Shown here: positions 1-64,000 of the stretch, piece after piece
How the letters are laid out: every line of letters starts with the position of its first letter
Numbering within the stretch: position 1 is the first letter of the stretch
Virus record (IMG/VR): IMGVR_UViG_3300035523_000117
Location: 18,587 to 82,586 of that record
DNA: 64,000 nucleotides
From: a virus
Direction: 5' to 3' (one strand)
The notes under the pieces: generated by a model
The model's database searches: none
Told to the model about the DNA's origin: nothing
What the model saw: only the letters and a program-made list of their open reading frames with translations
Made by a program: the position numbers and the translations under genes

Positions 1-671
1 TGCACGTGGTCGAGCTGGCCATCGCGGCTGCTCTTCGACCCAAGGACGAGACAGTCGAGAAGGCCTGGAAGAGCGCGGGCCAGTCGCAGGAGGCGCTCGA
101 CCAGGCCCGCTCGCTGCTCGGCCCGCTTCTGCGTGGGTGGCCAGGCGAGATCCGCCTCGCTCACTACGGCGCGGTCCGCGGACTCAACGACATGGCGGAC
201 GTCGACTGCCTGATCACCCTCGGCGACCCCTGGCCCAACCTCGGCGAGGTCCGCAACGACGTGGCCTTCCTGAAGCTCGAGGAGAGCTGGGAGAAGCGGC
301 TGGAGGCCCTCTGCCGCGCCGAGTTGCAGCAGGCGCACGGACGCCTCAGGACCGTCCACCGCACGCGCCCAGGTCGAGCCCTGCACATCGGCAACGTTTT
401 GCCCGGCGGAACGGGCTGGTCCGGAGCCGTCGAGGTCCGCAGGCTCGACGGCGGTAGGCCGCAGACCCACTCGACGACTGACCCGGCCGAGGTGCAGGCG
501 CTGGTCGAGGCAGCAGGCGGGACGTCGAGCGCCGCCGACCAGGTGGGCTGCTCGATGCGCAGCCTCCAGCTCTACCAAGCGGGTCGGCGGCGAATGCCGC
601 CTGCGCTGGAGCAGCGCCTTCGAGGCCTCGTCAGTCGCGCTCAGGATCGCGCTTGCCCGACGCATCATTAA
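1..671 (+). CDS. Prim-pol/helicase protein, C-terminal part (runs off left edge)
   Basis: This is the end of a gene that begins left of the window. The reading frame is open from the first bases to the stop at 669-671. It is collinear with the last third of the intact primase-helicase at 49257-52289: both share the segment GAVRGLNDMADVDCL, the motif LGDPWPNLGEV, and a C-terminal helix-turn-helix-like stretch (VEAAGGTSSAADQVGC here). The N-terminal primase domain and Walker motifs are therefore outside the window. A strong hairpin follows the stop. The gene opens the late half of the left phage element. Confidence 0.8.
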   Translation, partial: HVVELAIAAALRPKDETVEKAWKSAGQSQEALDQARSLLGPLLRGWPGEIRLAHYGAVRGLNDMADVDCLITLGDPWPNLGEVRNDVAFLKLEESWEKRLEALCRAELQQAHGRLRTVHRTRPGRALHIGNVLPGGTGWSGAVEVRRLDGGRPQTHSTTDPAEVQALVEAAGGTSSAADQVGCSMRSLQLYQAGRRRMPPALEQRLRGLVSRAQDRACPTHH

Positions 672-677
672 TAGGCG

Positions 678-729
678 GCGAACGAAACCCCTTTAAAGAG
701 AAGAATAGTATTAAAGGGGTTTCGTTCGC
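678..729. terminator. Perfect 19-bp hairpin after the primase gene
   Basis: GCGAACGAAACCCCTTTAA (678-696) pairs perfectly with 711-729 across a 14-nt A-rich loop, just after the primase stop. There is no clear T-run, so it may be a bidirectional terminator or a processing site. The right element has a hairpin at the same place (52321-52382) with unrelated arm sequence. That argues that the structure, rather than the sequence, is kept. The remaining bases to 972 show no gene I can support. Confidence 0.65.
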
Positions 730-972
730 TCCGATATACCCTCTGCGCCAACACGAACTTCCGAACGGTCGCGGTTAACAATTAGAGAGCGAATGCCGTC
801 GCAAATGACGGCGTTGGCTACCGCCGGGAATGCCACCACGTCGCCGCATTTGGCTCGTGGCGCGTTTTCGGGCCTTCAGCGCCCCAATCCCGCCATCGCC
901 GCCCGTGGCGGCCCGTAATGCGGCCCTGGCGACGGGCTCGCCCGCGCACTTCCAAATAAATCGACATGCCCT

Positions 973-1036
973 TGTCCGGTTTCGGCTCAAAACACCGCGT
1001 TCTTCTAATAGGGGCAATTCTCGTCCGGAGGTCGCA
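973..1036 (+). promoter_or_regulatory. Start-associated leader, TGTC type
   Basis: This leader begins TGTCCGGTTTCGG, continues CACCGCGTTCTTCTA and GGGGCAATTC, and ends in the ribosome-binding site GGAGGTCGCA before ATG 1037. The same blocks in the same order precede several genes of the right element (47814, 47937, 48067, 52623, 54846, about 56081 on the plus strand; 46384 on the minus strand). It is a repeated phage leader, probably a promoter or a translation or antitermination signal. Its role is inferred. Confidence 0.6.
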
Positions 1037-1621
1037 ATGAAGCTCGAGGCCACCGCAGCCAACCAGCCTGCCGCGTTCCCGCAATGGCTTCAGCGAGTCG
1101 AAGAAGACCTGGAGTGGTTCTGGAACTGGGCCGAGGGCGAGCTCGACGCGCCGTCCAACTACTCGGCCATGATCAACGCCATCCGCGTAGGACCGACCAA
1201 GGGCGGCGGACAGGTCCCCGATGGCATCGACAACGGGCGTCTGGCTGCGGCTACCAGGGTCCGGCTTATCACCCGCGCTCTCGAGCGCGTCGCCCCGCTC
1301 CACCAGCGCGTGCTCCACGCAGCCTTTGGCCCCTCCGCCCACGAGCTCCCGCTGCTCGGCAAGGCCGCACCCGTCGCCCCGCTGACCACCGCCGCGCAGG
1401 CGGCCCACCGGGACTCGCACACGACCCGCACCATCGAGGAGTACCTGGTCCGCCTAACGCACCGCGCCTCCAACCGCCTCGGCGCTCACGTCGAGGAGGA
1501 CCGGGCAACGGCACGCGCCATCACCGCCGAGGCCAACCAGATGCTCACCAGCGCGATGAGGGCGTTCGCGGACGCCCACGCCGTCGCCCGCAGCACTCGG
1601 GCCGTTCAACGGCAAGGGTGA
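1037..1621 (+). CDS. Conserved phage protein, possible late-gene regulator
   Basis: This 194-residue helical protein is homologous to the product of 54919-55572. They share WFWNWAEGEL near the N-terminus, a GRLAAATR block, a segment resembling a sigma region 4 or RinA/ArpU helix (LERVAPLHQRVLHAAFG) and RLTHRASNRLGAHVEEDR. I do not recognise a named family. Its place just before the packaging genes, in both elements, is where phages often encode a late-gene activator; that is inference from position. ATG 1037 is chosen because GGAGG lies 5-9 bases upstream and the repeated leader ends there. An earlier in-frame start at 830 would translate the leader. Confidence 0.6.
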   Translation: MKLEATAANQPAAFPQWLQRVEEDLEWFWNWAEGELDAPSNYSAMINAIRVGPTKGGGQVPDGIDNGRLAAATRVRLITRALERVAPLHQRVLHAAFGPSAHELPLLGKAAPVAPLTTAAQAAHRDSHTTRTIEEYLVRLTHRASNRLGAHVEEDRATARAITAEANQMLTSAMRAFADAHAVARSTRAVQRQG

Positions 1622-1651
1622 ATTGGGCCGTCGATATCGGCGCGGGCATTT

Positions 1652-1855
1652 GTAAGAGCACTTACGCACTGGAATTCCCCAGAAATATCAGGCCGGGAGC
1701 CCTCGCCAGACTGCGCCCCTGCCTGTGCGCGCCGAAAATTTCGCGCGAGTTACTTACGCGTAGCGCCGGGAATTCTCCGAATTAGGCAGTCGTCGCGCTC
1801 GGATGCGGGAAATCGACCATTGGTAAGTCGCAGGTAAGTCCCAATTACTTAATCG
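1652..1855. repeat. Array of GTAAGT/ACTTAC sites before the methyltransferase
   Basis: The 245-bp gap before the methyltransferase holds GTAAG at 1652, CTTAC at 1661 and about 1753, GGTAAGTC at 1822 and again 11 bp later at 1833, and an ATTACTTAAT at 1844. The first two form a small dyad (GTAAGAGCACTTAC). The 11-bp spacing equals that of the GAACGGAAG doublets in the right element at 55864 and 56046. An operator, a replication origin or a TerS-binding region are all possible; the sequence alone does not decide. Confidence 0.5.
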
Positions 1856-1865
1856 GAGCCGGGCA

Positions 1866-3194
1866 ATGAGCCGAGCCAAGCCGTCGGAGAAGACCAGCCG
1901 CGACACCCGCCTTGAGTGGATGCCCATCGGCACGCTCCAGTCGGCGACGCGCAACCCGAAGCAACACAGCCCCGAGATCGGGACCAGCATCGGGCGCTTC
2001 GGCTACGTCGAGCCCATCGTCCTCGACGAACGGACCGGCCGCATCGTCGCGGGCCACGGGCGGCGGGAGGCGTTGCTCGCCATGCGAGCGCGCGGCGAGG
2101 CCCCGCCCGCGGGCATCCGCGCCGAGGGCGACGAGTGGCTGGTCCCGGTGCTTCGGGGCTGGGCTTCGCGGTCAGACGCAGAGGCGGAGGCGTACCTGCT
2201 CGCGAGCAACAAGCTGACCGAGGCCGGCGGCTGGGACAACGAGGCCCTGGCGGAGCTGCTCAAGGACCTGGGCGACCAGGGCGCGCTCGACGGCGTCGGC
2301 TTCACGCAGGACGAGGTGGACGCGCTTCTCGGTGGGCTCGACGGGGCGAACGGCGGCACGGAGGGGCTGACCGACCCCGACGACGTGCCGGACGAGGCCT
2401 CGGCGGCGGACGTGTACGTGAAGCCCGGGGACATCTGGAGCCTGGGGAAGCACCGCATCCTCTGCGGGGACTCGACGGACCCGGCCAACGTCCGCTGCGT
2501 CATGGCGGGCGAGCGAGCGTCGCTCATGGCGACCGACCCGCCCTACCTCGTGGACTACGACGGCACGAATCATCCGCAGGGCTACAAGGCGAAGGAGACC
2601 TCGACCGACCCGAACAAGCAGTGGGACGAGTACACGGATCCCGAGTCGGCCGTCTCGTTCTTCCAGCGGTTCCTCGAGGCCGCGATCGCGGAGGCGCTCA
2701 CCGAGCGCCCGTTCGTCTACCAGTGGTTCGCCTCGATGCGCGCCGACCTGGTGCTTGCCGCCTGGCGCAACGCGGGGCTGCTGCCCCACCAGCAGCTGAT
2801 CTGGAAGAAGAGCCGGATCGTCCTGACCCGCTGCGACTTCCTCTGGGACTACGAGCCGTGCATGTACGGCTGGATCAAGGGCAAGCGTCCGCCGACGGAA
2901 CTGGCGCCGCCCAACACCGCTCGAACCGTCTGGGAGATCGACTCGAGGATCGAGGACGGGGCGAAGAACATCCACCCGACGATGAAGCCGGTTGAGGTCG
3001 TAAAGCGGCCCATCGAGTACCACACGAAGCCGGGCCAGCTGATCTTCGAGCCGTTCTCGGGTTCGGGGACGGCGATCATCGCCGCCGAGATGACCGGCCG
3101 CTGCTGCCGAGCCATCGAGCTCTCGCCCACGTTCGTCCAGGTCGCGATCGAGCGCTGGCAGACCTTCACCGGGCAGAAGGCCGCCCGCGCCTGA
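1866..3194 (+). CDS. ParB-domain DNA N-methyltransferase
   Basis: This 442-residue protein fuses an N-terminal ParB/sulfiredoxin-like domain (about residues 15-130, with the motif VAGHGRREAL) to a DNA methylase domain. Catalytic motif IV is DPPY at about 223 and the AdoMet motif I FEPFSGSGT is at about 393, so motif order is IV then I, the beta-group arrangement of N6-adenine/N4-cytosine methylases. Such phage enzymes usually protect phage DNA or regulate packaging. The start has CGGAG upstream. The right element has a same-type fusion (52695-54302) with quite different sequence. TerS follows four bases downstream. Confidence 0.85.
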   Translation: MSRAKPSEKTSRDTRLEWMPIGTLQSATRNPKQHSPEIGTSIGRFGYVEPIVLDERTGRIVAGHGRREALLAMRARGEAPPAGIRAEGDEWLVPVLRGWASRSDAEAEAYLLASNKLTEAGGWDNEALAELLKDLGDQGALDGVGFTQDEVDALLGGLDGANGGTEGLTDPDDVPDEASAADVYVKPGDIWSLGKHRILCGDSTDPANVRCVMAGERASLMATDPPYLVDYDGTNHPQGYKAKETSTDPNKQWDEYTDPESAVSFFQRFLEAAIAEALTERPFVYQWFASMRADLVLAAWRNAGLLPHQQLIWKKSRIVLTRCDFLWDYEPCMYGWIKGKRPPTELAPPNTARTVWEIDSRIEDGAKNIHPTMKPVEVVKRPIEYHTKPGQLIFEPFSGSGTAIIAAEMTGRCCRAIELSPTFVQVAIERWQTFTGQKAARA

Positions 3195-3198
3195 GCCC

Positions 3199-3867
3199 AT
3201 GACCAAGGCCAACCACACGAACGGCGAGCTGAAGCCGGCGGCTGCGGCGCTGCGGGCGCTGACCACCTGGCTCGAGGCGAACGGGCTCAGGCGGGCGGCA
3301 CTCGCTCCGGTGCTCAAGACACACCAGGTGCAGCTGCACCGGGTCTTCGCCGGCACGGGCTACCTCTCGGCCACGCAGCGGCGGGCGATCGAGGAGTTCA
3401 CGGCCGGCGCGGTGACGGCAGCGATGCTCGAGGGCAAGGCGGCGCCTCCGGCCCGCATCGAGCCCAAGCCCCGGCAGGCGCCCGAGGCCGTTGTCGCCGC
3501 CCCCGCGGTGGCGGTGGCGCCTGTCGGGGCGAAGCCGCAGACGACTGAGGAGGCCGAGCGGGTCGTCGACGAGCTCGCGGCGAGGGCGATGCCAGCCGCC
3601 TTCAAGCTCGTGGTCCAGCAGATGGTCCAGGCGAAGAGCGAGTCGGAGCGACGGCGCTGCGCCGAAATCCTCATCGAGCAATTCCGGGGAAAGGCGAAGC
3701 AGTACGAGCGCCGGGACAAGTCCGAGCCACCGGCCACCGATACCGAGCTGATCGAGGTCTTCCAGCGCATCGAGGCGAACCTTGGAGGGAGCAATGCCAC
3801 TCGACCTGTCCCGCCTGTCCCCGGTGGAGCGCCTGGTGATGCAGCTGGGGGCGCGGAGCCTGCATGA
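3199..3867 (+). CDS. Terminase small subunit-like protein
   Basis: This 222-residue protein is homologous to the product of 56158-56829 and precedes TerL in both elements. The N-terminal ~75 residues look like a DNA-binding helical domain (WLEANGLRRAALAPVLKTHQ, then LSATQRRAIEEFTAGA). A Pro/Ala linker follows, then a conserved helical domain (AMPAAFKLVVQQMVQAKSESERRRCAEI, cited in part) that may mediate oligomerisation. The TerS assignment rests mainly on gene order, domain layout and a 74-bp overlap with TerL. It may bind one of the site arrays nearby. Confidence 0.65.
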   Translation: MTKANHTNGELKPAAAALRALTTWLEANGLRRAALAPVLKTHQVQLHRVFAGTGYLSATQRRAIEEFTAGAVTAAMLEGKAAPPARIEPKPRQAPEAVVAAPAVAVAPVGAKPQTTEEAERVVDELAARAMPAAFKLVVQQMVQAKSESERRRCAEILIEQFRGKAKQYERRDKSEPPATDTELIEVFQRIEANLGGSNATRPVPPVPGGAPGDAAGGAEPA

Positions 3868-5192
3868 CGCGCTGACGCCGAAGCAGCGCCAGGCGCTGCG
3901 GTACTGCTGGCCGCTCTGGGAGCGCCCCAGCGTTCGGTTGCCCCCGCCCGCGCTGCCGAAGAGGGAGCCCGGCTTTGGGATCTGGACAGGCCAGCAGGAG
4001 CCGCCCGGCGGCTGGCTCTACTGGATCTTCTGCGGCGGCCGCGGAGTCGGGAAGTCGCGGCGGCTCACCCAGTTCGTGCTCGACCGGGCGCGCCGCTTCC
4101 CCGGCTGCCGCATCGCGGTGGTCGCGCGCACCGCGGGCTCGCTCTGGGGCGAGGTGGTCGAGGGGCAGTCGGGACTGCTGGCCTGCGCGCCGCCCTGGTT
4201 CACGCCGAAGGTCCAGACCAACAAGCGGCGCCTCGTCTTCCCCAACGGGTCGAAGGCCATCCTCTTCACCGGCGAGGAGCCCGACAACCTGCGCGGGCCC
4301 AACAACCACTTCGGCGCCGTCGACGAGCTGGCGGCGATGCCCTACGCCGAGGAGGTCTGGCGCCAGCTGCAGATGACCATGCGCTCGGGTCTGCACCCCC
4401 AGACCATGGTCGCGACCACGCCGCGCCCGTTGAAGCTGCTCATCCGCCTGACCCAGGACGAGCGCTCGGCGGTGACGATCGGCGCGAGCCACGAGAACCG
4501 GGCGAACGTCGCGCAGAGCTGGCTCGACGAGAACCTCAAGGTCTACGAGGGCACGGCGTTCGGGCGGCAGGAGATCGGCGGCGAGATCCTCGAGGAGATG
4601 CCGGGCGCGCTCTTCAAGCGCGAGTGGTTCGAGCGCTCGTGGTGCCCGGACGCGCAGCGGGACTCGCCGTACCGCCGCATTGGCATCGGGGTCGACCCGG
4701 CGGAGACCAGCGGGGAGAAGGCCGACAATTGGGGGATCATCGCGGCGGGTCTGCGCGAGGACGGGATCATCGAGGTCCTCGAGGACGCCACCGTGAACGC
4801 CACGCCGGACGTCGCGGCGAAGGCGGCGGTCGCCCTCGTACTTTAAGCACGGTGCCAGCTTCATGGTCGCCGACGTCGGCCGCAGCGGGCAGATGGTCGA
4901 CTCGATGATGAGGCTTGTCGACCCGCGCGTGCGCGTCCTCAGGAAGGGTGGCAACAAGGGCAAGCGCGCGTGGGCGGAGAGCGTCGCAGTCCTCTTCAGC
5001 AAGCACCTGGTCTTCAACGCGCCCGGCCTCGGGAAGCTCGAGGACGAGTGCTGCCAGTGGACCGACGACGTGAAGAGCTGGAGCCCCGACCGCATGGACG
5101 CGCTCGCGTACGTGATCAGCGAGCTCGCGTTCAAGTCGCCTCTCGCCCAGGCCGGGCTGAACCGCGACCCCGTTGCCCCGAGGAGGATGTGA
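3794..5192 (+). pseudogene. Terminase large subunit, one +1 frameshift
   Basis: This is a packaging ATPase-nuclease. It shows Walker A GGRGVGKS, the acidic FGAVDELAAM, and an RNase H-like nuclease domain starting GVDPAETSGEKADNWG with later DRMDALAYV. ATG 3794 follows GGAGGGAGCA. Compared with the intact right copy (56826-58316) there is one extra C in the CCC run at 4833-4835: removing it turns AVALVL-stop into AVASYFKHGASFMVADVG, which matches the intact copy. As read, the first product stops at 4846 after 350 residues and loses most of the nuclease domain. Either a real lesion or a sequencing insertion. Confidence 0.9.
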
Positions 5193-5503
5193 TGAACGCC
5201 CTGAAGCCTTACGCCAAGCCGGCGGTCCGGTCGGTGTCGAGGCAGGAGTTCTGCGCCCACTGCATCGACGCGGTCCCGGTCGGGGTGTTCCGGGTCGAGG
5301 GTCGGGATTTCGCGCTCTGCCGCGGCTGCGCCACGTTCCTCAAGGCCCGGAAGGACCTGCCGCCGATCGCGCCGAGCGCGATGAGCATGAGCCTCATCAA
5401 CACCGCCACGCACCTCCCCAGCCTCGACGAGCTGGACCGCTGGACGAAGTTCACCACGCCGATGGTGCGGTCGTGGCGCTGCAAGCAGCACTACGGGGAC
5501 TGA
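5192..5503 (+). CDS. Small zinc-ribbon phage protein
   Basis: This 103-residue protein contains a CAHC...CRGC pair typical of a zinc ribbon (residues about 22-48). Its ATG overlaps the TerL stop (tgATG), with AGGAGG just upstream, so it is translationally coupled to TerL. No named family is recognised. The right element has a different small protein here (58353-58610). Possibly a packaging accessory or transcription factor, but this is unproven. Confidence 0.6.
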   Translation: MNALKPYAKPAVRSVSRQEFCAHCIDAVPVGVFRVEGRDFALCRGCATFLKARKDLPPIAPSAMSMSLINTATHLPSLDELDRWTKFTTPMVRSWRCKQHYGD

Positions 5504-5527
5504 CCCATCGCCGCGAGGGGGCTCGCC

Positions 5528-5755
5528 ATGACGCCGAGAGAGTTCGATAGCGCGCTGACGCTGACCGTTGGCCAACTCGCCCGGCTGGCCGGCATCGCGA
5601 ACAACAGGACCATGGTCCGACTGCTGCGCGCGGGCGGCATCCAGGTCCTGCGCGCTGGGCGACGTCACGTTGTCGAGCGGCTGGCGCTGAGGGCGGCCAT
5701 GCCCAGCTTCTATGAGGCTCTGACGACCAAGCTCGCGAGCGACGGAGACCCTTGA
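5528..5755 (+). CDS. Small HTH protein (excisionase/MerR-like fold)
   Basis: This 75-residue protein resembles a winged helix-turn-helix DNA-binding module: LTVGQLARLAGIANNRTMV followed by a hairpin-like VLRAGRRHVVERLAL. It is close to the product of 58844-59083 and more distant from that of 58607-58840, so the right element has two paralogs where the left has one. It lies between the terminase and head genes. A 10-bp phased repeat starts two bases after its stop, so autoregulation at that array is a reasonable guess. Confidence 0.6.
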   Translation: MTPREFDSALTLTVGQLARLAGIANNRTMVRLLRAGGIQVLRAGRRHVVERLALRAAMPSFYEALTTKLASDGDP

Positions 5756-5756
5756 T

Positions 5757-5806
5757 TGGTCGCGAGTGGTCGCCACTGGTCGTGGTTGGTCGCGATTGGT
5801 CGGCGC
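5757..5806. repeat. Five tandem 10-bp units TGGTCGNNNN
   Basis: TGGTCG begins at 5757, 5767, 5777, 5787 and 5797, exactly one helical turn apart, with four variable bases between. The array starts right after the stop of the HTH gene. Helical phasing fits cooperative binding of a small protein to one face of the DNA, for example the upstream HTH protein or TerS. No equivalent array is seen after the right-element HTH genes. Confidence 0.75.
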
Positions 5807-5890
5807 GACAGCCTCGTTTGAGAAGACCGAGCGACGGGCCGCGCCGCGGCCCGGCCGAGGCTGCCTCGAACCCCTGGCGGAGACGACCCG

Positions 5891-6364
5891 ATGCGAACCC
5901 GCTTCCTGAGCCCGACGCTGGCGCTGTTCGTGATTCTGAACGCTTGCCAGCCCTACGCCCCCTCGGTGCCTGGCCAGGAGGTGTACGACACCGCGCAACT
6001 GGGGCACGGCCCCTGCGCCCACGTGGTGGTCGCGGCGGTCATCGAGGCCGTGCATCAGGCGGCGCCCGAGCTGTCGAGCATCTCCGTCCTTCGCTCGGAC
6101 AACGTCGCGGGGGCCTCGGGCGACGTCGTGGTCTTCGCCCGGGACGATGGAGGCTTCGATCTGGCCTTCGAGTACCGGGCCGCCTGCGACTCCGGTCGAT
6201 GCCTCACCGAGCAGTACTGGTACTTCGGGACCGACCAGTTCTGCCTCCCGCTGCAGCTTGGCACCTACCTGCGATACCAGACGAAGAGCTGCTGGGACGC
6301 GGCTGGGATTCCTCTCTGGGGAGTGCCGGCTCGCCTGCCGGAAGGCGAGAGCTGCGGCGGGTAG
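5891..6364 (+). CDS. Lipoprotein inserted between terminase and portal genes
   Basis: This 157-residue protein has a short basic N-terminus, a hydrophobic core and the lipobox ILNAC, so it should be exported and lipidated. The mature part has four further cysteines and no domain I recognise. It is not part of any virion module and breaks the usual TerL-portal order, so it is probably a 'moron' expressed in the lysogen. GGAG lies upstream of the ATG. Three other lipoprotein or cysteine-rich genes are inserted in this prophage (11645-12007, 14453-14770, 16234-16839). Confidence 0.65.
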   Translation: MRTRFLSPTLALFVILNACQPYAPSVPGQEVYDTAQLGHGPCAHVVVAAVIEAVHQAAPELSSISVLRSDNVAGASGDVVVFARDDGGFDLAFEYRAACDSGRCLTEQYWYFGTDQFCLPLQLGTYLRYQTKSCWDAAGIPLWGVPARLPEGESCGG

Positions 6365-6376
6365 TGCGAGACACCG

Positions 6377-7746
6377 ATGCCATCGGCGACCCCTCAAGCG
6401 CTCCCCGGCGAGCACGACTACCTCTGGGAGCGTGCCAAGCTCGGCGCCGCGCCGTCGCGGGTCCACTACCGCGACATCCCGATCGCGTCGGCGCAGTCGT
6501 TCGACGAGGTCGGGACGGTGCGGCAGGCGCTTCCTGGACCTCGAGCGCGGGCAGTTCCTCACGTCCGCGCAGCTGTGCGACGCGTTCGGCGGGGACGACC
6601 GCATCACAGGCGTCCTCCAGACACGGGTCGACGCGCTCTGCAGCCTGCCGCTCGAGCTGAGCGGGCGGACCACGAAGCGGAAGGCGACGAAGCTCGCGGC
6701 GCGAGCACAGGACGAATGGGGGGGCTGGTTCCCTGATGCCGAGGTGAAGCGGCTGCTGCGCTGGGGTCTGCTGCTGCGCCTCGGCATCGGGGAGTTGCTG
6801 TGGGACACGACGGAGCCGGGCTACTGGGCACCGCGTCTCAAGGTCTGGGACCCGCGGTACGCCTACTGGCGCTGGGACACCAGGAGCTTCTGGCTCACCA
6901 CCCTCGATGGGCCGGTGGAGATCACGCCCGGGGATGGGCACTGGCTCCTGTACGCGCCGGACGGCTACGCCCGCGGCTGGATGAGCGGGTTGGTTCGGTC
7001 CCTCGCGCTGCTGTTCCTGATCAGGAAGTGGGCCACGCGGGATTGGGCGCGCTACTCGGAGGTCCACGGGCTGCCCATCAAGAAGGCGGTGGTGCCAGGC
7101 GGACGCGAAGGCCGAGGACAAAGAGGCCTTCGAGGACGACCTTCGGACGCTCGGCGGCGAGGGCATCATCCGGGTGGCCAAGGACGAGCAGGGCCTCGGG
7201 TTCGATATCGCGCTGGTGGAGGCGGCGAGCCAGAGCTGGCAGGGGTTCGAGCGGCTCATCGCGAAGTGCGACGAGTGCATCGCCATCGACGTGCTCGGCC
7301 AGAACCTGACCACCTCCGTCGGCGGCGGTGGCTCGTACGCGGCCGCCAACGTCCACGACCGCATCCGGCTCGATCGGTTGGAGTCGGACGCGAAGAGCCT
7401 CGGCGACTGCCTGGCCGAGCAGGTGATGGTCCCGTGGGCGGTCTACAACTGGGCCGACGAGCAGTTGGCGCCCCGGGTGAGCTGGAGCACGAAGGCGCCC
7501 GGTGAGAGGGGCGTGTCGGCCAAGACTCTCAACGACCTGGGCGACGCTCTCACGAAGCTGCGCAGCGCCGGGCTGAACGTCGATCTGGTGGAGGTCGCGA
7601 AGCAGTTCCGCATCCCGGTGGTCGAGGGCCAGCCGGTAATCGAGCCCAAACCCAGCGCTCCGAATCCCAGGGAGCAGGCGCCACCCAAGCAACCGCCCTC
7701 GGAGGAGCCTCCGGAGAGCGACGACACGGAGCAAGCCGATGCCTGA
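6377..7746 (+). pseudogene. Portal protein, DUF935 (Mu gp29-like), two +1 frameshifts
   Basis: The portal is the dodecameric DNA channel at the capsid vertex. DUF935 features are visible: DDRITGVLQTRVDAL near the N-terminus, VHGLPIKKAVVP in the middle and the conserved GQNLTTSVGGGGSYAAANVH near the C-terminus. The frame changes at 6526-6527 (GG for G) and 7098-7099 (GG for G). Removing one base at each restores a continuous protein of about 455 residues. The end overlaps the protease start (ATG 7739). The right element has no portal gene. Confidence 0.85.
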
Positions 7747-8983
7747 GAAGACCCCCAGGGCCCCGCGCATCTTCGCCCGCGTGGAGGAGAGGAACGGCCA
7801 GAAGCGAGGTGCACTCCACCTCTATGACGCGGTGGGCGGCTGGGACGGCATCCGCGCCAAGCACGTCGTCGAGAAGCTCGAGGCCCTCAAGGTCGAGGGC
7901 GCCGAGCACCTGGACGTCCACATCAACTCGCCGGGGGGCGACGTGTTCGAGGGGATGGCCATCCACACGGCGATCGCCTCCTGGCCCAACGGCGAGAAGC
8001 GCGTCCACGTCGACGGGCTGGCCGCGAGCATCGCCTCGATCGTCGCCATGGCCGGCGACGAGATCGAGATCAGCCCGACTGCGATGGTCATGGTCCACGA
8101 GCCCAAGGGCTTCGCCATGGGCGCCGCCGCCGACCTCCGCAAGATGGCCGGTCGGCTCGACTCCATCCGCGACGTCATTTGCGACGTCTACGCCGCTCGG
8201 ACCGGGCTCGCGAAGGCAGAGGTCGAGAAGCTCGTCGCCGCGGAGACGTGGATGTCGGCGAGCGACGCGGTAGCGAAGGGCTTCGCGGACAAGGTCGCCG
8301 AGCGCGAGGACGGCGACGAGCCCGACGAGGACGACGACGAGGAGCGGGAGGAGGACGCGCTCGCCCGTGCGGTGGCCCTCTTCGAGCACGCCCCGCCCGA
8401 CGTCGCCCGCCTGCTCGCGCTGCCGATCCCACGCGCCTCCGCCCGGAGGCCCAACCCGAAGGAGCCGCAGATGCCCGAGCCGATCGCTGTCGACACCAAG
8501 GCCTTCGAGGCCCGCTTCGCCGCCCTGACGGAGCGTGCCGAAGCTGCCGAGAAGGTCCACGGCGAGCTGCTCGCCATCACCGGGAAGGCCACGGCGGGCG
8601 AGGCCCTGGCGCTGGTCGCCGGGCTGAAGGAGAAGGCGGCAAAGGCCGACGAGCTCGCCGGCCAGCTCGCGAAGTTCGAGGCGGAGAAGCGCGCGGGCCA
8701 GGTCGCGGCACTGCTCGACGCCGCGTCGCGCGAGGGGCGCCTCACCCCGGCGAAGCGCGAGGAGCTGATGAAGGCCGACGCCCCGGCGTTCGCTCGCGAC
8801 CCGGGGCAGCTCAAGGTCTTCCTCGACTGCCTCCAGCCGGTGGTCGTGCCCGCGGCGGCGCCGAAGCACGAGGAGCCGAAGAGCGCTCCGGAGGCCTCGC
8901 TCACCGAGGACGAGAAGCACTTCGCCGAGCAGCTCAAGCTCGACCCCGCCAAGGTCGCCGCCTTCAAGAACAAGAAGCAGTAG
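7739..8983 (+). CDS. Head maturation protease (ClpP fold) fused to scaffold
   Basis: This 414-residue protein has an N-terminal ClpP/S14-like protease domain: HINSPGGDVFEGMAIH, the nucleophile Ser in GLAASIASIVAMAG (about residue 97) and the catalytic His in MVMVHEPKG (about 119). An acidic linker follows, then an Ala/Glu/Lys-rich, partly coiled-coil scaffold region ending LDPAKVAAFKNKKQ. This is the protease-scaffold layout of Mu gpI-like proteins. The gene is intact even though its neighbours on both sides are frameshifted. The right element keeps only a short stand-alone relative of the scaffold part (59119-59388). Confidence 0.85.
   Translation: MPEKTPRAPRIFARVEERNGQKRGALHLYDAVGGWDGIRAKHVVEKLEALKVEGAEHLDVHINSPGGDVFEGMAIHTAIASWPNGEKRVHVDGLAASIASIVAMAGDEIEISPTAMVMVHEPKGFAMGAAADLRKMAGRLDSIRDVICDVYAARTGLAKAEVEKLVAAETWMSASDAVAKGFADKVAEREDGDEPDEDDDEEREEDALARAVALFEHAPPDVARLLALPIPRASARRPNPKEPQMPEPIAVDTKAFEARFAALTERAEAAEKVHGELLAITGKATAGEALALVAGLKEKAAKADELAGQLAKFEAEKRAGQVAALLDAASREGRLTPAKREELMKADAPAFARDPGQLKVFLDCLQPVVVPAAAPKHEEPKSAPEASLTEDEKHFAEQLKLDPAKVAAFKNKKQ
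8471..8983 (+). CDS. Nested in-frame scaffold protein
   Basis: An in-frame ATG at 8471 is preceded by AAGGAG at six-base spacing, inside the protease gene after the protease domain. It would make a 170-residue scaffold alone (MPEPIAVDTKAFEARFAAL). The right element carries a free-standing gene that begins at the equivalent residue (MPDPVVATPQSAEARLAAL). This mirrors known nested protease/scaffold pairs such as Mu I/Z and lambda C/Nu3. Internal initiation is inferred from the ribosome-binding site and the natural split form. Confidence 0.7.
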   Translation: MPEPIAVDTKAFEARFAALTERAEAAEKVHGELLAITGKATAGEALALVAGLKEKAAKADELAGQLAKFEAEKRAGQVAALLDAASREGRLTPAKREELMKADAPAFARDPGQLKVFLDCLQPVVVPAAAPKHEEPKSAPEASLTEDEKHFAEQLKLDPAKVAAFKNKKQ

Positions 8984-9045
8984 CGAGCGCCCACCCCTCA
9001 CCGACCTCGGGCGCTGCGCGAGCGGCGGCCCACGCAGGAGAAGCC

Positions 9046-9483
9046 ATGACCGCTCTCTCGAGCTACCGCGACACCAAGCGGATGGGCGACGACGTCATCC
9101 CCACCGTCTTCGACCTGCTGGTCGCGGACAACGTCCACCTCTTCAAGGGCGCGATCGTCGGCCTGGCCGGCGGCTACGCCGCGCCGGCGGGGGCCACCTG
9201 CTCCAAGGTCGTCGGCATCAGCCGAGTCCGAGGTGGACAACACGCAGCCCGGCCACGCGGTCGGGGCGAAGCGCGTTCCGGGTGCGCCAGGGCACGTTCA
9301 AGGTCGCCAACAGCGCCGCCGCGGACGCGCTGGCGATCGCCGACGTCGGGAACCTCTGCTACGCGGCGGACGACCAGACCGTCGCCAAGACCGCGGGGGC
9401 CAACCTGCCCGGTCGCGGGCACGGTCCTCGGCGTCGACCCGGACGGCGTGTGGGTCCAGATGAACCTCGACGGCCGCAGCTGA
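9046..9483 (+). pseudogene. Capsid decoration-like protein, three +1 frameshifts
   Basis: This small protein lies between scaffold and capsid genes, the place of a head decoration or stabilising protein. ATG 9046 follows CAGGAGAAGCC. Extra bases at 9222-9223 (CC), 9276-9277 (TT) and 9411-9412 (GG) break the frame. Removing one base at each gives a continuous product of about 145 residues ending GVWVQMNLDGRS, with readable junctions (GISESEVDNTQPG, AKRVRVRQGTFKV, NLPVAGTVLGVD). Function rests on position and size. Absent from the right element. Confidence 0.65.
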
Positions 9484-9540
9484 TCCCTCCTCGCAGCCTC
9501 ACCACAAGCCGCGCCCGCGTGAGGGCGCACGGAGCCACGC

Positions 9541-10484
9541 ATGGGCGCACTCACCCCCGCGAAGTACGAGGCCGCGACGCTGACCTTCTCGATGCTGTTC
9601 CGAGAGGTCCTGCGCGACACGCCGACCTACTACCAGCAGATCGCGACCGAGATTCCGAGCACCACCCGCGAGATGCGGCACGCCTGGCTGGACCGCATCC
9701 CGCAGATGCGCGAGTGGCTGGGCGAACGGGTGGTCAACAACCTCGCCGTCCGGCTGCAGAGCATCGAGAACCGGCTCTTCGAGGACACGGTCGGGGTGAA
9801 GCGCACCGACATCGAGGACGACCTCATCGGCGCGTATCGCCCGGTGATCGAGGAGCTGGCGCAGCAGACCAAAGGCCTGGCCGGACAAGCTGATCATCGA
9901 CGCAATGATCGCGGGGACGAGCGCCCTGTCCTACGACGGCCAGCACTTCTTCGACTCGAACCACCCGCAGAACATGGACGACCCGGCGAGCGCGCTGCAG
10001 TCGAACCTGCTCGCGGACCACGACCTCGATGTCGACGCGCTCGCGGACGCCATCCAGGTGATTGATGAGCTTCATCGGCGCGGACGGCCGGCCGCTGGAA
10101 ATCATCCCGGACCTGCTCGTCGTGCCCCCGCAGATGAAGTTCCGCGCTGCGCGGCTGCTGCAGGCGGAGCTCATCGGCCGGGACATCGCCCTGGCGGCCG
10201 GGAACGGCGCCGCCGCCGACACCAACGTCCTCAAGGGGTCTCTCGACCTGCTGGTGCTCCCGCGCCTCGCCAGCGAGCCGAAGAGCTACTACGTCCTCTG
10301 CACCAAGCGGGCGATCAAGCCGTTCATCTTCCAGAACCGCGAGGCGCCGGAGTTCACGGCGCTCACCAAGCCCGACGACGAGAACGTCTTCCGGCGCGAC
10401 GAGTTCCTCTACGGCGTCCGGGCCCGCGGCGCGGCCGGGTACGGACCGTGGTTCCTCGCCATCAAGTGCGTCAGCAACACGTAG
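9541..10484 (+). pseudogene. Major capsid protein, Mu gpT-like, two +1 frameshifts
   Basis: This is the main head subunit. Diagnostic segments are TPAKYEAATLTFSMLF, EIPSTTREMRHAWLDRIPQM, FFDSNHPQNMD and the C-terminal DENVFRRDEFLYGVRARG, as in Mu gpT-type capsids. The right copy (59460-60397) aligns throughout. Extra bases lie at 9871-9875 (AAAGG for AAGG) and 10062-10063 (TT for T). Correcting both gives QTKAWPDKLIIDAMI and AIQVMMSFIGADG, the same length as the right copy. As read, no full-length capsid can be made without correction or recoding. Confidence 0.9.
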
Positions 10485-10501
10485 GCCAGGGAGGCAGAGC
10501 C

Positions 10502-10765
10502 ATGATCGTGACGGTCGTTTCGAAGGCGGAGCACGGGCACCGACGCGCTGGCCGGTTCTGGCCCACCACCCCGGTCACCGCGGATGTGTCGGAGGCGCAG
10601 CTCGCGGAGCTCCGGGCCGACAAGCGGCTCGCGGTGCTCGACGGCTCGGCGCCGGCGGCGGAGGCGGTGGTCGAGAAGCTCAGCGCCGAGAAGGCGGCGG
10701 AGAAGGCCGAAGCCGAGCGGCAGGCCGCCGAGCGCACGCCCGAGAAGCGGCGCGGGAGCCGGTAG
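10502..10765 (+). CDS. Small phage head protein, coiled-coil tail
   Basis: This 87-residue protein has an N-terminal beta-type segment (MIVTVVSKAEHGHRRAGRFW) and a C-terminal Glu/Ala/Lys helix likely to form a coiled coil. It lies between the capsid and gp36-like genes, where Mu-like phages carry a short protein with a similar opening (HI1506-type). GGAGGCAGAGCC precedes the ATG. No enzymatic motif. The right element lacks it: its capsid gene is followed directly by accessory genes. Confidence 0.6.
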   Translation: MIVTVVSKAEHGHRRAGRFWPTTPVTADVSEAQLAELRADKRLAVLDGSAPAAEAVVEKLSAEKAAEKAEAERQAAERTPEKRRGSR

Positions 10766-10768
10766 CCG

Positions 10769-11167
10769 ATGGGCTACGCCACGGCGGCGGACTTCGACCG
10801 CTTCGGCATCCGCCCCGAGGCGCTTCCGGCGAGCATCAAGCCGGGGGACAAGGAGGCGGCGATCAGCGCCGCGTCCGGCCGGGCTGACAGCTACCTCGGC
10901 GCACGCTTTCGCCTCCCCATCTCCGCTTGGGGTGACGACCTGCGCCAGGTGGTCTGCGCGGTCGCCGCGTTCGAGTTGGTCGCCGGCCAGGTCGGGTTCA
11001 ACCCCGAGGCGGGCCACAACATGGTGCTGGTGACCCGCAAGGAGGACGCGGTGCGCTGGCTCGAGCAGGTGTCGCGCGGGCACGTGACCCCAGCAGGGAT
11101 CACCGAGACGCCGCCTCCGACGTCCTCGATCTCGCGGGTGAAGAGCAACAAGCAGCGGGGTTGGTGA
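10769..11167 (+). CDS. Head-tail connector, gp36-like (DUF1320)
   Basis: This 132-residue protein opens MGYATAADFDRFGI and has the helical pattern ASGRADSYLGARFRLPIS, then VVCAVAAFELV, characteristic of the DUF1320 family (Mu gp36), which joins the portal vertex to the tail. It follows the preceding gene by three bases and its stop overlaps the next ATG. This gene marks the start of the connector and tail block that is wholly missing from the right element. Confidence 0.8.
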   Translation: MGYATAADFDRFGIRPEALPASIKPGDKEAAISAASGRADSYLGARFRLPISAWGDDLRQVVCAVAAFELVAGQVGFNPEAGHNMVLVTRKEDAVRWLEQVSRGHVTPAGITETPPPTSSISRVKSNKQRGW

Positions 11168-11673
11168 TGCCAGTGAGCGGGCCGTTCAGCGAGCTCGGCC
11201 GAACGATCGAGTTGCTGAGGCGGGTTGCGGCTGGGGAGACGGTGCAGTCCTTCGGCGAGGCGCTGCGGCTGCGAGCGCTTGAGTTGGCTGCCCAGGGCTG
11301 GGACGCCAAGGAGTCCCCGCGTGGGGTGCCCTGGCGCCCAGCCAAGGGCGGGCTCGCGGGCGACCTGTCGCTGTCCGGCCGGCTGCGTGCCGCGCTGCGC
11401 GTCGAGGCGCGCCCCCGCGGGTTCGCTATCACCGACCGGGCCCAGGCCGCGAGCGGCCAGTACTACGGTGGCACGCACCAGTACGGGAGGACGATGCGCG
11501 CCAAGGGCTTGAAGCCCATGCGGTGGCGCACGCCTGACGGACGTTGGCACTCGGCCTGGAAGGTCCGCGTGCCGGCGCGGCCCATCCTCCCGCGGTCGGG
11601 CGAACTGCCGGAGCGATGGGCCGAGGCGTTCGAGGCGGTGCTGTCTACTCTCGAAAGACGAGATCGCCCTTGA
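11167..11673 (+). CDS. Virion morphogenesis/tail completion protein
   Basis: This 168-residue protein sits between gp36-like and tail-terminator genes, the position of Mu gpG/P2 gpS-type tail completion proteins. Supporting features are WRPAKGG followed by LSLSGRLRAAL, then a YYGGTHQYG segment and the ending RPILPRSGELPERWAEAF, which resemble the phage virion morphogenesis family (substitution of 'PxRpflg' by PARPILP). ATG 11167 overlaps the upstream stop. The last 29 bases overlap the 3' end of the minus-strand lipoprotein. Confidence 0.6.
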   Translation: MPVSGPFSELGRTIELLRRVAAGETVQSFGEALRLRALELAAQGWDAKESPRGVPWRPAKGGLAGDLSLSGRLRAALRVEARPRGFAITDRAQAASGQYYGGTHQYGRTMRAKGLKPMRWRTPDGRWHSAWKVRVPARPILPRSGELPERWAEAFEAVLSTLERRDRP

Positions 11674-12007
11674 TGAAGTTGCAGGAGTTCTTGGAGCAGA
11701 GAAAGACAGTGTCCTTGCAGGCCGAATCAACCGTCATCGACGCCACTTTGCCGTCTCCGAGCTTGGCTTCCACCACGCAAGCTCTTGGAAGGCAGCCCAA
11801 CCGCTGAAGAGAGAAGCGGCCCTGCGCATCGCTGCTCGCAGGATCGAAAGGGAACCGCTCCGGGCAGCGGATCGAGATTGCCGCGGCAGGCACCGGGCTC
11901 CCGCCTGCGGTGCGAACGGTTCCCTCGATCGAGATTCCTGGGTCGCAGCCACTGATGGCAGCGGTCAACAGCGTCAGACCGAGCAGTCCAATTAGGGGAA
12001 GTCTCAC
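11645..12007 (-). CDS. Lipoprotein inserted antisense in the head-tail block
   Basis: This 120-residue protein starts at GTG 12007 with VRLPLIGLLGLTLL and lipobox AISGC. The mature part, GTVRTAGGSPVPAAAISI followed by DAQGRFSL, matches a carboxypeptidase-regulatory (CarboxypepD_reg) beta-sandwich, and it carries six further cysteines. It runs opposite to the tail operon and interrupts two structural genes, so it probably has its own promoter and is read in the lysogen. No clear Shine-Dalgarno is seen before the GTG, so the start is uncertain. Confidence 0.65.
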   Translation of the reverse strand: MRLPLIGLLGLTLLTAAISGCDPGISIEGTVRTAGGSPVPAAAISIRCPERFPFDPASSDAQGRFSLQRLGCLPRACVVEAKLGDGKVASMTVDSACKDTVFLCSKNSCNFIKGDLVFRE

Positions 12008-12049
12008 GGGCCAAGTCGAACGCGGCGCCCGAGACTCGTCAAGACATCC

Positions 12050-12511
12050 ATGGCGCTCGACACACTCATTCACGATGTCGTAAGCGCGTTCAACGACGCT
12101 CGCCCGGCCATCATCCCGTCGTTCATCGGCGAGAAGCACATCGCCCAACACGACACTCCCCCGCGCCTTGTCTGGGTCCCGTTCGCCGACACCTTCGGGC
12201 CGCCCGTGCAGGTGGGGGCGAACCCGAAGTCCTACGCCACGCGGGTGGCCGGCGTGGACTGCGCCGTCTGGGGTGAGGACCTCGCGAAGACCGAGGAGAT
12301 GGTCAACGACCTCATCGTCGCGCTGCATCGCGAGTGTGTGTCGCGCGGCAACTACGAGCTGCGAGGTGGCGAGTGGATCACCGCGGGCGAGCTGACCAAC
12401 AACGGGATCGTCTACCTGCTGCACCTCGCGATCGACGTCCCGATCGTCGGGAAGCCAGCGATCCCGGTCCGGCCGAAGACCGAAGCGTCGGACTACCACC
12501 TGACCCCGTGA
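12050..12511 (+). CDS. Tail terminator-like protein
   Basis: This 153-residue alpha/beta protein lies directly before the small gene and the sheath gene. Gene order, size and content (LIHDVVSAFNDARPAIIPSF at the start; ATRVAGVDCAVWG in the middle) resemble tail terminator or gp37-like proteins that cap the tail tube. No Shine-Dalgarno is obvious at ATG 12050, perhaps because the inserted antisense lipoprotein replaced the original upstream sequence. Family assignment is by context. Confidence 0.5.
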   Translation: MALDTLIHDVVSAFNDARPAIIPSFIGEKHIAQHDTPPRLVWVPFADTFGPPVQVGANPKSYATRVAGVDCAVWGEDLAKTEEMVNDLIVALHRECVSRGNYELRGGEWITAGELTNNGIVYLLHLAIDVPIVGKPAIPVRPKTEASDYHLTP

Positions 12512-12519
12512 GGCCCGCG

Positions 12520-12681
12520 ATGCCCAAGCAGCCGATCGAGAAGTGGGCCGAGCAGAAGCAGCTGCCGGCCTGGAAGTTCGCTGCGGCGAAGGCTCATGAG
12601 AGCTGGCCGCAGGGCTTCGAGGTCACCGAGGAGGAGTTCGACCAGGCCGTGAAGTCCGCGTGCGGCATCGCCCTGAGGTAG
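12520..12681 (+). CDS. Small tail-operon protein
   Basis: This 53-residue protein (MPKQPIEKWAEQKQLPAWKF...) is predicted helical, lies nine bases after the tail-terminator-like gene and ends three bases before the sheath start. Short acidic-helical proteins at this point are common in Mu-like tail operons, often of unknown role. No motif is recognised. It is called a gene from tight packing and frame quality alone. Confidence 0.55.
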   Translation: MPKQPIEKWAEQKQLPAWKFAAAKAHESWPQGFEVTEEEFDQAVKSACGIALR

Positions 12682-12684
12682 CCC

Positions 12685-14385
12685 GTGCTTCCCAAGATCA
12701 CCCAGGTCATCCAGGACGGCTCGCTCGGCATCGTCCCGCCCTCGCCGGCGGGCGTCGTCGCGAAGGTCGGCGTCTGCAGCTCGGGCTCGGCGAACACGGT
12801 CCAGGCGTTCTCTGGCCCAAGCGTGAAGGTCATCAAGGACGCGCTCGGGACCGGTCCCCTCGCCGAGGCGGCGGCGCACTCGCTCGAGATCGCGGGCGGG
12901 CCGGTGATGACCGTGCCGGTCAGTCCGAGCGTGCCGGGCGCCGCTGGGACGGTCACGCACGTTGGCGCGGGAACGTCGGTCCTCTCCGTCAGCGGAGAGC
13001 CGAAGGATGCCTATGAGGTGGAGCTCCGGATCACCCGGAAGGCGTCCGGCCTCGCGGCAGCGAGTGCGGCATTCGTCTTCTCGCTCGATGGCGGAGACAC
13101 GTTCTCGCCGGAGATCGCAGTGCCGGTGAGCGGGATCTACGTCCTGCCGAACACCGGGCTGACCATCACCTTTACGGACGGCTCGTTCGTGAAGGACGCC
13201 TCCTACACCTTCGACTGTCTCGCGCCGAGCTACACCACCACCGACCTGGCGACGACCATCGACGCGCTGTTGGCAGACCCGAGGAAGTTCGGCTGTCTGC
13301 ACGTCGTGGGCGCTCCCGCGCCGTCGGCCACGAAGGTGACCGGGACCGGCACGAGCCCGGCGATGAAGCTCACCGGCTCGCCCGCAGCCTGGATCGACGG
13401 AGTGGTGGTCATCACCGCTGCGGGCGTGCTCGGGGCGGGCAAGTTCAAGGTGAGCCTCGACGGCGGGGCGAACTTCGGGTCCGAGAAGGTGCTGGCCGCT
13501 GCGTACGCCGTCCCGGACACGGGACTGACCCTCAACTTCCCGGCCGGCACCTACAACCAGGGCGACGCCTTCACCTTCAACACCTACGCCTCCATCCCGG
13601 CGTTCTTCGCCACGGTGGACGCGAAGATGTCCGCGGCCGAGAACATCTACAAGTACGCCTTCGCGGTGCTCGAGGCGCCGGACGCGCCCGACGCCATCCT
13701 GCTCAAGGCCACCGCCAACCTCGCGAGCACGCGAGTCATGTTCGCGGGCGGGTATTGCGAGCTTACCTCGAGCCTCTCGATCGTCGGGGGCAAGACCTAC
13801 AAGCGCAGCGACGCCTGGCCGATCACCGCACGCATCGCCGAGGCGCCCATCCACGAGGACCTCGGCCGCTACCGGAGCGGCTCGCTCCCGGGCGTGGTGG
13901 CGCTGTACCGCGACGAGTACGTGACCCCGGGCCTGGCCTCCGCCCGCTTCGAAACCCTGCGGACCATCCCGGACGCGCCCGGGTACTACATCGCGAGCGA
14001 CACGGGCGGGAACATGATGGCGCCGCTCGGGAGCGACTACGCCTTCGTCCAGAATCGTCGCGTGATGGACGAGGCCTGCCGGGTCAACCGGGTGGCGATG
14101 CTGCGCTACCTCAACGAAGACCTCCTGGTCGATCCCAAGACGGGATTCATCCTCGAGACTGAGGCGCGGCGCATCGAGGCGGACGTCAACGCCCAGCTCG
14201 AGGCCGCGCTCGTCTTCGGCGCCTCGCGCCACGCCTCGGCAGTGCAGACCCGGGTGAAGCGCGACGAGAACATCCTCTCGACGCACAACCTGACGACCAG
14301 CGTCAGCGTCACCCCGAAGTCCTACGCGAAGACGATCACCACCACGATCGGCTTCCGCAACCCGGCCATCGCCAAGGCGGCGTAG
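12685..14385 (+). CDS. Tail sheath protein
   Basis: This 566-residue contractile sheath subunit starts at GTG 12685. The C-terminal half carries sheath features: YYIASDTGGNMMAPLGSDY, NRVAMLRYLNEDLL and the final KTITTTIGFRNPAI beta-arm, as in DUF2586-type sheaths. Two copies of a beta domain are inserted in the N-terminal half (FVFSLDGGDTF...NTGLTITF and FKVSLDGGANFG...DTGLTLNF). The same domain occurs twice in the J-like baseplate protein at 20903. Sheath plus tube plus baseplate genes show that the virus is a myovirus. Intact, unlike many neighbours. Confidence 0.85.
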   Translation: MLPKITQVIQDGSLGIVPPSPAGVVAKVGVCSSGSANTVQAFSGPSVKVIKDALGTGPLAEAAAHSLEIAGGPVMTVPVSPSVPGAAGTVTHVGAGTSVLSVSGEPKDAYEVELRITRKASGLAAASAAFVFSLDGGDTFSPEIAVPVSGIYVLPNTGLTITFTDGSFVKDASYTFDCLAPSYTTTDLATTIDALLADPRKFGCLHVVGAPAPSATKVTGTGTSPAMKLTGSPAAWIDGVVVITAAGVLGAGKFKVSLDGGANFGSEKVLAAAYAVPDTGLTLNFPAGTYNQGDAFTFNTYASIPAFFATVDAKMSAAENIYKYAFAVLEAPDAPDAILLKATANLASTRVMFAGGYCELTSSLSIVGGKTYKRSDAWPITARIAEAPIHEDLGRYRSGSLPGVVALYRDEYVTPGLASARFETLRTIPDAPGYYIASDTGGNMMAPLGSDYAFVQNRRVMDEACRVNRVAMLRYLNEDLLVDPKTGFILETEARRIEADVNAQLEAALVFGASRHASAVQTRVKRDENILSTHNLTTSVSVTPKSYAKTITTTIGFRNPAIAKAA

Positions 14386-14452
14386 CCGGCGGCAGCTGCT
14401 GAACAGCGGGCCATCCAGGCTCGCGATGTCCCCACAGACGGAGGTGTACCCA

Positions 14453-14770
14453 ATGAAGCTCCACTTCATCGCGGTGGTCGTGTGCGCGGCGGTCGCCCTG
14501 CAGGGGTGCAGCCTGCTGGGCATCGAGACCTGCGGCCTGGGCGCGACCCGGTGCCACGGCGACACGGTGCAGACCTGCAAGACCGGGCTCGGCTGGACCG
14601 ACTCGGCCGAGTGCAGGGACGTGGCGACCGCCGAGGGCGGCGCCTGGACCTGCGGCACGCCGAAGGGCGTCTGCGGCGACGTGCACCAGTGCATGCCGGT
14701 CCTGGAGAAGAGCGAGCCGGCGGCCCCGGCCCCGAAGCTGCTCCCGATGCCGGAGAAGAAGTCGAAGTAG
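14453..14770 (+). CDS. Cysteine-rich lipoprotein inserted in the tail operon
   Basis: This 105-residue protein has signal peptide MKLHFIAVVVCAAVALQGC with lipobox ALQGC, then eight further cysteines in a pattern of short loops (TCGLGATRCHG, QTCKTG, CGTPKGVCG) and a Pro/Lys-rich tail. GGAGGTGTACCCA precedes the ATG. It resembles small secreted cysteine-rich proteins of Myxococcota. It lies between sheath and later tail genes on the same strand, so it may be expressed late or be a lysogen-expressed moron. Confidence 0.7.
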   Translation: MKLHFIAVVVCAAVALQGCSLLGIETCGLGATRCHGDTVQTCKTGLGWTDSAECRDVATAEGGAWTCGTPKGVCGDVHQCMPVLEKSEPAAPAPKLLPMPEKKSK

Positions 14771-14847
14771 GTCGCCGCAGTCCCTCGCGCTCGCCCGGTC
14801 GGCCAGGTGGCCGGGCGGGCGCCCCTTACCGTTCGCTGGAGCCAACC

Positions 14848-15276
14848 GTGTACGAGGACGATCCCCAGAGCGTCGTGAAGGCGCTGCAGGCCGAGAACGC
14901 TCGCGAGATCGAGCGGCTGCGCCACTCCGAGATTCCGCAGCATCTCGGCATGGCGGTCGCGGGCCGGGTGCTCGCAGCCGACCTTCCGAGCGCGCTCATG
15001 GCGCAGATCCAGAAGGATCTCGACTCGGGCGACCTCAACCAGCGGTGGCTCCGCTCGATGGAGTGCATCGGGGCCGAGGGTCAGGCCGTGGTCGCCGTAG
15101 TGGGCAGCCTCATGGCCGAGATTGCGCGGGCAGCCGCCACGTACGTCGCCCGTCGGGCCGAGGAGTGGGAAGCCGGGGCGCAGCAGCTCGACGGCCGGGC
15201 CTCGGCGCTCGAGGCCCAGTCGGCGCGCCTCGAGGAAGTGCGGAAGGCCGTGGTGCGCGCCGCCCGGGCGCAGTGA
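14848..15276 (+). CDS. Helical tail-operon protein
   Basis: This 142-residue mostly helical protein starts at GTG 14848 (GGAGCCAACC upstream). The C-terminus is a probable coiled coil (QLDGRASALEAQSARLEEVR). It lies between the sheath-side lipoprotein and the tail tube gene. Function unknown. The ORF overlaps no better candidate and is spaced 11 bases from the tube start. Confidence 0.6.
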   Translation: MYEDDPQSVVKALQAENAREIERLRHSEIPQHLGMAVAGRVLAADLPSALMAQIQKDLDSGDLNQRWLRSMECIGAEGQAVVAVVGSLMAEIARAAATYVARRAEEWEAGAQQLDGRASALEAQSARLEEVRKAVVRAARAQ

Positions 15277-15287
15277 GGAGTGCCGCG

Positions 15288-15728
15288 ATGGACTACCCAC
15301 AGATCAACGGCATCGCCTACGGCTGGGCAGAGGTCGTCCTCAACGTCGCGGGGCTGAGCGTCCGCGGCGTCAAGGGCATCAACTACTCGGAGAGCGTCGA
15401 GCGTGGGAAGGTCCGCGGCACCAGCCAGCGAAAGCTCGCGCTCACCAGCGGTGAGCACGATGCCGAGGGCGACCTCGAGCTCTACATGGCCGACTGGTAC
15501 GACCTGCTCATCGCCCTGGGCGACGGGTACATGACCGTGCCGTTCGCCATCTCGGTCAGCTACACCAACCTCAACGACTTCCACACCGACGAGCTGGTGG
15601 GCGTGCGCATCAAGAAGGTCGGCAACGCGCACGCGCAGGGGAACGAGCCCCTCACCATCAAGCTCGACCTCGACATCATGCGGCTCAAGCGTGACGGCCT
15701 GGACGGCATCGGCTCCGGGACGCTGTAG
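15288..15728 (+). CDS. Tail tube protein
   Basis: This 146-residue protein follows TGAGGAGTGCCGCG. Its beta-rich sequence (GLSVRGVKGINYSESVERG; EPLTIKLDLDIMRLKRDGLD), size and position between sheath and tail-assembly chaperone identify the inner tube subunit. The 'Y-x-x-S-V-E-R-G-K-V-R-G' segment is similar to tube proteins of Mu-like and other myophages. Intact. Confidence 0.75.
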   Translation: MDYPQINGIAYGWAEVVLNVAGLSVRGVKGINYSESVERGKVRGTSQRKLALTSGEHDAEGDLELYMADWYDLLIALGDGYMTVPFAISVSYTNLNDFHTDELVGVRIKKVGNAHAQGNEPLTIKLDLDIMRLKRDGLDGIGSGTL

Positions 15729-15758
15729 CTCCACCCCCAAACCTGAGAGGCACCCGCC

Positions 15759-16085
15759 GTGACCCACGAACTGGATTCCAAGGTTGTCGAGGAGCTGAAG
15801 GCCAAGCACGGCGACGTCTACATCCTCACCGCCGACGAGGCGGGCGTGCAGGTCGTCTGCAAGCGCCCGAGCCGGCCCATCTACCGGAGGTTCCGCGACC
15901 AGCGCTCGGATCCGAACAAGCGGTCGATGGCGTTCGAGGACCTGTTCCTCTCGTGCCTCGTCCACCCGGCGCCCAAGGAGTTCGACCGCGTCCTCGACGA
16001 GATGCCCGCGCTCGCGGACACGTTCGGCGTCGCCCTCTGGGACAAGGTCACCGGCGCGGAGGACGCCTCGGTAAAAAAAGCGTAG
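15759..16085 (+). CDS. Tail assembly chaperone, zero-frame product
   Basis: This 108-residue product starts at GTG 15759 after GAGAGG. It lies between tube and tape-measure genes, where tail assembly chaperones are almost always encoded. Near its end the codons GTA AAA AAA GCG TAG contain a seven-A slippery site, so most ribosomes make this short form and some shift into the overlapping frame (see 15759-16231). A lipoprotein gene inserted antisense separates it from the tape measure. Confidence 0.75.
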   Translation: MTHELDSKVVEELKAKHGDVYILTADEAGVQVVCKRPSRPIYRRFRDQRSDPNKRSMAFEDLFLSCLVHPAPKEFDRVLDEMPALADTFGVALWDKVTGAEDASVKKA

Positions 16086-16231
16086 AGCGGGCGCGTGCCG
16101 ACCTTGAGTACGCCGCCGACTGCCTGACCGATTTCGTGCGCGGCTTCGAGACGGAGCGCTCGGAAACTGGGGCGCTGCTCGTGGCGGAGTTCATGCTGCT
16201 GGTATCAGCGTTTCTTCGCCCGAAGACATGA
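15759..16231 (+). CDS. Tail assembly chaperone, -1 frameshift fusion (A7 site)
   Basis: The seven A residues at 16073-16079 form an A AAA AAA heptamer in the zero frame, two codons before the stop. A -1 slip gives GGT AAA AAA AGC and continues open for about 50 codons (SVERARADLEYAADCLTDFV...) to the stop at 16229-16231. A short protein with a minor -1 extension at this locus is the conserved lambda G/GT and P2 E/E' arrangement. The extension yields a fusion of about 157 residues. This is the only frameshift in the prophage that looks programmed. Confidence 0.75.
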
Positions 16232-16233
16232 CG

Positions 16234-16839
16234 CTACCAGCCACCATCGATCCGCTCGACGCAGTAGCCGAGGAGACAATCCTGCTGCGCTCCGCACCCA
16301 GCGTCGCCACACGCGACCGCGGCCGACTTGCAGGGAGGAAAATCATCGGTGCCTGATACGCCGCCCGCTCGGCAGGCAGGAGCGAAGCAACGGTCACTCG
16401 CCTCGCAGCTTTCTTTCAGGCTGAGCGGTCGGGTCGGTACGCAATACTCCTTAACGCACTCGGTACCGACCGAGCAGGCCTCTGATGGGGTGCAGCGGCG
16501 ACAGAGAGAAGATGGCAAGCAGGTTCCACCGCTGCATCTAACTTCTGCCTGGCCGACAGCGCCACACGCCCCGACGCTGCCGCACGCCTCGATTTGCGCG
16601 CAGTCGGAGTCCTGCACGCAGGCTGCGGCAACGCAGAGGGTCTCAAGGTCACAAGGAACGACCTCAGAGGACAAACCGTTGTGGAACCAGCCGTCGCAGT
16701 ACGCGCTCTCCGAACGAAGGCACATCCCTCCATCGAGGACGCTGCGGCTGACGACGGGACCATCAGGGGAGCAGCACGGCACGCACGCGGGTAGCGCGCA
16801 CAGGATGACGGCAGCGTAGTTCCGGAACCTGGCCCCCAT
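16234..16839 (-). CDS. Cysteine-rich lipoprotein, antisense between chaperone and tape measure
   Basis: This 201-residue protein starts at ATG 16839 with MGARFRNYAAVILCALPAC, a lipoprotein or secretory signal. The mature part has more than twenty cysteines in EGF-like or disulfide-knot spacing (CVQDSDCAQIEACG, CSGGTCLPSSLCRRC, CSVGTECVKEYC, CGDAGCGAQQDC), a style seen in secreted Myxococcota proteins. It ends three bases from the chaperone fusion stop, on the opposite strand. It is not a virion gene by any sign; likely cargo expressed in the lysogen. Confidence 0.7.
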   Translation of the reverse strand: MGARFRNYAAVILCALPACVPCCSPDGPVVSRSVLDGGMCLRSESAYCDGWFHNGLSSEVVPCDLETLCVAAACVQDSDCAQIEACGSVGACGAVGQAEVRCSGGTCLPSSLCRRCTPSEACSVGTECVKEYCVPTRPLSLKESCEASDRCFAPACRAGGVSGTDDFPPCKSAAVACGDAGCGAQQDCLLGYCVERIDGGW

Positions 16840-16879
16840 AGGCGAAGTATACGCTCCGTGAACTTGGGGCATCGTCTTC

Positions 16880-18760
16880 ATGTCCACCAAGAAGCTCGAG
16901 TGGCTCTTTGGCCTCGACGACAAGATGTCCGGGCCGGCGTCGGTCGCGGAGAAGAAGCTCGAGCTGCTCGAGCGGCGCATCAAGTCCGTGGCCAAGGCCG
17001 AGGCGGAGATGTCCGGCCCGAAGAAGGAGCGCCTGACCTTCGCCCGCCTCAACCTCGAGATCCAGCGGGACCAGCTTCGCAGCGCGGGCAAGCACGACGG
17101 CGAGCCGGAGGGCTTCCGCTCCCACGCGATGGTGAGAAGGTGAAAGGCCCTGGTCGACGGAACAAAGAAGCTCGTCGCAGGAGCGACGTCCTGGGTGGGG
17201 CTCCTCGACCGTGGCCTGGGCATCGTCGAGAAGGTGGCCGGCGCAGCGATCGCCATCGGCGAGGCCTTCTTCCACGTCGCCGCGCAAGTCGGGCACCTCA
17301 TCTACCGGTTCGGCGAGCTCGGCGTGGAGGCGGCCGCGGCCAAGGAGAACGCCGTCCTCACCTTCAAGGCGCTCCTCGGGAGCGCCGAGGCTGCGGAGGC
17401 GATGGTGGACGCCCTCGAACGCCTCTCCTACGTGTCGCCGTTCACCTCGGATTCAAGAGGTGGGGCTCGGGCGAAAGCTCATCGCCGGAGGCTTCGGCGC
17501 AGAGCAAGTGCCCACCCTCCTGCGCGCCCTCGGCGACGCTGCAGCTGCCACCGGCGCTGGCTTCGAGAAGGCCGACGAGGCGGTGGGCGCCCTGAGGCGC
17601 ATCCGTGCGGAGGGTTCCCTCAGCACCAAGACGCTTCGCGCGCTCAGCGCCGCGGGCGTGCCAACGGGCGCGGTCTACGAGCGGCTGGGCGAAGTCTTCG
17701 GCGTCACCGCGCAGCAGGCGCGCGAGCTCGTGAAGGCGGGCAAGGTCGACTCGTCCAACGCGCTCTTCGCGATCGTCGGCGCTGTGAAGGACAAGCGGTC
17801 AGGAGGAGCGCTGGGCGACGCGGCGCAGCGGTACGCGACCGAGACGCTCTCGGGCCTCAAGAAGAGCATCGCGGACAAGAAGGAGGAGCTGTTCGCCGAC
17901 ATCTTCAAGTCGGTGGGCTTCGGGTCGTTCAAGAGCTTCCTGAAGAACGTCAGCGAGGCGCTCGACCCCGAGAACCCCATCGGCAAGCGCATCCGCGAGC
18001 GCGTGACGAGCACCTTCAACCGCATCTTCACCGCCCTTTTCGGCCCGCTCACTGGCGACCAGGGGCTGGAGCGCATCGAGAAGGTCGTCAACAAGGTGCT
18101 CTTCGCCATCGACGCGCTGGTGGCGGCCGGGGCGGGTCCTCTGGAACGTGTTCGAGGGCTTCAGCACCGGGGTCCTTCGCGCCTTCGGGCTCGACGTCGA
18201 CCGCCTCCTCGGCGCCGACGGCGCGCTCGACCCAGCGAACATCGAGGCGATCGTCGGCGCCGCGCACGACCTGGGCGAACAGTTCGGCTACATCGCCACC
18301 AAGGTCGAGCTTGCGATGGACTGGGTCCTTGGCTTTTCGCGGGCAATCGACGGTGCGATGGACGTCGGTGGTGCCCTCGGGAAGCTCGTGGGATGGGGAA
18401 GCCGGATGGTGGGGCTACCAAGCGAGGACGAGGACGACGCCCTCCGGATGCGGACCTACAAGGACTGGAAGCTCTACCAGGCGCGGACAGGCGAGCAGAT
18501 CCCGCTCGGCGACTTCATCCCACGGCTTCGCGAGCGGGAAGATCCGGATGCCAGTGCCGCAGCCGGCTGTGAGAGCCCAGGACCTGGCCAAAGGAACGCG
18601 CGCTCGGGTCTTCAGCCCCACGGTGGAGAACCACATCAACGTCCAGGGCAGCGGACCGGTGGACCCCGAGGCGATCGGCGAGGCCGCGGGCGACGCGACG
18701 CTGGACTCGCTCAGCACCTGGGAAGACACCTCGATGGCCATGGGCGCCACCGACGGGTAG
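16880..18760 (+). pseudogene. Tail tape measure protein, disrupted
   Basis: The tape measure sets tail length. The start MSTKKLEWLFGLDDKMSGP and the motif YVSPFTS...EVGLGRKLIAGGFG are typical. Extra bases occur at 17455-17456 (AA), 18134-18136 (GGG) and 18519-18521 (CCC). An in-frame TGA at 17141-17143 could arise from three further single insertions, since the frame DGEKVKALVDGTKK reads well across it. At about 620 residues it would be a short tail. The C-terminus (SPTVENHINVQGSGP) resembles tape-measure ends. Confidence 0.75.
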
Positions 18761-18763
18761 CCA

Positions 18764-19345
18764 ATGACCTCGAAAGCGTGGGGAACGGCAGGCACCGACT
18801 CGACGCCGCAGCTCGGTGCCTGGGACATGGTCGACGTGGCCGGCGTGGCACTCCCCGGGCTCGCGAAGGTCAGCGGGCCCGGGGTCGAGCATGCGATCGA
18901 CGTGAAGAAGTCCCCGGGGAAGAACGGTGCGACCATCACGGACCTCGGGCGCTCGCTGGGCCGGTTCACGATCACATTGGTCCTGTGGTCGGCCGCGCAG
19001 TGGGACGAGTTCATTCAGCGGCGCGGGATGCTCCAGCCCCTTTCCCGCGCCGGGCAGCTCCAGGCGCTGAAGGTGCGGCACCCCGCGATCAACGCGCTCG
19101 GCATCGACAGCCTCTATTTCACCCGCGTCGGCGTACCGCACCCCGGGAGCGCCGTCGGCACCTACGAGGTTGAGCTCGAGTGCCTCGAGTTCCGACTCCC
19201 GCAGCAGACGAGCGCGGGCGGGGCGCAGACGCCGAAGAGGGACTTCACCACCCTCGACTCGAAGGCGCCCAACTTCGCGACCTCGGACGGGCGCCAGGTC
19301 CGAGTGAAGGCCACCGCCCCGAGCAACACCAACAAGGGTCCCTGA
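18764..19345 (+). CDS. Tail/baseplate protein
   Basis: This 193-residue protein lies between tape measure and hub genes. The segment LPGLAKVSGPGVEHAIDVKKSPGK and the following LGRFTITLVLWSAAQWDEF suggest a phage tail protein with a peptide-binding-like or DNA-circularisation-N-like fold that connects tape measure and hub. No lytic enzyme motif. Intact. Confidence 0.6.
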   Translation: MTSKAWGTAGTDSTPQLGAWDMVDVAGVALPGLAKVSGPGVEHAIDVKKSPGKNGATITDLGRSLGRFTITLVLWSAAQWDEFIQRRGMLQPLSRAGQLQALKVRHPAINALGIDSLYFTRVGVPHPGSAVGTYEVELECLEFRLPQQTSAGGAQTPKRDFTTLDSKAPNFATSDGRQVRVKATAPSNTNKGP

Positions 19346-19352
19346 GCCAGCC

Positions 19353-20536
19353 ATGTCGCTCGTCACCGTGAACGGCACGCCCTGCGTGCGCGCCACCATC
19401 CGCATCCCGCGCCTCGGCGTATGGATTGCGGACCTCGCCGTGGATGTGGCGAAGACCATCTCCGGGCCCGTGACCGTCTCGGTCTGCGACGGGGCGCTGG
19501 AGTTGAAGGGCCGGGCGGCGCGCACGGGCGTCTTCAAGGACACGGCGGTCCTGCGCGTGCTCGGCGGTGCGGGAGGCCTGGCCTCCGAGGTGCCGGCCAA
19601 GTTCTACCGGCGCTGCCCGGCGAAGGTGCCGCTGCAGGACATCCTGCAGGCTGCCGGCGAGAAGCTCTCCACCCAGGCCGACCAGAGCCTGCTCAACCAG
19701 CAGCTCGTCGCGTGGACCCTGCTCAGGCAGAAGGCGGGCGAGGCACTGCGGACGCTCGCCGACGAGCTGGGCGCGGTGTGGCGGGTGCTGCCGGACGGGT
19801 ACGATCTGGCTCGGCCAGGAGAGCTGGCCGGCGGCCCACATGCCGGACGTCGACCTGCTCTCGGAGGACCCGCGCGCGCACACCGCGGTCATCGGCACCG
19901 ACTCGCCGACGCTCCTGCCCGGCACGATGTTCCTCGGCCGTCGCGTCTCGATGGTCGAGCACCAGGTGCAGCCCGAGAGCGTCCGCACGATGGTGTGGTT
20001 CGAGGGGGAGAGCGGCACCGGCGAGGGCGATCGCCTCACGCGGGCGGTCGGCGCGATAGTCCGCCACCTCACCGCGCACCTCGACTACTTCGCGCTCTAC
20101 CCCGCGAAGCTCGTGAGCCAGAACTCGGACGGGACGCTCGAGCTGAAACCCGACGACAGCCGGCTGCCCGGGCTGTCGAAGGTTCCCATCCGGTACGGCA
20201 TCCCGGGCGTGACCGTGAAGGTCGCCTCGGGGGGCGCGGGTGCTGCTGGGCTTCGAGGGCGGCGATCCCCAGGTGCCAGTCGCGACGCTCTGGGAGAAAG
20301 GCTCGGTCACGGAGATGACGATCGATGCCTCGACGGACATCAAGGTGAACGGCGGGAGCAAGGCCGTCGCACGCAAGGGCGACTCGGTCCACGCGGGCTT
20401 CCTCTCCGGGAAGGCCGAGAAGATTCCGGTCGTCTTCACGTACACCCCCTACGACCCCAACAGTCCTCCCGATCCCACAGCCACCCCGTTGAGCGGTGGG
20501 CAGATCACCTCGGGGGCAGAGAAGTTCCATGCGTGA
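19353..20536 (+). pseudogene. Baseplate hub/spike protein, two +1 frameshifts
   Basis: After correction this is one protein of about 393 residues. The N-terminal half is hub-like (late control gpD/gp44 type: LQDILQAAGEKLSTQADQSL). It is followed by an OB-fold spike domain (FALYPAKLVSQNSDGTLELK; PGVTVKVASGGAVLLGFEGG) and a C-terminal beta-helix or PAAR-binding part. Extra bases lie at 19797-19799 (GGG) and 20238-20240 (GGG). The spike domain forms the cell-puncturing tip of the contractile tail. Confidence 0.75.
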
Positions 20537-20906
20537 CCCTCCAGACTTCGGGACCGACGTCTCGACGTTCCCCGATCTCGATGACGCCTTCGCGCCGCTC
20601 AGCGGCATCGTGGTGCTCGCACAGTCGGTCGCGCGCTCGCTCGAGGACGCAGGCCGCGGCGTCGACCTCCGCCAGTGGCTCAACGAGAGCCTCGAGGACG
20701 CCGACGTCTTCCATCTGCAGCAGACGATCGAGGCGCAGTGCCTCGCCGATGAGCGGGTCCAGGGCGTGTCGGTTTCGGTGATGCAGCCCTCGCTCTACGA
20801 GCTGCGCATCGCCATCGACGTCGAGCCTGCCCAGCAGGGCCCCTTCCGTCTGGTCCTGAAGGTCACCTCCCTCACCGTCGAAGTGCTCTCACTCGAGGCC
20901 GCATGA
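20529..20906 (+). CDS. Baseplate wedge protein, gp25/W-like
   Basis: This 125-residue protein overlaps the hub stop by eight bases and the J-like start by four. The pattern LRQWLNESLEDADVF followed by VQGVSVSVMQPSLYELRI fits the gp25/W lysozyme-like family that organises the baseplate wedge. Intact. Confidence 0.7.
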   Translation: MRDPPDFGTDVSTFPDLDDAFAPLSGIVVLAQSVARSLEDAGRGVDLRQWLNESLEDADVFHLQQTIEAQCLADERVQGVSVSVMQPSLYELRIAIDVEPAQQGPFRLVLKVTSLTVEVLSLEAA

Positions 20907-22616
20907 CCGTCTCGCTCTCCCAACTCCTTGTTGCCCGCTCTCCGGACGCGCTCCTGGCGCAGCTGGTCCAGGCGCTCAAGGGCGTCGGATTCGTGCGCCA
21001 GACAGGCACGGGCACCGGACGGGTGGAGGCCACGGGAGTGGCGCAGGGCAACTTCGCGGTCGTCGTCGAGATCACTGCCACTGGTGAGCCCGGGAGCGCG
21101 CAGTACCGAGTTAGCCTCAACGGCGGCGCGCTCTGGTCGGCCCCAGCTCCGGTGCCGGCAGCGCCGGTCGGGCTGCAGGGCACAGGAGTGACCATCGCGT
21201 TCGTCGCCGGACCCGCCGGCGCGGGCGCCAGCTTCGTCGCGCTCGACCGGTTCGCCTTCTACGTCGCCACTCCGACCTTCGGGCAGACTGCGTGGCAGCC
21301 GTTCTCGTGGCAGCGCCGCATCCTCGAGCTGGAGGCTGAGGCAGGCGGCGACGTCGACGCATTGGTCTCGGGCATCGCTGCCGGGGGCTACCTCGACGAG
21401 GCATCCGCGGCGTGGCTCGACCTCTACTGCGACAACGTCTACGACGAGCGGCGCCACGAGGCTATCCAGGCGAAGGGCCTCTGCGTTCTCACTGACGCAG
21501 GGAACGGCGGCCCCTACTCCATCGCGGCGGGCCAGCTCTGGGTGGCGACCGGCGATGGCACGCTTCGGTTCGTGAACACCAACGCAGGCTCGCTACCCGA
21601 GGGCGGGTCCCTTGCGCTGGAGTTCGCCGCCGAGTCGCCGGGCGCAGCCTTCAACGTCGGCAACGGCGCCATCGCGCAACTCATCACGCCGTTGCCTGGG
21701 GTCACGGTCGCAAACCCCTCGCGCGTGGGCGGCGTGGTCCCGAGCCGCACAGGCGCGCCGAGGGTGGTGGCGTTCGCGTCGGGCTCGCTCCAGGGCGACT
21801 ACCGGGTGCGCCTCGAGGTGACGACCAGCGGCGACCTGGGCGTGGCCGTGTTCCGGTACTCGCTCGACGGCGGGGCGAAGTGGACCGCCAGCGCGCAGCT
21901 CGTCCCTGCGAGCGGGCAGTATGTCCTCGGCACCACCGGGCTCTCGCTCAACTTCGCGGCGGGGGCCTACAAGGCGGGCGACCTCTACGACTTCGAGGCG
22001 ACCGTCTCGTGGCTCTCCCAGGCGGGAGTTGACCGGGAGACCGACGAAGCGCTCCGGGTTGCGCTGCCGAAAGAAGTGGGCGAGCCTCGCCATCGGGCGC
22101 ACCAACGCGGGCTTCGAGTACTGGGCGCTCGAGGCGAGCGACCAGGTCACGCGGGCCTTCGCGCGGCAGAGCGCCACGGTGCCGGGTCTGGTCGAACTCT
22201 TCCTCGCAGGGGCGAGCGGGGGCGTCTCCGCAGCCATCGTCGCAGTGGTCGACGCCTACGTGCAGCCCCGAGTTCCGCTCACGACCTCGTGCAAGACGGC
22301 GGCGGCGAGGACGGTGACCGTGAGCGTCGCAGGGACGGTCTTCGTGCGCTCCGGGCTCCGGACGCAGGCCCAGGCGGCGGCGGAGGCGGCACTGGTCGAG
22401 TACATCGCCGCCGTGCCCATCGGCGGGGAGAAGGTCGGCAGCGCGGGCGTCGTGTCCCGCGAGGTTCTGGCGGCCTGCATCGCGCGGGGTTCGCCAGCCC
22501 ACCGGGTCGATGGCGTGGTCGACCTCTCGCTGACGACCCCTGCGGCCGACATGGCGCTCGGCGCGACCGAAGTCCCCATCCTCGACGTGAGCAACCTCAC
22601 CTGGACCGAGGTGTGA
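20903..22616 (+). pseudogene. Baseplate J-like protein with inserted beta domains, one +1 frameshift
   Basis: This gene follows gp25-like W and precedes the I-like gene, the order of P2/Mu baseplates. The C-terminal part (KKWASLAIGRTNAGFEYWAL; VPIGGEKVGSAGVVSREVLA) is J-like. Two beta domains related to those in the sheath are inserted upstream (QYRVSLNGGALWSAP and FRYSLDGGAKWTASAQLVP). One extra A at 22070-22072 breaks the frame; removing it gives LPKKWASLAIGRTN. Confidence 0.75.
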
Positions 22617-22619
22617 CGG

Positions 22620-23321
22620 ATGCTCTACCGAGAGTTCATCCCCCGTGAGCTCGCGCCGGGCTGGTTGCAGACGCCCAAGAACGCCGCCTGGCTCCGGGCC
22701 TCCGGCGACCTCAAGGACTCGCTGGCCGAGCGGTGCAAGGACGCGGTGAGGGTGCGCTTCGCTCGGCTCGCGCCGCGCGACGGCCTGGACCAACTCGGCG
22801 GCGAGCGACAGATCGAGCGCGGCCCTTCCGAGACCAACGCCGCCTACGCGGAGCGCGTAGTCGACGCCTGGGGCCTCTGGCGCTGGGCTGGCACCGCCCA
22901 GGGGGTGCTGCTCGCGCTGCGGGACGTCGGCTACGCAGAGGCGCTCGTCGAGATCGTCAACGGCAACCAGTACGGGCTGGACTCTCGGGGCGCTCTCGCC
23001 ATCGAGGGCCTGCCGAAGGGGAGCTGGTCGTGCGACGCGACGCCGGACTTCTGGTCCAAGTTCGCGATCGTGTTCCCGCGGAACCCTTGGGGCAAACATC
23101 GAGTCGGCAAGCGGCTGGAGTGGGTGAGGCCTGGGAACGACGACCCGCGCGTCGAGCAGGTTCGCCGGCTGGTCCGTCGCTGGAAGAGCGCCCACTCCAC
23201 CTGCTCGGACATCGCGGTGATCAACGAGGGCCGCACCTGGGACTACCCGCACCGCCACCGAACCTGGGACAACCAGGGCGGGACGTGGAGCGGCAACGAC
23301 GTGATGCACTACGCGCCGTGA
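22620..23321 (+). CDS. Tail protein I-like baseplate component
   Basis: This 233-residue protein follows the J-like gene by three bases. Its position, the motif YAERVVDAWGLWRWAGTAQG and the later EIVNGNQYGLDSRG correspond to P2 I/Mu gp48-type baseplate proteins that link wedge to tail fibre. Intact. Confidence 0.65.
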   Translation: MLYREFIPRELAPGWLQTPKNAAWLRASGDLKDSLAERCKDAVRVRFARLAPRDGLDQLGGERQIERGPSETNAAYAERVVDAWGLWRWAGTAQGVLLALRDVGYAEALVEIVNGNQYGLDSRGALAIEGLPKGSWSCDATPDFWSKFAIVFPRNPWGKHRVGKRLEWVRPGNDDPRVEQVRRLVRRWKSAHSTCSDIAVINEGRTWDYPHRHRTWDNQGGTWSGNDVMHYAP

Positions 23322-23330
23322 GACGCGCCT

Positions 23331-24320
23331 ATGCCATCCAGCTACCGGGGCGACCCAGCCCACGTCAGACAAGGCCAGCGGCCGGTCATCGCGTGCCCGG
23401 TGGGCACCGATGCGCCCAACGCCGCGAGCGTCAACAAGCCGCTGCAGGCGCTCGCCGACTTCGTGGCGTACCTGCAGCAGTTCGCGGCGACCTCGGGCAC
23501 CCAGCAGCCCAACGGCGAGACGCTCGTCGTCAATGGCAACCCTGCGCTCGGGACCTACAAGACCCTCGCTGCGGGCGCGCGCACCTGCCTCTGGGAGACC
23601 ATCGTCACGGTCGGCGCGAGCAAGGTCACTGCGCGCATCTACCTGACGGCCAGCGGGACCATCGAGTTCGTCCACAACTGCGCCTGGGACGGTGGGGCGG
23701 CGCGCTGGAAGGCGGACCCCACCAACACCGAGCCGACCTTCTTCAAGACGGTGGTCGCCGGCAACGGTGGGCCGGCCCTCTTCGCGGCGGCGAACAACGC
23801 GAACGGCTGGGCCGACACCGCGTGGGCCATCGTCGCGAGACTGAGCGGCGGGGTTGGGGGCGTTGCCCTCACGGATGGCGTCCTGGCGCTGGTGGGCACC
23901 ACCGCGAATGTCGACGGCTCCAACCCGCCGGCGGGCACGGCGGTCGCCAACAAGGTCTGCGCCAAGAACACGTGCAAGGCCTGGGGCACCCTGTCGCTCG
24001 GCTACACGGGGATGAAGCTGGAGGAGGGCTTCAACGCGGCCTCGCTGACCCGGGTGAACCTCGGCAAGGACTTCAACAACAACGACATCTGGGCGGCCCG
24101 CATCACCTTCGCAGCGCCGATGCAGAGCGCGACGTACTCCGTCAGCCTGGCCATCCGCGACACCTCGCGGCCGGACCTGCTCCACGTGCCCTGCCTCTAC
24201 GCGAAGACCGCCGGCTCCTTCGATTTCGTCCTGCGCCAGCAGGGCAGCAACCACTTCGACGACCCGGGCTCCTTGGCGGTCGGTGTCGACTTCCAGGTCT
24301 TCGGCCGCCAGGACACCTGA
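23331..24320 (+). CDS. Tail fibre or receptor-binding protein
   Basis: This 329-residue, Gly/Ala/Asn/Thr-rich beta protein ends the tail operon, the usual location of the fibre. The N-terminal ~70 residues (PVGTDAPNAASVNKPLQALA) look like a baseplate-attachment segment; the C-terminus (TAGSFDFVLRQQGSNHF...) is a jelly-roll-like tip. No chaperone gene follows. The receptor cannot be predicted. Confidence 0.6.
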   Translation: MPSSYRGDPAHVRQGQRPVIACPVGTDAPNAASVNKPLQALADFVAYLQQFAATSGTQQPNGETLVVNGNPALGTYKTLAAGARTCLWETIVTVGASKVTARIYLTASGTIEFVHNCAWDGGAARWKADPTNTEPTFFKTVVAGNGGPALFAAANNANGWADTAWAIVARLSGGVGGVALTDGVLALVGTTANVDGSNPPAGTAVANKVCAKNTCKAWGTLSLGYTGMKLEEGFNAASLTRVNLGKDFNNNDIWAARITFAAPMQSATYSVSLAIRDTSRPDLLHVPCLYAKTAGSFDFVLRQQGSNHFDDPGSLAVGVDFQVFGRQDT

Positions 24321-24390
24321 TCCTCCACGGCGGGCGGACCCGCGCCATCGCTCTTCCTCCAGATGGAGGCAAGTCCGGGTCGCCCTCAAG

Positions 24391-24502
24391 TGGTCGAATT
24401 TAAAGACGAAACCGACTTGATGCTCAGGCCGCGTAGAGCGTGCATGTGCCCAAGGCGGGGTTGCGAATGCCGCCGAAACGCAGAGCCAAACCGGAGGCAA
24501 CG
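24391..24502 (+). promoter_or_regulatory. Type-2 leader, copy a
   Basis: About 110 bp ending at ATG 24503 match the leaders at 25541-25663 and 61950-62070. Shared blocks are TCGAATTTA, CTTGATGCTCAGG, AGAGCGTG, CAAGGCGGGGTTG and CCGCCGAAACGCAGAGCCA. Within it GGCGG and CCGCC can pair across 11 bases in all three copies. It precedes a gene unrelated to the other two, so the leader itself is the repeated unit. Promoter or post-transcriptional control is inferred. Confidence 0.6.
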
Positions 24503-24772
24503 ATGGCTGCGAAGAAGAAGGCTGCAACGGTGGTCGAGAGGGCAGAGGCGGTGCTCGGCAAGAGCGTGTACGGGAGCCAGCAGCCGATGCTGGTGGTCGC
24601 GACGAGGACGACCGAGATCGCCTGCCCGATGAGGCACAACCGAGCGATCGGGCTGCGCGCGGCGGCCGAGGTGGAGCTGGCACTGGCGGCCGTCGCCGAC
24701 AAGGGCTGGCTGGTCAACGACCCGGTCTGGGGTGACGAGCAGCGGCTGCCCGCCGGCTGGCGCACCACCTAA
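24503..24772 (+). CDS. Small protein behind type-2 leader
   Basis: This 89-residue protein (MAAKKKAATVVERAEAVLGK...) has a basic N-terminus and no domain I recognise; CCGGAGGCAACG precedes the ATG. After the TAA stop the same frame stays open for 32 codons (LIKLEGCQGANPEVAMDALA...), up to the next gene, and looks protein-like. The gene may once have been about 122 residues and been cut by an in-frame stop. Confidence 0.5.
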   Translation: MAAKKKAATVVERAEAVLGKSVYGSQQPMLVVATRTTEIACPMRHNRAIGLRAAAEVELALAAVADKGWLVNDPVWGDEQRLPAGWRTT

Positions 24773-24867
24773 CTGATCAAGCTCGAGGGATGCCAGGGCG
24801 CCAACCCCGAGGTGGCGATGGACGCCCTCGCCAAGGTGGCCGGGATGCTCGCGAAGGGGGCGCTGCG

Positions 24868-25053
24868 ATGACCGGCCCCGAGTTCTTCCAGACGAGGATG
24901 GGAGCAAAGTTCTACGAGGCGACGATGCCCAAGATCGCCGACCAACTCGAGCGCCTCAACGCCAACCTGGAGGCACTGGTCACCGAGATGCGCCTGCAGC
25001 GCGAGGAGCAGCGGAGCGGCCCCGACGGGAAGAAGGCCGACGACCAGCAGTAG
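24868..25053 (+). CDS. Small helical protein
   Basis: This 61-residue protein begins MTGPEFFQTRMGAKFYEATM and continues as an amphipathic helix (LERLNANLEALVTEMRLQRE) likely to form a coiled coil. Its ATG overlaps the end of the preceding open frame. Small proteins with this start occur in phage tail or lysis regions but I cannot assign a role. A hairpin follows. Confidence 0.5.
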   Translation: MTGPEFFQTRMGAKFYEATMPKIADQLERLNANLEALVTEMRLQREEQRSGPDGKKADDQQ

Positions 25054-25070
25054 AAGCGAAGGCGATTCTG

Positions 25071-25104
25071 GATGCCCCGCCGGCCCTGCGCCTCGCGGGG
25101 CATC
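25071..25104. terminator. GATGCCCCG/CGGGGCATC hairpin, repeated element
   Basis: The arms at 25071-25079 and 25096-25104 pair over nine bases just after a stop codon. The loop contains GGCCCTGCGCCTCG. A close relative lies after the accessory gene of the right element (61493-61525), and a third, CCCCGCG...CGCGGGG, at 26373-26402. It is either a terminator duplicated with its flanks or a REP-like element. Confidence 0.6.
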
Positions 25105-25663
25105 GTCGTCTCCGGCGCCCGAGGGTCGCGCTCCCCAAAAATGGAACCGCTCGCTCCCCGGGGCCGGCCGAGAAGCGAGCGGTGGGGATCCGCCAATCGG
25201 ATACCCAACGGTCCCGATACCGAGCAATCGGAGTGCCACGGCCTTCGCCACGCCGGCGCGCCGGTGGAACAGCTGGGAAGCACAGGTGATCGTTTCAGCC
25301 AGGTGCTCCCTGGCCCTATGCCCGTCGTTCTGGATCCGCGGCAGTCGTGTCGCGCGCTGCGCCCCGACTGCGCATCTCCAGGAGGTGAAGGTGGGTTCTT
25401 GTGCGACGGCCCGACCCTCGCTCGCTCATCATCGGTGGAGGGTGGAAGTCAACGCAGTCGAGGCGACCTTCCGCTCCGCGCCATCACTCCGCGGGCCCCA
25501 GAACGCCAGTCCAATCGACCATCGCAGGCGTATCCAACTGGTCGAATTTACTAGCGAATCAACTTGATGCCCAGGGGCGCCAGAGCGTGACTGTGTTCAA
25601 GGCGGGCTTGAGAACGCCGCCGAAACGCAGAGCCAACCAGCAGGACCCAAGGGGAGAACGAAG
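25105..25663 (+). other. Conserved non-coding region before RAMA gene, with type-2 leader
   Basis: About 560 bp with no supportable gene are nevertheless strongly similar to 61526-62070 before the homologous gene in the right element. Conserved parts include a perfect 10-bp stem, ACCGCTCGCT (25146-25155) with AGCGAGCGGT (25174-25183), an 18-base loop identical in both copies, GAGGTGAAGGTGGGTTC near 25384, and the type-2 leader at 25541-25663. Short open frames do not align between the two copies. A structured RNA or long regulatory leader is the best guess. Confidence 0.55.
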
Positions 25664-26299
25664 ATGACCACCAAAACCACGAAGGCGAGCAAGAAGACCA
25701 CGACCCTCCACATCGCGATCCCGGGCTCGGGCAAGCCGATCTGCGGCGCCAGCGGGAAGGGCATCAAGACCACCCTGACCGCGGCCGAGGCGAACTGCGC
25801 CGACTGCCAGAAGATCGCGGCCCACGCGGAGGAGAAGGCGAAGAACGAGGCGAAGGCGCCGAAGGCCGAGAAGCCCGAGGTGAAGAAGGCGGAGAAGCCG
25901 GCGGCCGAGCCCCGCGAGCGCGACCCGCGCCTGCCGCCGCCCGGCACGGTCATCAAGAAGCTCGACCGCCACGGCGGGGTTCGCGCCGAGCTGAAGGTGA
26001 CCGAGGCGGGCTTCATCTACAGGGGCGAGGAGTTCCGCAGCCTCTCCGCCGCCGCGATGGCCGCCGCCAAGGACCTGGGAATCAAGGGCGCCGTCAACGG
26101 CTGGATCTGGTGGGGGATCACGAAGCAGGCCACGAAGATCCTCGACCCGGTCGACGCGCTCGACGCCGCCTGGGTCCGCTTCTTCGAGCGGGTGAAGGTG
26201 ATCGCCGCCGGGGAGTTGGAGGCGCCGGTCAAGATGAAGATCTCCAACGCCCTCGATCGCCAGGGCCGCGAGATCCTCGAGCTGGGCGCCACCCTGTAG
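25664..26299 (+). CDS. RAMA-domain protein with N-terminal Cys motif
   Basis: This 211-residue protein has a Lys/Thr-rich start, a Cys motif (KPICGA...CADC), a Lys/Ala/Pro linker, and a domain reading RDPRLPPPGTVIKKLD, FIYRGEEFRSLSAAAMAAAK and GAVNGWIWWGI. That domain resembles the RAMA-like C-terminus of the DUF2924 protein at 45578-46051 (RDPRLPPVGTVLVREF, RFASLSEIARKITG). RAMA domains are predicted DNA-binding modules linked to modified DNA and restriction systems. Homologous to 62071-62724. A strong terminator follows. Confidence 0.65.
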   Translation: MTTKTTKASKKTTTLHIAIPGSGKPICGASGKGIKTTLTAAEANCADCQKIAAHAEEKAKNEAKAPKAEKPEVKKAEKPAAEPRERDPRLPPPGTVIKKLDRHGGVRAELKVTEAGFIYRGEEFRSLSAAAMAAAKDLGIKGAVNGWIWWGITKQATKILDPVDALDAAWVRFFERVKVIAAGELEAPVKMKISNALDRQGREILELGATL

Positions 26300-26324
26300 G
26301 CCGCTGGCCCGGAGGCCGGCCCGG

Positions 26325-26354
26325 AGGCCCCGCCCTGGCAATGGGGCGGGGCCT
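26325..26354 (+). terminator. 11-bp GC-rich terminator after RAMA gene
   Basis: AGGCCCCGCCC (26325-26335) pairs perfectly with GGGCGGGGCCT (26344-26354) across eight bases, 25 bases after the stop. TTCG follows rather than a T-run, as in many high-GC terminators. Confidence 0.7.
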
Positions 26355-26372
26355 TCGTGCAACAACTGTCCC

Positions 26373-26402
26373 CCCGCGGGCCGCGCGCCTCGCGGGGCGG
26401 TG
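26373..26402. repeat. Third copy of the CCCCGCG hairpin element
   Basis: CCCCGCG and CGCGGGG flank GGCCGCGCGCCT, matching the hairpin at 25071-25104 and the one at 61493-61525. Here it is followed after some 25 bases by a fragment of a second RAMA gene, not by the long non-coding region, which suggests that a deletion removed the part in between. Confidence 0.5.
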
Positions 26403-26427
26403 TCGTTTCACGGACCGTGTCCGTGCT

Positions 26428-26634
26428 AGTAAGGGCGCCATCAACGGTTGGATCAGGTGGGGGAATTTGCGCCAGCCGGTGCGCGAGGCCGACACCCACG
26501 GCGCCTGGGAGCGGTTCGACGAGCGGGCTGGCGGCGTCCTCGCAGGTATGAAGGAGGACGAGGCGGTGCGCGCGAAGCTGTTTGTCGCGCTCGCCGCCCA
26601 GGCGAAGAGCGAGAAATTGGCGCTCGCCGAGTAG
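26428..26634 (+). pseudogene. C-terminal fragment of a second RAMA-type gene
   Basis: The frame from 26428 reads SKGAINGWIRWG, then AWERFDERAGG, and ends after 68 residues at 26634. It is closer to the end of the right-element gene (VKGAINGWLWFG, AWDRFHERA) than to the adjacent gene 25664-26299. There is no start codon or leader for it. It is a remnant of a duplication or of recombination between related elements at the end of the prophage. Confidence 0.6.
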
Positions 26635-26639
26635 CCGAT

Positions 26640-27038
26640 AGACGACCGGCAGCACCCTTATCACGTGTGAGTCGCGGCTACAGGCATGGCACCAAGGGCA
26701 AGGACCACATAAACCCACTCAGCAAGAGCGCGACCGACACTCGCCCACACCGATCGTCCGACAAGACTGGAATAATTCACCGTCTGCGGCAAAACAGCCG
26801 CAAAATCCGCAGGTTGCCTCAGTTCTATCCTTGACTTCTGCCTGAACTCTAACTTAGCTTGCCGCCATCTCTCAGTCGGGCGTGGGCGGCCGCTGGCGTG
26901 GCGAATCGACCGGCCCCTAACGCCCAAGCAGCGGGGACGGGAAGCACAGACCACATTGCCGGATAGCCGCGGCAACTAGCTGCACTTGAACGTGTGCGAG
27001 CGGCGGCCTTTGCCGCCCAAGAGCAGAGGACACTCACG
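26640..27038. other. Intergenic region at the end of the left prophage
   Basis: About 400 bp hold no gene I can support. Base composition drops here toward that of the cargo genes. A TTGACT at about 26832 with T/A-rich sequence after it could be a promoter for the lipoprotein-Rhs genes, but the spacing is poor. The prophage right boundary probably lies here; no attachment core could be identified by eye. Confidence 0.4.
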
Positions 27039-27368
27039 ATGGCAAAGCTACTGTTCGCTTTTGCGGTCTTGGTCCCACTTGGCTGTGTCGAGAAAACGCC
27101 GGAGTCCGTGAGTCTTGGCCGGAATCGGCAGGCCGTGGTCGCTGGACAGCGCGTTACTCCGTGTGAAACCGGCGGGGGGTGCGTCAGCGGCTACTGCATC
27201 GATGTCGAGTGGCTTGGCCTGGGCGGGCCGCGTCATATCTGCACCACGAGGTGCAGCGAGGGCGCCGGCTGCGCCGAAGGCTGGGAATGCCGGGAAGAGC
27301 AGAGTCCTGGTGGAGTGCGCGAAGGGTTCTGTATTCCAATGATGGTTGGGGAGGCCGCCAATGAGTAA
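27039..27368 (+). CDS. Secreted cysteine-rich lipoprotein upstream of Rhs
   Basis: This 109-residue protein has signal MAKLLFAFAVLVPLGC (lipobox VPLGC) and eight mature cysteines in the pattern CETGGGCVSGYC, CTTRCSEGAGCAEGWEC, resembling dickerin/EGF-like secreted proteins of Myxococcota. GAGGA lies nine bases before the ATG. The stop overlaps the Rhs start (ATGAGTAA), so the two are translationally coupled and perhaps act together at the outer membrane. Confidence 0.7.
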   Translation: MAKLLFAFAVLVPLGCVEKTPESVSLGRNRQAVVAGQRVTPCETGGGCVSGYCIDVEWLGLGGPRHICTTRCSEGAGCAEGWECREEQSPGGVREGFCIPMMVGEAANE

Positions 27369-30300
27369 GTGCAGCTTGCCTTTGTCGCAGCGGCTTGGCG
27401 CAGCGCTTGTGGGAATCGCTTTGGCCATCGTCCTACAGCTGCCAGCTCCCGCTCACGCCTGCTATACCTGCCCCTGCCCTAACGAGACGACGGTCTACTC
27501 GAACCTCTACGTCTGCCTTGGGGCATGCGGGTTCAATTGCGCTCCTCAGTGCCTTGAGAAAACGGGGACAGAGTGCGAACAGAAGTTGAAGTGCGACGGT
27601 TCCGGCCTAGAGCAAGGTAGCTTTCGCGCGAATTGCGAGCAGCCTGACAAGAACTGTGAAGGCCAAGTAGGCGGCCCGGTCAATCTCGCGACTGGCGCGA
27701 TGTGGCACCGGCCGGAAGCCGATGTGACCCTTCACAATCCGTTCCCATTTTCGATCCGCCGGGGTTACTGGTCCAAACTAGCCGAGCGCACCCCACCAAG
27801 ATCCTCGATTCTCTCGAACGGGTGGGGAATCAATATCTTCGAATCCGCCAAGATAATCGAGTCCGCACCAGACGTTGACTGGGCCGCCATCTACAGATGG
27901 GACGGTTCCATCGACATCTTCCGCGCACCGAAGGACAGCGCCAGTTGGGAGGCGGAGACGGGCAAGCGTCGGGATCTCTCGGGCGTCAAGGCGAGCGGCG
28001 TGCTGACGATGATCGACGAAGAGGGAGTATCCCGGGTCTTCAAAGGCCAGACCGTTGGCCAGCCATGGTTGATAACGTCGATAATCCCACCGGCCGGGTC
28101 CTCGCAGGCGGTCAACATCTGCTACGCGCCAGGATCGGATCCAAACAACGGAACGTGCTCCTGCTCGGGAACTCCTGCCAGCACCTCACTTCCCTGCCGC
28201 ATCGAACCTGCTGCGGGGTGGGCCATCAAGCTTGAGTACGTCAACCAAGGCGGATGGCGGCTTCAGAGCCTGAAGCTATGGGACACCATCAACCAAGCCC
28301 CAGGCGCAATCATTGCGGCCTACGGTTACGACAGCAGCAACCGGCTTAGTCTGGTCAGAGGCGCACGTTACACCTACGAGGGAAACACCTACTACCTCTC
28401 CAAGGTCGAAGGACAGGTAGGATCGAGTTGGGCCATGCAGGAAAGCCACGTCTGGAAGAACATCCTCAATGCTACCTGCACGACGACTAAGGACTGCCGC
28501 GTGACGCAGACAGAAGTTCCTGGCGAAAAATACACTATGACGTACAACACCGGCACGCAAACATACACAACTATCGTGAAAGACGAGTACAAGACCGGCA
28601 CGCAGACCTACACATTGACCTTCAATCTTCCCGACAACAAACTCGTCGGAGTCAGTCCGGCAGGGGGCTGCAAGTCGGGAGCGGTGTCGGGCTATTCGTA
28701 CAACACTAGCCATGCCTTGGGACTGCTGCCCTACGCCGTCCAGTTCGCTGACAACTCGTTCACGAGTCTCGTGGTCGACAACAACGGCGATATCCGAAAG
28801 CTCGTTCAAGGCGATGATGACGACGACGCATCGACCATTCCAGCGACCGAGGCAGCCTGGGAGACAATCGACTATCATCCCGCATTTGGGACTCCCAAGG
28901 CGCTGACCCGCCCTAGCCTCTGCGGCGGGCCGAACGCGCGAGCCTATCTAATCTACGACTATGACGACCCCGCTGGGAGTCCAACGCCGACCTTCTGCGG
29001 TCCAGGAAATTGCTCGGCCACTCTCGCTCCTGCGGACTTCAATAGGCAGACGTTTCCGCTCAAGCAACCGCAGCGGGAGATCCGGATTGGCTGGACTAAC
29101 AGCATCAACAATACCTGCGGAACCCAGAAAGCCTACGTCAGGACCTTCGAGTACGATTCCTCGGGACGATTGACCAAGATCCACGGCCCGGTTTCCGACC
29201 AGCTGACGGAGTTTGAGTACTACTCGGACCTCGATCCGCTGTTGTCCAAGCGGAACAGGCTCCAGAAGATCAAGGTTCTCTCTGCGAGCCCCTCGACCTA
29301 CCTGACCTGGGAGATCACGAGCTACGACGAACTCGGCAACCCCAAGACCATAGTCGATGCTTCGTTGCAGACTTGGGACGTGACCTATGTGAACGAGAGG
29401 ATAGCGACTATCACCCAACCAGGCACAGGCGGCAACCGCACGACGACCTTCAGCTACGGTGGCGACGGCGAGCTTGAGACCGTAACTCTTCCGCAGGGGA
29501 ACGCTGTCCAGTACGTGTACAACTCCACCACACGCCTCCTCACCAATATCAAGCGGAAAACGAGCCCAACGGGCACGGTGCTCGAGTGCCTGGAGTTCAC
29601 GCGCGGAGACACTCACAACCCTGCGCGCGTCACCCTCGAGTCTTATTACACCGGCGACTGCTCCGGCGGGACTCTTATGCTGAAGGAGGGGTACGCCTAT
29701 GGCCAGGACATCAAAGGGCTGCCGACGACCGCGACAACCTATCGCGAATCGAGCAGCACAGGGCACAATCGGTCGGTTCTCTACGACACAATGTATCGGC
29801 TATGGAAGCTCACAGACGAGAACCATTCGCAAGAAAACTTGAAGTACACATATACCCGGATGGGGTTGCTCAAATTGGTCGAGCGCGCGCAAAACAACGC
29901 CTACCAGAACGCTCAGGCTTTCGAGTATGACCTCCACGGCAATCTTCAGAGCGCTACCGACGGCATGGCGCGCACCACCGCCTATGGATACGACGACTTT
30001 GAACGGGTGATCTCCACCTCTGGGCCGATGACAGTGACCTACGTCTACGACGACGGGGATAGGGTAACCTCAAGAGTCGAGAAGGTGTTCATGGGCGACC
30101 GAGGCATTTGCCGGCCACCCAGTCAGTGTCCCACCGCTTCGAATCAGACCATCAGTTTCTCTTACGACCTCGCCAATCGACCAACTGGAAAGTCGGGCCG
30201 CGATCTCTCGGTGACTGCCACCTATGACGACGGCGACATCTATGTGTTCAACTGCATTGGAGGAATTGGAACGCTACTTCAGCGGAGGGCCGGCCGGCTG

Positions 30301-32166
30301 GCGTCACTAGATCGCGAAACCACGACTGGGAACGTGACCAAGCTCAAGTTCGGGTACGACGAGCTAGGCCGTGTACTCCTCGAGGCCCGCCAGGACGAAG
30401 GCAAGTCCTGCTATCACATCATCGGCAGAACATACGGCGCGAATGGACAGCTCACCTCCATGAGCTATCCGAGCGGTCGCGTGGTCGAGTACGTATTTGG
30501 CGGGGCGGATGTCGACCGGCCAACGGGCATTCGGATGACCCCGCGAGGCCTCGCTCAGAGGGACGTGCTCACCAACGTCGCTTTTAAGTGGGGGATGCCG
30601 AGCACATGGAAAGACGGGGCCAACCAGACTACCGACATCACCCGCAACTATGACGGCAGCGAGTTGGAGCGAAAGCTCACGAAGGCGGACTTGTCGACGG
30701 GCATTACCTGGAGGGTAGACAGCCGGGACGCCATGGGCAACCCGACAGCTCTGCTTGAAAAGGATGGGGCGGTAGTCCTTCAGTCCTCGAGCTTTTCGTA
30801 CGATGAATTCAGCCAAGTCGCCCCGACCGATTACTCCTATAACGCGGCCGGGGACCGCACCCGGGCGCCCAACCTCATAGCAAACTTGGTTTACGCATAC
30901 ACGGGCTGGAATCTGACGACCGTGAGCCGTCCGAATAGTGAATTCTGCTTCTACCCGAGCTCTCAGGTGACTAACTTTGCCTATACCGACGGGTCTCGGC
31001 CGGCTTACAAGCGAACGACGTCCTATCCATGTGATGGTCCAGTGTTCCCAGCCCCGACGTCAACGTACACCTACTACCGCTACACCGTCGATGGGCTGCA
31101 TAGCATGACGGAAGGCTCGCGATCCTTCACCTATGACGGCCTCAAGCGGCGGGCTTCTTGGTCCAACATCTCTGTGGTTCCGAACGTCACGGCATATGAG
31201 TTCTGGTCGCCGGACAACCGATTGCTCGGCGAAATTGGCTATTACAGCACTAGTGGGATCGGTCCGCGGCCCATTAAGGAGTACATCTATCTTGGCAACG
31301 AGCGAGTGGCCGTGGCCACGGGAGAATGGTGCGACGGAGTGGCCATTATCGGCAAGTGCACGGTAGGGCAGTACATTGAGGGCACCACTTATTATCTCCA
31401 GGGCAACCACTTGGGCGCCACCATTCAAGCGACCAATTCAACCGGCACCTGGGTGATGCGGGCCTCCTATGGGACCTTCGGCAACAAGACCCTATCGGGC
31501 AGTGGCTTCGACATTGGCGGGCTTGCCTTCGCGCCCGGCCTCCCCGGACAATCAGATGCTGCAGGGTCGGACCCGCTCTACAATGGCCAGCGCTCCTATC
31601 TTGCGGGGTACGGCCGCTACATGCAGCCGGAGTCGGTCCTCCAGGTCCCGGGCTTGGTTCGTGACTATGCTGCGGCGGGCATGCCACTCAATGCGTTCCA
31701 GTATGCCGCCAACAATCCGCTTCGCTACATTGATGCCGACGGCCTCAAGCCTGGCGACTACTTCCCAACTGCGGAGGAAGCTGCGCGGGATGCTCTGGAT
31801 TACTACAAGGCGGACAGCAAGAAGAACCACAGGGAGTATGGCGGAAGACTTTACAAATCCGTAGATTTCGCACACAAGGACAAACCCTACGTTGCTACGC
31901 CAGACAACGGACAGGGCACAAGCAGCAGTTGCAAGATTGAGGCTTGCCGCAATCCTTTGCAGGGGTCCCCCGGGAAATGCGCTGGCGACTATCACACACA
32001 TGGCGCAAAATCCACGACACACAAGGATGAGGAGTTTTCTGGCGAGGACAAGGACCAAAACGACAAAGACAACCTGCCGGGCTTCCTTCTTACGCCTGGG
32101 GGCAAGTACTTGAAGTATTCCCCCGCGCCGGGAAAGCCGAGAGGCGGCACGGTTTCGCCATTCTGA
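27361..32166 (+). CDS. Secreted Rhs/YD-repeat polymorphic toxin
   Basis: This 1601-residue protein has a Sec signal peptide (LGAALVGIALAIVL...AHAC), an Rhs N-terminal module (PVNLATGAMWHRPEADVTL, DUF6531-like) and many YD repeats forming the Rhs shell (YGYDDFERVIS, FSYDLANRPTGK, FGYDELGRVLLE). The conserved core end is YGRYMQPESVLQVPG and NAFQYAANNPLRYIDADG. The variable C-terminal ~150 residues carry GDYHTHG followed by EFSGEDKD, a H-x-H...S-x-x-D pattern like JAMM metalloproteases and DUF4329-type tips. Intact across 4.8 kb. Confidence 0.9.
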   Translation: MSKCSLPLSQRLGAALVGIALAIVLQLPAPAHACYTCPCPNETTVYSNLYVCLGACGFNCAPQCLEKTGTECEQKLKCDGSGLEQGSFRANCEQPDKNCEGQVGGPVNLATGAMWHRPEADVTLHNPFPFSIRRGYWSKLAERTPPRSSILSNGWGINIFESAKIIESAPDVDWAAIYRWDGSIDIFRAPKDSASWEAETGKRRDLSGVKASGVLTMIDEEGVSRVFKGQTVGQPWLITSIIPPAGSSQAVNICYAPGSDPNNGTCSCSGTPASTSLPCRIEPAAGWAIKLEYVNQGGWRLQSLKLWDTINQAPGAIIAAYGYDSSNRLSLVRGARYTYEGNTYYLSKVEGQVGSSWAMQESHVWKNILNATCTTTKDCRVTQTEVPGEKYTMTYNTGTQTYTTIVKDEYKTGTQTYTLTFNLPDNKLVGVSPAGGCKSGAVSGYSYNTSHALGLLPYAVQFADNSFTSLVVDNNGDIRKLVQGDDDDDASTIPATEAAWETIDYHPAFGTPKALTRPSLCGGPNARAYLIYDYDDPAGSPTPTFCGPGNCSATLAPADFNRQTFPLKQPQREIRIGWTNSINNTCGTQKAYVRTFEYDSSGRLTKIHGPVSDQLTEFEYYSDLDPLLSKRNRLQKIKVLSASPSTYLTWEITSYDELGNPKTIVDASLQTWDVTYVNERIATITQPGTGGNRTTTFSYGGDGELETVTLPQGNAVQYVYNSTTRLLTNIKRKTSPTGTVLECLEFTRGDTHNPARVTLESYYTGDCSGGTLMLKEGYAYGQDIKGLPTTATTYRESSSTGHNRSVLYDTMYRLWKLTDENHSQENLKYTYTRMGLLKLVERAQNNAYQNAQAFEYDLHGNLQSATDGMARTTAYGYDDFERVISTSGPMTVTYVYDDGDRVTSRVEKVFMGDRGICRPPSQCPTASNQTISFSYDLANRPTGKSGRDLSVTATYDDGDIYVFNCIGGIGTLLQRRAGRLASLDRETTTGNVTKLKFGYDELGRVLLEARQDEGKSCYHIIGRTYGANGQLTSMSYPSGRVVEYVFGGADVDRPTGIRMTPRGLAQRDVLTNVAFKWGMPSTWKDGANQTTDITRNYDGSELERKLTKADLSTGITWRVDSRDAMGNPTALLEKDGAVVLQSSSFSYDEFSQVAPTDYSYNAAGDRTRAPNLIANLVYAYTGWNLTTVSRPNSEFCFYPSSQVTNFAYTDGSRPAYKRTTSYPCDGPVFPAPTSTYTYYRYTVDGLHSMTEGSRSFTYDGLKRRASWSNISVVPNVTAYEFWSPDNRLLGEIGYYSTSGIGPRPIKEYIYLGNERVAVATGEWCDGVAIIGKCTVGQYIEGTTYYLQGNHLGATIQATNSTGTWVMRASYGTFGNKTLSGSGFDIGGLAFAPGLPGQSDAAGSDPLYNGQRSYLAGYGRYMQPESVLQVPGLVRDYAAAGMPLNAFQYAANNPLRYIDADGLKPGDYFPTAEEAARDALDYYKADSKKNHREYGGRLYKSVDFAHKDKPYVATPDNGQGTSSSCKIEACRNPLQGSPGKCAGDYHTHGAKSTTHKDEEFSGEDKDQNDKDNLPGFLLTPGGKYLKYSPAPGKPRGGTVSPF

Positions 32167-32177
32167 CGGGGTCTTCC

Positions 32178-32609
32178 ATGCAAATAAGCAGGGGCCTAAT
32201 AAGGGCGGCGGCTCTATCGCTGTTCTTGGTGCCGCTTGTTTCGGTAGGCCTTTGCTTGGCCGCCGACACCGATGAACCGGAGGAGGTGTCGATCATTGCA
32301 ATGATCGCACGCCCTAGGGACTTTGATGGCAAACTTGTGAGAACAATCGGATTTGTGTCTTGTCAATTTGAGGGCACTGCGCTCTTTGTTTCTCGCGAGG
32401 ACTGGCTGCATGCTATCTCAAAGAACGGCGTATCGCTCGAAACGCCAGAGGAGCGGTGCAACAGATCCGGCGTGGATTTGAATTACGGCCTCGTCGAAGG
32501 GCGCTTTAGCGCGAGCAACCTTGGGCACAAGTCGGCATTGTCGGGCGCTTTAGCGGTCACCCGGTTGGAGCTTTGGTCGAGAGAGGCGAAGCCTAGAAAC
32601 AAGAAGTGA
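32178..32609 (+). CDS. Candidate immunity protein for the Rhs toxin
   Basis: This 143-residue protein has a signal peptide (AALSLFLVPLVSVGLCLA) and a small beta-rich domain (RDFDGKLVRTIGFVSCQFEG, then ALFVSREDW). It starts 11 bases after the Rhs stop. A small exported protein in this position is the standard place for the cognate immunity of a secreted polymorphic toxin, which must be neutralised in the periplasm. Family not recognised; the assignment is from context. Confidence 0.6.
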   Translation: MQISRGLIRAAALSLFLVPLVSVGLCLAADTDEPEEVSIIAMIARPRDFDGKLVRTIGFVSCQFEGTALFVSREDWLHAISKNGVSLETPEERCNRSGVDLNYGLVEGRFSASNLGHKSALSGALAVTRLELWSREAKPRNKK

Positions 32610-32634
32610 ACTTGAGCCCCGGACCTTAGAGGGC

Positions 32635-35181
32635 ATGAATCCATTTTCGATACGCTTTTCTAGTTACCTCCTAGCTTTCGCTCTCTTTGCGACGATCGGG
32701 TGCTTTGACCCCAGAGGCGAGCCTGACGCCGGAGGTAACCCCAGAGCGGATGCGACTGAGCGTCGAAATGATTCGGGTGACGAAGTGGAAGATGCCGCCG
32801 GGGCCGGACCACGCGACGCGGACCGTAGCGACTGGGCCGACGCAGGTGGCGTATTGGAAGACGCCGCTGGGCCTGCACTTCACGATGCGAACGGAAACGC
32901 TCCGGCCGACGCTTCCGCACCGCCCCAGGATGCAGGTGGTCCATGGGACGATGACGCCGGGCATGGTCTACACGATGCTAGCGACAATGCCGCCGCCGAC
33001 GCCTCCGAGCCGTTGGATGCAGCCTCGTCGCCGCTCCAGGTGATCACACAGAGTCCTATCGCAGCGATGCTCCAGGCCCCAGTCTCAGTCGAACTGCAGG
33101 CCGTTGGCGGAGTGCCTCCGTATCGTTGGGCCGTCGCCCCGACCTCCACTCTCCCCGCCGGCTTCCACCTCTCGAGTGATGGCCAACTCAGCGGTGTCGC
33201 GTCGCTCCTGGGCCGCTTCGCCTTCGCGGTCATCGTGACAGATGCCGGCGTGCAGTCAGCCGCGGCGACGCTCGAGCTCGTCGTCGCCAACGTCGTCACC
33301 AACGACGCTTGCAGCACCGCCGCAGAGGTCGTCCTGAGCACCGGCGAGGCCATGCTCGTCGGTACGCTCCTCGGGGCCAGGCCCGACGGGGCCTCGGAGG
33401 CCTGCGGAGGCTCCGCTCAGGTTGCTGACATCTACTACTCGTTCGATGTGGCAGGAACCTCGAACGTGGAATTCTCGGTGTCCGCCCCACACTTCGCCGC
33501 GATCTTCCCCGAAAGCTGCAGTGCGGCCCTCGCGTGCTCCACGAGCACCCGGCAAGCCCTCTCTCCAGGCCGCTACATCCTAGCGGTCGCGGGCCCGGAG
33601 AACGACTTCCAAGTCAACCTGAAGGTGACCGCATTCACGTCCGACTCGTGCGACGACGCGTTCGTGATCGACCTTTCTTCCGGGACCGCCAAGGTCGCGG
33701 GCAGCTTTGCCGGCGCTGCGTCCGACTTCACTTCGAATTGTGGCGCGGGGGCTGACCGCGTCTACTCGTTCGAGCTGACGTCCGCCGCCGATTTGGTGAT
33801 CGCCGACGACGCCCCCACGACGAGCCACACGATCAAGTCGGTGCGGAAAGGCCCCTGCGCGAGTTCGAGCGAGATCGCCTGCTCAACGGACGCCAGGTAC
33901 GTCATTCGCAATCTCCAACCGGGCCCGTACCAGCTCGTCCTAGCGCCGGGGTCGACCTCGATGCAATACTCGGTTAGCTTGTCGCTGTACTCGCCGACCC
34001 TTCCGCCGGCCAACGATGACTGTGCGTCGGCGACGCCGGCAGTCTTTGTTCATGACGTCGCAACGTTGAGCGGCACCCTCCTCCTGGCGGGTTACGAGAT
34101 GGCACCCTGGTGCGGCGACGCGTACGCCGACGTTTACTTCTCCATCGACCTCATGTCCCCATCAAACCTCGAAATTTGGAAGGGCACCGCCAACTTGAGA
34201 GTCCAACTCTTGTCCGGGACCTGTGGAAACCCGGTGGAGTTGGCATGCGACTACAACGAAGGTCGAACGTGCAGCTCGGGGCTCCCTCCAGGGCGCTACT
34301 ACGTGCGCGTTGCCACCGACTCCGAAAACGGTGCAGGGCCCTTTACGGTTGTAGTCGACCGCAAGGACGTCCCCACGTCGCCCCCGAACCAGAGTTGCGC
34401 GACGGCTCTGCCGATCGCGCTGGCGAGCGGCAAGGCTCAGGTCCGAGGGCTGCTCGCGCTCGCGGGCGACGGGTTCACACCCTCCTGTACAGGCTCAGTG
34501 CCGGAGGCCCTTCACGATGTCGTCTACTCGCTGTCCCTCACCGAGCGCTCCGATGTCGTGCTGTCGCTCGACTCGTTCTGGCCGTTTTTTGAACAGTACT
34601 CGGTCGTGTTCCTATCCGGCGATTGTCAAGCCCCCATCGAACTCGGCTGTAACGACGGCTATTCGCGCTCCCCGCTCCATCTCTTCAGCATCCCCACCGG
34701 CGACTACTGGGTGGTGGTGCAAGGCGGGATGCGAGAGCCCAATGACTGCTGGGAGGGGGCTTTTGCTCTCGCAGTCACTGCTACCCCTTCGCCTCCCCCC
34801 CCGCCCAACGACAACTGCGGTGCGCCGGCCGTCCTTTCGTTCGCTGGGCCTGGGAGCACAGCCTACATCTCTGGCACGACCTTGGGCGCAGCGAACGACT
34901 ACTCGGCGGTGAGTTGCTTCCCGTTGGCTCCTCTCCCAGGGGCCGACGTGGTCTACGCGTTCGATGTCATTTCGCCGGCAGCGCTGCGGGTCTCCTCTGA
35001 CACCATCGGGCTCAGGTTCTTCTTGACGGCCGCATGCGGATCTTCGGCCGCCATCGCTTGCAGCACTGGTTCCGAGCCTGCGATCCTCACGACCAACCAG
35101 CTTCCCGTGGGCAGGTATTACCTAGTGGTCGACACGACCGGCCCCTCTTCCGACTTCCTGCTGGCCGCTCAGACTCAATGA
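32635..35181 (+). CDS. Large repeat-containing surface lipoprotein
   Basis: This 848-residue protein has lipobox TIGC and a ~110-residue Asp/Ala/Gly linker with quasi-repeats (DAAGPALHDANGNAPADAS). It then has a putative Ig-like domain (PYRWAVAPTSTLPAGFHLSS, He_PIG type) and five beta-sandwich repeats each opening with a D/N-C pattern (NDACSTAAEV, SDSCDDAFVI, NDDCASATPA, NQSCATALPI, NDNCGAPAVL) and containing GRY(Y/I)(L/V)(V/A)V, like pre-peptidase C-terminal domains. Surface anchoring is likely; no catalytic motif was found. Confidence 0.75.
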   Translation: MNPFSIRFSSYLLAFALFATIGCFDPRGEPDAGGNPRADATERRNDSGDEVEDAAGAGPRDADRSDWADAGGVLEDAAGPALHDANGNAPADASAPPQDAGGPWDDDAGHGLHDASDNAAADASEPLDAASSPLQVITQSPIAAMLQAPVSVELQAVGGVPPYRWAVAPTSTLPAGFHLSSDGQLSGVASLLGRFAFAVIVTDAGVQSAAATLELVVANVVTNDACSTAAEVVLSTGEAMLVGTLLGARPDGASEACGGSAQVADIYYSFDVAGTSNVEFSVSAPHFAAIFPESCSAALACSTSTRQALSPGRYILAVAGPENDFQVNLKVTAFTSDSCDDAFVIDLSSGTAKVAGSFAGAASDFTSNCGAGADRVYSFELTSAADLVIADDAPTTSHTIKSVRKGPCASSSEIACSTDARYVIRNLQPGPYQLVLAPGSTSMQYSVSLSLYSPTLPPANDDCASATPAVFVHDVATLSGTLLLAGYEMAPWCGDAYADVYFSIDLMSPSNLEIWKGTANLRVQLLSGTCGNPVELACDYNEGRTCSSGLPPGRYYVRVATDSENGAGPFTVVVDRKDVPTSPPNQSCATALPIALASGKAQVRGLLALAGDGFTPSCTGSVPEALHDVVYSLSLTERSDVVLSLDSFWPFFEQYSVVFLSGDCQAPIELGCNDGYSRSPLHLFSIPTGDYWVVVQGGMREPNDCWEGAFALAVTATPSPPPPPNDNCGAPAVLSFAGPGSTAYISGTTLGAANDYSAVSCFPLAPLPGADVVYAFDVISPAALRVSSDTIGLRFFLTAACGSSAAIACSTGSEPAILTTNQLPVGRYYLVVDTTGPSSDFLLAAQTQ

Positions 35182-35500
35182 CCGCCGTCGTTCGCACCGC
35201 AGACATGGGGGTAACAGGGTTCCGTTTCCCCTCGCGAGCAGTGCTCTCTGCGCCAACCTCGCGTCTTCACAGGGGGATCCGGGCCGAAGATCTTCCGCCC
35301 AAGCCGCCCGGCGTGGTTCGCCCGGTGGGGGTAATGGGGAGCTTCGGTTTCGGAAGCGCGAAAGAAGAGACAGAAAAGTAAACAGTCGCCCTCGGGCCTT
35401 CGGGACCGGGGGCTTCTGCTTTTCGGCCCTCCTCACGCCACGTTGCGCACGTCAGGTCGGAGCGGCCGGCTCTCTCCGGTTTTGGCCGAGCGCATGGTTG

Positions 35501-35569
35501 CCCGCGTGCCACTGGGGAGTGGCACGCGGGGACCCAAGCCTCTCTCTCCGTGGGGGCGGAGAGAGAGGC
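35501..35569. terminator. Two adjacent perfect hairpins between convergent genes
   Basis: CCCGCGTGCCACT (35501-35513) pairs with 35518-35530 over 13 bases with loop GGGG. Eight bases on, GCCTCTCTCTCCG (35538-35550) pairs with 35557-35569 over 13 bases. They lie in a 512-bp gap between a plus-strand and a minus-strand gene, so a bidirectional terminator is likely. Short open frames through this gap read the hairpins and are not credible genes. GTAAACAGT-like words recur at about 35378, 35575 and 35592. Confidence 0.65.
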
Positions 35570-35693
35570 CCGTCGGTTAACAGTCAGAGTGCTGGTAAAC
35601 AGTTCGCTGGGCCCCAGAGAGAGCGGATCGCGAACCGCGTCGGCCTGGCCATTCGCCTTCCTTGGCCGGGACACGACGCGCATCCGTGTTGAG

Positions 35694-35921
35694 CTAGCCC
35701 TCTTGCTCCGGCATGACGGCAGTGTACTTGCGGATCAGTTCGGCCTCGTGTTCGGAGAGGAGAACGCGTTCTCCATCGACATCGATGAACTTCTCGCCAG
35801 TCTGCTGGTTTTTCTGGACCGTTCCTCGGCCCACGACGAACGTCTGTCTCTTGGCGACTGAGATGCAGACAGTGCCAGGTAGCACGTCTCTATCGATGAA
35901 CTCGACGAACCAGTTGCCCAT
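35694..35921 (-). CDS. Small protein of unknown function
   Basis: This 75-residue protein (MGNWFVEFIDRDVLPGTVCI...) is preceded by GGAGGGAAGCGCC, a strong ribosome-binding site. The sequence is beta-rich with a C-terminal helix (LLSEHEAELIRKYTAV). It lies 31 bases after the large winged-helix protein on the same strand, so it is probably the last gene of that transcript. No family is recognised. Confidence 0.6.
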   Translation of the reverse strand: MGNWFVEFIDRDVLPGTVCISVAKRQTFVVGRGTVQKNQQTGEKFIDVDGERVLLSEHEAELIRKYTAVMPEQEG

Positions 35922-35952
35922 GGCGCTTCCCTCCGAAGTTCCACGATGTGGA

Positions 35953-38901
35953 CTACGCCGCCGCGGTGTACGTCGCGCTGCTCTTCACGCCCTTCATCAC
36001 GATCTTGCCCGCGGCACGCAGCCGGCGCAGGCCCGAGGCGATGTCCTGCGGGGGCATCTCGATCCGCCCCTGGATGTCGAGCGAGCGCATGCCGGGGGTG
36101 GCCTTCACCAGCTCGAGCAGCTTGGTGTCGTCCTTGGCGACCTCTTTGGGCGTGCGCTTCTTCAACTTGGTGATCTTCGTCCGAGCCTTGCGGTCTGGGC
36201 GGGCCGCCACGGCGACTGCCGGGGCCGAAGCTGCCGGCGCGGGTGAGTGCTTCGCCGGGGCGCTCACCGGCGCGGCAGCACCGCCGAGCGCACGTTCCAC
36301 GACGGCCTGGACCTCGGCGCCAACGCGTTCGCGAAGGTTCTGGGTGACCGCAGCCACGAGCTTCTGGGTGAACTCCTCGATGAGAGGACGTAGCGCGACT
36401 TCGATCGGCTCGGCTTCAGGCATGGGTTGCTCCGGTTCTTCTGCAACGCGTGGAATCGCTGGCACTACCCCGACCTCAGCTGGAGATGAACCCTGCCGGG
36501 CGCCGGGCTCGCACTTCGTCAGGTGGACCGACCGGCCGTGAGCTATTTCCACCAGTGCCGCGCGATCAACGACCCGTGTTCGCGGCCCGGTTCTGCGGAT
36601 AAGCCCCGCACTCGCCCATTCGGCGAGGTGCTCGTATACGCAGGTCTTGGATGCCCCAATGTCGAGAGCAATGCGCTTGTACGGCACTGTGAATTCGCCC
36701 GACTTGTCGCCGGTCATGTCGAGCAATGCAGCGGCAAGGTGCTGTGCAACGTCGCGGTCCAGTGCCGCGAGTGAGCAGAGGTCCATCTCGTCCAGTACTG
36801 CTTGCGTCAGTTCGCGGACGCCATCGGCAGCAACACCGCATCGCACCAGCTCGGTGCGCAATGCATCTACCCGAGGCGGACGTGGCGCACCTGGATGGGA
36901 GCGACCGGTCTGTGCGGCCACTCTTCGTAGCGCCTCGATATCTGGGATCTTCAGCTTGTTGACACTGCCCCATCGCCCGGCGGAGACCAGCAGTCCTTCG
37001 CGCAACCACCTTCTGACCAAAACCGAGACGTGCTGATGGGCCACAGAGATCTTGGGACCAATCTGCGCGAACTTCGCCAGAAACGGCTTGGGCCTCCTCT
37101 TGCTGCTATGGCTGCGCCAACTCAACAGGAGGAGCTCGCGAACGAGACGCTCAGCAGCGCTGGACGATCGCGACCACCGCACCGACGCGCGCAGCGCAGA
37201 AGCGACCACCTCGACTGCGCGGATGGCTGCCTCCCCGTGGACGTCCGCGTTCTCGACCAGCCGGCGTGCGACTTCAGACGGCAGGCGTAGGTCTTCTCTG
37301 TGTTCGGTGGCGGCGGTCGGCGAACCCGCGACAGGCAGGCCCGGCGAGGGCGTTGGGCTGGCCGGCGCCTTCGTGAGGGCGTTCGCGGCGGTGTCGGCGC
37401 CCCGCCCCATGTACCTGCCCTTGCGTGGCGGGGCCTTTTCCGCGGCAGGCGTCGCGCGCCTAGGTTCCCGCAACGAGAGCGTCGCGGTGATCAGCGTGAA
37501 AGCCCCTGTTGCCCGCTCCGCCAGCAGCTTCCCCCGGAGGGTGAAGGCTGCGTCGGGCTTCGTAGCGAGGGTGGCCAGGGCCCTTCTAACTTCGCCTCCA
37601 CGGAACTGGACGTCGACATCGCCTTGCCAGCGACGGATGTACAGCTTGGTGGGCGAGTCCTCGAAGTTCAGCAAGGCCGAAGCGGCAAGCGGCGCGCTCA
37701 CGGCGAGCCAGTCGACGTGCACGTGGGTCGACCACCGCTGCTGCTTCGCGGAGGCCCCTGCCGCGCTGACCAGCCGCGCTTTGGGGCGCTCGCCGAGGTG
37801 AACCAGGCTCGATGGGTCGGAGCAGCTGAGGCGAGCGTCGTCGATCTCGAAGAACTTGTGGCCCGGAGAGCAACGCAGTGCGCCACGGAGCGTGAGCTCG
37901 GATGAGGTTCGTCGGCCGACCCTCGCCAACGCACGGCGGGAACTCCTGCCGTTCAAGAACGCCGGGATGCCGAAGCGCATGCCCTCGAGGTCGACGTACC
38001 AGTTGACCTGGTCCGTGCCATAGACGGACTCGGGCGGGATCTCCTTCGCGTCGAGAGGCACCGCGATCTCCAGCCCGCGAACGACGAGGGCCTGGGGCCC
38101 GACGGGCGAGGATGATGTGGTTGGCGGAGATGCCGCAACAGGCGCGGCGGCGTTGTCTGGCGCGCTCGCTGGCGTGTGTTCAGCGAGGGGCGGCGTCAGG
38201 CCGGTGTCCGGAGCGACTGCGTCGGAACAGGTTGTCCCGTCAGTGGGCGTAGGCGCTGGCCTCTGGTCGAAGTAGCCATCCTCGATCTGCAGGCCGCCAG
38301 GCCCCCACGAGAGCCGTCCGGTCAGCACCATGAGTCCAGCGTCGTGCGCGGTCGCCACCTCGGGGATCCCCCCGTCGCGCAGTGCGACCGGGATCCGTTC
38401 GGGCCAGCCCTCCAATGCCAATCGGCACTCCGAGGTCGGTGCCAGGCCGGCAAGATCCTCGGCGGCTACGGAGGCATTCACGGGCAACCACGCGAACGTG
38501 AGCCGAGCCTCGCCCGCCGAGGGGCCACTGGGACCGCGCGTGGGACGCACGGTCTGCGTCACGCGGACGGACGGAGGCGCCCGCGGCGATAGCTCTCCGG
38601 TGCGCAGTCCAGCACACGTCAGCTCGAGGTCGCGACCGTTGAAGCCGCACCGGAGGGCGCCTTGGAGTTGGACCTCCACGCCACCTTCACGTGCTGTTTC
38701 AAGCGCGACCACTGCTCGGCGGTAGCGCTTGCCGCTGAGTCGCGCCGGGATGGCGAGGTCCTTGCTGCCCTCGAGGTCGATGTTCCAGACGACGTCGCGC
38801 GCAGTGCCCTCACGTGCGACGACTTCACGAGGGAAGGTGGTCGCTGGGACGACTACCACGACGTTGAGGGCGCGAACGCGAAGCAGATCTGACCTTGGCA
38901 T
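35953..38901 (-). CDS. Large protein: beta repeats fused to three winged helices
   Basis: This 982-residue protein is of a type I do not recognise. Residues 1-~470 hold three copies of a beta-rich repeat: IDLEGSKDLAIPARLSGKRY...LQGALRC, VDLEGMRFGIPAFLNGRSS...LRGALRC, and a diverged third ending FTLRGKLLAER. A Pro/Ala linker follows. Then come three winged-helix segments: KISVAHQHVSVLVRRWLREG, RIALDIGASKTCVYEHLAEW, and the C-terminal MRSLDIQGRIEMPPQDIAS. The start at 38901 begins at the first repeat; an alternative ATG at 38973 adds 24 residues. Probably DNA-binding and cytoplasmic. Confidence 0.65.
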   Translation of the reverse strand: MPRSDLLRVRALNVVVVVPATTFPREVVAREGTARDVVWNIDLEGSKDLAIPARLSGKRYRRAVVALETAREGGVEVQLQGALRCGFNGRDLELTCAGLRTGELSPRAPPSVRVTQTVRPTRGPSGPSAGEARLTFAWLPVNASVAAEDLAGLAPTSECRLALEGWPERIPVALRDGGIPEVATAHDAGLMVLTGRLSWGPGGLQIEDGYFDQRPAPTPTDGTTCSDAVAPDTGLTPPLAEHTPASAPDNAAAPVAASPPTTSSSPVGPQALVVRGLEIAVPLDAKEIPPESVYGTDQVNWYVDLEGMRFGIPAFLNGRSSRRALARVGRRTSSELTLRGALRCSPGHKFFEIDDARLSCSDPSSLVHLGERPKARLVSAAGASAKQQRWSTHVHVDWLAVSAPLAASALLNFEDSPTKLYIRRWQGDVDVQFRGGEVRRALATLATKPDAAFTLRGKLLAERATGAFTLITATLSLREPRRATPAAEKAPPRKGRYMGRGADTAANALTKAPASPTPSPGLPVAGSPTAATEHREDLRLPSEVARRLVENADVHGEAAIRAVEVVASALRASVRWSRSSSAAERLVRELLLLSWRSHSSKRRPKPFLAKFAQIGPKISVAHQHVSVLVRRWLREGLLVSAGRWGSVNKLKIPDIEALRRVAAQTGRSHPGAPRPPRVDALRTELVRCGVAADGVRELTQAVLDEMDLCSLAALDRDVAQHLAAALLDMTGDKSGEFTVPYKRIALDIGASKTCVYEHLAEWASAGLIRRTGPRTRVVDRAALVEIAHGRSVHLTKCEPGARQGSSPAEVGVVPAIPRVAEEPEQPMPEAEPIEVALRPLIEEFTQKLVAAVTQNLRERVGAEVQAVVERALGGAAAPVSAPAKHSPAPAASAPAVAVAARPDRKARTKITKLKKRTPKEVAKDDTKLLELVKATPGMRSLDIQGRIEMPPQDIASGLRRLRAAGKIVMKGVKSSATYTAAA

Positions 38902-39017
38902 GAATTGCTGAGGAATACCGTCAGGCACACGCCGCTGGCAGGCGCTACATCGGGTAGGGCAGAGCAAGCCCATTCACTCTCGTGTAGCGCCTGCGCCGGT
39001 ATTGGACACGAGTGCAA

Positions 39018-39584
39018 CTATCCCCCTGCATCGGGCTCCTCTCCGCCATCTAGAAGACCGGCGTCTGGCACAACGTTGGGCCTAAGCTTGGCCGGACACT
39101 GACCGTACGGAGCGACGTTCGATTCCGCCGCTGGGGATCTACATTCCGGCTTCGGCGAATAGAGCGCATCTCTGGACATCGTGATCTCCAGCACTTGCCC
39201 TTTGGGCACGCCTTCGTTCGAGACTACCTTGATGTTCTTCGGCGAGTATCCAACCGCTTTGGCCGTAATCACGACCGTCGCACCACTAGAGCAGACCGAG
39301 CCGGATGGCACCTGGATCGCGAATCCCCAGCAGCAAGAAAACGTGTCGTTGCCGCAGGCCTCACACAATGAATCCTGTGGCGCACACACCCTCCAGCCCC
39401 AGGGGTCGGTTCGCGCCAATCCACTACAGCCTTCGGCGTCGAATTCCAGACACGCTTCCGAGATCCGGCGCCCGTCCAGCTCGTCTACCAGCGCGAGATT
39501 GGCGATCGTGCGATTCTGAGGTGTTTCAGGAATGCAGCACGTAAGCGTCATTGCCGCGAACAGAAAAGATGGAAGCGCACGCAT
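39018..39584 (-). CDS. Lipoprotein downstream of the S8 protease
   Basis: This 188-residue protein starts MRALPSFLFAAMTLTCC with a lipobox-like end, has a CarboxypepD_reg-like stretch (ELDGRRISEACLEFDAEGC; VVITAKAVGYSPKNIKVV) and an Asp/Gly tail (PDAGLLDGGEEPDAGG). GGGAGG lies upstream and the gene begins 20 bases after the protease stop, so they form an operon. It could be a partner, substrate or inhibitor of the protease. Confidence 0.65.
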   Translation of the reverse strand: MRALPSFLFAAMTLTCCIPETPQNRTIANLALVDELDGRRISEACLEFDAEGCSGLARTDPWGWRVCAPQDSLCEACGNDTFSCCWGFAIQVPSGSVCSSGATVVITAKAVGYSPKNIKVVSNEGVPKGQVLEITMSRDALYSPKPECRSPAAESNVAPYGQCPAKLRPNVVPDAGLLDGGEEPDAGG

Positions 39585-39603
39585 GGCTTGCAACCTCCCG
39601 CTC

Positions 39604-42600
39604 CTAGCGAAAATCAAGAGTGAGGACGCGAAGGTTGGGCCTAGGCGCAACGAGGTCGTCGGCATAGCCTACGACCAGCAACGTCCTCGTGCCGCCTCCC
39701 GGCAATGAGGCTGGTGTCGAGAACGCGAGTGACCGACTTCTTTGAACATCCGGGAAGGGATCGCCATGCACGTCCGAGTAGACGGTGATCGGTGCATACG
39801 AATGGTCGCCTACCCAGAAGAGCCCGAGGAACGTCTCAGTGACAACGCCGAGGAATTCGCCGTCGGTCGTCCAGGCTAGCTTGTCAACATGATTAGCCAG
39901 TTGAAGGAGAGAGGTGTACTCGAGCGATATCCTGGGCCGGGATTCCGTGGAGGTATCCCAGGGATCGAAGAAGAGAACCTCGGCCGGGCCCGAGAGGCGG
40001 TCACGAGCCGTTCCGAGGACAATCTCCCCCGTTACCGGCGAAAGTGCGCATGCCGTCTGGTTGCCGATCGAAGCTGTGCTCACGGACAGGAGAGGCTCGA
40101 ATAGCCGGGGCCAGTATGCAAACGAGTCGTTGCCCGTGCCCACGGCTGCGATGCTTGAACTAACCGCCAGGCACTCAGGCTGAAGTCTGGCCATGACGGC
40201 CGAGGCCACTGTGGAAACGGTCCCGTTGGCGTTTGCCCGGAAAATGGAGGGTTCGTTCTTGGTGATGAAGAACAAGTCCTCTGACGCTGGCCCAGCAGGC
40301 CCCCAACTCGCGTCGCGAATTGGGAAGATGCCGGGCGAAGTGAAGCTGGCGAGTTCCGGGAAACCGCTGGACGTCGCGTCGAGCAGATAGAGGTGGCCGT
40401 CGTCGCAGGCTACGGCGAGCCTCCGATCGTCGCGCGACCATGCAACGCGATTGACGCTGTGGTCTCCGAATTTCCGCCTGAAGACCACGGCCTCGTTCGG
40501 AATGGAACCTGCCTCCAAAGCGGCGCGCTCGATAACCACAACTTGAGCGTCATTTCCTAGCGCCTGCCCCCGCGTTCCCATCGCGAGAAGGCTTCCGTCA
40601 TGGCTGAACTCCAGTGTGAGCACGTCGTTCGGGGCGACGCGCTGCTCTTGCACGATCGATACCGTCGGGAAAAGCGTATCGGACGCGCGCAGAGCCTCGT
40701 AGCAGTTCAGCCTGCCTCCCCACTCGACTTTCCCTGCAAGCCCGGGTATCCGGTCCACGCCTCGCTGGATTGCCGCGCGAACCTGGTACGGCTTGAAATC
40801 TGGGTGGAGTTGGAGGATGAGCGCTGCGCATGCACTCACCATCGGTGCCGCAGCGGAGGTGCCTGAGAACTGCCCATAGTCACCGTTGCCGCCACTGCCG
40901 CCCGCCGCCGTTCCAAAGCGCCAATTCGTGTGGCGGTTATCAATTGGGACATGGTGCGTCACGAAGGTCGTCACGAGTTGGTCCTCGGTGCCCGGGGCCG
41001 CTAGTTGGACAGTGCGCGCGCCGAAGTTGCTGAATCCCGCGAGTGCATCGGACGCATCGGTCGCACCAACGGTGATCACGTTCTGCCCGCCTTGTTTGGG
41101 CGCGGGGAAATTGGCGTGCCGGTCGTTGTCAGTCGTCGCGTTGCCCGCGGCGATGACGAAGACCATGTCGTTCTCAAAATTGTCGAAGATATCGGGATAC
41201 GGCCAAAGCAGGTTCAGGATTGACGCACCAGCGTCTTCAACGGCGAGGCCCCAACTGATGTTGACCACCCGGGCCCCAGCCACCTTCGCCAACTTGATTG
41301 CCTGTATGCCTCCAGCTGGGTCGTTCACTGACGAAATCAAGACATTGTTGTCGATGTTTGCGATCACGCTCGTACGCAGATTGAGCGCTTTGACGTTCCA
41401 AGCACCGCCAGTTACTCCGATGCCGTTGTTTCCAGCCGCGGCAATGACACCAATGACCCCGGTGCCGTGACCATCGGAGTCCATGGGACTCGGCCCCTGA
41501 GTTGAATTCTCGTATGGCAACGGGTTGAACCAGCGCAATGTTCCGTCGATGGAAAGGTCTAGGTTTGGAATCAGGTCTGGGTGGTTCTCGTCGCACCCAG
41601 TGTCCAGGACGGCGACCTTGACTTGCTGCACTGCTCCGGAGGTTGTGTAGGGCGCGATCCCTCTGTCAGCGAGATAGTCCCACGCCCCAGGAAGACAGCC
41701 TGCGCAAGTCCCGGAGTCGCATATCCCACTCGAGCAATGGGACGATGCGGAACACGACTTGCCGAAATCGGGGTTCTCTGGGCATGGCGTTGTCGGATTG
41801 GAGGCGGCAAAGCGAGCATTGCGGAGGGCGGGGGCCGTCGCTTCAACGTCCCAGGCGGGGCGGACCGCGGGCCAAACCGGGTCGTTAGGAACCACGGCGT
41901 TCACTCGTGTGACGGGGACTGGCGATTCTCCGATTACACCAGGACTGGTGTCGTAATGAATCAGGCCCTCGGCCAGCGTGACGGTCGGAGGAAGCTCCAT
42001 CACAAACCAACCAAGGGCGGCATCGAGTTGGAGCTTCATTGTCGCGCCAATGGGCGCGTTGACCGACTCCGGCTGCACACCGGCAGCGAGCTTGACGAAG
42101 ACCTCGTTGACCCAGTACCGCTGCGCGACGATCACCACCTTCTCGACGGTGAACGAGTTCGCGACAAGGTCGGAGGCACTCACTGATAACCGGTTAATCG
42201 TGAAGGTCTTGCCGGGATCAGCCCTGAGTGCGATAGCGACTGAGAACCTTCCGTCCGGCGAAAGTGCGAGCGACTGGGTTGTGGGCGGAAGCCCGTCGGC
42301 GGCCACTGTGAGGCTGGCGGAATTGACCAGACTGTCGTCCTCGATTGTTCCCTCAAGTGTGATGGATGTGTTCGGCACCATCACATCGCTTGGCACCGTC
42401 GAGGTAATCAGGACCCGAGGAGGAGTGTTGTCTACGCGAACCTTCTGGAAGTAGGAGTGGGCAGTCTCCTGCGGCCCGCCACCCGCCGGCACAAGCGTAG
42501 CGGTGACCGAATAGAGGTAGTCGTTGTCGGCGACGAAGCTCCCGTCGCGGTCCTTCCCGTCCCAGTCTTGAGATAGGGGCACCCTCGCCTGTCCACCGCC

Positions 42601-43386
42601 TGAAGGCACAGTCGCCTCTGCTGAGAGGGTCCGAATCGGGAGGCATGTGACGGGATCGATGACATCGAACGCGTAGCGGATCGTCGCCGGCTGGTCATCC
42701 ATGAGCCGCACGAATGCCTCCGCGCTTAGGACCGACCGATCGAAGGCACTATCGTGGTTCCTCGGCGAGATTGGGTCGGGCGAGTCGGCGAGACCGCCAA
42801 CAGAAAGCTTCAATTTGTCTGGCGCGGCCGTCCCGGGCCCAACAGGGCTTTTCCCGGAAACTTCGACTCGCAGACTGCCGTCATGCTGGGACTTGAACCG
42901 AGCGTTCAGCACGTGGGCGCCAGCTGCGACAAGCACCGGGAGGCGGACAGTGGTTCCGGGCACCAGCCTCTTCTCGTCTAGGAGAAGACTGCCATCTAGA
43001 GTCACTTTGCCGAACAGCACGCGATCGTCGACCACTGTGGCGACCAAGCAGACGCTCGTCAGAGCAGGAACCGAGAACGGGAGATCCAGCCCGTTCGCCG
43101 CATTGGTCGTTCCTGGGTCATCAGCGACATCTGTTGGGCCAGCCAGCAAGACGCTGTCGGATCCCGGCACGCAGACGTAGGGGTCGGCCACTCCGCTCGG
43201 CTCCGGTGCAGGCGGCGAAGACCAACCGTCGTCGACGACCGAAAACCCGCAGTTGGGCTTGCTGGGGTCGCCAGTTACTGGAGGCTGATTCGACGGGGCA
43301 CATTCCACGAGTACCAGCAGTCCGGTCAATGCAAAGATGGGGCGTCGAAATGCCGAAGCGGGGTACCGCCGATAAGCTAGGTTCAT
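39604..43386 (-). CDS. Subtilisin-family (S8) surface protease with beta-propeller
   Basis: This 1260-residue protein has lipobox VECA after a signal peptide, beta domains at ~100-330 (PA14-like and FlgD-Ig-like: QDWDGKDRDGSFVADNDY), a Cys-rich insert (~540-570), and the S8 catalytic triad: Asp in AVLDTGCDENHPD (~595), His in SDGHGTGVIGVIAA (~638), Ser in FSGTSAAAPMVSACAAL (~843). The last 350 residues contain propeller-like repeats (LEFSHDGSLLAMGTRG; VAWSRDDRRLAVACDDG). GAGGGAGGG precedes the ATG. All catalytic residues are present, so it should be an active extracellular protease. Confidence 0.9.
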   Translation of the reverse strand: MNLAYRRYPASAFRRPIFALTGLLVLVECAPSNQPPVTGDPSKPNCGFSVVDDGWSSPPAPEPSGVADPYVCVPGSDSVLLAGPTDVADDPGTTNAANGLDLPFSVPALTSVCLVATVVDDRVLFGKVTLDGSLLLDEKRLVPGTTVRLPVLVAAGAHVLNARFKSQHDGSLRVEVSGKSPVGPGTAAPDKLKLSVGGLADSPDPISPRNHDSAFDRSVLSAEAFVRLMDDQPATIRYAFDVIDPVTCLPIRTLSAEATVPSGGGQARVPLSQDWDGKDRDGSFVADNDYLYSVTATLVPAGGGPQETAHSYFQKVRVDNTPPRVLITSTVPSDVMVPNTSITLEGTIEDDSLVNSASLTVAADGLPPTTQSLALSPDGRFSVAIALRADPGKTFTINRLSVSASDLVANSFTVEKVVIVAQRYWVNEVFVKLAAGVQPESVNAPIGATMKLQLDAALGWFVMELPPTVTLAEGLIHYDTSPGVIGESPVPVTRVNAVVPNDPVWPAVRPAWDVEATAPALRNARFAASNPTTPCPENPDFGKSCSASSHCSSGICDSGTCAGCLPGAWDYLADRGIAPYTTSGAVQQVKVAVLDTGCDENHPDLIPNLDLSIDGTLRWFNPLPYENSTQGPSPMDSDGHGTGVIGVIAAAGNNGIGVTGGAWNVKALNLRTSVIANIDNNVLISSVNDPAGGIQAIKLAKVAGARVVNISWGLAVEDAGASILNLLWPYPDIFDNFENDMVFVIAAGNATTDNDRHANFPAPKQGGQNVITVGATDASDALAGFSNFGARTVQLAAPGTEDQLVTTFVTHHVPIDNRHTNWRFGTAAGGSGGNGDYGQFSGTSAAAPMVSACAALILQLHPDFKPYQVRAAIQRGVDRIPGLAGKVEWGGRLNCYEALRASDTLFPTVSIVQEQRVAPNDVLTLEFSHDGSLLAMGTRGQALGNDAQVVVIERAALEAGSIPNEAVVFRRKFGDHSVNRVAWSRDDRRLAVACDDGHLYLLDATSSGFPELASFTSPGIFPIRDASWGPAGPASEDLFFITKNEPSIFRANANGTVSTVASAVMARLQPECLAVSSSIAAVGTGNDSFAYWPRLFEPLLSVSTASIGNQTACALSPVTGEIVLGTARDRLSGPAEVLFFDPWDTSTESRPRISLEYTSLLQLANHVDKLAWTTDGEFLGVVTETFLGLFWVGDHSYAPITVYSDVHGDPFPDVQRSRSLAFSTPASLPGGGTRTLLVVGYADDLVAPRPNLRVLTLDFR

Positions 43387-43581
43387 AAACGATCCCTCCC
43401 TCTGTCTTGACCTCGAACGCCGTTCTCGACAGCAAGACTACCGCGCCAAGGACAAACAAGCAGCCCTGGCCACCGAGACGCAGAGCACCGCCAACCCTCG
43501 AAGACGTAACCTACATGCGAGGCGAGCATCTCTGCGCTGAGTGAGGCATGTGGCGTGCCGTTGGGGGGGCTTCGACTTGCA

Positions 43582-44009
43582 TCAGTCGAGCGCAAGAGGG
43601 TCGTCGCTGCGGACGGAACTCCAGGTACTTCGTTGCTCGGCCCAGTCCGCCCGTCGTCCCGTCGCCCGCAGGTGGATTGCCGTGATGGGGTCCGGCCCGG
43701 CGTCGATCGCCGGGAGGAACAGGATGGCCTCCTGGATGTCGGGCGCGAGCAGGGTCAGCCCCATGATCTGCGTGACGCGCGCCCGCGTGAGGCCGTAGCG
43801 TCGCGCCAGGTCGGCGAGGTCCTTCGCCTCGCCGCGGTCGAGCATGCGCTGGAAAAAGTGGGCCTGGACGAGAAGGCGGGTAACGCGAGGAACGCGTCCG
43901 GCCACCGACTCGGGTGCGTGGCGCTCTCCCTCCTCGAGCTTCCTGCCCCGGGAGGCACCGCCCTGCCGCGTCAGACACACCTTGAACTTCACCGTCGTGT
44001 CGGTGTCCA

Positions 44010-44010
<1 letters not shown>
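43582..44010 (-). CDS. HTH accessory protein of the serine recombinase
   Basis: This 142-residue protein overlaps the recombinase stop by one base and contains a clear helix-turn-helix, DLARRYGLTRARVTQIMGLT, followed by LLAPDIQEAILFL. A small HTH protein directly after a large serine recombinase is a recurrent arrangement in proteobacterial mobile elements. It may act as a recombination directionality factor or transcription regulator; this is inferred. Confidence 0.7.
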
Positions 44011-45577
<1,567 letters not shown>

Positions 45578-45581
<4 letters not shown>

Positions 45582-46051
45582 GCTGCACGCTCCTTGGAGT
45601 TGAGGAGGTTGAAGAAGCCGAAGCCGTTCCAGCGGGTGCCAGTGATCTTCCGGGCGATCTCGGAGAGCGAGGCGAAGCGCTCGCCCTGGTAGTCGAAGCC
45701 GCCCTCGAGGACGGTGACCTGGTGCTCGGCGCCGCGGAACTCGCGCACGAGGACGGTGCCGACCGGCGGAAGGCGCGGGTCGCGCGGCGGCGGCGCGTTG
45801 GGCAGCGGCGGCAGTGGCCGGCGGACGTAGACCTCGAAGTCGGCGAGCAGCTCGTCGAGGCGCTTCTTGGCGCGGTCGCTCAGGCCACCGAACTCCTTCT
45901 CCTGAAGGCGGTAGGCGATGCGGCGTTGCAAGTAGTCCTTGTTCCGGCTGCGGGAGTCCTCGCCGAACAGGCGCTTCCATATGTCGCGAAGCTCGCCCAT
46001 CGACAGGGTGCGCAAGCGGTCCAGGCCGGCGGCAGTGATCGTCTTGGCCAT
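45578..46051 (-). CDS. DUF2924 protein with RAMA-like domain
   Basis: This 157-residue protein has DUF2924 N-terminal helices (LRTLSMGELRDIWKRLFGED; DYLQRRIAYRLQEKEFGG) and a C-terminal RAMA-like domain (RDPRLPPVGTVLVREFRG; ERFASLSEIARKITGTRWNG). DUF2924 genes are commonly found next to serine recombinases, as here. The C-terminal domain recurs in the accessory proteins at 25664-26299 and 62071-62724, which suggests that the element uses one DNA-recognition module in several proteins. Confidence 0.8.
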
Positions 46052-46132
46052 GCTCTCTCCTTGTGTTGTCCCCTTCGCGATGGACGCTCTGGTGCCCAGC
46101 GATGGCAACGGCAACCGCGCCCTCCGCGTGAC

Positions 46133-46318
46133 CTATTGGAGCGGCGGGGACTTGCCTTCCGGCGGCGCGGATGGCTGGCGGGCCTCGAGCGCGCGAGCGA
46201 GGCCGAGTGCGAGGAGCGCGAGCACCTCGTCGAGGCCTGGGACGTGGTCCGCCTTCTTAGCGGGCGCGGGCGCAGGGGATGAGGCGGGAACCGCAGGCAG
46301 GGTCTCAGGCGAGTCCAT
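46133..46318 (-). CDS. Small proline/alanine-rich protein in the integrase operon
   Basis: This 61-residue protein (MDSPETLPAVPASSPAPAPA..., then LDEVLALLALGLARALEA) has one amphipathic helix between Pro-rich ends. ATG 46318 follows GAGGTAACA, and a TGTCAC-type leader precedes it on the minus strand. It is the first gene of the DUF2924-recombinase-HTH operon. Family unknown. Confidence 0.55.
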   Translation of the reverse strand: MDSPETLPAVPASSPAPAPAKKADHVPGLDEVLALLALGLARALEARQPSAPPEGKSPPLQ

Positions 46319-46384
46319 TGTTACCTCGGTCGGCGGAGATCGCCGCTGCCGAGGACAAGCGGGTGCTGAAGGCGAAGTGTGACA
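46319..46384 (-). promoter_or_regulatory. TGTCAC leader of the integrase operon
   Basis: Read on the minus strand from 46384: TGTCACACTTCGCC, CACCCGCTTGTCCTCGG and GAGGTAACA before ATG 46318. It matches the leaders at 52623 and 54846 (TGTCACA..TCGCC, CCCCGCTTGTCCCCGG). The same signal therefore precedes integration and replication operons. A solitary copy also lies at 46652-46700 on the plus strand with no gene behind it. Confidence 0.55.
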
Positions 46385-46402
46385 TCCGCCGCACAGCCGA
46401 AT

Positions 46403-46508
46403 CGGTCACCCAGAACGGTCACGCCGTCGGGGCGAATCGGTTAGCTGCTTCTAAGGAAACGGTCAGTCGACAGGGCGAATCGGTCAGTCGCACGAGTCGA
46501 ATCGGTCA
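46403..46508. repeat. Iteron-like array, CGGTCA every ~22 bp
   Basis: The core CGGTCA (one CGGTTA) occurs at 46403, 46416, 46438, 46460, 46481 and 46503, mostly within GAATCGGTCAC/G. After the first pair the spacing is 22, 22, 21 and 22 bp, two helical turns. The array sits between the integrase leader and the end of the zinc-finger gene. Plasmid and phage iterons are often of this length, so a replication origin or a multi-site operator is possible. Open frames that read through it are artefacts of the repeat. Confidence 0.7.
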
Positions 46509-46725
46509 CTCGTCGCGAGGTCAAAGGCCTTCGCAGTGAGTCGGTCTGCGGCGCCTCGCCCAACCGCCCGACATGACTCGGCTTCGTCTGCTGGCATCGG
46601 CATTGCCATGCCGATGGCGTCCGCCAGTGTCCGAGAGATCGGACCTCGGCTTGTCACACTTCGCCCGCGGGCCCCGCTTGCCCCAGGTGCCGACTCCGGA
46701 GTCCTTCGTGCCACGTGCCTTCCGC

Positions 46726-47610
46726 TCAGCGACGACGTTCCTTCTCCTGCCGGCGGCGGTACGCCTTCGCCTTGCAGGCGCCCGAGCAGTACATGCGGTT
46801 GACGCGGAAGGCGGACTTGGACACCTCGAACCACGTGCTGCACTCGTCGCACTCGCGGAAGATCTTGTTCCCGCTGATCGCCTGCGCGAACTGCAACCAG
46901 AGGGCGCCCAGGAGGTTCTTCGGGCTCAGCACGAGTACGGGCGCGACCTTGTCGGTGTCCCAGATGAGTGCTGGGAACGCCAGTGCTGGGCGCTCCTCGT
47001 CGCCCTCGAGGCGGCGCGTGACACGGCGAGCCAGGTAGTAGAGGGCGGGCTTGATGAGATCGCCCACGGCCATCGGCGCGGGGTCGCGCTCGCGGCGCCA
47101 GATGGCTTCCTCGGTGATGCTGTGCTCCGGCGCTGGGCGGTAGGACACAACGTCTCCGCCGTGCCACTTGAGGTGCGCTGCGAGCTTCTTCTTGTCGGAC
47201 TCCCGCGCCGCGCACCACAGGGCGAGCAGCTCGCGCATCTCGGCGATCTCTGCGCGCCAGGTGTCGAGGCGTTCGGCTGGCACGCTGCCGAGGTTGCCGT
47301 CGCGGGTGATGGCGGCGCGCTCGCCGCGCGGGAGCGGCACGAAGATGGTCTCGTTGCCACCGAGGAGCAGCCCGTACTTGTCGGCGAACGCGACGATCGC
47401 GTCCTTGTCGTCGGCGAGCGAGGCGAAGGTGCGGAACAGCCCGGTGTGCTCGACGAGGGGCTCGTAGGCGCGTCGCTTCTTCGGGAGGCGTTCAGCGAGG
47501 TAGTCGCCCTGGGATCCCTGCTGGCCGCGCCGCGGGATGGGCGTCGTGCTCAGGCACTGGTGCCCCGTCTCCGAGACGTACCACTCGAACCACTCCGCCC
47601 GCGCGCTCAT
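46726..47610 (-). CDS. Zinc-finger protein, possible phage regulator
   Basis: This 294-residue protein has a C-terminal zinc finger, FRECDECSTWFEVS...YCSGACKAKAYRRRQ, resembling CGNR/MYM-type fingers (C-x2-C...C-x3-C followed by a basic YRRR tail). The N-terminal ~240 residues show no known catalytic motif. GGAGAACGGCCC precedes ATG 47610. It is divergent from the early operon, a usual place for a repressor or regulator. Role inferred from position. Confidence 0.65.
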   Translation of the reverse strand: MSARAEWFEWYVSETGHQCLSTTPIPRRGQQGSQGDYLAERLPKKRRAYEPLVEHTGLFRTFASLADDKDAIVAFADKYGLLLGGNETIFVPLPRGERAAITRDGNLGSVPAERLDTWRAEIAEMRELLALWCAARESDKKKLAAHLKWHGGDVVSYRPAPEHSITEEAIWRRERDPAPMAVGDLIKPALYYLARRVTRRLEGDEERPALAFPALIWDTDKVAPVLVLSPKNLLGALWLQFAQAISGNKIFRECDECSTWFEVSKSAFRVNRMYCSGACKAKAYRRRQEKERRR

Positions 47611-47759
47611 GGGCCGTTCTCCGTCACCGGTTCGTCACCCGAATACTGTCACCACAACTTCGATTATTCTAGTGACACTTAGCCTTTGGTGCTTAGGCTG
47701 TGACTGAACGCTAGCGCCCCGCTGTTCGGCGCGCAAGGCGGGAAGGAAGGAGGTCGCCG
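47611..47759. promoter_or_regulatory. Divergent control region with repeated GTCAC words
   Basis: Between the minus-strand zinc-finger gene and the plus-strand early genes, GTCAC or its complement appears five times, including the spaced dyad TGTCAC...GTGACA (from about 47646 to 47679) and TGTGACTG near 47699. These share the TGTCAC word that opens the downstream leaders and the GGTCAC of the iteron-like array. This is a likely genetic switch region, with one protein reading all these sites. Confidence 0.55.
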
Positions 47760-48134
47760 ATGAACAAGCGCGAGGTGACGACGAGCGCCGCCGAGAAGAA
47801 ATCGACCGGTGCTTGTCACATTTCGCGTGCCAACACCGCGTTCTCTTACTGGGGGCAATTCGAAGCCAGGAGGTGCGATGGCCGAAGGCGGCCGCGAACG
47901 ATGGGTCAGGGGTTTGGAAGAAATCGACATCGCCTCTGTCACGTTCCGCGTGCCAACAGCGCGTTCTTCAAGGTGGGGGCGGTGGTCCGATCGAACCAGG
48001 AGGCGGCATGACGAACCGCAGCGACGAACGAGGAATCAAGGGGTTGCGAGAAAACGACCAGGGCTCTGTCCGGTTTTGCCCGCAAACAGCGCGTTCTTCT
48101 AGTGGGGCCGATCGTCGGCCCAGCGGAGGAACCA
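47700..48134 (+). repeat. Tandem leader-plus-start-codon units
   Basis: Four units, each a leader, a strong AGGAGG-type ribosome-binding site and an ATG, occur at ATG 47760, 47878, 48008 and 48134 (spacing 118, 130, 126). Between them are only about 18 codons before the next leader starts. Leaders at 47814, 47937 and 48067 align over TGTC, CAACASCGCGTTCTTC and TGGGG. Only the last ATG opens a convincing gene. The first three could encode short leader peptides (MNKREVTTSAAEKKS, MAEGGRERWVRGLEE, MTNRSDERGIKGLRE) or be leftovers of replaced genes. Confidence 0.65.
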
Positions 48135-48379
48135 TGAACCTGCGTCCCGGCGAGCTGGCGGTGAAGTGCCTCGAGTGCGGCTCGGTGATCGCCAAGGAGA
48201 TGGGCAAGCTCCTCGAGATCAAGAACGGCTCGAGGACGGTGCTGAGCGCGGTGTGGGGCACGGCGAACATCGAGTGCCGGCACTGCCACCACGACAACGT
48301 CGTTCCCTTCGGCACGATGACGTGCCCGATGGCCGGGCCGCCCGCGACCGACACCTCGGCCATCCCTACCAAGTGCTGA
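48134..48379 (+). CDS. Com-like zinc-ribbon protein
   Basis: This 81-residue protein has two Cys pairs, CLECG and CRHCHHDN, separated by ~30 residues including a LLEIK segment. The layout resembles Mu Com, a zinc-binding translational activator, although with a longer spacer. GGAGGAACC precedes the ATG. It is the first real gene of the rightward early operon. Confidence 0.6.
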   Translation: MNLRPGELAVKCLECGSVIAKEMGKLLEIKNGSRTVLSAVWGTANIECRHCHHDNVVPFGTMTCPMAGPPATDTSAIPTKC

Positions 48380-48463
48380 CGCAGTACCGAGTGCAGGCGC
48401 AGTAGCTCTTTCCGAAGACCAACCAGAGCGCGAGACGCCTTTACTCGGCCTTCACGAGCGCAT

Positions 48464-48488
48464 GACGCCCGGCCGCACGGCGGGCGTC
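48464..48488 (+). terminator. 8-bp hairpin after the Com-like gene
   Basis: GACGCCCG (48464-48471) pairs with CGGGCGTC (48481-48488) over a nine-base loop, between the zinc-ribbon gene and the sigma-like gene. There is no T-run, so a weak terminator or attenuator. Confidence 0.5.
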
Positions 48489-48570
48489 CATGCGCGCTTG
48501 TTGGCTGGCTCTTCATGCGAGCCTCACGCAGTCCCTCAACACCTCGAAGTCCAAGAAGGAGTTCAACGAG

Positions 48571-49260
48571 ATGAAGGCAGGACGCGACGAGCTTGCGGGC
48601 TACGAGAACGCCCATGAGCTCGTCGCGTACCTGCGCGACGGGAAGATGGAGGCAGCCTCCCGGAACGCGCCGCTGCGCGGGCTGGTCGCGGCGGCGCAGT
48701 CCACCGACCCGTGGGCGGGGCTGGCGAGGAGCCTACTGCTGCTCTCGATGATGGCCGCGCTCGAGGCCACCGCGGGCCGGAAGCGGGGCCGGATGTGTGC
48801 CGAGGAGGTGATGGCCGAGGTCGTCGCCGAGTTCTACGAACGCATCCGCCGCTTGGACCTCGACAAGGACCCGAAGGTGGCGGCGACGCTGGTCAAGAAC
48901 ACCGAGCGCGGCGTCGGCGAGCGCGGCAGCAAGGCCCGCCGGGCGCAGGCCGCCGAGGTCCACGTCGATGCCGAGACCATCGTCGACGAGCGAACCGAGG
49001 AACCCAAGGAGCCGGCGATCCTCGGCGTGCGCCGCGCGAACGGCGAGGCCGACGCGGCGATGGCGCTCCACGAGTGGATGACGCCCGTGGTCGGCGAGAA
49101 GGACGCCGACCTGGTGCTCGGGGCGGTCGTCGCGGAGCAGAGCCAGCGCGAGCTGGCGGACGAGCTGGGCGTGACCCACGCGGCGGCGCGCAAGCGGCTC
49201 GGTCGCGCCCTCGACAAGCTGCACGACCACCTGAGCGACCGGGAACCCGAGCAGCCATGA
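48571..49260 (+). CDS. Sigma-70 region 4-like phage protein
   Basis: This 229-residue protein ends in a clear sigma-type HTH: VAEQSQRELADELGVTHAAARKRLGRALDKL. The middle (EEVMAEVVAEFYERIRRLDLD) could be a degenerate region 2. AAGGAG lies ten bases before ATG 48571; an earlier in-frame ATG at 48490 lacks a good site. The stop overlaps the primase start (ATGA). It may direct RNA polymerase to the repeated phage leaders, which is testable inference. Confidence 0.65.
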   Translation: MKAGRDELAGYENAHELVAYLRDGKMEAASRNAPLRGLVAAAQSTDPWAGLARSLLLLSMMAALEATAGRKRGRMCAEEVMAEVVAEFYERIRRLDLDKDPKVAATLVKNTERGVGERGSKARRAQAAEVHVDAETIVDERTEEPKEPAILGVRRANGEADAAMALHEWMTPVVGEKDADLVLGAVVAEQSQRELADELGVTHAAARKRLGRALDKLHDHLSDREPEQP

Positions 49261-52200
49261 CCCTCGTCGCGGTCGCGCCCCACAAGTACGTGAAGGGCTT
49301 CGACGGCTCCCAGCCGGCGCAGTGCCGGTACGACGTCATGGAGCTCGCCGAGGCCCTGTCGCGCACCTACCCGACCGACGCCCACCTGGTGACCTACGTG
49401 GTGAAGGGTTGGGAGCGGCAGCCCCGCATCAACAAGGCGGGGCTGCCGCTGGTCTCGCACCGCGTGGAGGTCGGCGTCTTCTTCTGCGACGTCGACAACC
49501 CCGCCCACGGCACCTGGACCGAGGAGTTGCGCGCGGCGGCGCTGGCCCAGGACGACTCGCTCCCCATCCTTCAGACAGTCGGCATCTACCACACCGCTCA
49601 CGGGCGCCGGATCGTTCAGCCACTCGACTCGCCCATCGCGGTGCAGGAGGTGGAGCCCTACCTCAAGCGCTGGCTCCTCGAGCTGGAGAGAGCGGGCATC
49701 GCAGTCGACTGGGCCTGCGGAGACTGGACGCGTCACTTCCGCCTGCCGAACGTCCGCATCAAGGGCCACGACTTCCGCAGCCCGCATCTGTGCCTCGAGC
49801 GGATGCGTCCAATTGCGCTCGCGCCGCTCAACACGACGACGACCGCGCCGGCTGCGGCCAGTGGTACGTCTCCACCAACCCCGGTAGTCGCGGTCGACTG
49901 GTCCCGGGACCTCCCGCCGGGCTGGCAGCCGCGCATCGAGCCCGTCGCTGCGGCGATCCGCGCCGTCACGAGCGAGTGGCACACCCTCTTCCTGGCCATC
50001 GCCGGAGCCCTCCTCGCGCGGGGCGTGCCCCCGGAGCACCTCCCGGCGATCTGCCGGTCGCTCTCGCTCTCGACGGAGACCGATACCCGCACCGACGATC
50101 GCGAAGCAGCAGCGCGAACTACGGTCCAGCGACGCCTGTCCGGCCAGCCGACCACGGGCTGGGGCGCGCTCGCGTCGAGGTGGCCCGCCGTGGCGGAAGC
50201 GCTCGACGCAGCCCTGGCCACTGGCAACGAAGCGCGTGTGCGCGCGCAGATCGCCGCCGAGCCCGACGTCCCGGTCACCTCCCTTGCCGAGACGACGGCG
50301 GCGCTGGAGGACGCGATTCGGCACGCACCCGACGGGCTCACCTTGATCCAGGCCGAGTGCGGGCTCGGGAAGACCAAGGCCGCGATGCATGTGGCGGCGG
50401 AGCGCGCTGCCAGGCCGTACGCTTCCAAGGAAGCGAAGGGCGAGCGCGCGCCGCCGCAGTCCAAAACCGCCATCTCGGTCGACAAGCACGACCTCGCGAT
50501 CCAGATCGCCGACGACCTCACGGGCCTGGGCGCGAAGGTGCGGCGGATCTTCGGGCCTCTCTCAGTCAAGAACGAGGATGGAACCCCAGCCTGCCGGTAC
50601 CACGCGATCGCAAGGCCGCTCGTCGAGGGCGGGCAGACGATGCAGTGGGAGCTCTGCCAGGGGCGTGGCGACGAGCCGTGCGAGTTCGCCGAGGGTTGCA
50701 TCGCCAAGGAGGGCGTTGAGGGCCCTGCGGAAGCGCGGATTACCGTCGGCCCCCACGCTCTACTCAACGCGCTCGACGCGGCGGCCGGCACCACGGGCCT
50801 CCTGGTCATCGACGAGCCCCCGGAGTTGCTCGACACGGTCCGCCTCTCGCTCGAGGACCTCGCGACCGCCCAGGCGCAGCTGCCTGCTTTCGACGAGAGG
50901 TTCGCGGCGGCGGCACGGCCTGCGCTCGATGCTGTCTACGCCTGGGTCGCCGAGCTGGCCACGCCGGGTGCGGTGACGACCATCCCGGAGGCGGTGCGCA
51001 CCACCGCACACCGGATCAGCCCGGCCAGCCTCGACCAGGCCCATTTCGCCACCTGCACCGCTGGCGACGCGGTCGAGTGCCTGGCCGCCGGGAACACTCC
51101 CGAGCGAGAAGGCCGGCCGCCGTTGATGAAGTTCGAGGAGGTGCGGCTGGCCCGGCGGTCGGTCGACCGGGCCACGCTGCTCGGCGCCGCCTCCAAGGCT
51201 CTGTGGACCCTCTATCGCGCCGTGGTCTCCAAGGATCCGGTCGCGGCGCGCGTCGAGGACCTCGACCGGCTGGGGCGCGTGTTGCTGGTCACCTTCTCGC
51301 GCGACCAGCTCGCCCGCGCCCTCAAGCGCGAGGGGGCAGTCGTGGTCATGGACGCCAACGCCGACCTTGCCCGCCCGGCGATGGCGAAGGTCGTCGGCTA
51401 CGAGCCGCCGCTCCACCACTTCGCCGCCGAGGACGGGGCGAGGATCACCCGCACCTTGCTGCGCTGCGGCTCGGCCACCCGCAAGGGCTGGATCAAGGGC
51501 GGCAAACTCGTCATCGACGGCAGCCTCAGCACTGCGTTGCAGGCCGCGCTCGCGTGGGCCCAGGAGGATCCAGCCGCCACCAGGCTCGGCCTCATCACCC
51601 TGCACGTGGTCGAGGTAGCGATTGCCGCCGCCCTCCACCCCGACAACAAGGAGAACGCAGGCACCTGGAAGAAGCTCCGCCAGTCGAAGAAGGCACTCGC
51701 CGAGGCCCGGGAGAAGCTCGGCCCGATCCTGCGCGCGTGGCCCGGCGAGGTACGCCTCGGGCACTACGGCGCCGTCCGCGGCCTCAACGACATGGCCGAC
51801 GTCGACTGCCTCGTCACGCTGGGCGACCCCTGGCCGAACCTGGGCGAGGTCCAGAACGAGGTCGCCTACCTCGGCCTGCCCGAGACCTGGGAGGCGCGTG
51901 TCGAGGCGCGGTGCCGGGCCGAGTTGCAGCAGGCCCATGGCCGTCTCCGTACCGTCCACCGGGCGCGACCTGGCCGGGCACTCCATGTGGGCAACGTCCT
52001 TCCCGCTGGCACCGGGTGGTCCTCGGGGCGTGTCGAGTATCGGCGGCTGGAGAACGCACCTCGCACTGCGGTCTCGACGATGCCTGCGACCGAGATCCTC
52101 GCCATGATCGAGACCCTCGGCGGCACCCGCGCAGCAGCACGCGAACTGGGCTGCGCCATCGGAGCCGTCCACAACTTCACCAGCGGGAAGCGGAAGCTGC

Positions 52201-52289
52201 CGGTCGAGTTGGAAGCGAAGCTGCGCGGACTGGTCGAGCGATCCCTTCCGGCCACCAGCGACGTACTCGGCGGGAGTCCAGACTGTTGA
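49257..52289 (+). CDS. Primase-polymerase/helicase replication protein
   Basis: This 1010-residue protein has an N-terminal archaeo-eukaryotic primase-type domain with catalytic DxD (FFCDVDNP, Asp ~78 and ~80) and a TRHFRLPNVR motif (~160). A helicase part follows with Walker A ECGLGKTKAAMH (~368) and Walker B LLVIDEPPELLD (~518), then a conserved GAVRGLNDMADVDCL block and a C-terminal HTH (GGTRAAARELGCAIGAVHNF). It initiates replication of the element. The homolog at 1-671 covers only its end. Intact. Confidence 0.85.
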   Translation: MTLVAVAPHKYVKGFDGSQPAQCRYDVMELAEALSRTYPTDAHLVTYVVKGWERQPRINKAGLPLVSHRVEVGVFFCDVDNPAHGTWTEELRAAALAQDDSLPILQTVGIYHTAHGRRIVQPLDSPIAVQEVEPYLKRWLLELERAGIAVDWACGDWTRHFRLPNVRIKGHDFRSPHLCLERMRPIALAPLNTTTTAPAAASGTSPPTPVVAVDWSRDLPPGWQPRIEPVAAAIRAVTSEWHTLFLAIAGALLARGVPPEHLPAICRSLSLSTETDTRTDDREAAARTTVQRRLSGQPTTGWGALASRWPAVAEALDAALATGNEARVRAQIAAEPDVPVTSLAETTAALEDAIRHAPDGLTLIQAECGLGKTKAAMHVAAERAARPYASKEAKGERAPPQSKTAISVDKHDLAIQIADDLTGLGAKVRRIFGPLSVKNEDGTPACRYHAIARPLVEGGQTMQWELCQGRGDEPCEFAEGCIAKEGVEGPAEARITVGPHALLNALDAAAGTTGLLVIDEPPELLDTVRLSLEDLATAQAQLPAFDERFAAAARPALDAVYAWVAELATPGAVTTIPEAVRTTAHRISPASLDQAHFATCTAGDAVECLAAGNTPEREGRPPLMKFEEVRLARRSVDRATLLGAASKALWTLYRAVVSKDPVAARVEDLDRLGRVLLVTFSRDQLARALKREGAVVVMDANADLARPAMAKVVGYEPPLHHFAAEDGARITRTLLRCGSATRKGWIKGGKLVIDGSLSTALQAALAWAQEDPAATRLGLITLHVVEVAIAAALHPDNKENAGTWKKLRQSKKALAEAREKLGPILRAWPGEVRLGHYGAVRGLNDMADVDCLVTLGDPWPNLGEVQNEVAYLGLPETWEARVEARCRAELQQAHGRLRTVHRARPGRALHVGNVLPAGTGWSSGRVEYRRLENAPRTAVSTMPATEILAMIETLGGTRAAARELGCAIGAVHNFTSGKRKLPVELEAKLRGLVERSLPATSDVLGGSPDC

Positions 52290-52320
52290 GCGGCGCGAGT
52301 TTGTTTTGCGAACCGTGTCG

Positions 52321-52382
52321 ACCGGTGTTCACGACCCCCTCTAAAGATCCAGTCTTCTTTAAAGGGCCCCGTGAACACCGGT
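52321..52382. terminator. 13-bp hairpin after the primase gene
   Basis: ACCGGTGTTCACG (52321-52333) pairs perfectly with CGTGAACACCGGT (52370-52382). The inner part (CCCTCTAAAG with CTTTAAAGGG) extends the stem with few mismatches. It occupies the same place as the left-element hairpin at 678-729 but shares little arm sequence. Bases to 52622 hold no gene; GGTKAACACCCGCAGA occurs twice (about 52514 and 52592). Confidence 0.65.
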
Positions 52383-52622
52383 CCTATCGGTGCGCGAACT
52401 GCAACTTCCCCCGCACCCGCTTCACAGCCAGAGATTGGCTCGTCGTGCCGAAGGGTTGAGTCGCATCGGAGGGACTTTCCTCGCCACTCGGCGCTCGCGC
52501 GCCGCCCGGCTTGGTGAACACCCGCAGAGCGCGCGCGCATCGACGTCTTCGCCGGTGTCGCCACTCTCCAGGTAGCTCGACCGCCGCCCTCGGTTAACAC
52601 CCGCAGATTCGACCACTCGGGA

Positions 52623-52694
52623 TGTCACAGGTCGCCTTCGGACCCCGCTTGTCCCCGGCGAAGGGGCAATTCCGCCCAGCGCCCGGAGACCTGT
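52623..52694 (+). promoter_or_regulatory. TGTCAC leader of the methyltransferase
   Basis: TGTCACAGGTCGCC, CCCCGCTTGTCCCCGG, GGGGCAATTC and CGGAGACCTGT precede ATG 52695. It shares its first two blocks with the leader at 54846-54918 and its GGGGCAATTC with those at 973 and 47814. It lies behind the primase terminator, so the methyltransferase has its own start signal. Confidence 0.6.
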
Positions 52695-54302
52695 ATGAGG
52701 CTCGCCATCGCCGACGTCACCATCCCCGACGCTCGCTTGCGACAGCTCAACGAGAAGGTCGTCGCGCAGCTCGCCGACAGCATTCGCGAGGTCGGCCTGC
52801 TCAACCCTGTCACCGTCACGCCGAAGAACATCCTCGTCGCGGGTCTCCACCGGTTGAAGGCTTGCACGCTGCTCGGCTGGTCGGACGTCCCGGTAGTGGT
52901 CGCCGACCTCCAGGGCCAGAAGCGAGAGCTCGCGGAGATCGACGAGAACCTGATCCGGAGCGAGCTGACCATGCTCGAGCGCAGCGAGTTCCTCGCAATG
53001 CGCAAGGCCATCTACGAGTGCCTGCACCCGGAGACCAAGGTCGGTGGGGCGCCCGGCAAGGCAGGCGGTGGCAAGGTGGCGAAGAACGACAAGATGGCGT
53101 CCTTCGTCGAGGACACCGCAGCCAAGACCGGCTTCAGCAAGCGGACCATCGAGCGCGGCGTCGCCCTCGCGCGTGACCTCGCACCGGACGTGAGGCAGTC
53201 GCTCCTCGGGACACCTATCGCGGACAACACCTACGCGCTCCGGGCCCTCGCCGACGAGCCCTTCGCTCGCCAGCGCGAGCTCCTCGCCCTCGGACTCGAC
53301 GCCATCGACCAGCTCGCCCGGGCCAAGCGCGAGCGGGAGAAGACGACCCGAGTCCGCATCATCGACGTCGAAGAGGGCGAGACGGACGACCAGGCCCTCG
53401 CGCGTGTGCAGGCCCAGGGCGAGGAGCGGATCGCCTGCGCGCTCGCCCCGGCAGTCAAGGATGCCATCCGGAACACGCCGCTGGCCGACGACAGGGCCGC
53501 CCTGGTCGGGCTCGCCCGCGAGAAGAATCCCGCCGCACAGAAGGCGATCGCCGACAAGCTTGTGTCGGGGGACGCCAAGAACGTCCAGCAGGCCAAGCGC
53601 CAGCTCGAGGAGGAGCGCCGACTCGCGCAGCTGGTCCCCGCCTCTCCCGACGCGTGCGTTCTCCAGGGCGATGCCAGCGACCTGATCGCCAGCCTCGAGG
53701 TGCGGCCGGACTGCGTGGTGATGGACCCGCCCTACGGCCTCGAGACGCACCGCACTCGCGAGGGCGGCCAGGACTACGCGGACGGCGAGCAATACGCCGA
53801 GGTCATGCTGCGCCTCGCCTGCGGCCTCCTGGTAAAGCACCTGGCGCCGGACGCTCACCTGTACGTTTTCTCCGGCTACAGCAGCGCGGCCAAGTACAAG
53901 ACCATCCTCGCCGAGCACTTCGAGGTGCAGGAGAACCCGATCATCTGGGTGAAGGACAACCACACCCTCTGCGACTTCGCCCAGGCCTACCCCAACAAGC
54001 ACGAGTACGTCTGGTTCGCGCGGATGCGCGGCAGCAAGCGCCGGCTCGCGCGCTGCGTCCCCGATGTGATCGAGGTCCCGCGCACCCGCGAGAGCACCCA
54101 CAGCGCCGAGAAGCCCGTCGACCTGCTCAAGCTCTTCATCGAGCAGAGCACCGCGCCCGGCGAGCTGGTGCTGGACCCGTTCGCGGGCAGCGGCTCCACG
54201 GGAGTCGCCGCCGTCCAGTGCGGCCGCCGCTTCCTCGGCTTCGAGGTCGACGAGAAGTGGGCGCGGGTCGCCCAGAGCCGCTGCGCGGAGGCCAGGCCGT
54301 GA
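52695..54302 (+). CDS. ParB-domain DNA N-methyltransferase
   Basis: This 535-residue protein has an N-terminal ParB domain (VAQLADSIREVGLLNPVTV, VAGLHRLKAC, EIDENLIRSELTMLER), a helical KorB-like middle (TGFSKRTIERGVALARDL), and a C-terminal methylase with motif IV DPPYG (~343) and motif I LDPFAGSGSTGVAA (~493). Order IV-I marks a beta-type N6A/N4C enzyme. It is followed with overlap by a nuclease-like gene, which raises the possibility of a modification-restriction pair. Confidence 0.87.
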   Translation: MRLAIADVTIPDARLRQLNEKVVAQLADSIREVGLLNPVTVTPKNILVAGLHRLKACTLLGWSDVPVVVADLQGQKRELAEIDENLIRSELTMLERSEFLAMRKAIYECLHPETKVGGAPGKAGGGKVAKNDKMASFVEDTAAKTGFSKRTIERGVALARDLAPDVRQSLLGTPIADNTYALRALADEPFARQRELLALGLDAIDQLARAKREREKTTRVRIIDVEEGETDDQALARVQAQGEERIACALAPAVKDAIRNTPLADDRAALVGLAREKNPAAQKAIADKLVSGDAKNVQQAKRQLEEERRLAQLVPASPDACVLQGDASDLIASLEVRPDCVVMDPPYGLETHRTREGGQDYADGEQYAEVMLRLACGLLVKHLAPDAHLYVFSGYSSAAKYKTILAEHFEVQENPIIWVKDNHTLCDFAQAYPNKHEYVWFARMRGSKRRLARCVPDVIEVPRTRESTHSAEKPVDLLKLFIEQSTAPGELVLDPFAGSGSTGVAAVQCGRRFLGFEVDEKWARVAQSRCAEARP

Positions 54303-54922
54303 CCTTCCAGGACGCCCTGGCGTTCGGCCGGGACGGCGAGGAGCGGGTCGCGGCGAAGCTGATCCGGCTCGGCTTCGTCGTCTCGCCGCTCTACCAGTAT
54401 GAGGGCCACAAGCGCGCGCCGGTGCTGCTCTACCGCCTCGACGGTGCGGTGGGCTGCCTCACGCATCCCGACTTGGCGGTCTTCGGGAAGACGTGCTGCT
54501 TCGCCGAGGTCAAGCGCAAGCGGCGCTGGGTGGACTTCGACCGAGGGCGCGGCCTGGAGACGGGGTGCAACCTCGGCCTCTGGCAGCAGTACCTCGCGGT
54601 GGGCCGCGCTACGGGCCTGCCCGTCTGGCTCTTCTTCATCCACGAGGAGCAGGAGCCCACGGGGGTCTTCGCCGGCCAGGCCGAGAGGCTGCTGCCGCAC
54701 CTGCGGGAGTGGGACGGCCTGCGCGGGACCTTCCGCGTCTCGAAGCCACTGGCGCTCTTCCCGAGGACCGCGCTGCTCCCGAAGTGGACCCTCGCCGAGC
54801 TGGACGACTGCCACGAAGGGAATCGAGTTGCCCTGCAAGAGTCGATGTCACAACCGCCCGCGTCGCCCCGCTTGTCTCCGGGTGAAGGCCAACGAAGCGA
54901 CCACGCGGGAGACAGGCCGTGA
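54299..54922 (+). CDS. PD-(D/E)XK-like nuclease, GTG start
   Basis: This 207-residue protein is read from GTG 54299, which overlaps the methyltransferase stop (GTGA). It begins VTFQDALAFGRDGEERVAAK (helix typical of the fold) and has the catalytic pattern HPDLAVFGKTCCFAEVKRK, i.e. D...E-x-K, followed by a QQYLAVGRATGLPVWLFF helix and strand. No ATG starts exist near, so it is easily missed. It lacks a relative in the left element within this window. Role: restriction partner of the methylase, or a phage recombination/packaging nuclease. Confidence 0.65.
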   Translation: MTFQDALAFGRDGEERVAAKLIRLGFVVSPLYQYEGHKRAPVLLYRLDGAVGCLTHPDLAVFGKTCCFAEVKRKRRWVDFDRGRGLETGCNLGLWQQYLAVGRATGLPVWLFFIHEEQEPTGVFAGQAERLLPHLREWDGLRGTFRVSKPLALFPRTALLPKWTLAELDDCHEGNRVALQESMSQPPASPRLSPGEGQRSDHAGDRP

Positions 54923-55572
54923 CCCCAGCAAACGCACGCATCGCCGACGACCTGACCTGGTTCTGGAACTGGGCCGAGGGCGAGCTCGGCGTCCCCTCAA
55001 ACTACATGGCCATGGTCAATGCCATCCGCCTCGGCACGCGCAGGAGCGGTGGCAGCCCCTCCACCGAAATGGACCCCGGCCGCCTCGCCGCTGCCACGCG
55101 CATGCGGCTCATCGAGCGAACGCTCCAGCGCCTGACCTCCGACGACCGCCGCGTACTCTTCGCCGCTTTCGGTCCCCACGCTCGGAACCTCCCGCTCCTC
55201 GACGAGCTTGCCCCCGTGGCCGTCCTCACCAAGGCCGCCCGCGCCGCGCACGTGGCCTCGAACACCAACAGGACCATCGGTGAGTGGCTCCTGCGTCTCG
55301 TCCACCGCGTCTCCAACGGCCTGGGCGACCACGTCGCCGAGGACCGCGTCACCGTCCACGCCATCGCCACCGAAGCCCGCGCGCTCCTCGACCAGTCCCT
55401 GCGTGCCTACTCGGAAGCCTGGCGCCTGCGGCCGGGCGCGCCCGGCAAGGTCGACGTGCCGTCCGCAGCCACGCAGGCCCGCTCGCGACCTCTCGTGCCG
55501 GCTCGGCCCGAGAACGCAGCGGTAGGTAGGGGGACAGCGCGGCACGCCACGGCCCGGGACCGCTCGAAATAA
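54919..55572 (+). CDS. Conserved phage protein, possible late-gene regulator
   Basis: This 217-residue protein starts at GTG 54919 overlapping the nuclease stop. It is homologous to 1037-1621 (WFWNWAEGELGVPSNYMAMV; MRLIERTLQRLTSDDRRVLF; RLVHRVSNGLGDHVAEDR), with a longer Pro/Ala-rich, unconserved tail. The TGTCAC leader at 54846 lies inside the end of the nuclease gene. Same uncertainty about function as the left copy. Confidence 0.6.
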   Translation: MTPANARIADDLTWFWNWAEGELGVPSNYMAMVNAIRLGTRRSGGSPSTEMDPGRLAAATRMRLIERTLQRLTSDDRRVLFAAFGPHARNLPLLDELAPVAVLTKAARAAHVASNTNRTIGEWLLRLVHRVSNGLGDHVAEDRVTVHAIATEARALLDQSLRAYSEAWRLRPGAPGKVDVPSAATQARSRPLVPARPENAAVGRGTARHATARDRSK

Positions 55573-55812
55573 ATGTTTGGGCCCCCCCGGTCGCCAGACG
55601 GCGCTCCTGCGTGTGCGCGTCGAAAAAATCCGTGCAGTTTCTTTCGTTCGCGGTGGGAACGGCGGGACGTCCCCAGGGCCCTCGCCGGATGCGATCGTGG
55701 GCGCCACGGGCCCCCACGATCGCCCGCCCGGGCCGCTTGTCGGCTCGGCCGAAGGGGTTCGCTGGCGCCGAGTAGCCCGAAAACCAGTACCGGGAGAAAT
55801 CGCTGATCCCTT

Positions 55813-56065
55813 TTCCGTTCGCGTCCTCGCCGGGGCCTTCCTCTCGAAAGTTCGCGCGGTTGCGAACGGAAGGCGAAACGGAACCCTCCTTGGGCGGCCT
55901 TCCGTTCCCGCCCCGGCGGCGTCGTCGGCGACGACGAATCGCGCACTTGCGACACCTGGAACGGAAGCTGGAGCAGCGCGGTCCGCCCGTCGATTTCCGT
56001 TCCGCGCCCCACCTCACGAGATGCCTCGTCGGATCAACTGGTTGCGAACGGAAGGCGAACGGAAG
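55813..56065. repeat. Array of GAACGGAAG sites before TerS
   Basis: Within the 585-bp gap 55573-56157 the word GAACGGAAG or its complement occurs at 55813 (-), 55864 (+), 55875 (+, variant GAAACGGAA), 55899 (-), 55959 (+), 55995 (-), 56046 (+) and 56057 (+). The doublet TTGCGAACGGAAGGCGAA is present twice, with an 11-bp unit spacing. No credible gene lies in this gap. Location directly before TerS suggests a packaging (pac) or TerS-binding region; an origin or operator is also possible. The TGTC-poor leader at 56081-56157 follows. Confidence 0.7.
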
Positions 56066-56157
56066 AGCGCGCCCTCGAGCTGCCTCGCCACGCTACGCGC
56101 GCCAGCACCGCGTTCTTGAGGTGGAGGGGACAACCCGCTGTTCGAAGGAGGTCGCAC

Positions 56158-56829
56158 ATGTCCCGCAAGGCCCATCGAGACAACGAGCTGAAGCCGCCAG
56201 CCAAGGCGCTGGTCGCCTTGAAGCAGTGGCTGGACGAGAACGGGCTTCGGCAAGTGGCGCTGGTGAAGCCGCTCGGCTCGCAGCAGTCGCGGGTGACACG
56301 CCTGTTCGCCGGCGAGACCTACCTGTCGGCAACCGAGCGCCGGGCCATCGAGGCATTCACCGAGGGCGCCATCACCGCCGCCATGCTCGAGGGCAAGGCT
56401 GTGCCGCCCACGAAAGTGGAGGCCAGGCGATTCGCGCCGGCCGAGCCCCCGGTCACCTCGGCGGTCCCGCGCGCGCCCGCGGCGGAGGAAGCTGGCGGTC
56501 CCGGTGGCCGCACGGGCGACGACGCGGAGCGCATCGTGGACGGCTTGGCCGCGAAGGCCATGCCTGCGGCCTTCAAGGTCATCATCGAGCAGATGGTCAA
56601 GGGGAAGACCGAGTCCGAGCGGCGCCGCTGCGCGGAGATCCTGATCGAGCACTTGCGCGGGAAGGCCAGGCAATACGAGAAGCGTGAGAAACTGGTCCAG
56701 CCGGTCTCGGACGAGGCGCTGCTGCGCAAGCTGCGCGAGATCGAGGCCAACCTCACCGGGCTGCCCGTCGATCAGCACGGCCGCGTCATCCGGACCCCTC
56801 CTGCTGGCGCGCCGAAGGAGACGGCATGA
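56158..56829 (+). CDS. Terminase small subunit-like protein
   Basis: This 223-residue homolog of 3199-3867 has conserved WLDENGLRQVALVKPLGSQQ and YLSATERRAIEAFTEGAITA at the N-terminus and AMPAAFKVIIEQMVKGKTES, ERRRCAEILIEHLRGKARQY in the second half. GAAGGAGGTCGCAC precedes ATG 56158, behind a leader containing CACCGCGTTCTTG. The stop overlaps TerL ATG 56826. Intact. Confidence 0.65.
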   Translation: MSRKAHRDNELKPPAKALVALKQWLDENGLRQVALVKPLGSQQSRVTRLFAGETYLSATERRAIEAFTEGAITAAMLEGKAVPPTKVEARRFAPAEPPVTSAVPRAPAAEEAGGPGGRTGDDAERIVDGLAAKAMPAAFKVIIEQMVKGKTESERRRCAEILIEHLRGKARQYEKREKLVQPVSDEALLRKLREIEANLTGLPVDQHGRVIRTPPAGAPKETA

Positions 56830-58316
56830 CCGACACCTCGCCCAACGACACCGCGAGGTGCTCCATCGTGGAGCGCCTTTCCTTGAGGCTCGGCGCCGAC
56901 GGCCTGCACGACGCGCTCATGCCGGAGGAGCGCGCCGTGCTGCGGTTCTGCGCGGCGGGGTGGCGGCGGCCGAGCTTCCGCCTTCCGCCGCCCGCGCCGC
57001 CGAAGAAGGAGCCGGGCTTCGGTCGGTGGAGCGGGCAGCAGGAGCCGCCGGGCAAGTGGCTCTACTGGGTCGCCTGCGGCGGCCGCGGCATGGGCAAGAG
57101 TTGGCTGCTCACCCACTTCATCCTCGACCGGGCGCGACGCTTCCCGGGGTGCCGCATCGCCGCGGTCGCGCGCACCGCCGGGGCCATGTGGAGCGAGATC
57201 GTCGAGGGGAAGGCCGGCCTGCTCGCGTTCTCGCCCCGGTGGTACGCGCCGCGAGTCCAGACCAACAAGCGCCAGCTCGTCTACCCCAACGGCTCGCTGG
57301 TGAAGCTGTTCACCGCCGAGGAGCCGGACACGCTGCGCGGCCCCAACAACGACTTCGGCGCCGTCGATGAGCTGTGCGCCATGAAGTACGCCGAGGAAGT
57401 CTGGCGCCAGCTCCAGATGACGATGCGCTCCGGGGTCCACCCGCAGACGATGGTGGCGACGACCCCGCGGCCGCTGAAGCTGCTCATGCGCCTGGTCGAG
57501 GATCCGCGCTCGGCGGTAACCATCGGTCGCAGCTACGAGAACCGCGCCAACGTCGCGCAGAGCTGGCTCGACGAGAACGTCAAGCCCTACGTCGGCACGG
57601 CCTTCGGCCGCCAGGAGGTCGACGGCGAGATCCTCGATGAGATGCCCGGGGCGCTGTTCGAGAGGAAGTGGTTCGACCGCGACACCTGGTGCCCGGACTG
57701 GCGCAAGGAGTCGAAGTACAAGCGCATCGGCGTCGGTGTGGACCCTGCCGAGACGAGCGGCGAGCATGCCGACAACTGGGGCATCATCGCAGCGGGGCTG
57801 CGCGAGGACGGGATCATCGAGGTCTTGGAGGACGCGACCGTCAACGCCACCCCGGACGTTGCGGCCAAGGCGGCGGTCGACTGCTACTGGCGGCACGGGG
57901 CCAGCTTCATGGTTGCCGACGTCGGCCGCAGCGGAACCCTGGTCGAGTCGGTCATCAAGCTGACCGACAACCGGGTCCGCGTGCTCAAGAAGGGCGGCAA
58001 CAAGGGCAAGCGCGCCTGGGCCGAGGGCGCGGCGGTCCTCTATGGCAAGCACCTGGTCTTCCACGCCCCGGGCCTCGAGAAGCTCGAGGACGAGTGCTGC
58101 CGCTGGACCGACGATGTGCCCAAGAGCGAGTGGAGCCCGGATCGCATGGACGCGCTCGCCTACGTGCTGGCAGAGCTCTCGATGAAGGGCGCGCCGCCGA
58201 CGGTCACCCGGAGGCCTTCCGAGCCTCGGGGAAATCGCGGGTCCGACCGGGACTTCGTGGGCGGCGGGACCCGGGACTTCCTGGGCTCGGGCTCGCGCGC
58301 CAGCCGGTGGTGGTGA
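56826..58316 (+). CDS. terL: Terminase large subunit
   Basis: This 496-residue packaging motor has Walker A CGGRGMGKSWLL (~85), an acidic FGAVDELCAM, and an RNase H-like nuclease with GVDPAETSGEHADNWG (~303), FMVADVGRSG (~363) and DRMDALAYVLAE (~440). It is the intact counterpart of the frameshifted 3794-5192 and the reference used to locate that lesion. The C-terminal tail is Gly/Ser/Arg-rich. In this element there is no portal gene for it to dock on. Confidence 0.92.
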   Translation: MTDTSPNDTARCSIVERLSLRLGADGLHDALMPEERAVLRFCAAGWRRPSFRLPPPAPPKKEPGFGRWSGQQEPPGKWLYWVACGGRGMGKSWLLTHFILDRARRFPGCRIAAVARTAGAMWSEIVEGKAGLLAFSPRWYAPRVQTNKRQLVYPNGSLVKLFTAEEPDTLRGPNNDFGAVDELCAMKYAEEVWRQLQMTMRSGVHPQTMVATTPRPLKLLMRLVEDPRSAVTIGRSYENRANVAQSWLDENVKPYVGTAFGRQEVDGEILDEMPGALFERKWFDRDTWCPDWRKESKYKRIGVGVDPAETSGEHADNWGIIAAGLREDGIIEVLEDATVNATPDVAAKAAVDCYWRHGASFMVADVGRSGTLVESVIKLTDNRVRVLKKGGNKGKRAWAEGAAVLYGKHLVFHAPGLEKLEDECCRWTDDVPKSEWSPDRMDALAYVLAELSMKGAPPTVTRRPSEPRGNRGSDRDFVGGGTRDFLGSGSRASRWW

Positions 58317-58352
58317 GGGCGGTCCTCGTCTCTCCAACAGCAGGAGGCAGCG

Positions 58353-58610
58353 ATGCACGTGGCCGTGGACCACGAAGCACGGGAGCGCCGTGCCGTTCCT
58401 TGGTACCGGCGCAGGGAGGAGAAGCCGCAGTCGGGAGAACGCGCTTGGCGCAGCCAAACCGAGCGCTGGGTCAACCAGGAGATCGCGACGGGCACGCCCT
58501 CGGGGCGGTACCTGGCGGCGCGGCGCCGTCGGGTGCTCGCGGCGCTGGGCATGACCTACCGAGAGGCGTTGTCGAAGCTCACCTACGAAGGAAAGGCAGG
58601 CACGTCATGA
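58353..58610 (+). CDS. Small basic protein after TerL
   Basis: This 85-residue, Arg-rich protein (HEARERRAVPWYRRREEKPQ; WVNQEIATGTPSGRYLAARR) follows AGGAGGCAGCG. Its stop overlaps the next start (ATGA). It takes the place of the zinc-ribbon gene 5192-5503 of the left element but is unrelated. Possibly nucleic-acid binding; unknown family. Confidence 0.6.
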   Translation: MHVAVDHEARERRAVPWYRRREEKPQSGERAWRSQTERWVNQEIATGTPSGRYLAARRRRVLAALGMTYREALSKLTYEGKAGTS

Positions 58611-58840
58611 CCGAAAAGGAGTTCGAGGTTGCCGTGGTGCTCACCATGCGCGAGCTGGCCCAGATCTCGGGCATCACCGCCAAGCGGCTCAAGCGGCTGC
58701 TCGCGTCGAGCGGCGTGAAGCTCCACCAGTGCGGCAAGCGGCTCGTGGTCGCCCGCGTGGCGCTGGCCGAGGCGCTCCCCGACGTCTACGCGGGCCTGCT
58801 GGCTCGGCTGCGCGCCGGCGCGCGAAGGACCGAGAGCTGA
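58607..58840 (+). CDS. Small HTH protein, paralog 1
   Basis: This 77-residue winged-HTH-like protein (LTMRELAQISGITAKRLKRL; LHQCGKRLVVARVALAEAL) shares the frame of the next gene and of 5528-5755, but is diverged. Tandem duplication followed by divergence is the simplest origin. The start overlaps the preceding stop. Confidence 0.6.
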   Translation: MTEKEFEVAVVLTMRELAQISGITAKRLKRLLASSGVKLHQCGKRLVVARVALAEALPDVYAGLLARLRAGARRTES

Positions 58841-58843
58841 CCC

Positions 58844-59083
58844 ATGACGCCCGAGGAGTTTGATCGGGCGGCCACCCTCACGGTCGGCCAGCTCTCCCGG
58901 CTCGCCGGCATCGCCGACAACCGGACCACCCTGCGCCTGCTGCGCGCGGGCGGGGTGCGGGTCCTCCGAGTCGGCCGGCGGCACGTCGTCGAGCGCCTGG
59001 CGCTCCACGCCGCCCTGCCGGGGTTCTACGAAGCCCTTCTGGCCCGCCTCACCGGGAGAGAGGAGGTGCACCCATCCAACTGA
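58844..59083 (+). CDS. Small HTH protein, paralog 2
   Basis: This 79-residue protein is close to 5528-5755 (TLTVGQLSRLAGIADNRTTL; VLRVGRRHVVERLALHAALP). It begins three bases after paralog 1. After its stop only 35 bases remain before the scaffold gene, where the left element has about 3.3 kb including a lipoprotein, portal and protease. The tandem 10-bp array seen after the left gene is absent. Confidence 0.6.
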   Translation: MTPEEFDRAATLTVGQLSRLAGIADNRTTLRLLRAGGVRVLRVGRRHVVERLALHAALPGFYEALLARLTGREEVHPSN

Positions 59084-59118
59084 CCGCAGTCCTTCCCACC
59101 ATCAGCAAGGAGCAAGCC

Positions 59119-59388
59119 ATGCCTGATCCCGTCGTCGCCACCCCGCAGTCCGCCGAGGCCCGGCTCGCCGCTCTGACCGAGCGCGCCGAGGCCGCCGAGA
59201 AGGTCCAAGGCGAGCTGCTCGCCATCACCGGCAAGGCCACCGCCGCCGACGCGCTCGCCCACGTCGCCAGTCTCATGAACTCGGCCGCCTCCGCTCTCGC
59301 CGCCCTGTCGGTCGACGAACTCCGCTTCGCCGAGGCCCTCGGGCTCGACCCGATCAAGGTGGCCCAGTACAAGACCACCAAGCAGTAG
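59119..59388 (+). CDS. Stand-alone scaffold protein (protease part absent)
   Basis: This 89-residue protein corresponds to the scaffold half of the left protease-scaffold gene: EARLAALTERAEAAEKVQGE and LLAITGKATAADALAHVASL align, followed by an internal deletion and the conserved end EALGLDPIKVAQYKTTKQ. AAGGAG precedes ATG 59119. It begins exactly where the left gene has an internal start. Without portal and protease a normal Mu-like procapsid would not mature, unless another phage supplies them. Confidence 0.7.
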   Translation: MPDPVVATPQSAEARLAALTERAEAAEKVQGELLAITGKATAADALAHVASLMNSAASALAALSVDELRFAEALGLDPIKVAQYKTTKQ

Positions 59389-59459
59389 TCGCAGTCCCAA
59401 TCCCGTCACCCCGAACCCTTTCACTCGCGCTCCGACGAGGAGCGCACGAAGGAGAAGCC

Positions 59460-60397
59460 ATGGGCGCTCTCACCCCCGCGAAGTATGACGCCGCGACGCT
59501 GACCTTCTCGACGCTCTTCCGCCAGGTCCTCGAGGACACCCCGACCTACTACCAGCAGCTCGCCACCGAGATCCCCAGCACCACCCGCGAGATGCGCCAC
59601 GCCTGGATGGACCGCCTTCCGCAGATGCGCGAGTGGCTCGGCGAGCGGGTGGTCAACAACATCGCCGTCCGCCTCCAGAGCATCCGAGAACCGGCTCTTC
59701 GAGGACACCATCGCGGTCAAGCGCGTCGACCTCGAGGACGACCTCATCGGCGTCTACCGCCCGGTAATCCAGGAGCTGGCCCAGCAGGCCAAGGTCTGGC
59801 CCGACAAGCTGGTGACCGACACCTTGCAGGCGGCCAAGGACCTCCTCTGCTACGATGGCCAGCCCTTCTTCGACTCCGACCACCCGCAGAACATGGACGA
59901 GCCGGCGAGCCCGGCGCAGTCCAACCTGCTCAAGGGCCACGACCTGACCCCGGCCGCGCTCGAGGATGCCATCACCACCATGTCCGGCTTCATCGGCGCC
60001 GACAGCAAGCCCCTGGAGATCGTCCCCGACCTGCTGGTCGTCCCGCCGCAGAAGAAGTTTGCGGCGGCGCGCCATGCTCCAGTCGGAGCTCATCGCCCGG
60101 GACATCGCGCTCGCCGTCGGGCACGCCGCCGTGGCGGACACCAACGTGCTGCGCGGCTCGTTGGACCTCCTGGTCCTGCCGCGGCTGGCCACCGAGCCGA
60201 ACGCCTACTACGTCCTCTGCACGAAGCGCGCGGTGAAGCCGCTCATCTTCCAGAACCGCGAGGCACCGGAGTTCGCAGCCCTTACCAAGCCCGACGACGA
60301 GAACGTCTTCAAGCGCGACGAGTTCCTCTACGGCGTCCGCGCCCGCGGCGCGGCGGGGTTGGGCCCCTGGTTCCTCGCCGTCCGCTGCGAGGCGTAG
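59460..60397 (+). pseudogene. Major capsid protein, Mu gpT-like, two +1 frameshifts
   Basis: Homologous along its length to 9541-10484 (TPAKYDAATLTFSTLFRQVL; FFDSDHPQNMDEPA; DENVFKRDEFLYGVRARG). One extra C at 59684-59685 and one at 60072-60073 break the frame. Correction gives LQSIENRLFEDTIAVKRVDL and KKFAAARMLQSELIARDI, matching the left copy. The two sites differ from those in the left gene, so the lesions arose independently. The coding frames otherwise look well preserved. Confidence 0.9.
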
Positions 60398-60532
60398 CGG
60401 GGCAGGCGAGAACAGTACGTGCAGTGCGAGTGGCGCCTCTGGCTAGCTCGGGGGCGCCATTCGCTCTTGCGGGGGTCGGTCCCATTCCGAGAGAAGTAGT
60501 GCGCCGTCGAACTGGAGGTAGACTCCGCACTC

Positions 60533-61441
60533 ATGGACAGCGCCGAGGACAGGACCACCGGGGAGGTCGTGTCGGCAGAAGATCTATGGTCGCTCGATAA
60601 GGTCGATCAAGAAGGATACGTGTGTCGCGGATGTGGTGCCAAGGTGACTCCCGTGGCCTTTCGCCCCGACGCGAAGTATCGCGCGCACTTCCGCATCGGA
60701 AAGACCGACCATGCTCTTCGCTGCGACGTCGCCGGGGAGCCGAAGCTCATCGAGTGCGGCAAGCGCAGGCGGTTGAGTTCGCCCGCGGGCGAGTTTCCGG
60801 TACCCTACCCGTCGAGTCTGGTCCTCCGGGATGAGCGGCGCGTCCAAATCCCAGGAAGCTCGCCACCGACACCGACATTGGGAGCAAGCAGGCGCGCGAC
60901 GGAACGCTCACCTGAGGGGCATCGCCGGTCCGTAGTCGACACGATCCGTCCGCTCTGTCGACACTTCCTTCGCTACCCCTATGATCGCCACCTCCGGCTC
61001 AGAGTCCCGGCGATCCCTGGCGACACCTACCAGTCGGTCTTCAGGTGCATCTGGTGGAGCGAGTTCGGTCGCTATCCCGGGCGTCGGTTGTTCTACGCCG
61101 CGGTCCGCTGGTCCCGGCCCGACGTCTCCGCTCAGCGCCTGAAGATCATGTTGGACGCGGGCGAGCGCGGCACGAACTATGCTCCAGTTCACGGACGGAC
61201 TCACTTCCTGTGCGTGGAGTGGTCGACGTGGACAGAGGCGAAACGCGGGAGCGTTCGGAAGGAGTTCGAGGTGGCGCAGAGCGAGGTGCGCCGCGCACAT
61301 GCCGACGGCACGAAGGACAAGGCTTGGGCCTTCTTCATTGGAGAGCAAGACCCGAAGGACCTCACGCTGTTTCGGGTCGACGACCACCGCCTTGTCTGCT
61401 GCCTCGTCGATGAAATGATCTACCCGCCGCGCGCTGGATAG
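60533..61441 (+). CDS. Accessory protein with CoiA-like N-terminal zinc finger
   Basis: This 302-residue protein sits where the left element has connector and tail genes. The N-terminus has YVCRGCGAKVTPVAF, then AHFRIGKTDHALRCDV, a C-x2-C...H-F...H...C pattern like the zinc module of CoiA-type proteins. The rest (FLRYPYDRHLRLRVPAIPGD; WWSEFGRYPGRRLFYAAVRW; FLCVEWSTWTEAKRGSV) has no motif I can name. Base composition is a little less GC-rich than its neighbours. A defence or satellite-specific function is speculative. Confidence 0.6.
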   Translation: MDSAEDRTTGEVVSAEDLWSLDKVDQEGYVCRGCGAKVTPVAFRPDAKYRAHFRIGKTDHALRCDVAGEPKLIECGKRRRLSSPAGEFPVPYPSSLVLRDERRVQIPGSSPPTPTLGASRRATERSPEGHRRSVVDTIRPLCRHFLRYPYDRHLRLRVPAIPGDTYQSVFRCIWWSEFGRYPGRRLFYAAVRWSRPDVSAQRLKIMLDAGERGTNYAPVHGRTHFLCVEWSTWTEAKRGSVRKEFEVAQSEVRRAHADGTKDKAWAFFIGEQDPKDLTLFRVDDHRLVCCLVDEMIYPPRAG

Positions 61442-61492
61442 TCGGGCGCGCCGCGACTGCGGGAGAGCGCAGAGGATCGTGTCCGCGGCCCG

Positions 61493-62070
61493 GATGCCCC
61501 CCGGGCGTGCACCTCGCGGGGCATCGTCTTCTGGCGCCTCGCGGATCGCGCCCCCCAGAAATGGAACCGCTCGCTCCCCGGGGCCGGCCGAGAAGCGAGC
61601 GGTGGGAATCCGCCAATCGGATGCCCAACGGCACGGATACCGAGCAAGCGGAGTGCCGCGGTCTTCGCCATACCGGCGCGCCGGTGGAACAGGCGGGAAG
61701 CACAGGGAATCGTCCCGGCTGTCTGGTCGCTGGCTCGTTCCGCGTCGCGATGGAGCTGCGGCAGTCGTGTCGTGGCGCTGCGCAGGAACTGCGCACCTTG
61801 AGATGGTGAAGGTGGGTTCCTGTGCGACGGCGAGCCCCTCGCTGGTGGGACCAGAAGTCGATCGGGGTGCGGTCCGCGTTGCCGTCTGCGCCATCACTCT
61901 GTGGCCCCTTGAACGCAAGTCCAATCGACCGTCGCACCCTCATCCAGGATGCCGAATTTACTGGCGAATCTGGTTGATGCTCAGGGGCGCCAGAGCGTGA
62001 CTGCGTTCAAGGCGGAGTTGAGAACGCCGCCGAAACGCAGAGCCAACCAGCAGCCCAAAGGAGCACGAAG
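61493..62070 (+). other. Hairpin plus conserved non-coding region with type-2 leader
   Basis: This is the counterpart of 25071-25663. It contains the GATGCCCC/GGGGCATC hairpin (61493-61525), the perfect stem ACCGCTCGCT/AGCGAGCGGT (61566-61575 and 61594-61603) and the type-2 leader (about 61950-62070) ending in AAAGGAGCACGAAG before ATG 62071. Similarity is high at both ends and patchy in the middle, unlike a protein gene. No open frame is conserved between the copies. Confidence 0.55.
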
Positions 62071-62724
62071 ATGACCACCAAGACCTCGAAGGCGAGCAAG
62101 GCCAGCAGCAAGAAGACCACCACCCTCCACATCGCCACCCCGGGCAGCGGCAAGCCGATCTGCGGCGCCGCCGGCAAGGGCATCAAGACCACCCTGACGG
62201 CTGCCGAGGCCAACTGCTCCGACTGCGCGAAGGTCGCCGCGCACGCCGAGGAGAAGAAGACGAACGAGGCCAAGACCACCAAGGGCAAGAAGGTCGAGCA
62301 GCCTGAGGTGAAGAAGGCGGCACAGCCGACCGCCGAGCCCCGCGAGCGCGACCCGCGCCTGCCGCCGGTCGGCACGACGCTCACCAAGCGGGACAGGGCA
62401 GGCAACATCAGGTGCGAGTGCCTCATCACCGCCACCGGCTTCGAGTACAAGGGCACCGAGTACCGCTCGCTCTCCGGCGCGGCGATGGCCGCCGCGAAGG
62501 ACCTGGGCGTCAAGGGCGCCATCAACGGATGGCTCTGGTTCGGGCTCGCGAAGCCCTCGGCCCGAATCGCCGACCCCGCCGAGGTGCTCGCCAGCGCCTG
62601 GGACCGGTTCCACGAGCGCGCCAGCCGCGCCTTCGACGCCGCCAAAGATGACTCGGCGGCCCTCGCCAAGCTGAAGGCCACCGTGGCTGGCCAAGTGAAG
62701 AAGCTCGAGCAGTTCGCCGAGTAG
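62071..62724 (+). CDS. RAMA-domain protein with N-terminal Cys motif
   Basis: This 217-residue homolog of 25664-26299 has a Lys/Ser/Thr-rich start, KPICGAAGKGIKTTLTAAEA and CSDCAK Cys motif, Lys-rich linker, then RDPRLPPVGTTLTKRDRAG, FEYKGTEYRSLSGAAMAAAK and GAINGWLWFGLAKP. The C-terminal helices (AWDRFHERASRAFDAAKDDS) match the orphan fragment at 26428-26634. Predicted DNA-binding; partner and target unknown. Confidence 0.65.
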   Translation: MTTKTSKASKASSKKTTTLHIATPGSGKPICGAAGKGIKTTLTAAEANCSDCAKVAAHAEEKKTNEAKTTKGKKVEQPEVKKAAQPTAEPRERDPRLPPVGTTLTKRDRAGNIRCECLITATGFEYKGTEYRSLSGAAMAAAKDLGVKGAINGWLWFGLAKPSARIADPAEVLASAWDRFHERASRAFDAAKDDSAALAKLKATVAGQVKKLEQFAE

Positions 62725-62891
62725 GCTGACGACAGCCGGGAGCGCCACGAGGGCGCCGGGTGCTCTTGCGAGAGCGCTCGGCGCTCTTCGCGTTGGGTCG
62801 AGGCGCTCAGGAGAGCCTGCGTGCAACAGCCGTTGCGGAGCCGCCCAACCAGAGCGAACACGCCCATGCCCAACGGCCCATGGAGGCAGCC

Positions 62892-63320
62892 ATGCCCAAG
62901 AAGACGAAGCAGAGGAAGTTCGACCAGGTCAACCACTTCGAGCAGGAGCAGCACCCCGTCGACGTCGCGATCGCGCGGCGCCCCGAGGTGCGCGCGCTGC
63001 GGGAGCAACTCAGCGAGGAGAGCAAGCGGTTTGCCAAGGCCCTCGGCAGTGGCCGCCTGCGTGCATGGCTCGCGTTCGAGGAGAAGTGGCTGGCCTACTA
63101 CGGCACCCGCGAGGAGCTGATGTTCGACCAGGGCTACGAACACGGCTTCGCGACCGGCCGCGCCGAGGGCATGAAGAGCGCTCCGGAGGCTCGCCGCCTT
63201 GCGGCGCTGCTGCGCGATCTCGCAATCCAGGACGGCTGCCCGAGGGAGAAGGCGCTCGCGGCGCTGCTCGAGGCGGCGTGGTCCCTGGTGACGAGGGGGA
63301 AGCCGGCGCGCAAGAGGTGA
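62892..63320 (+). CDS. Helical protein of the accessory module
   Basis: This 142-residue protein starts MPKKTKQRKFDQVNHFEQEQ after GGAGGCAGCC and is almost entirely helical (RALREQLSEESKRFAKALGS; LAALLRDLAIQDGCPREKAL). It ends with a basic tail. No family is recognised. A partial copy of its 3' end lies at 63600-63672. Strong terminator 32 bases downstream. Confidence 0.6.
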   Translation: MPKKTKQRKFDQVNHFEQEQHPVDVAIARRPEVRALREQLSEESKRFAKALGSGRLRAWLAFEEKWLAYYGTREELMFDQGYEHGFATGRAEGMKSAPEARRLAALLRDLAIQDGCPREKALAALLEAAWSLVTRGKPARKR

Positions 63321-63351
63321 CCCGCCGGTTTGTGTCCCGCGCGCAACGCGA

Positions 63352-63383
63352 GAGGCCCCGGAGCGACGCCGCTCCGGGGCCTC
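63352..63383 (+). terminator. 14-bp perfect GC-rich terminator
   Basis: GAGGCCCCGGAGCG (63352-63365) pairs perfectly with CGCTCCGGGGCCTC (63370-63383) over loop ACGC, shortly after the stop of the preceding gene. It resembles the terminator at 26325-26354 after the left RAMA gene. Confidence 0.75.
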
Positions 63384-63599
63384 CTGGACTGTGGTCCGCC
63401 CCCCTCGCATCTGCTGGTCACCGTACGCCGTCCAGCAACGAGTCCGCGAGATCGGCGCGCGGGAAACTCATCGGGCTGTCGAGCCGGTGACACCGTGCGG
63501 CGGGCCAGGCCGTCGACACGGGGTCCGAGCGGAATGGGCCGAGACGATGAGGAGCACGCCCAGGGCGCGCGCCCTCGCTGCCGTGTACAGGAGGACCTC

Positions 63600-63672
63600 G
63601 CCATCCAGATCGGTCGCCCGCGGGAGAAGGCGCTCGCGGCGCTGCTCGAGGCGGCGTGGTCGCTGGTGACTA
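63600..63672 (+). pseudogene. Duplicated 3' fragment of the 62892-63320 gene
   Basis: About 73 bp repeat 63224-63296 with few changes, including the long identical run centred on GAAGGCGCTCGCGGCGCTGC. In the matching frame it reads REKALAALLEAAWSLVTR. No start or full gene is attached. It is a remnant of a second copy, comparable to the RAMA fragment at the end of the left element. Confidence 0.6.
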
Positions 63673-63710
63673 GGCCCGACACGCAGGAGGCAAAGCCCCG
63701 TCCGGGGTAG

Positions 63711-64000
63711 GTGGGCTCGAGAACCTCAGGCGGACAGTGTCGCAGCTGACCGCCAGCGGTGGTGTCCCGCATCTGGTGGAAAAGCGCGCGTAGCGCCCTA
63801 CCGGCGGGCCGTTGATGGCCTGCGTGTATAGCAGGTCGGTCGGACATGCCCCAATGCACCTAGGCGGCGGCTTTCAGGTTTGATCGGCATGGGTCTTGCT
63901 TTCACTTGTGGTGTTGCTTGCGGCATTACCGCTAAGCGCCCGCTGGTCCCCGCGCAGGCACGCCGCGACAGACGTCCGCCGGCGCGGCCGCCCCTCGCTG
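63711..64000. other. Right edge, no supported gene
   Basis: No start codon with a ribosome-binding site and no open frame with protein-like content is seen. Composition falls slightly in the last 150 bases, which may mark the approach to the element boundary. No repeat shared with 43.4-43.6 kb that could be an attachment core was recognised by eye. Confidence 0.35.

Follow-up and report, generated by a model that had tools for sequence, protein, structure and literature searches.

A protein joining four putatively OB-like beta repeats to CRP-type winged helices is encoded between two related prophages

The window, a stretch of 64,000 nucleotides, belongs to a contig of 82,586 bases that carries two related, syntenic prophages (Table 1), each opening with a small gene and a large serine integrase. 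Comparison of the second prophage with the first by tblastn gave identities of 47% for the small gene, 45% for the integrase, 63-66% for the protein encoded at 48711-52289, which has a weak match to a DNA-transposition protein, and 68-76% for the large terminase subunit, with gene order kept as far as the genes of the right end, near 25.1-26.2 kb. The large terminase subunit occupies two ORFs in the first prophage (3782-5192) and is unsplit in the second, which also encodes a ParB-like N-terminus joined to a DNA methyltransferase (52695-54302). No convincing integration core repeat emerged when the first prophage was searched for one, and the exact attachment sites of the prophages were not located. 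The stretch between the prophages, from 27 to 43.5 kb, has a GC content of about 0.58-0.68 against 0.66-0.73 within them, and this lower GC together with its position is most simply explained by host DNA. Judging from the GC content and the Asp/Ala/Gly-rich lipoproteins, the host appears to belong to the Myxococcota. A 1606-aa Rhs protein with a C-terminal DUF4329 domain is encoded in this host DNA (27346-32166), and the gene studied here, referred to as the main ORF, is most simply read as part of it too.

Table 1. Features of the main ORF and its surroundings, in window positions unless stated; residues are numbered from Met-1.
Feature	Position	Strand	Basis
First prophage; includes ClpP-like protease	contig 5.3 kb to window ~26.3 kb		
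Two adjacent (back-to-back) strong hairpins between convergent genes, terminator-like, without U run	35495..35570	.	fold z -7.8
75-aa ORF; GGAGGG before its ATG	35694..35921	-	
Main ORF, 1006 aa (982 aa from Met-25)	35953..38973	-	
Third winged helix (res 940-1003), probable	35965..36156	-	sub-threshold PHROG matches
Amphipathic helix / oligomerisation segment (res 858-898), probable	36280..36402	-	sequence inspection; inference
Second winged helix, clear HTH_Crp_2 (res 744-809)	36547..36744	-	
First winged helix, weak HTH_Crp_2 (res 608-684), in basic segment	36922..37152	-	
Linker (res 507-555)	37309..37455	-	
Beta repeat B2 (res 411-506)	37456..37743	-	pairwise match, profile
Beta repeat B1 (res 292-388), Cys 368/384, OB-like; structure-model query	37810..38100	-	
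Linker, Ala/Pro/Ser/Thr-rich (res 239-291)	38101..38259	-	72% A/P/S/T
Beta repeat A2 (res 153-238)	38260..38517	-	match to B2, z 6.3
Beta repeat A1 (res 29-125), Cys 109/120, OB-like	38599..38889	-	pairwise match, model, profile
Upstream lipoprotein gene; GGGAGG before its ATG	39018..39583	-	lipobox by inspection
Exported subtilase with C-terminal WD40-type repeats	39604..43386	-	
Second prophage; without most structural genes	~43.5-62.7 kb		

The main ORF runs for 1006 codons without interruption, and its codon-position GC (0.71/0.55/0.77) is of the coding type, which establishes the gene as real; these values are like those of the neighbouring low-GC genes and unlike those of the GC3-rich prophage genes. 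The initial annotation placed the start at 38901, which is in frame and corresponds to Met-25, but the frame reaches further, to Met-1 at 38973, where it opens right after an in-frame TGA. Neither methionine has a convincing ribosome site, and either may be the translation start. Should Met-1 be used, the added segment (38902-38973) contains within its first 12 residues a CxxxCxxC cluster (LLCPTRCSAC) that is possibly metal-binding. On the same strand the order is subtilase, lipoprotein gene, main ORF and 75-aa ORF, with gaps of 20, 44 (counted to Met-1) and 31 nt, and as judged from the sequence these likely form a four-gene operon with the main gene third. The 75-aa ORF is the small adjoining gene that had been noticed before; searches of Pfam, PHROG, NCBIfam and IMG/VR gave it neither a relative nor a family. 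The hairpins beyond it face a convergent lipoprotein gene (32635-35181, plus strand). The convergence described earlier holds, but its partner is this gene, standing between the main ORF and the Rhs gene, and not the Rhs region.

The C-terminal half of the protein carries its one certain domain, a CRP/FNR-type winged helix at residues 744-809, which matches HTH_Crp_2 (PF13545) at E 1.5e-9 with 38.1 bits against a curated cut-off of 27. When the two CRP-type modules were modelled without relatives, the prediction was moderately confident, and for this second winged helix only (pLDDT about 75), which in Foldseek matched crystal structures of the CRP/FNR family (best E 2.9e-4). The description of this half as DNA-binding in style thus agrees with a definite domain by both profile and fold, whereas the three winged helices proposed with it differ in standing: residues ~608-684 match HTH_Crp_2 weakly (E 0.013), and the C-terminal ~60 residues have sub-threshold PHROG matches alone, to Ren-like (E 0.0097) and MarR (E 0.067) families (PHROGs 142 and 1687). 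Residues 940-1003, without a Pfam match, probably form the third winged helix by the look of their sequence; this and the weaker CRP-type copy are supported rather than proven. The segment around the first winged helix (556-690) is strongly basic, with a net charge of +12, the C-terminal winged-helix segment is also basic, and the probable amphipathic helix is followed by an A/P linker and then a basic stretch. Set against the CRP/FNR family (e.g., Thermus CRP, 4ev0), residues 744-809 are alike in sequence and predicted fold and a second, weaker copy is present, but the protein is 4-5 times longer, carries two heads per chain, shows no detected cyclic-nucleotide or Fe-S sensor beta-roll, and has an N-terminal half unrelated by sequence. 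The likeness to Ren-like exclusion and MarR-like winged-helix proteins is confined to the tail.

The N-terminal half is built from four beta repeats, not three as initially counted, arranged as a duplicated pair, A1-A2 and B1-B2. Shuffle-controlled pairwise alignment joined A1 to B1 (z = 20), A2 to B2 (z = 6.3) and B1 to B2 (z = 8.0), with none of 1000 shuffles scoring as high in any of the three comparisons, while A1 against A2 and A2 against B1 were not significant when aligned directly. This pattern of matches identifies the half as a duplicated two-domain unit. A profile of A1 and B1 reached B2 weakly (5.8 bits, matched by 0 of 100 shuffles) and did not detect A2, and the homology of A2/B2 to A1/B1 therefore rests on the B1-B2 match. 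The motif D-L-E-G...I-P-A...L-x-G-A-L-R-C, given for the repeats in the initial annotation, is present but occurs only twice, in residues 29-125 and 292-388. The conserved cysteine noted with it is likewise borne out for A1 (C109/C120) and B1 (C368/C384), two in each, and has no counterpart in A2 or B2. Net charges of the repeats range from -6 to +5, i.e., they are not notably basic, and the linkers between domains are A/P/S/T-rich.

For the fold of the repeats, a structure was predicted with B1 as the query and the other three repeats as the alignment. The model has a mean pLDDT of 57.9 and the element order E-E-E-H-E-E(-E); at this low confidence, a helix between strands 3 and 4 of such a series corresponds to OB-fold topology, consistent with the small beta domain suspected from the sequence. 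A Foldseek search against PDB returned no match significant alone (best E 0.044, TM only ~0.2-0.45), and almost all of the first 50 matches were OB folds from unrelated families, many of them ssDNA-binding, including PriB, SSB, RecO, lysyl- and asparaginyl-tRNA synthetases, RPA32, Stn1/Ten1, ExoVII and OBodies. The viral structure library also gave several single-stranded DNA-binding proteins (SSBs). Sequence searches of Pfam, NCBIfam, PHROGs and PDB added no family support for an OB fold, and the PDB sequence matches to an Fc-binding protein, poliovirus polymerase, SspH1 and CENP-B were judged to be chance. From the model and its neighbours, we consider an OB fold probable, with moderate confidence. 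The resemblance to OB-fold ssDNA binders (PriB, SSB, RPA, Stn1/Ten1) lies in the predicted strand and helix order and in the best structural neighbours of a low-confidence model, whereas these proteins share no detectable sequence similarity with the repeats, of which four are here fused to CRP-type heads.

Searches for relatives and family assignments accounted for the winged helices only, in agreement with the earlier statement that no family has this layout (Pfam, NCBIfam, PHROG, PADLOC and PDB sequence searches). In Pfam and NCBIfam, no domain family besides the winged helix was detected, including the cNMP-binding-type beta-roll sensor (PF00027) and other sensor families; SSB, PriB and RPA profiles gave no match in Pfam, NCBIfam, PHROG or PDB sequences, nor did Rep_3 (PF01051), the family of plasmid Rep initiators with tandem winged helices. 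A role in anti-phage defence found no support, the sole defence-family match (E 0.0028) being to a CARF model through the HTH. The whole protein had no relatives by tblastn among 50,697 phage records or in plasmids, and no relative in GTDB contigs by 8-mer seeded search; the same seeding applied to IMG/VR with the whole protein, both N-terminal halves, the CRP-type segment, the C-terminal tail and the small ORF gave nothing beyond chance. A profile that recovers the main gene itself at E 1e-117 or better found no relative in 399 Pseudomonadota, 297 Actinomycetota and 297 Desulfobacterota genomes; its matches in five of the Pseudomonadota genomes (E 9e-4 to 9e-3) were at chance level, three having stop codons within the match. 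Since the Myxococcota, the presumed host phylum, lay outside this sensitive search, the lack of relatives is weak evidence. The literature likewise yielded no description of this domain layout.

Taken together, the gene is most likely chromosomal and encodes a regulator that binds nucleic acid and combines known folds in a new arrangement. We give an even chance to the fuller reading, namely a host-encoded cytoplasmic nucleic-acid binder that most likely regulates by binding DNA. Its two or three winged helices would hold the protein on double-stranded DNA, where the two CRP-type heads, being on the same polypeptide, could behave as a covalently linked CRP dimer and occupy a two-half site, and the four N-terminal OB-like domains, which arose by duplication of a two-domain unit, would bind single-stranded DNA, RNA or a partner protein from their flexible linkers. 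Based on the model, the four small beta domains probably bind nucleic acid, and we infer both the cooperation of the two halves and the regulatory role. The CRP-type match, the OB-dominated list of model matches, the basic winged-helix segments, the A/P/S/T linkers and the host-like codon-position GC all suggest such a regulator. Against it stand the OB model itself, given its pLDDT and the absence of a Foldseek match below E 0.04, the near-neutral repeats, which are poorly suited to non-specific ssDNA binding, and the probable operon partners, an exported protease and a lipoprotein, which give no pointer to DNA metabolism. Conservation of a binding surface lends no support because no homologues were found.

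The same neutrality of the repeats would fit a one-component transcription regulator, a possible though rather unlikely alternative in which the beta repeats sense a signal or bind proteins and so control the CRP-type output heads. Such an output domain is present, and it normally comes paired with a beta sensor; A1 and B1, alone among the repeats, each have exactly two cysteines in equivalent positions, which could serve as a redox or metal switch, and a probable operon with secreted products is open to control by a regulator. However, no cNMP-binding or other sensor family was found, and the structures closest in fold are OB folds, not CRP beta-rolls or PAS/GAF domains. An RPA/SSB-type replication or recombination factor, whose OB-like domains would coat ssDNA while its winged helices direct it to an origin or to a site of damage, is decidedly unlikely: its appeal comes from a Foldseek list rich in PriB, SSB, RPA32, Stn1/Ten1 and RecO and from the part set of RPA, several OB domains plus a winged helix (PMC8329085), but the repeats are not basic, the operon includes no replication or repair gene, and none of the RPA, SSB, PriB or Rep families matches the protein in sequence. 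The protein also differs from RPA in being a single bacterial chain with CRP-type winged helices.

Very improbable, and already disfavoured, is a cargo or regulator of a mobile element tied to the serine integrase, as the initial annotation suspected: the gene lies ~4.6 kb from the left end of the second prophage and its GC reaches 0.66-0.68 over part of its length, slightly above its immediate neighbours, but its codon-position GC is host-like, searches of phage records and IMG/VR gave no match, the syntenic sister prophage starts with the same small gene and integrase and is flanked there by other genes, with no copy of the main ORF, and the gene is absent from the phage records related to the first prophage, that of a close relative included. 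An integration module is indeed nearby, beginning ~4.6 kb upstream of the gene start, but it stands behind two genes and is part of the prophage. Closeness to the recombinase is most likely incidental, as the first prophage flank and the related phage records are without the gene, and the link drawn to the recombinase is not supported.

Returning to the protein as a whole, its domain order is real and unusual, the folds that make it up are probably known ones, and the databases searched gave no known relative. Four OB-like domains and CRP-type heads in one bacterial chain match no family model used here, although the folds are apparently known ones, and the combination of OB and winged-helix parts is best known from eukaryotic and archaeal RPA. 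There is a slim chance that the protein represents an undescribed bacterial family in which a duplicated OB-type ssDNA-binding pair, two covalently joined winged helices of CRP type and a tail as the third DNA-binding part form an RPA-like binder aimed at chosen double-stranded DNA sites, e.g., keeping DNA melted where regulation or replication takes place. Should the OB part bind ssDNA or RNA, the protein would be a regulator able to recognise nucleic acid in double-stranded as well as single-stranded form, and if it is merely a lineage-specific regulator, its value would be that of a new domain for annotation.
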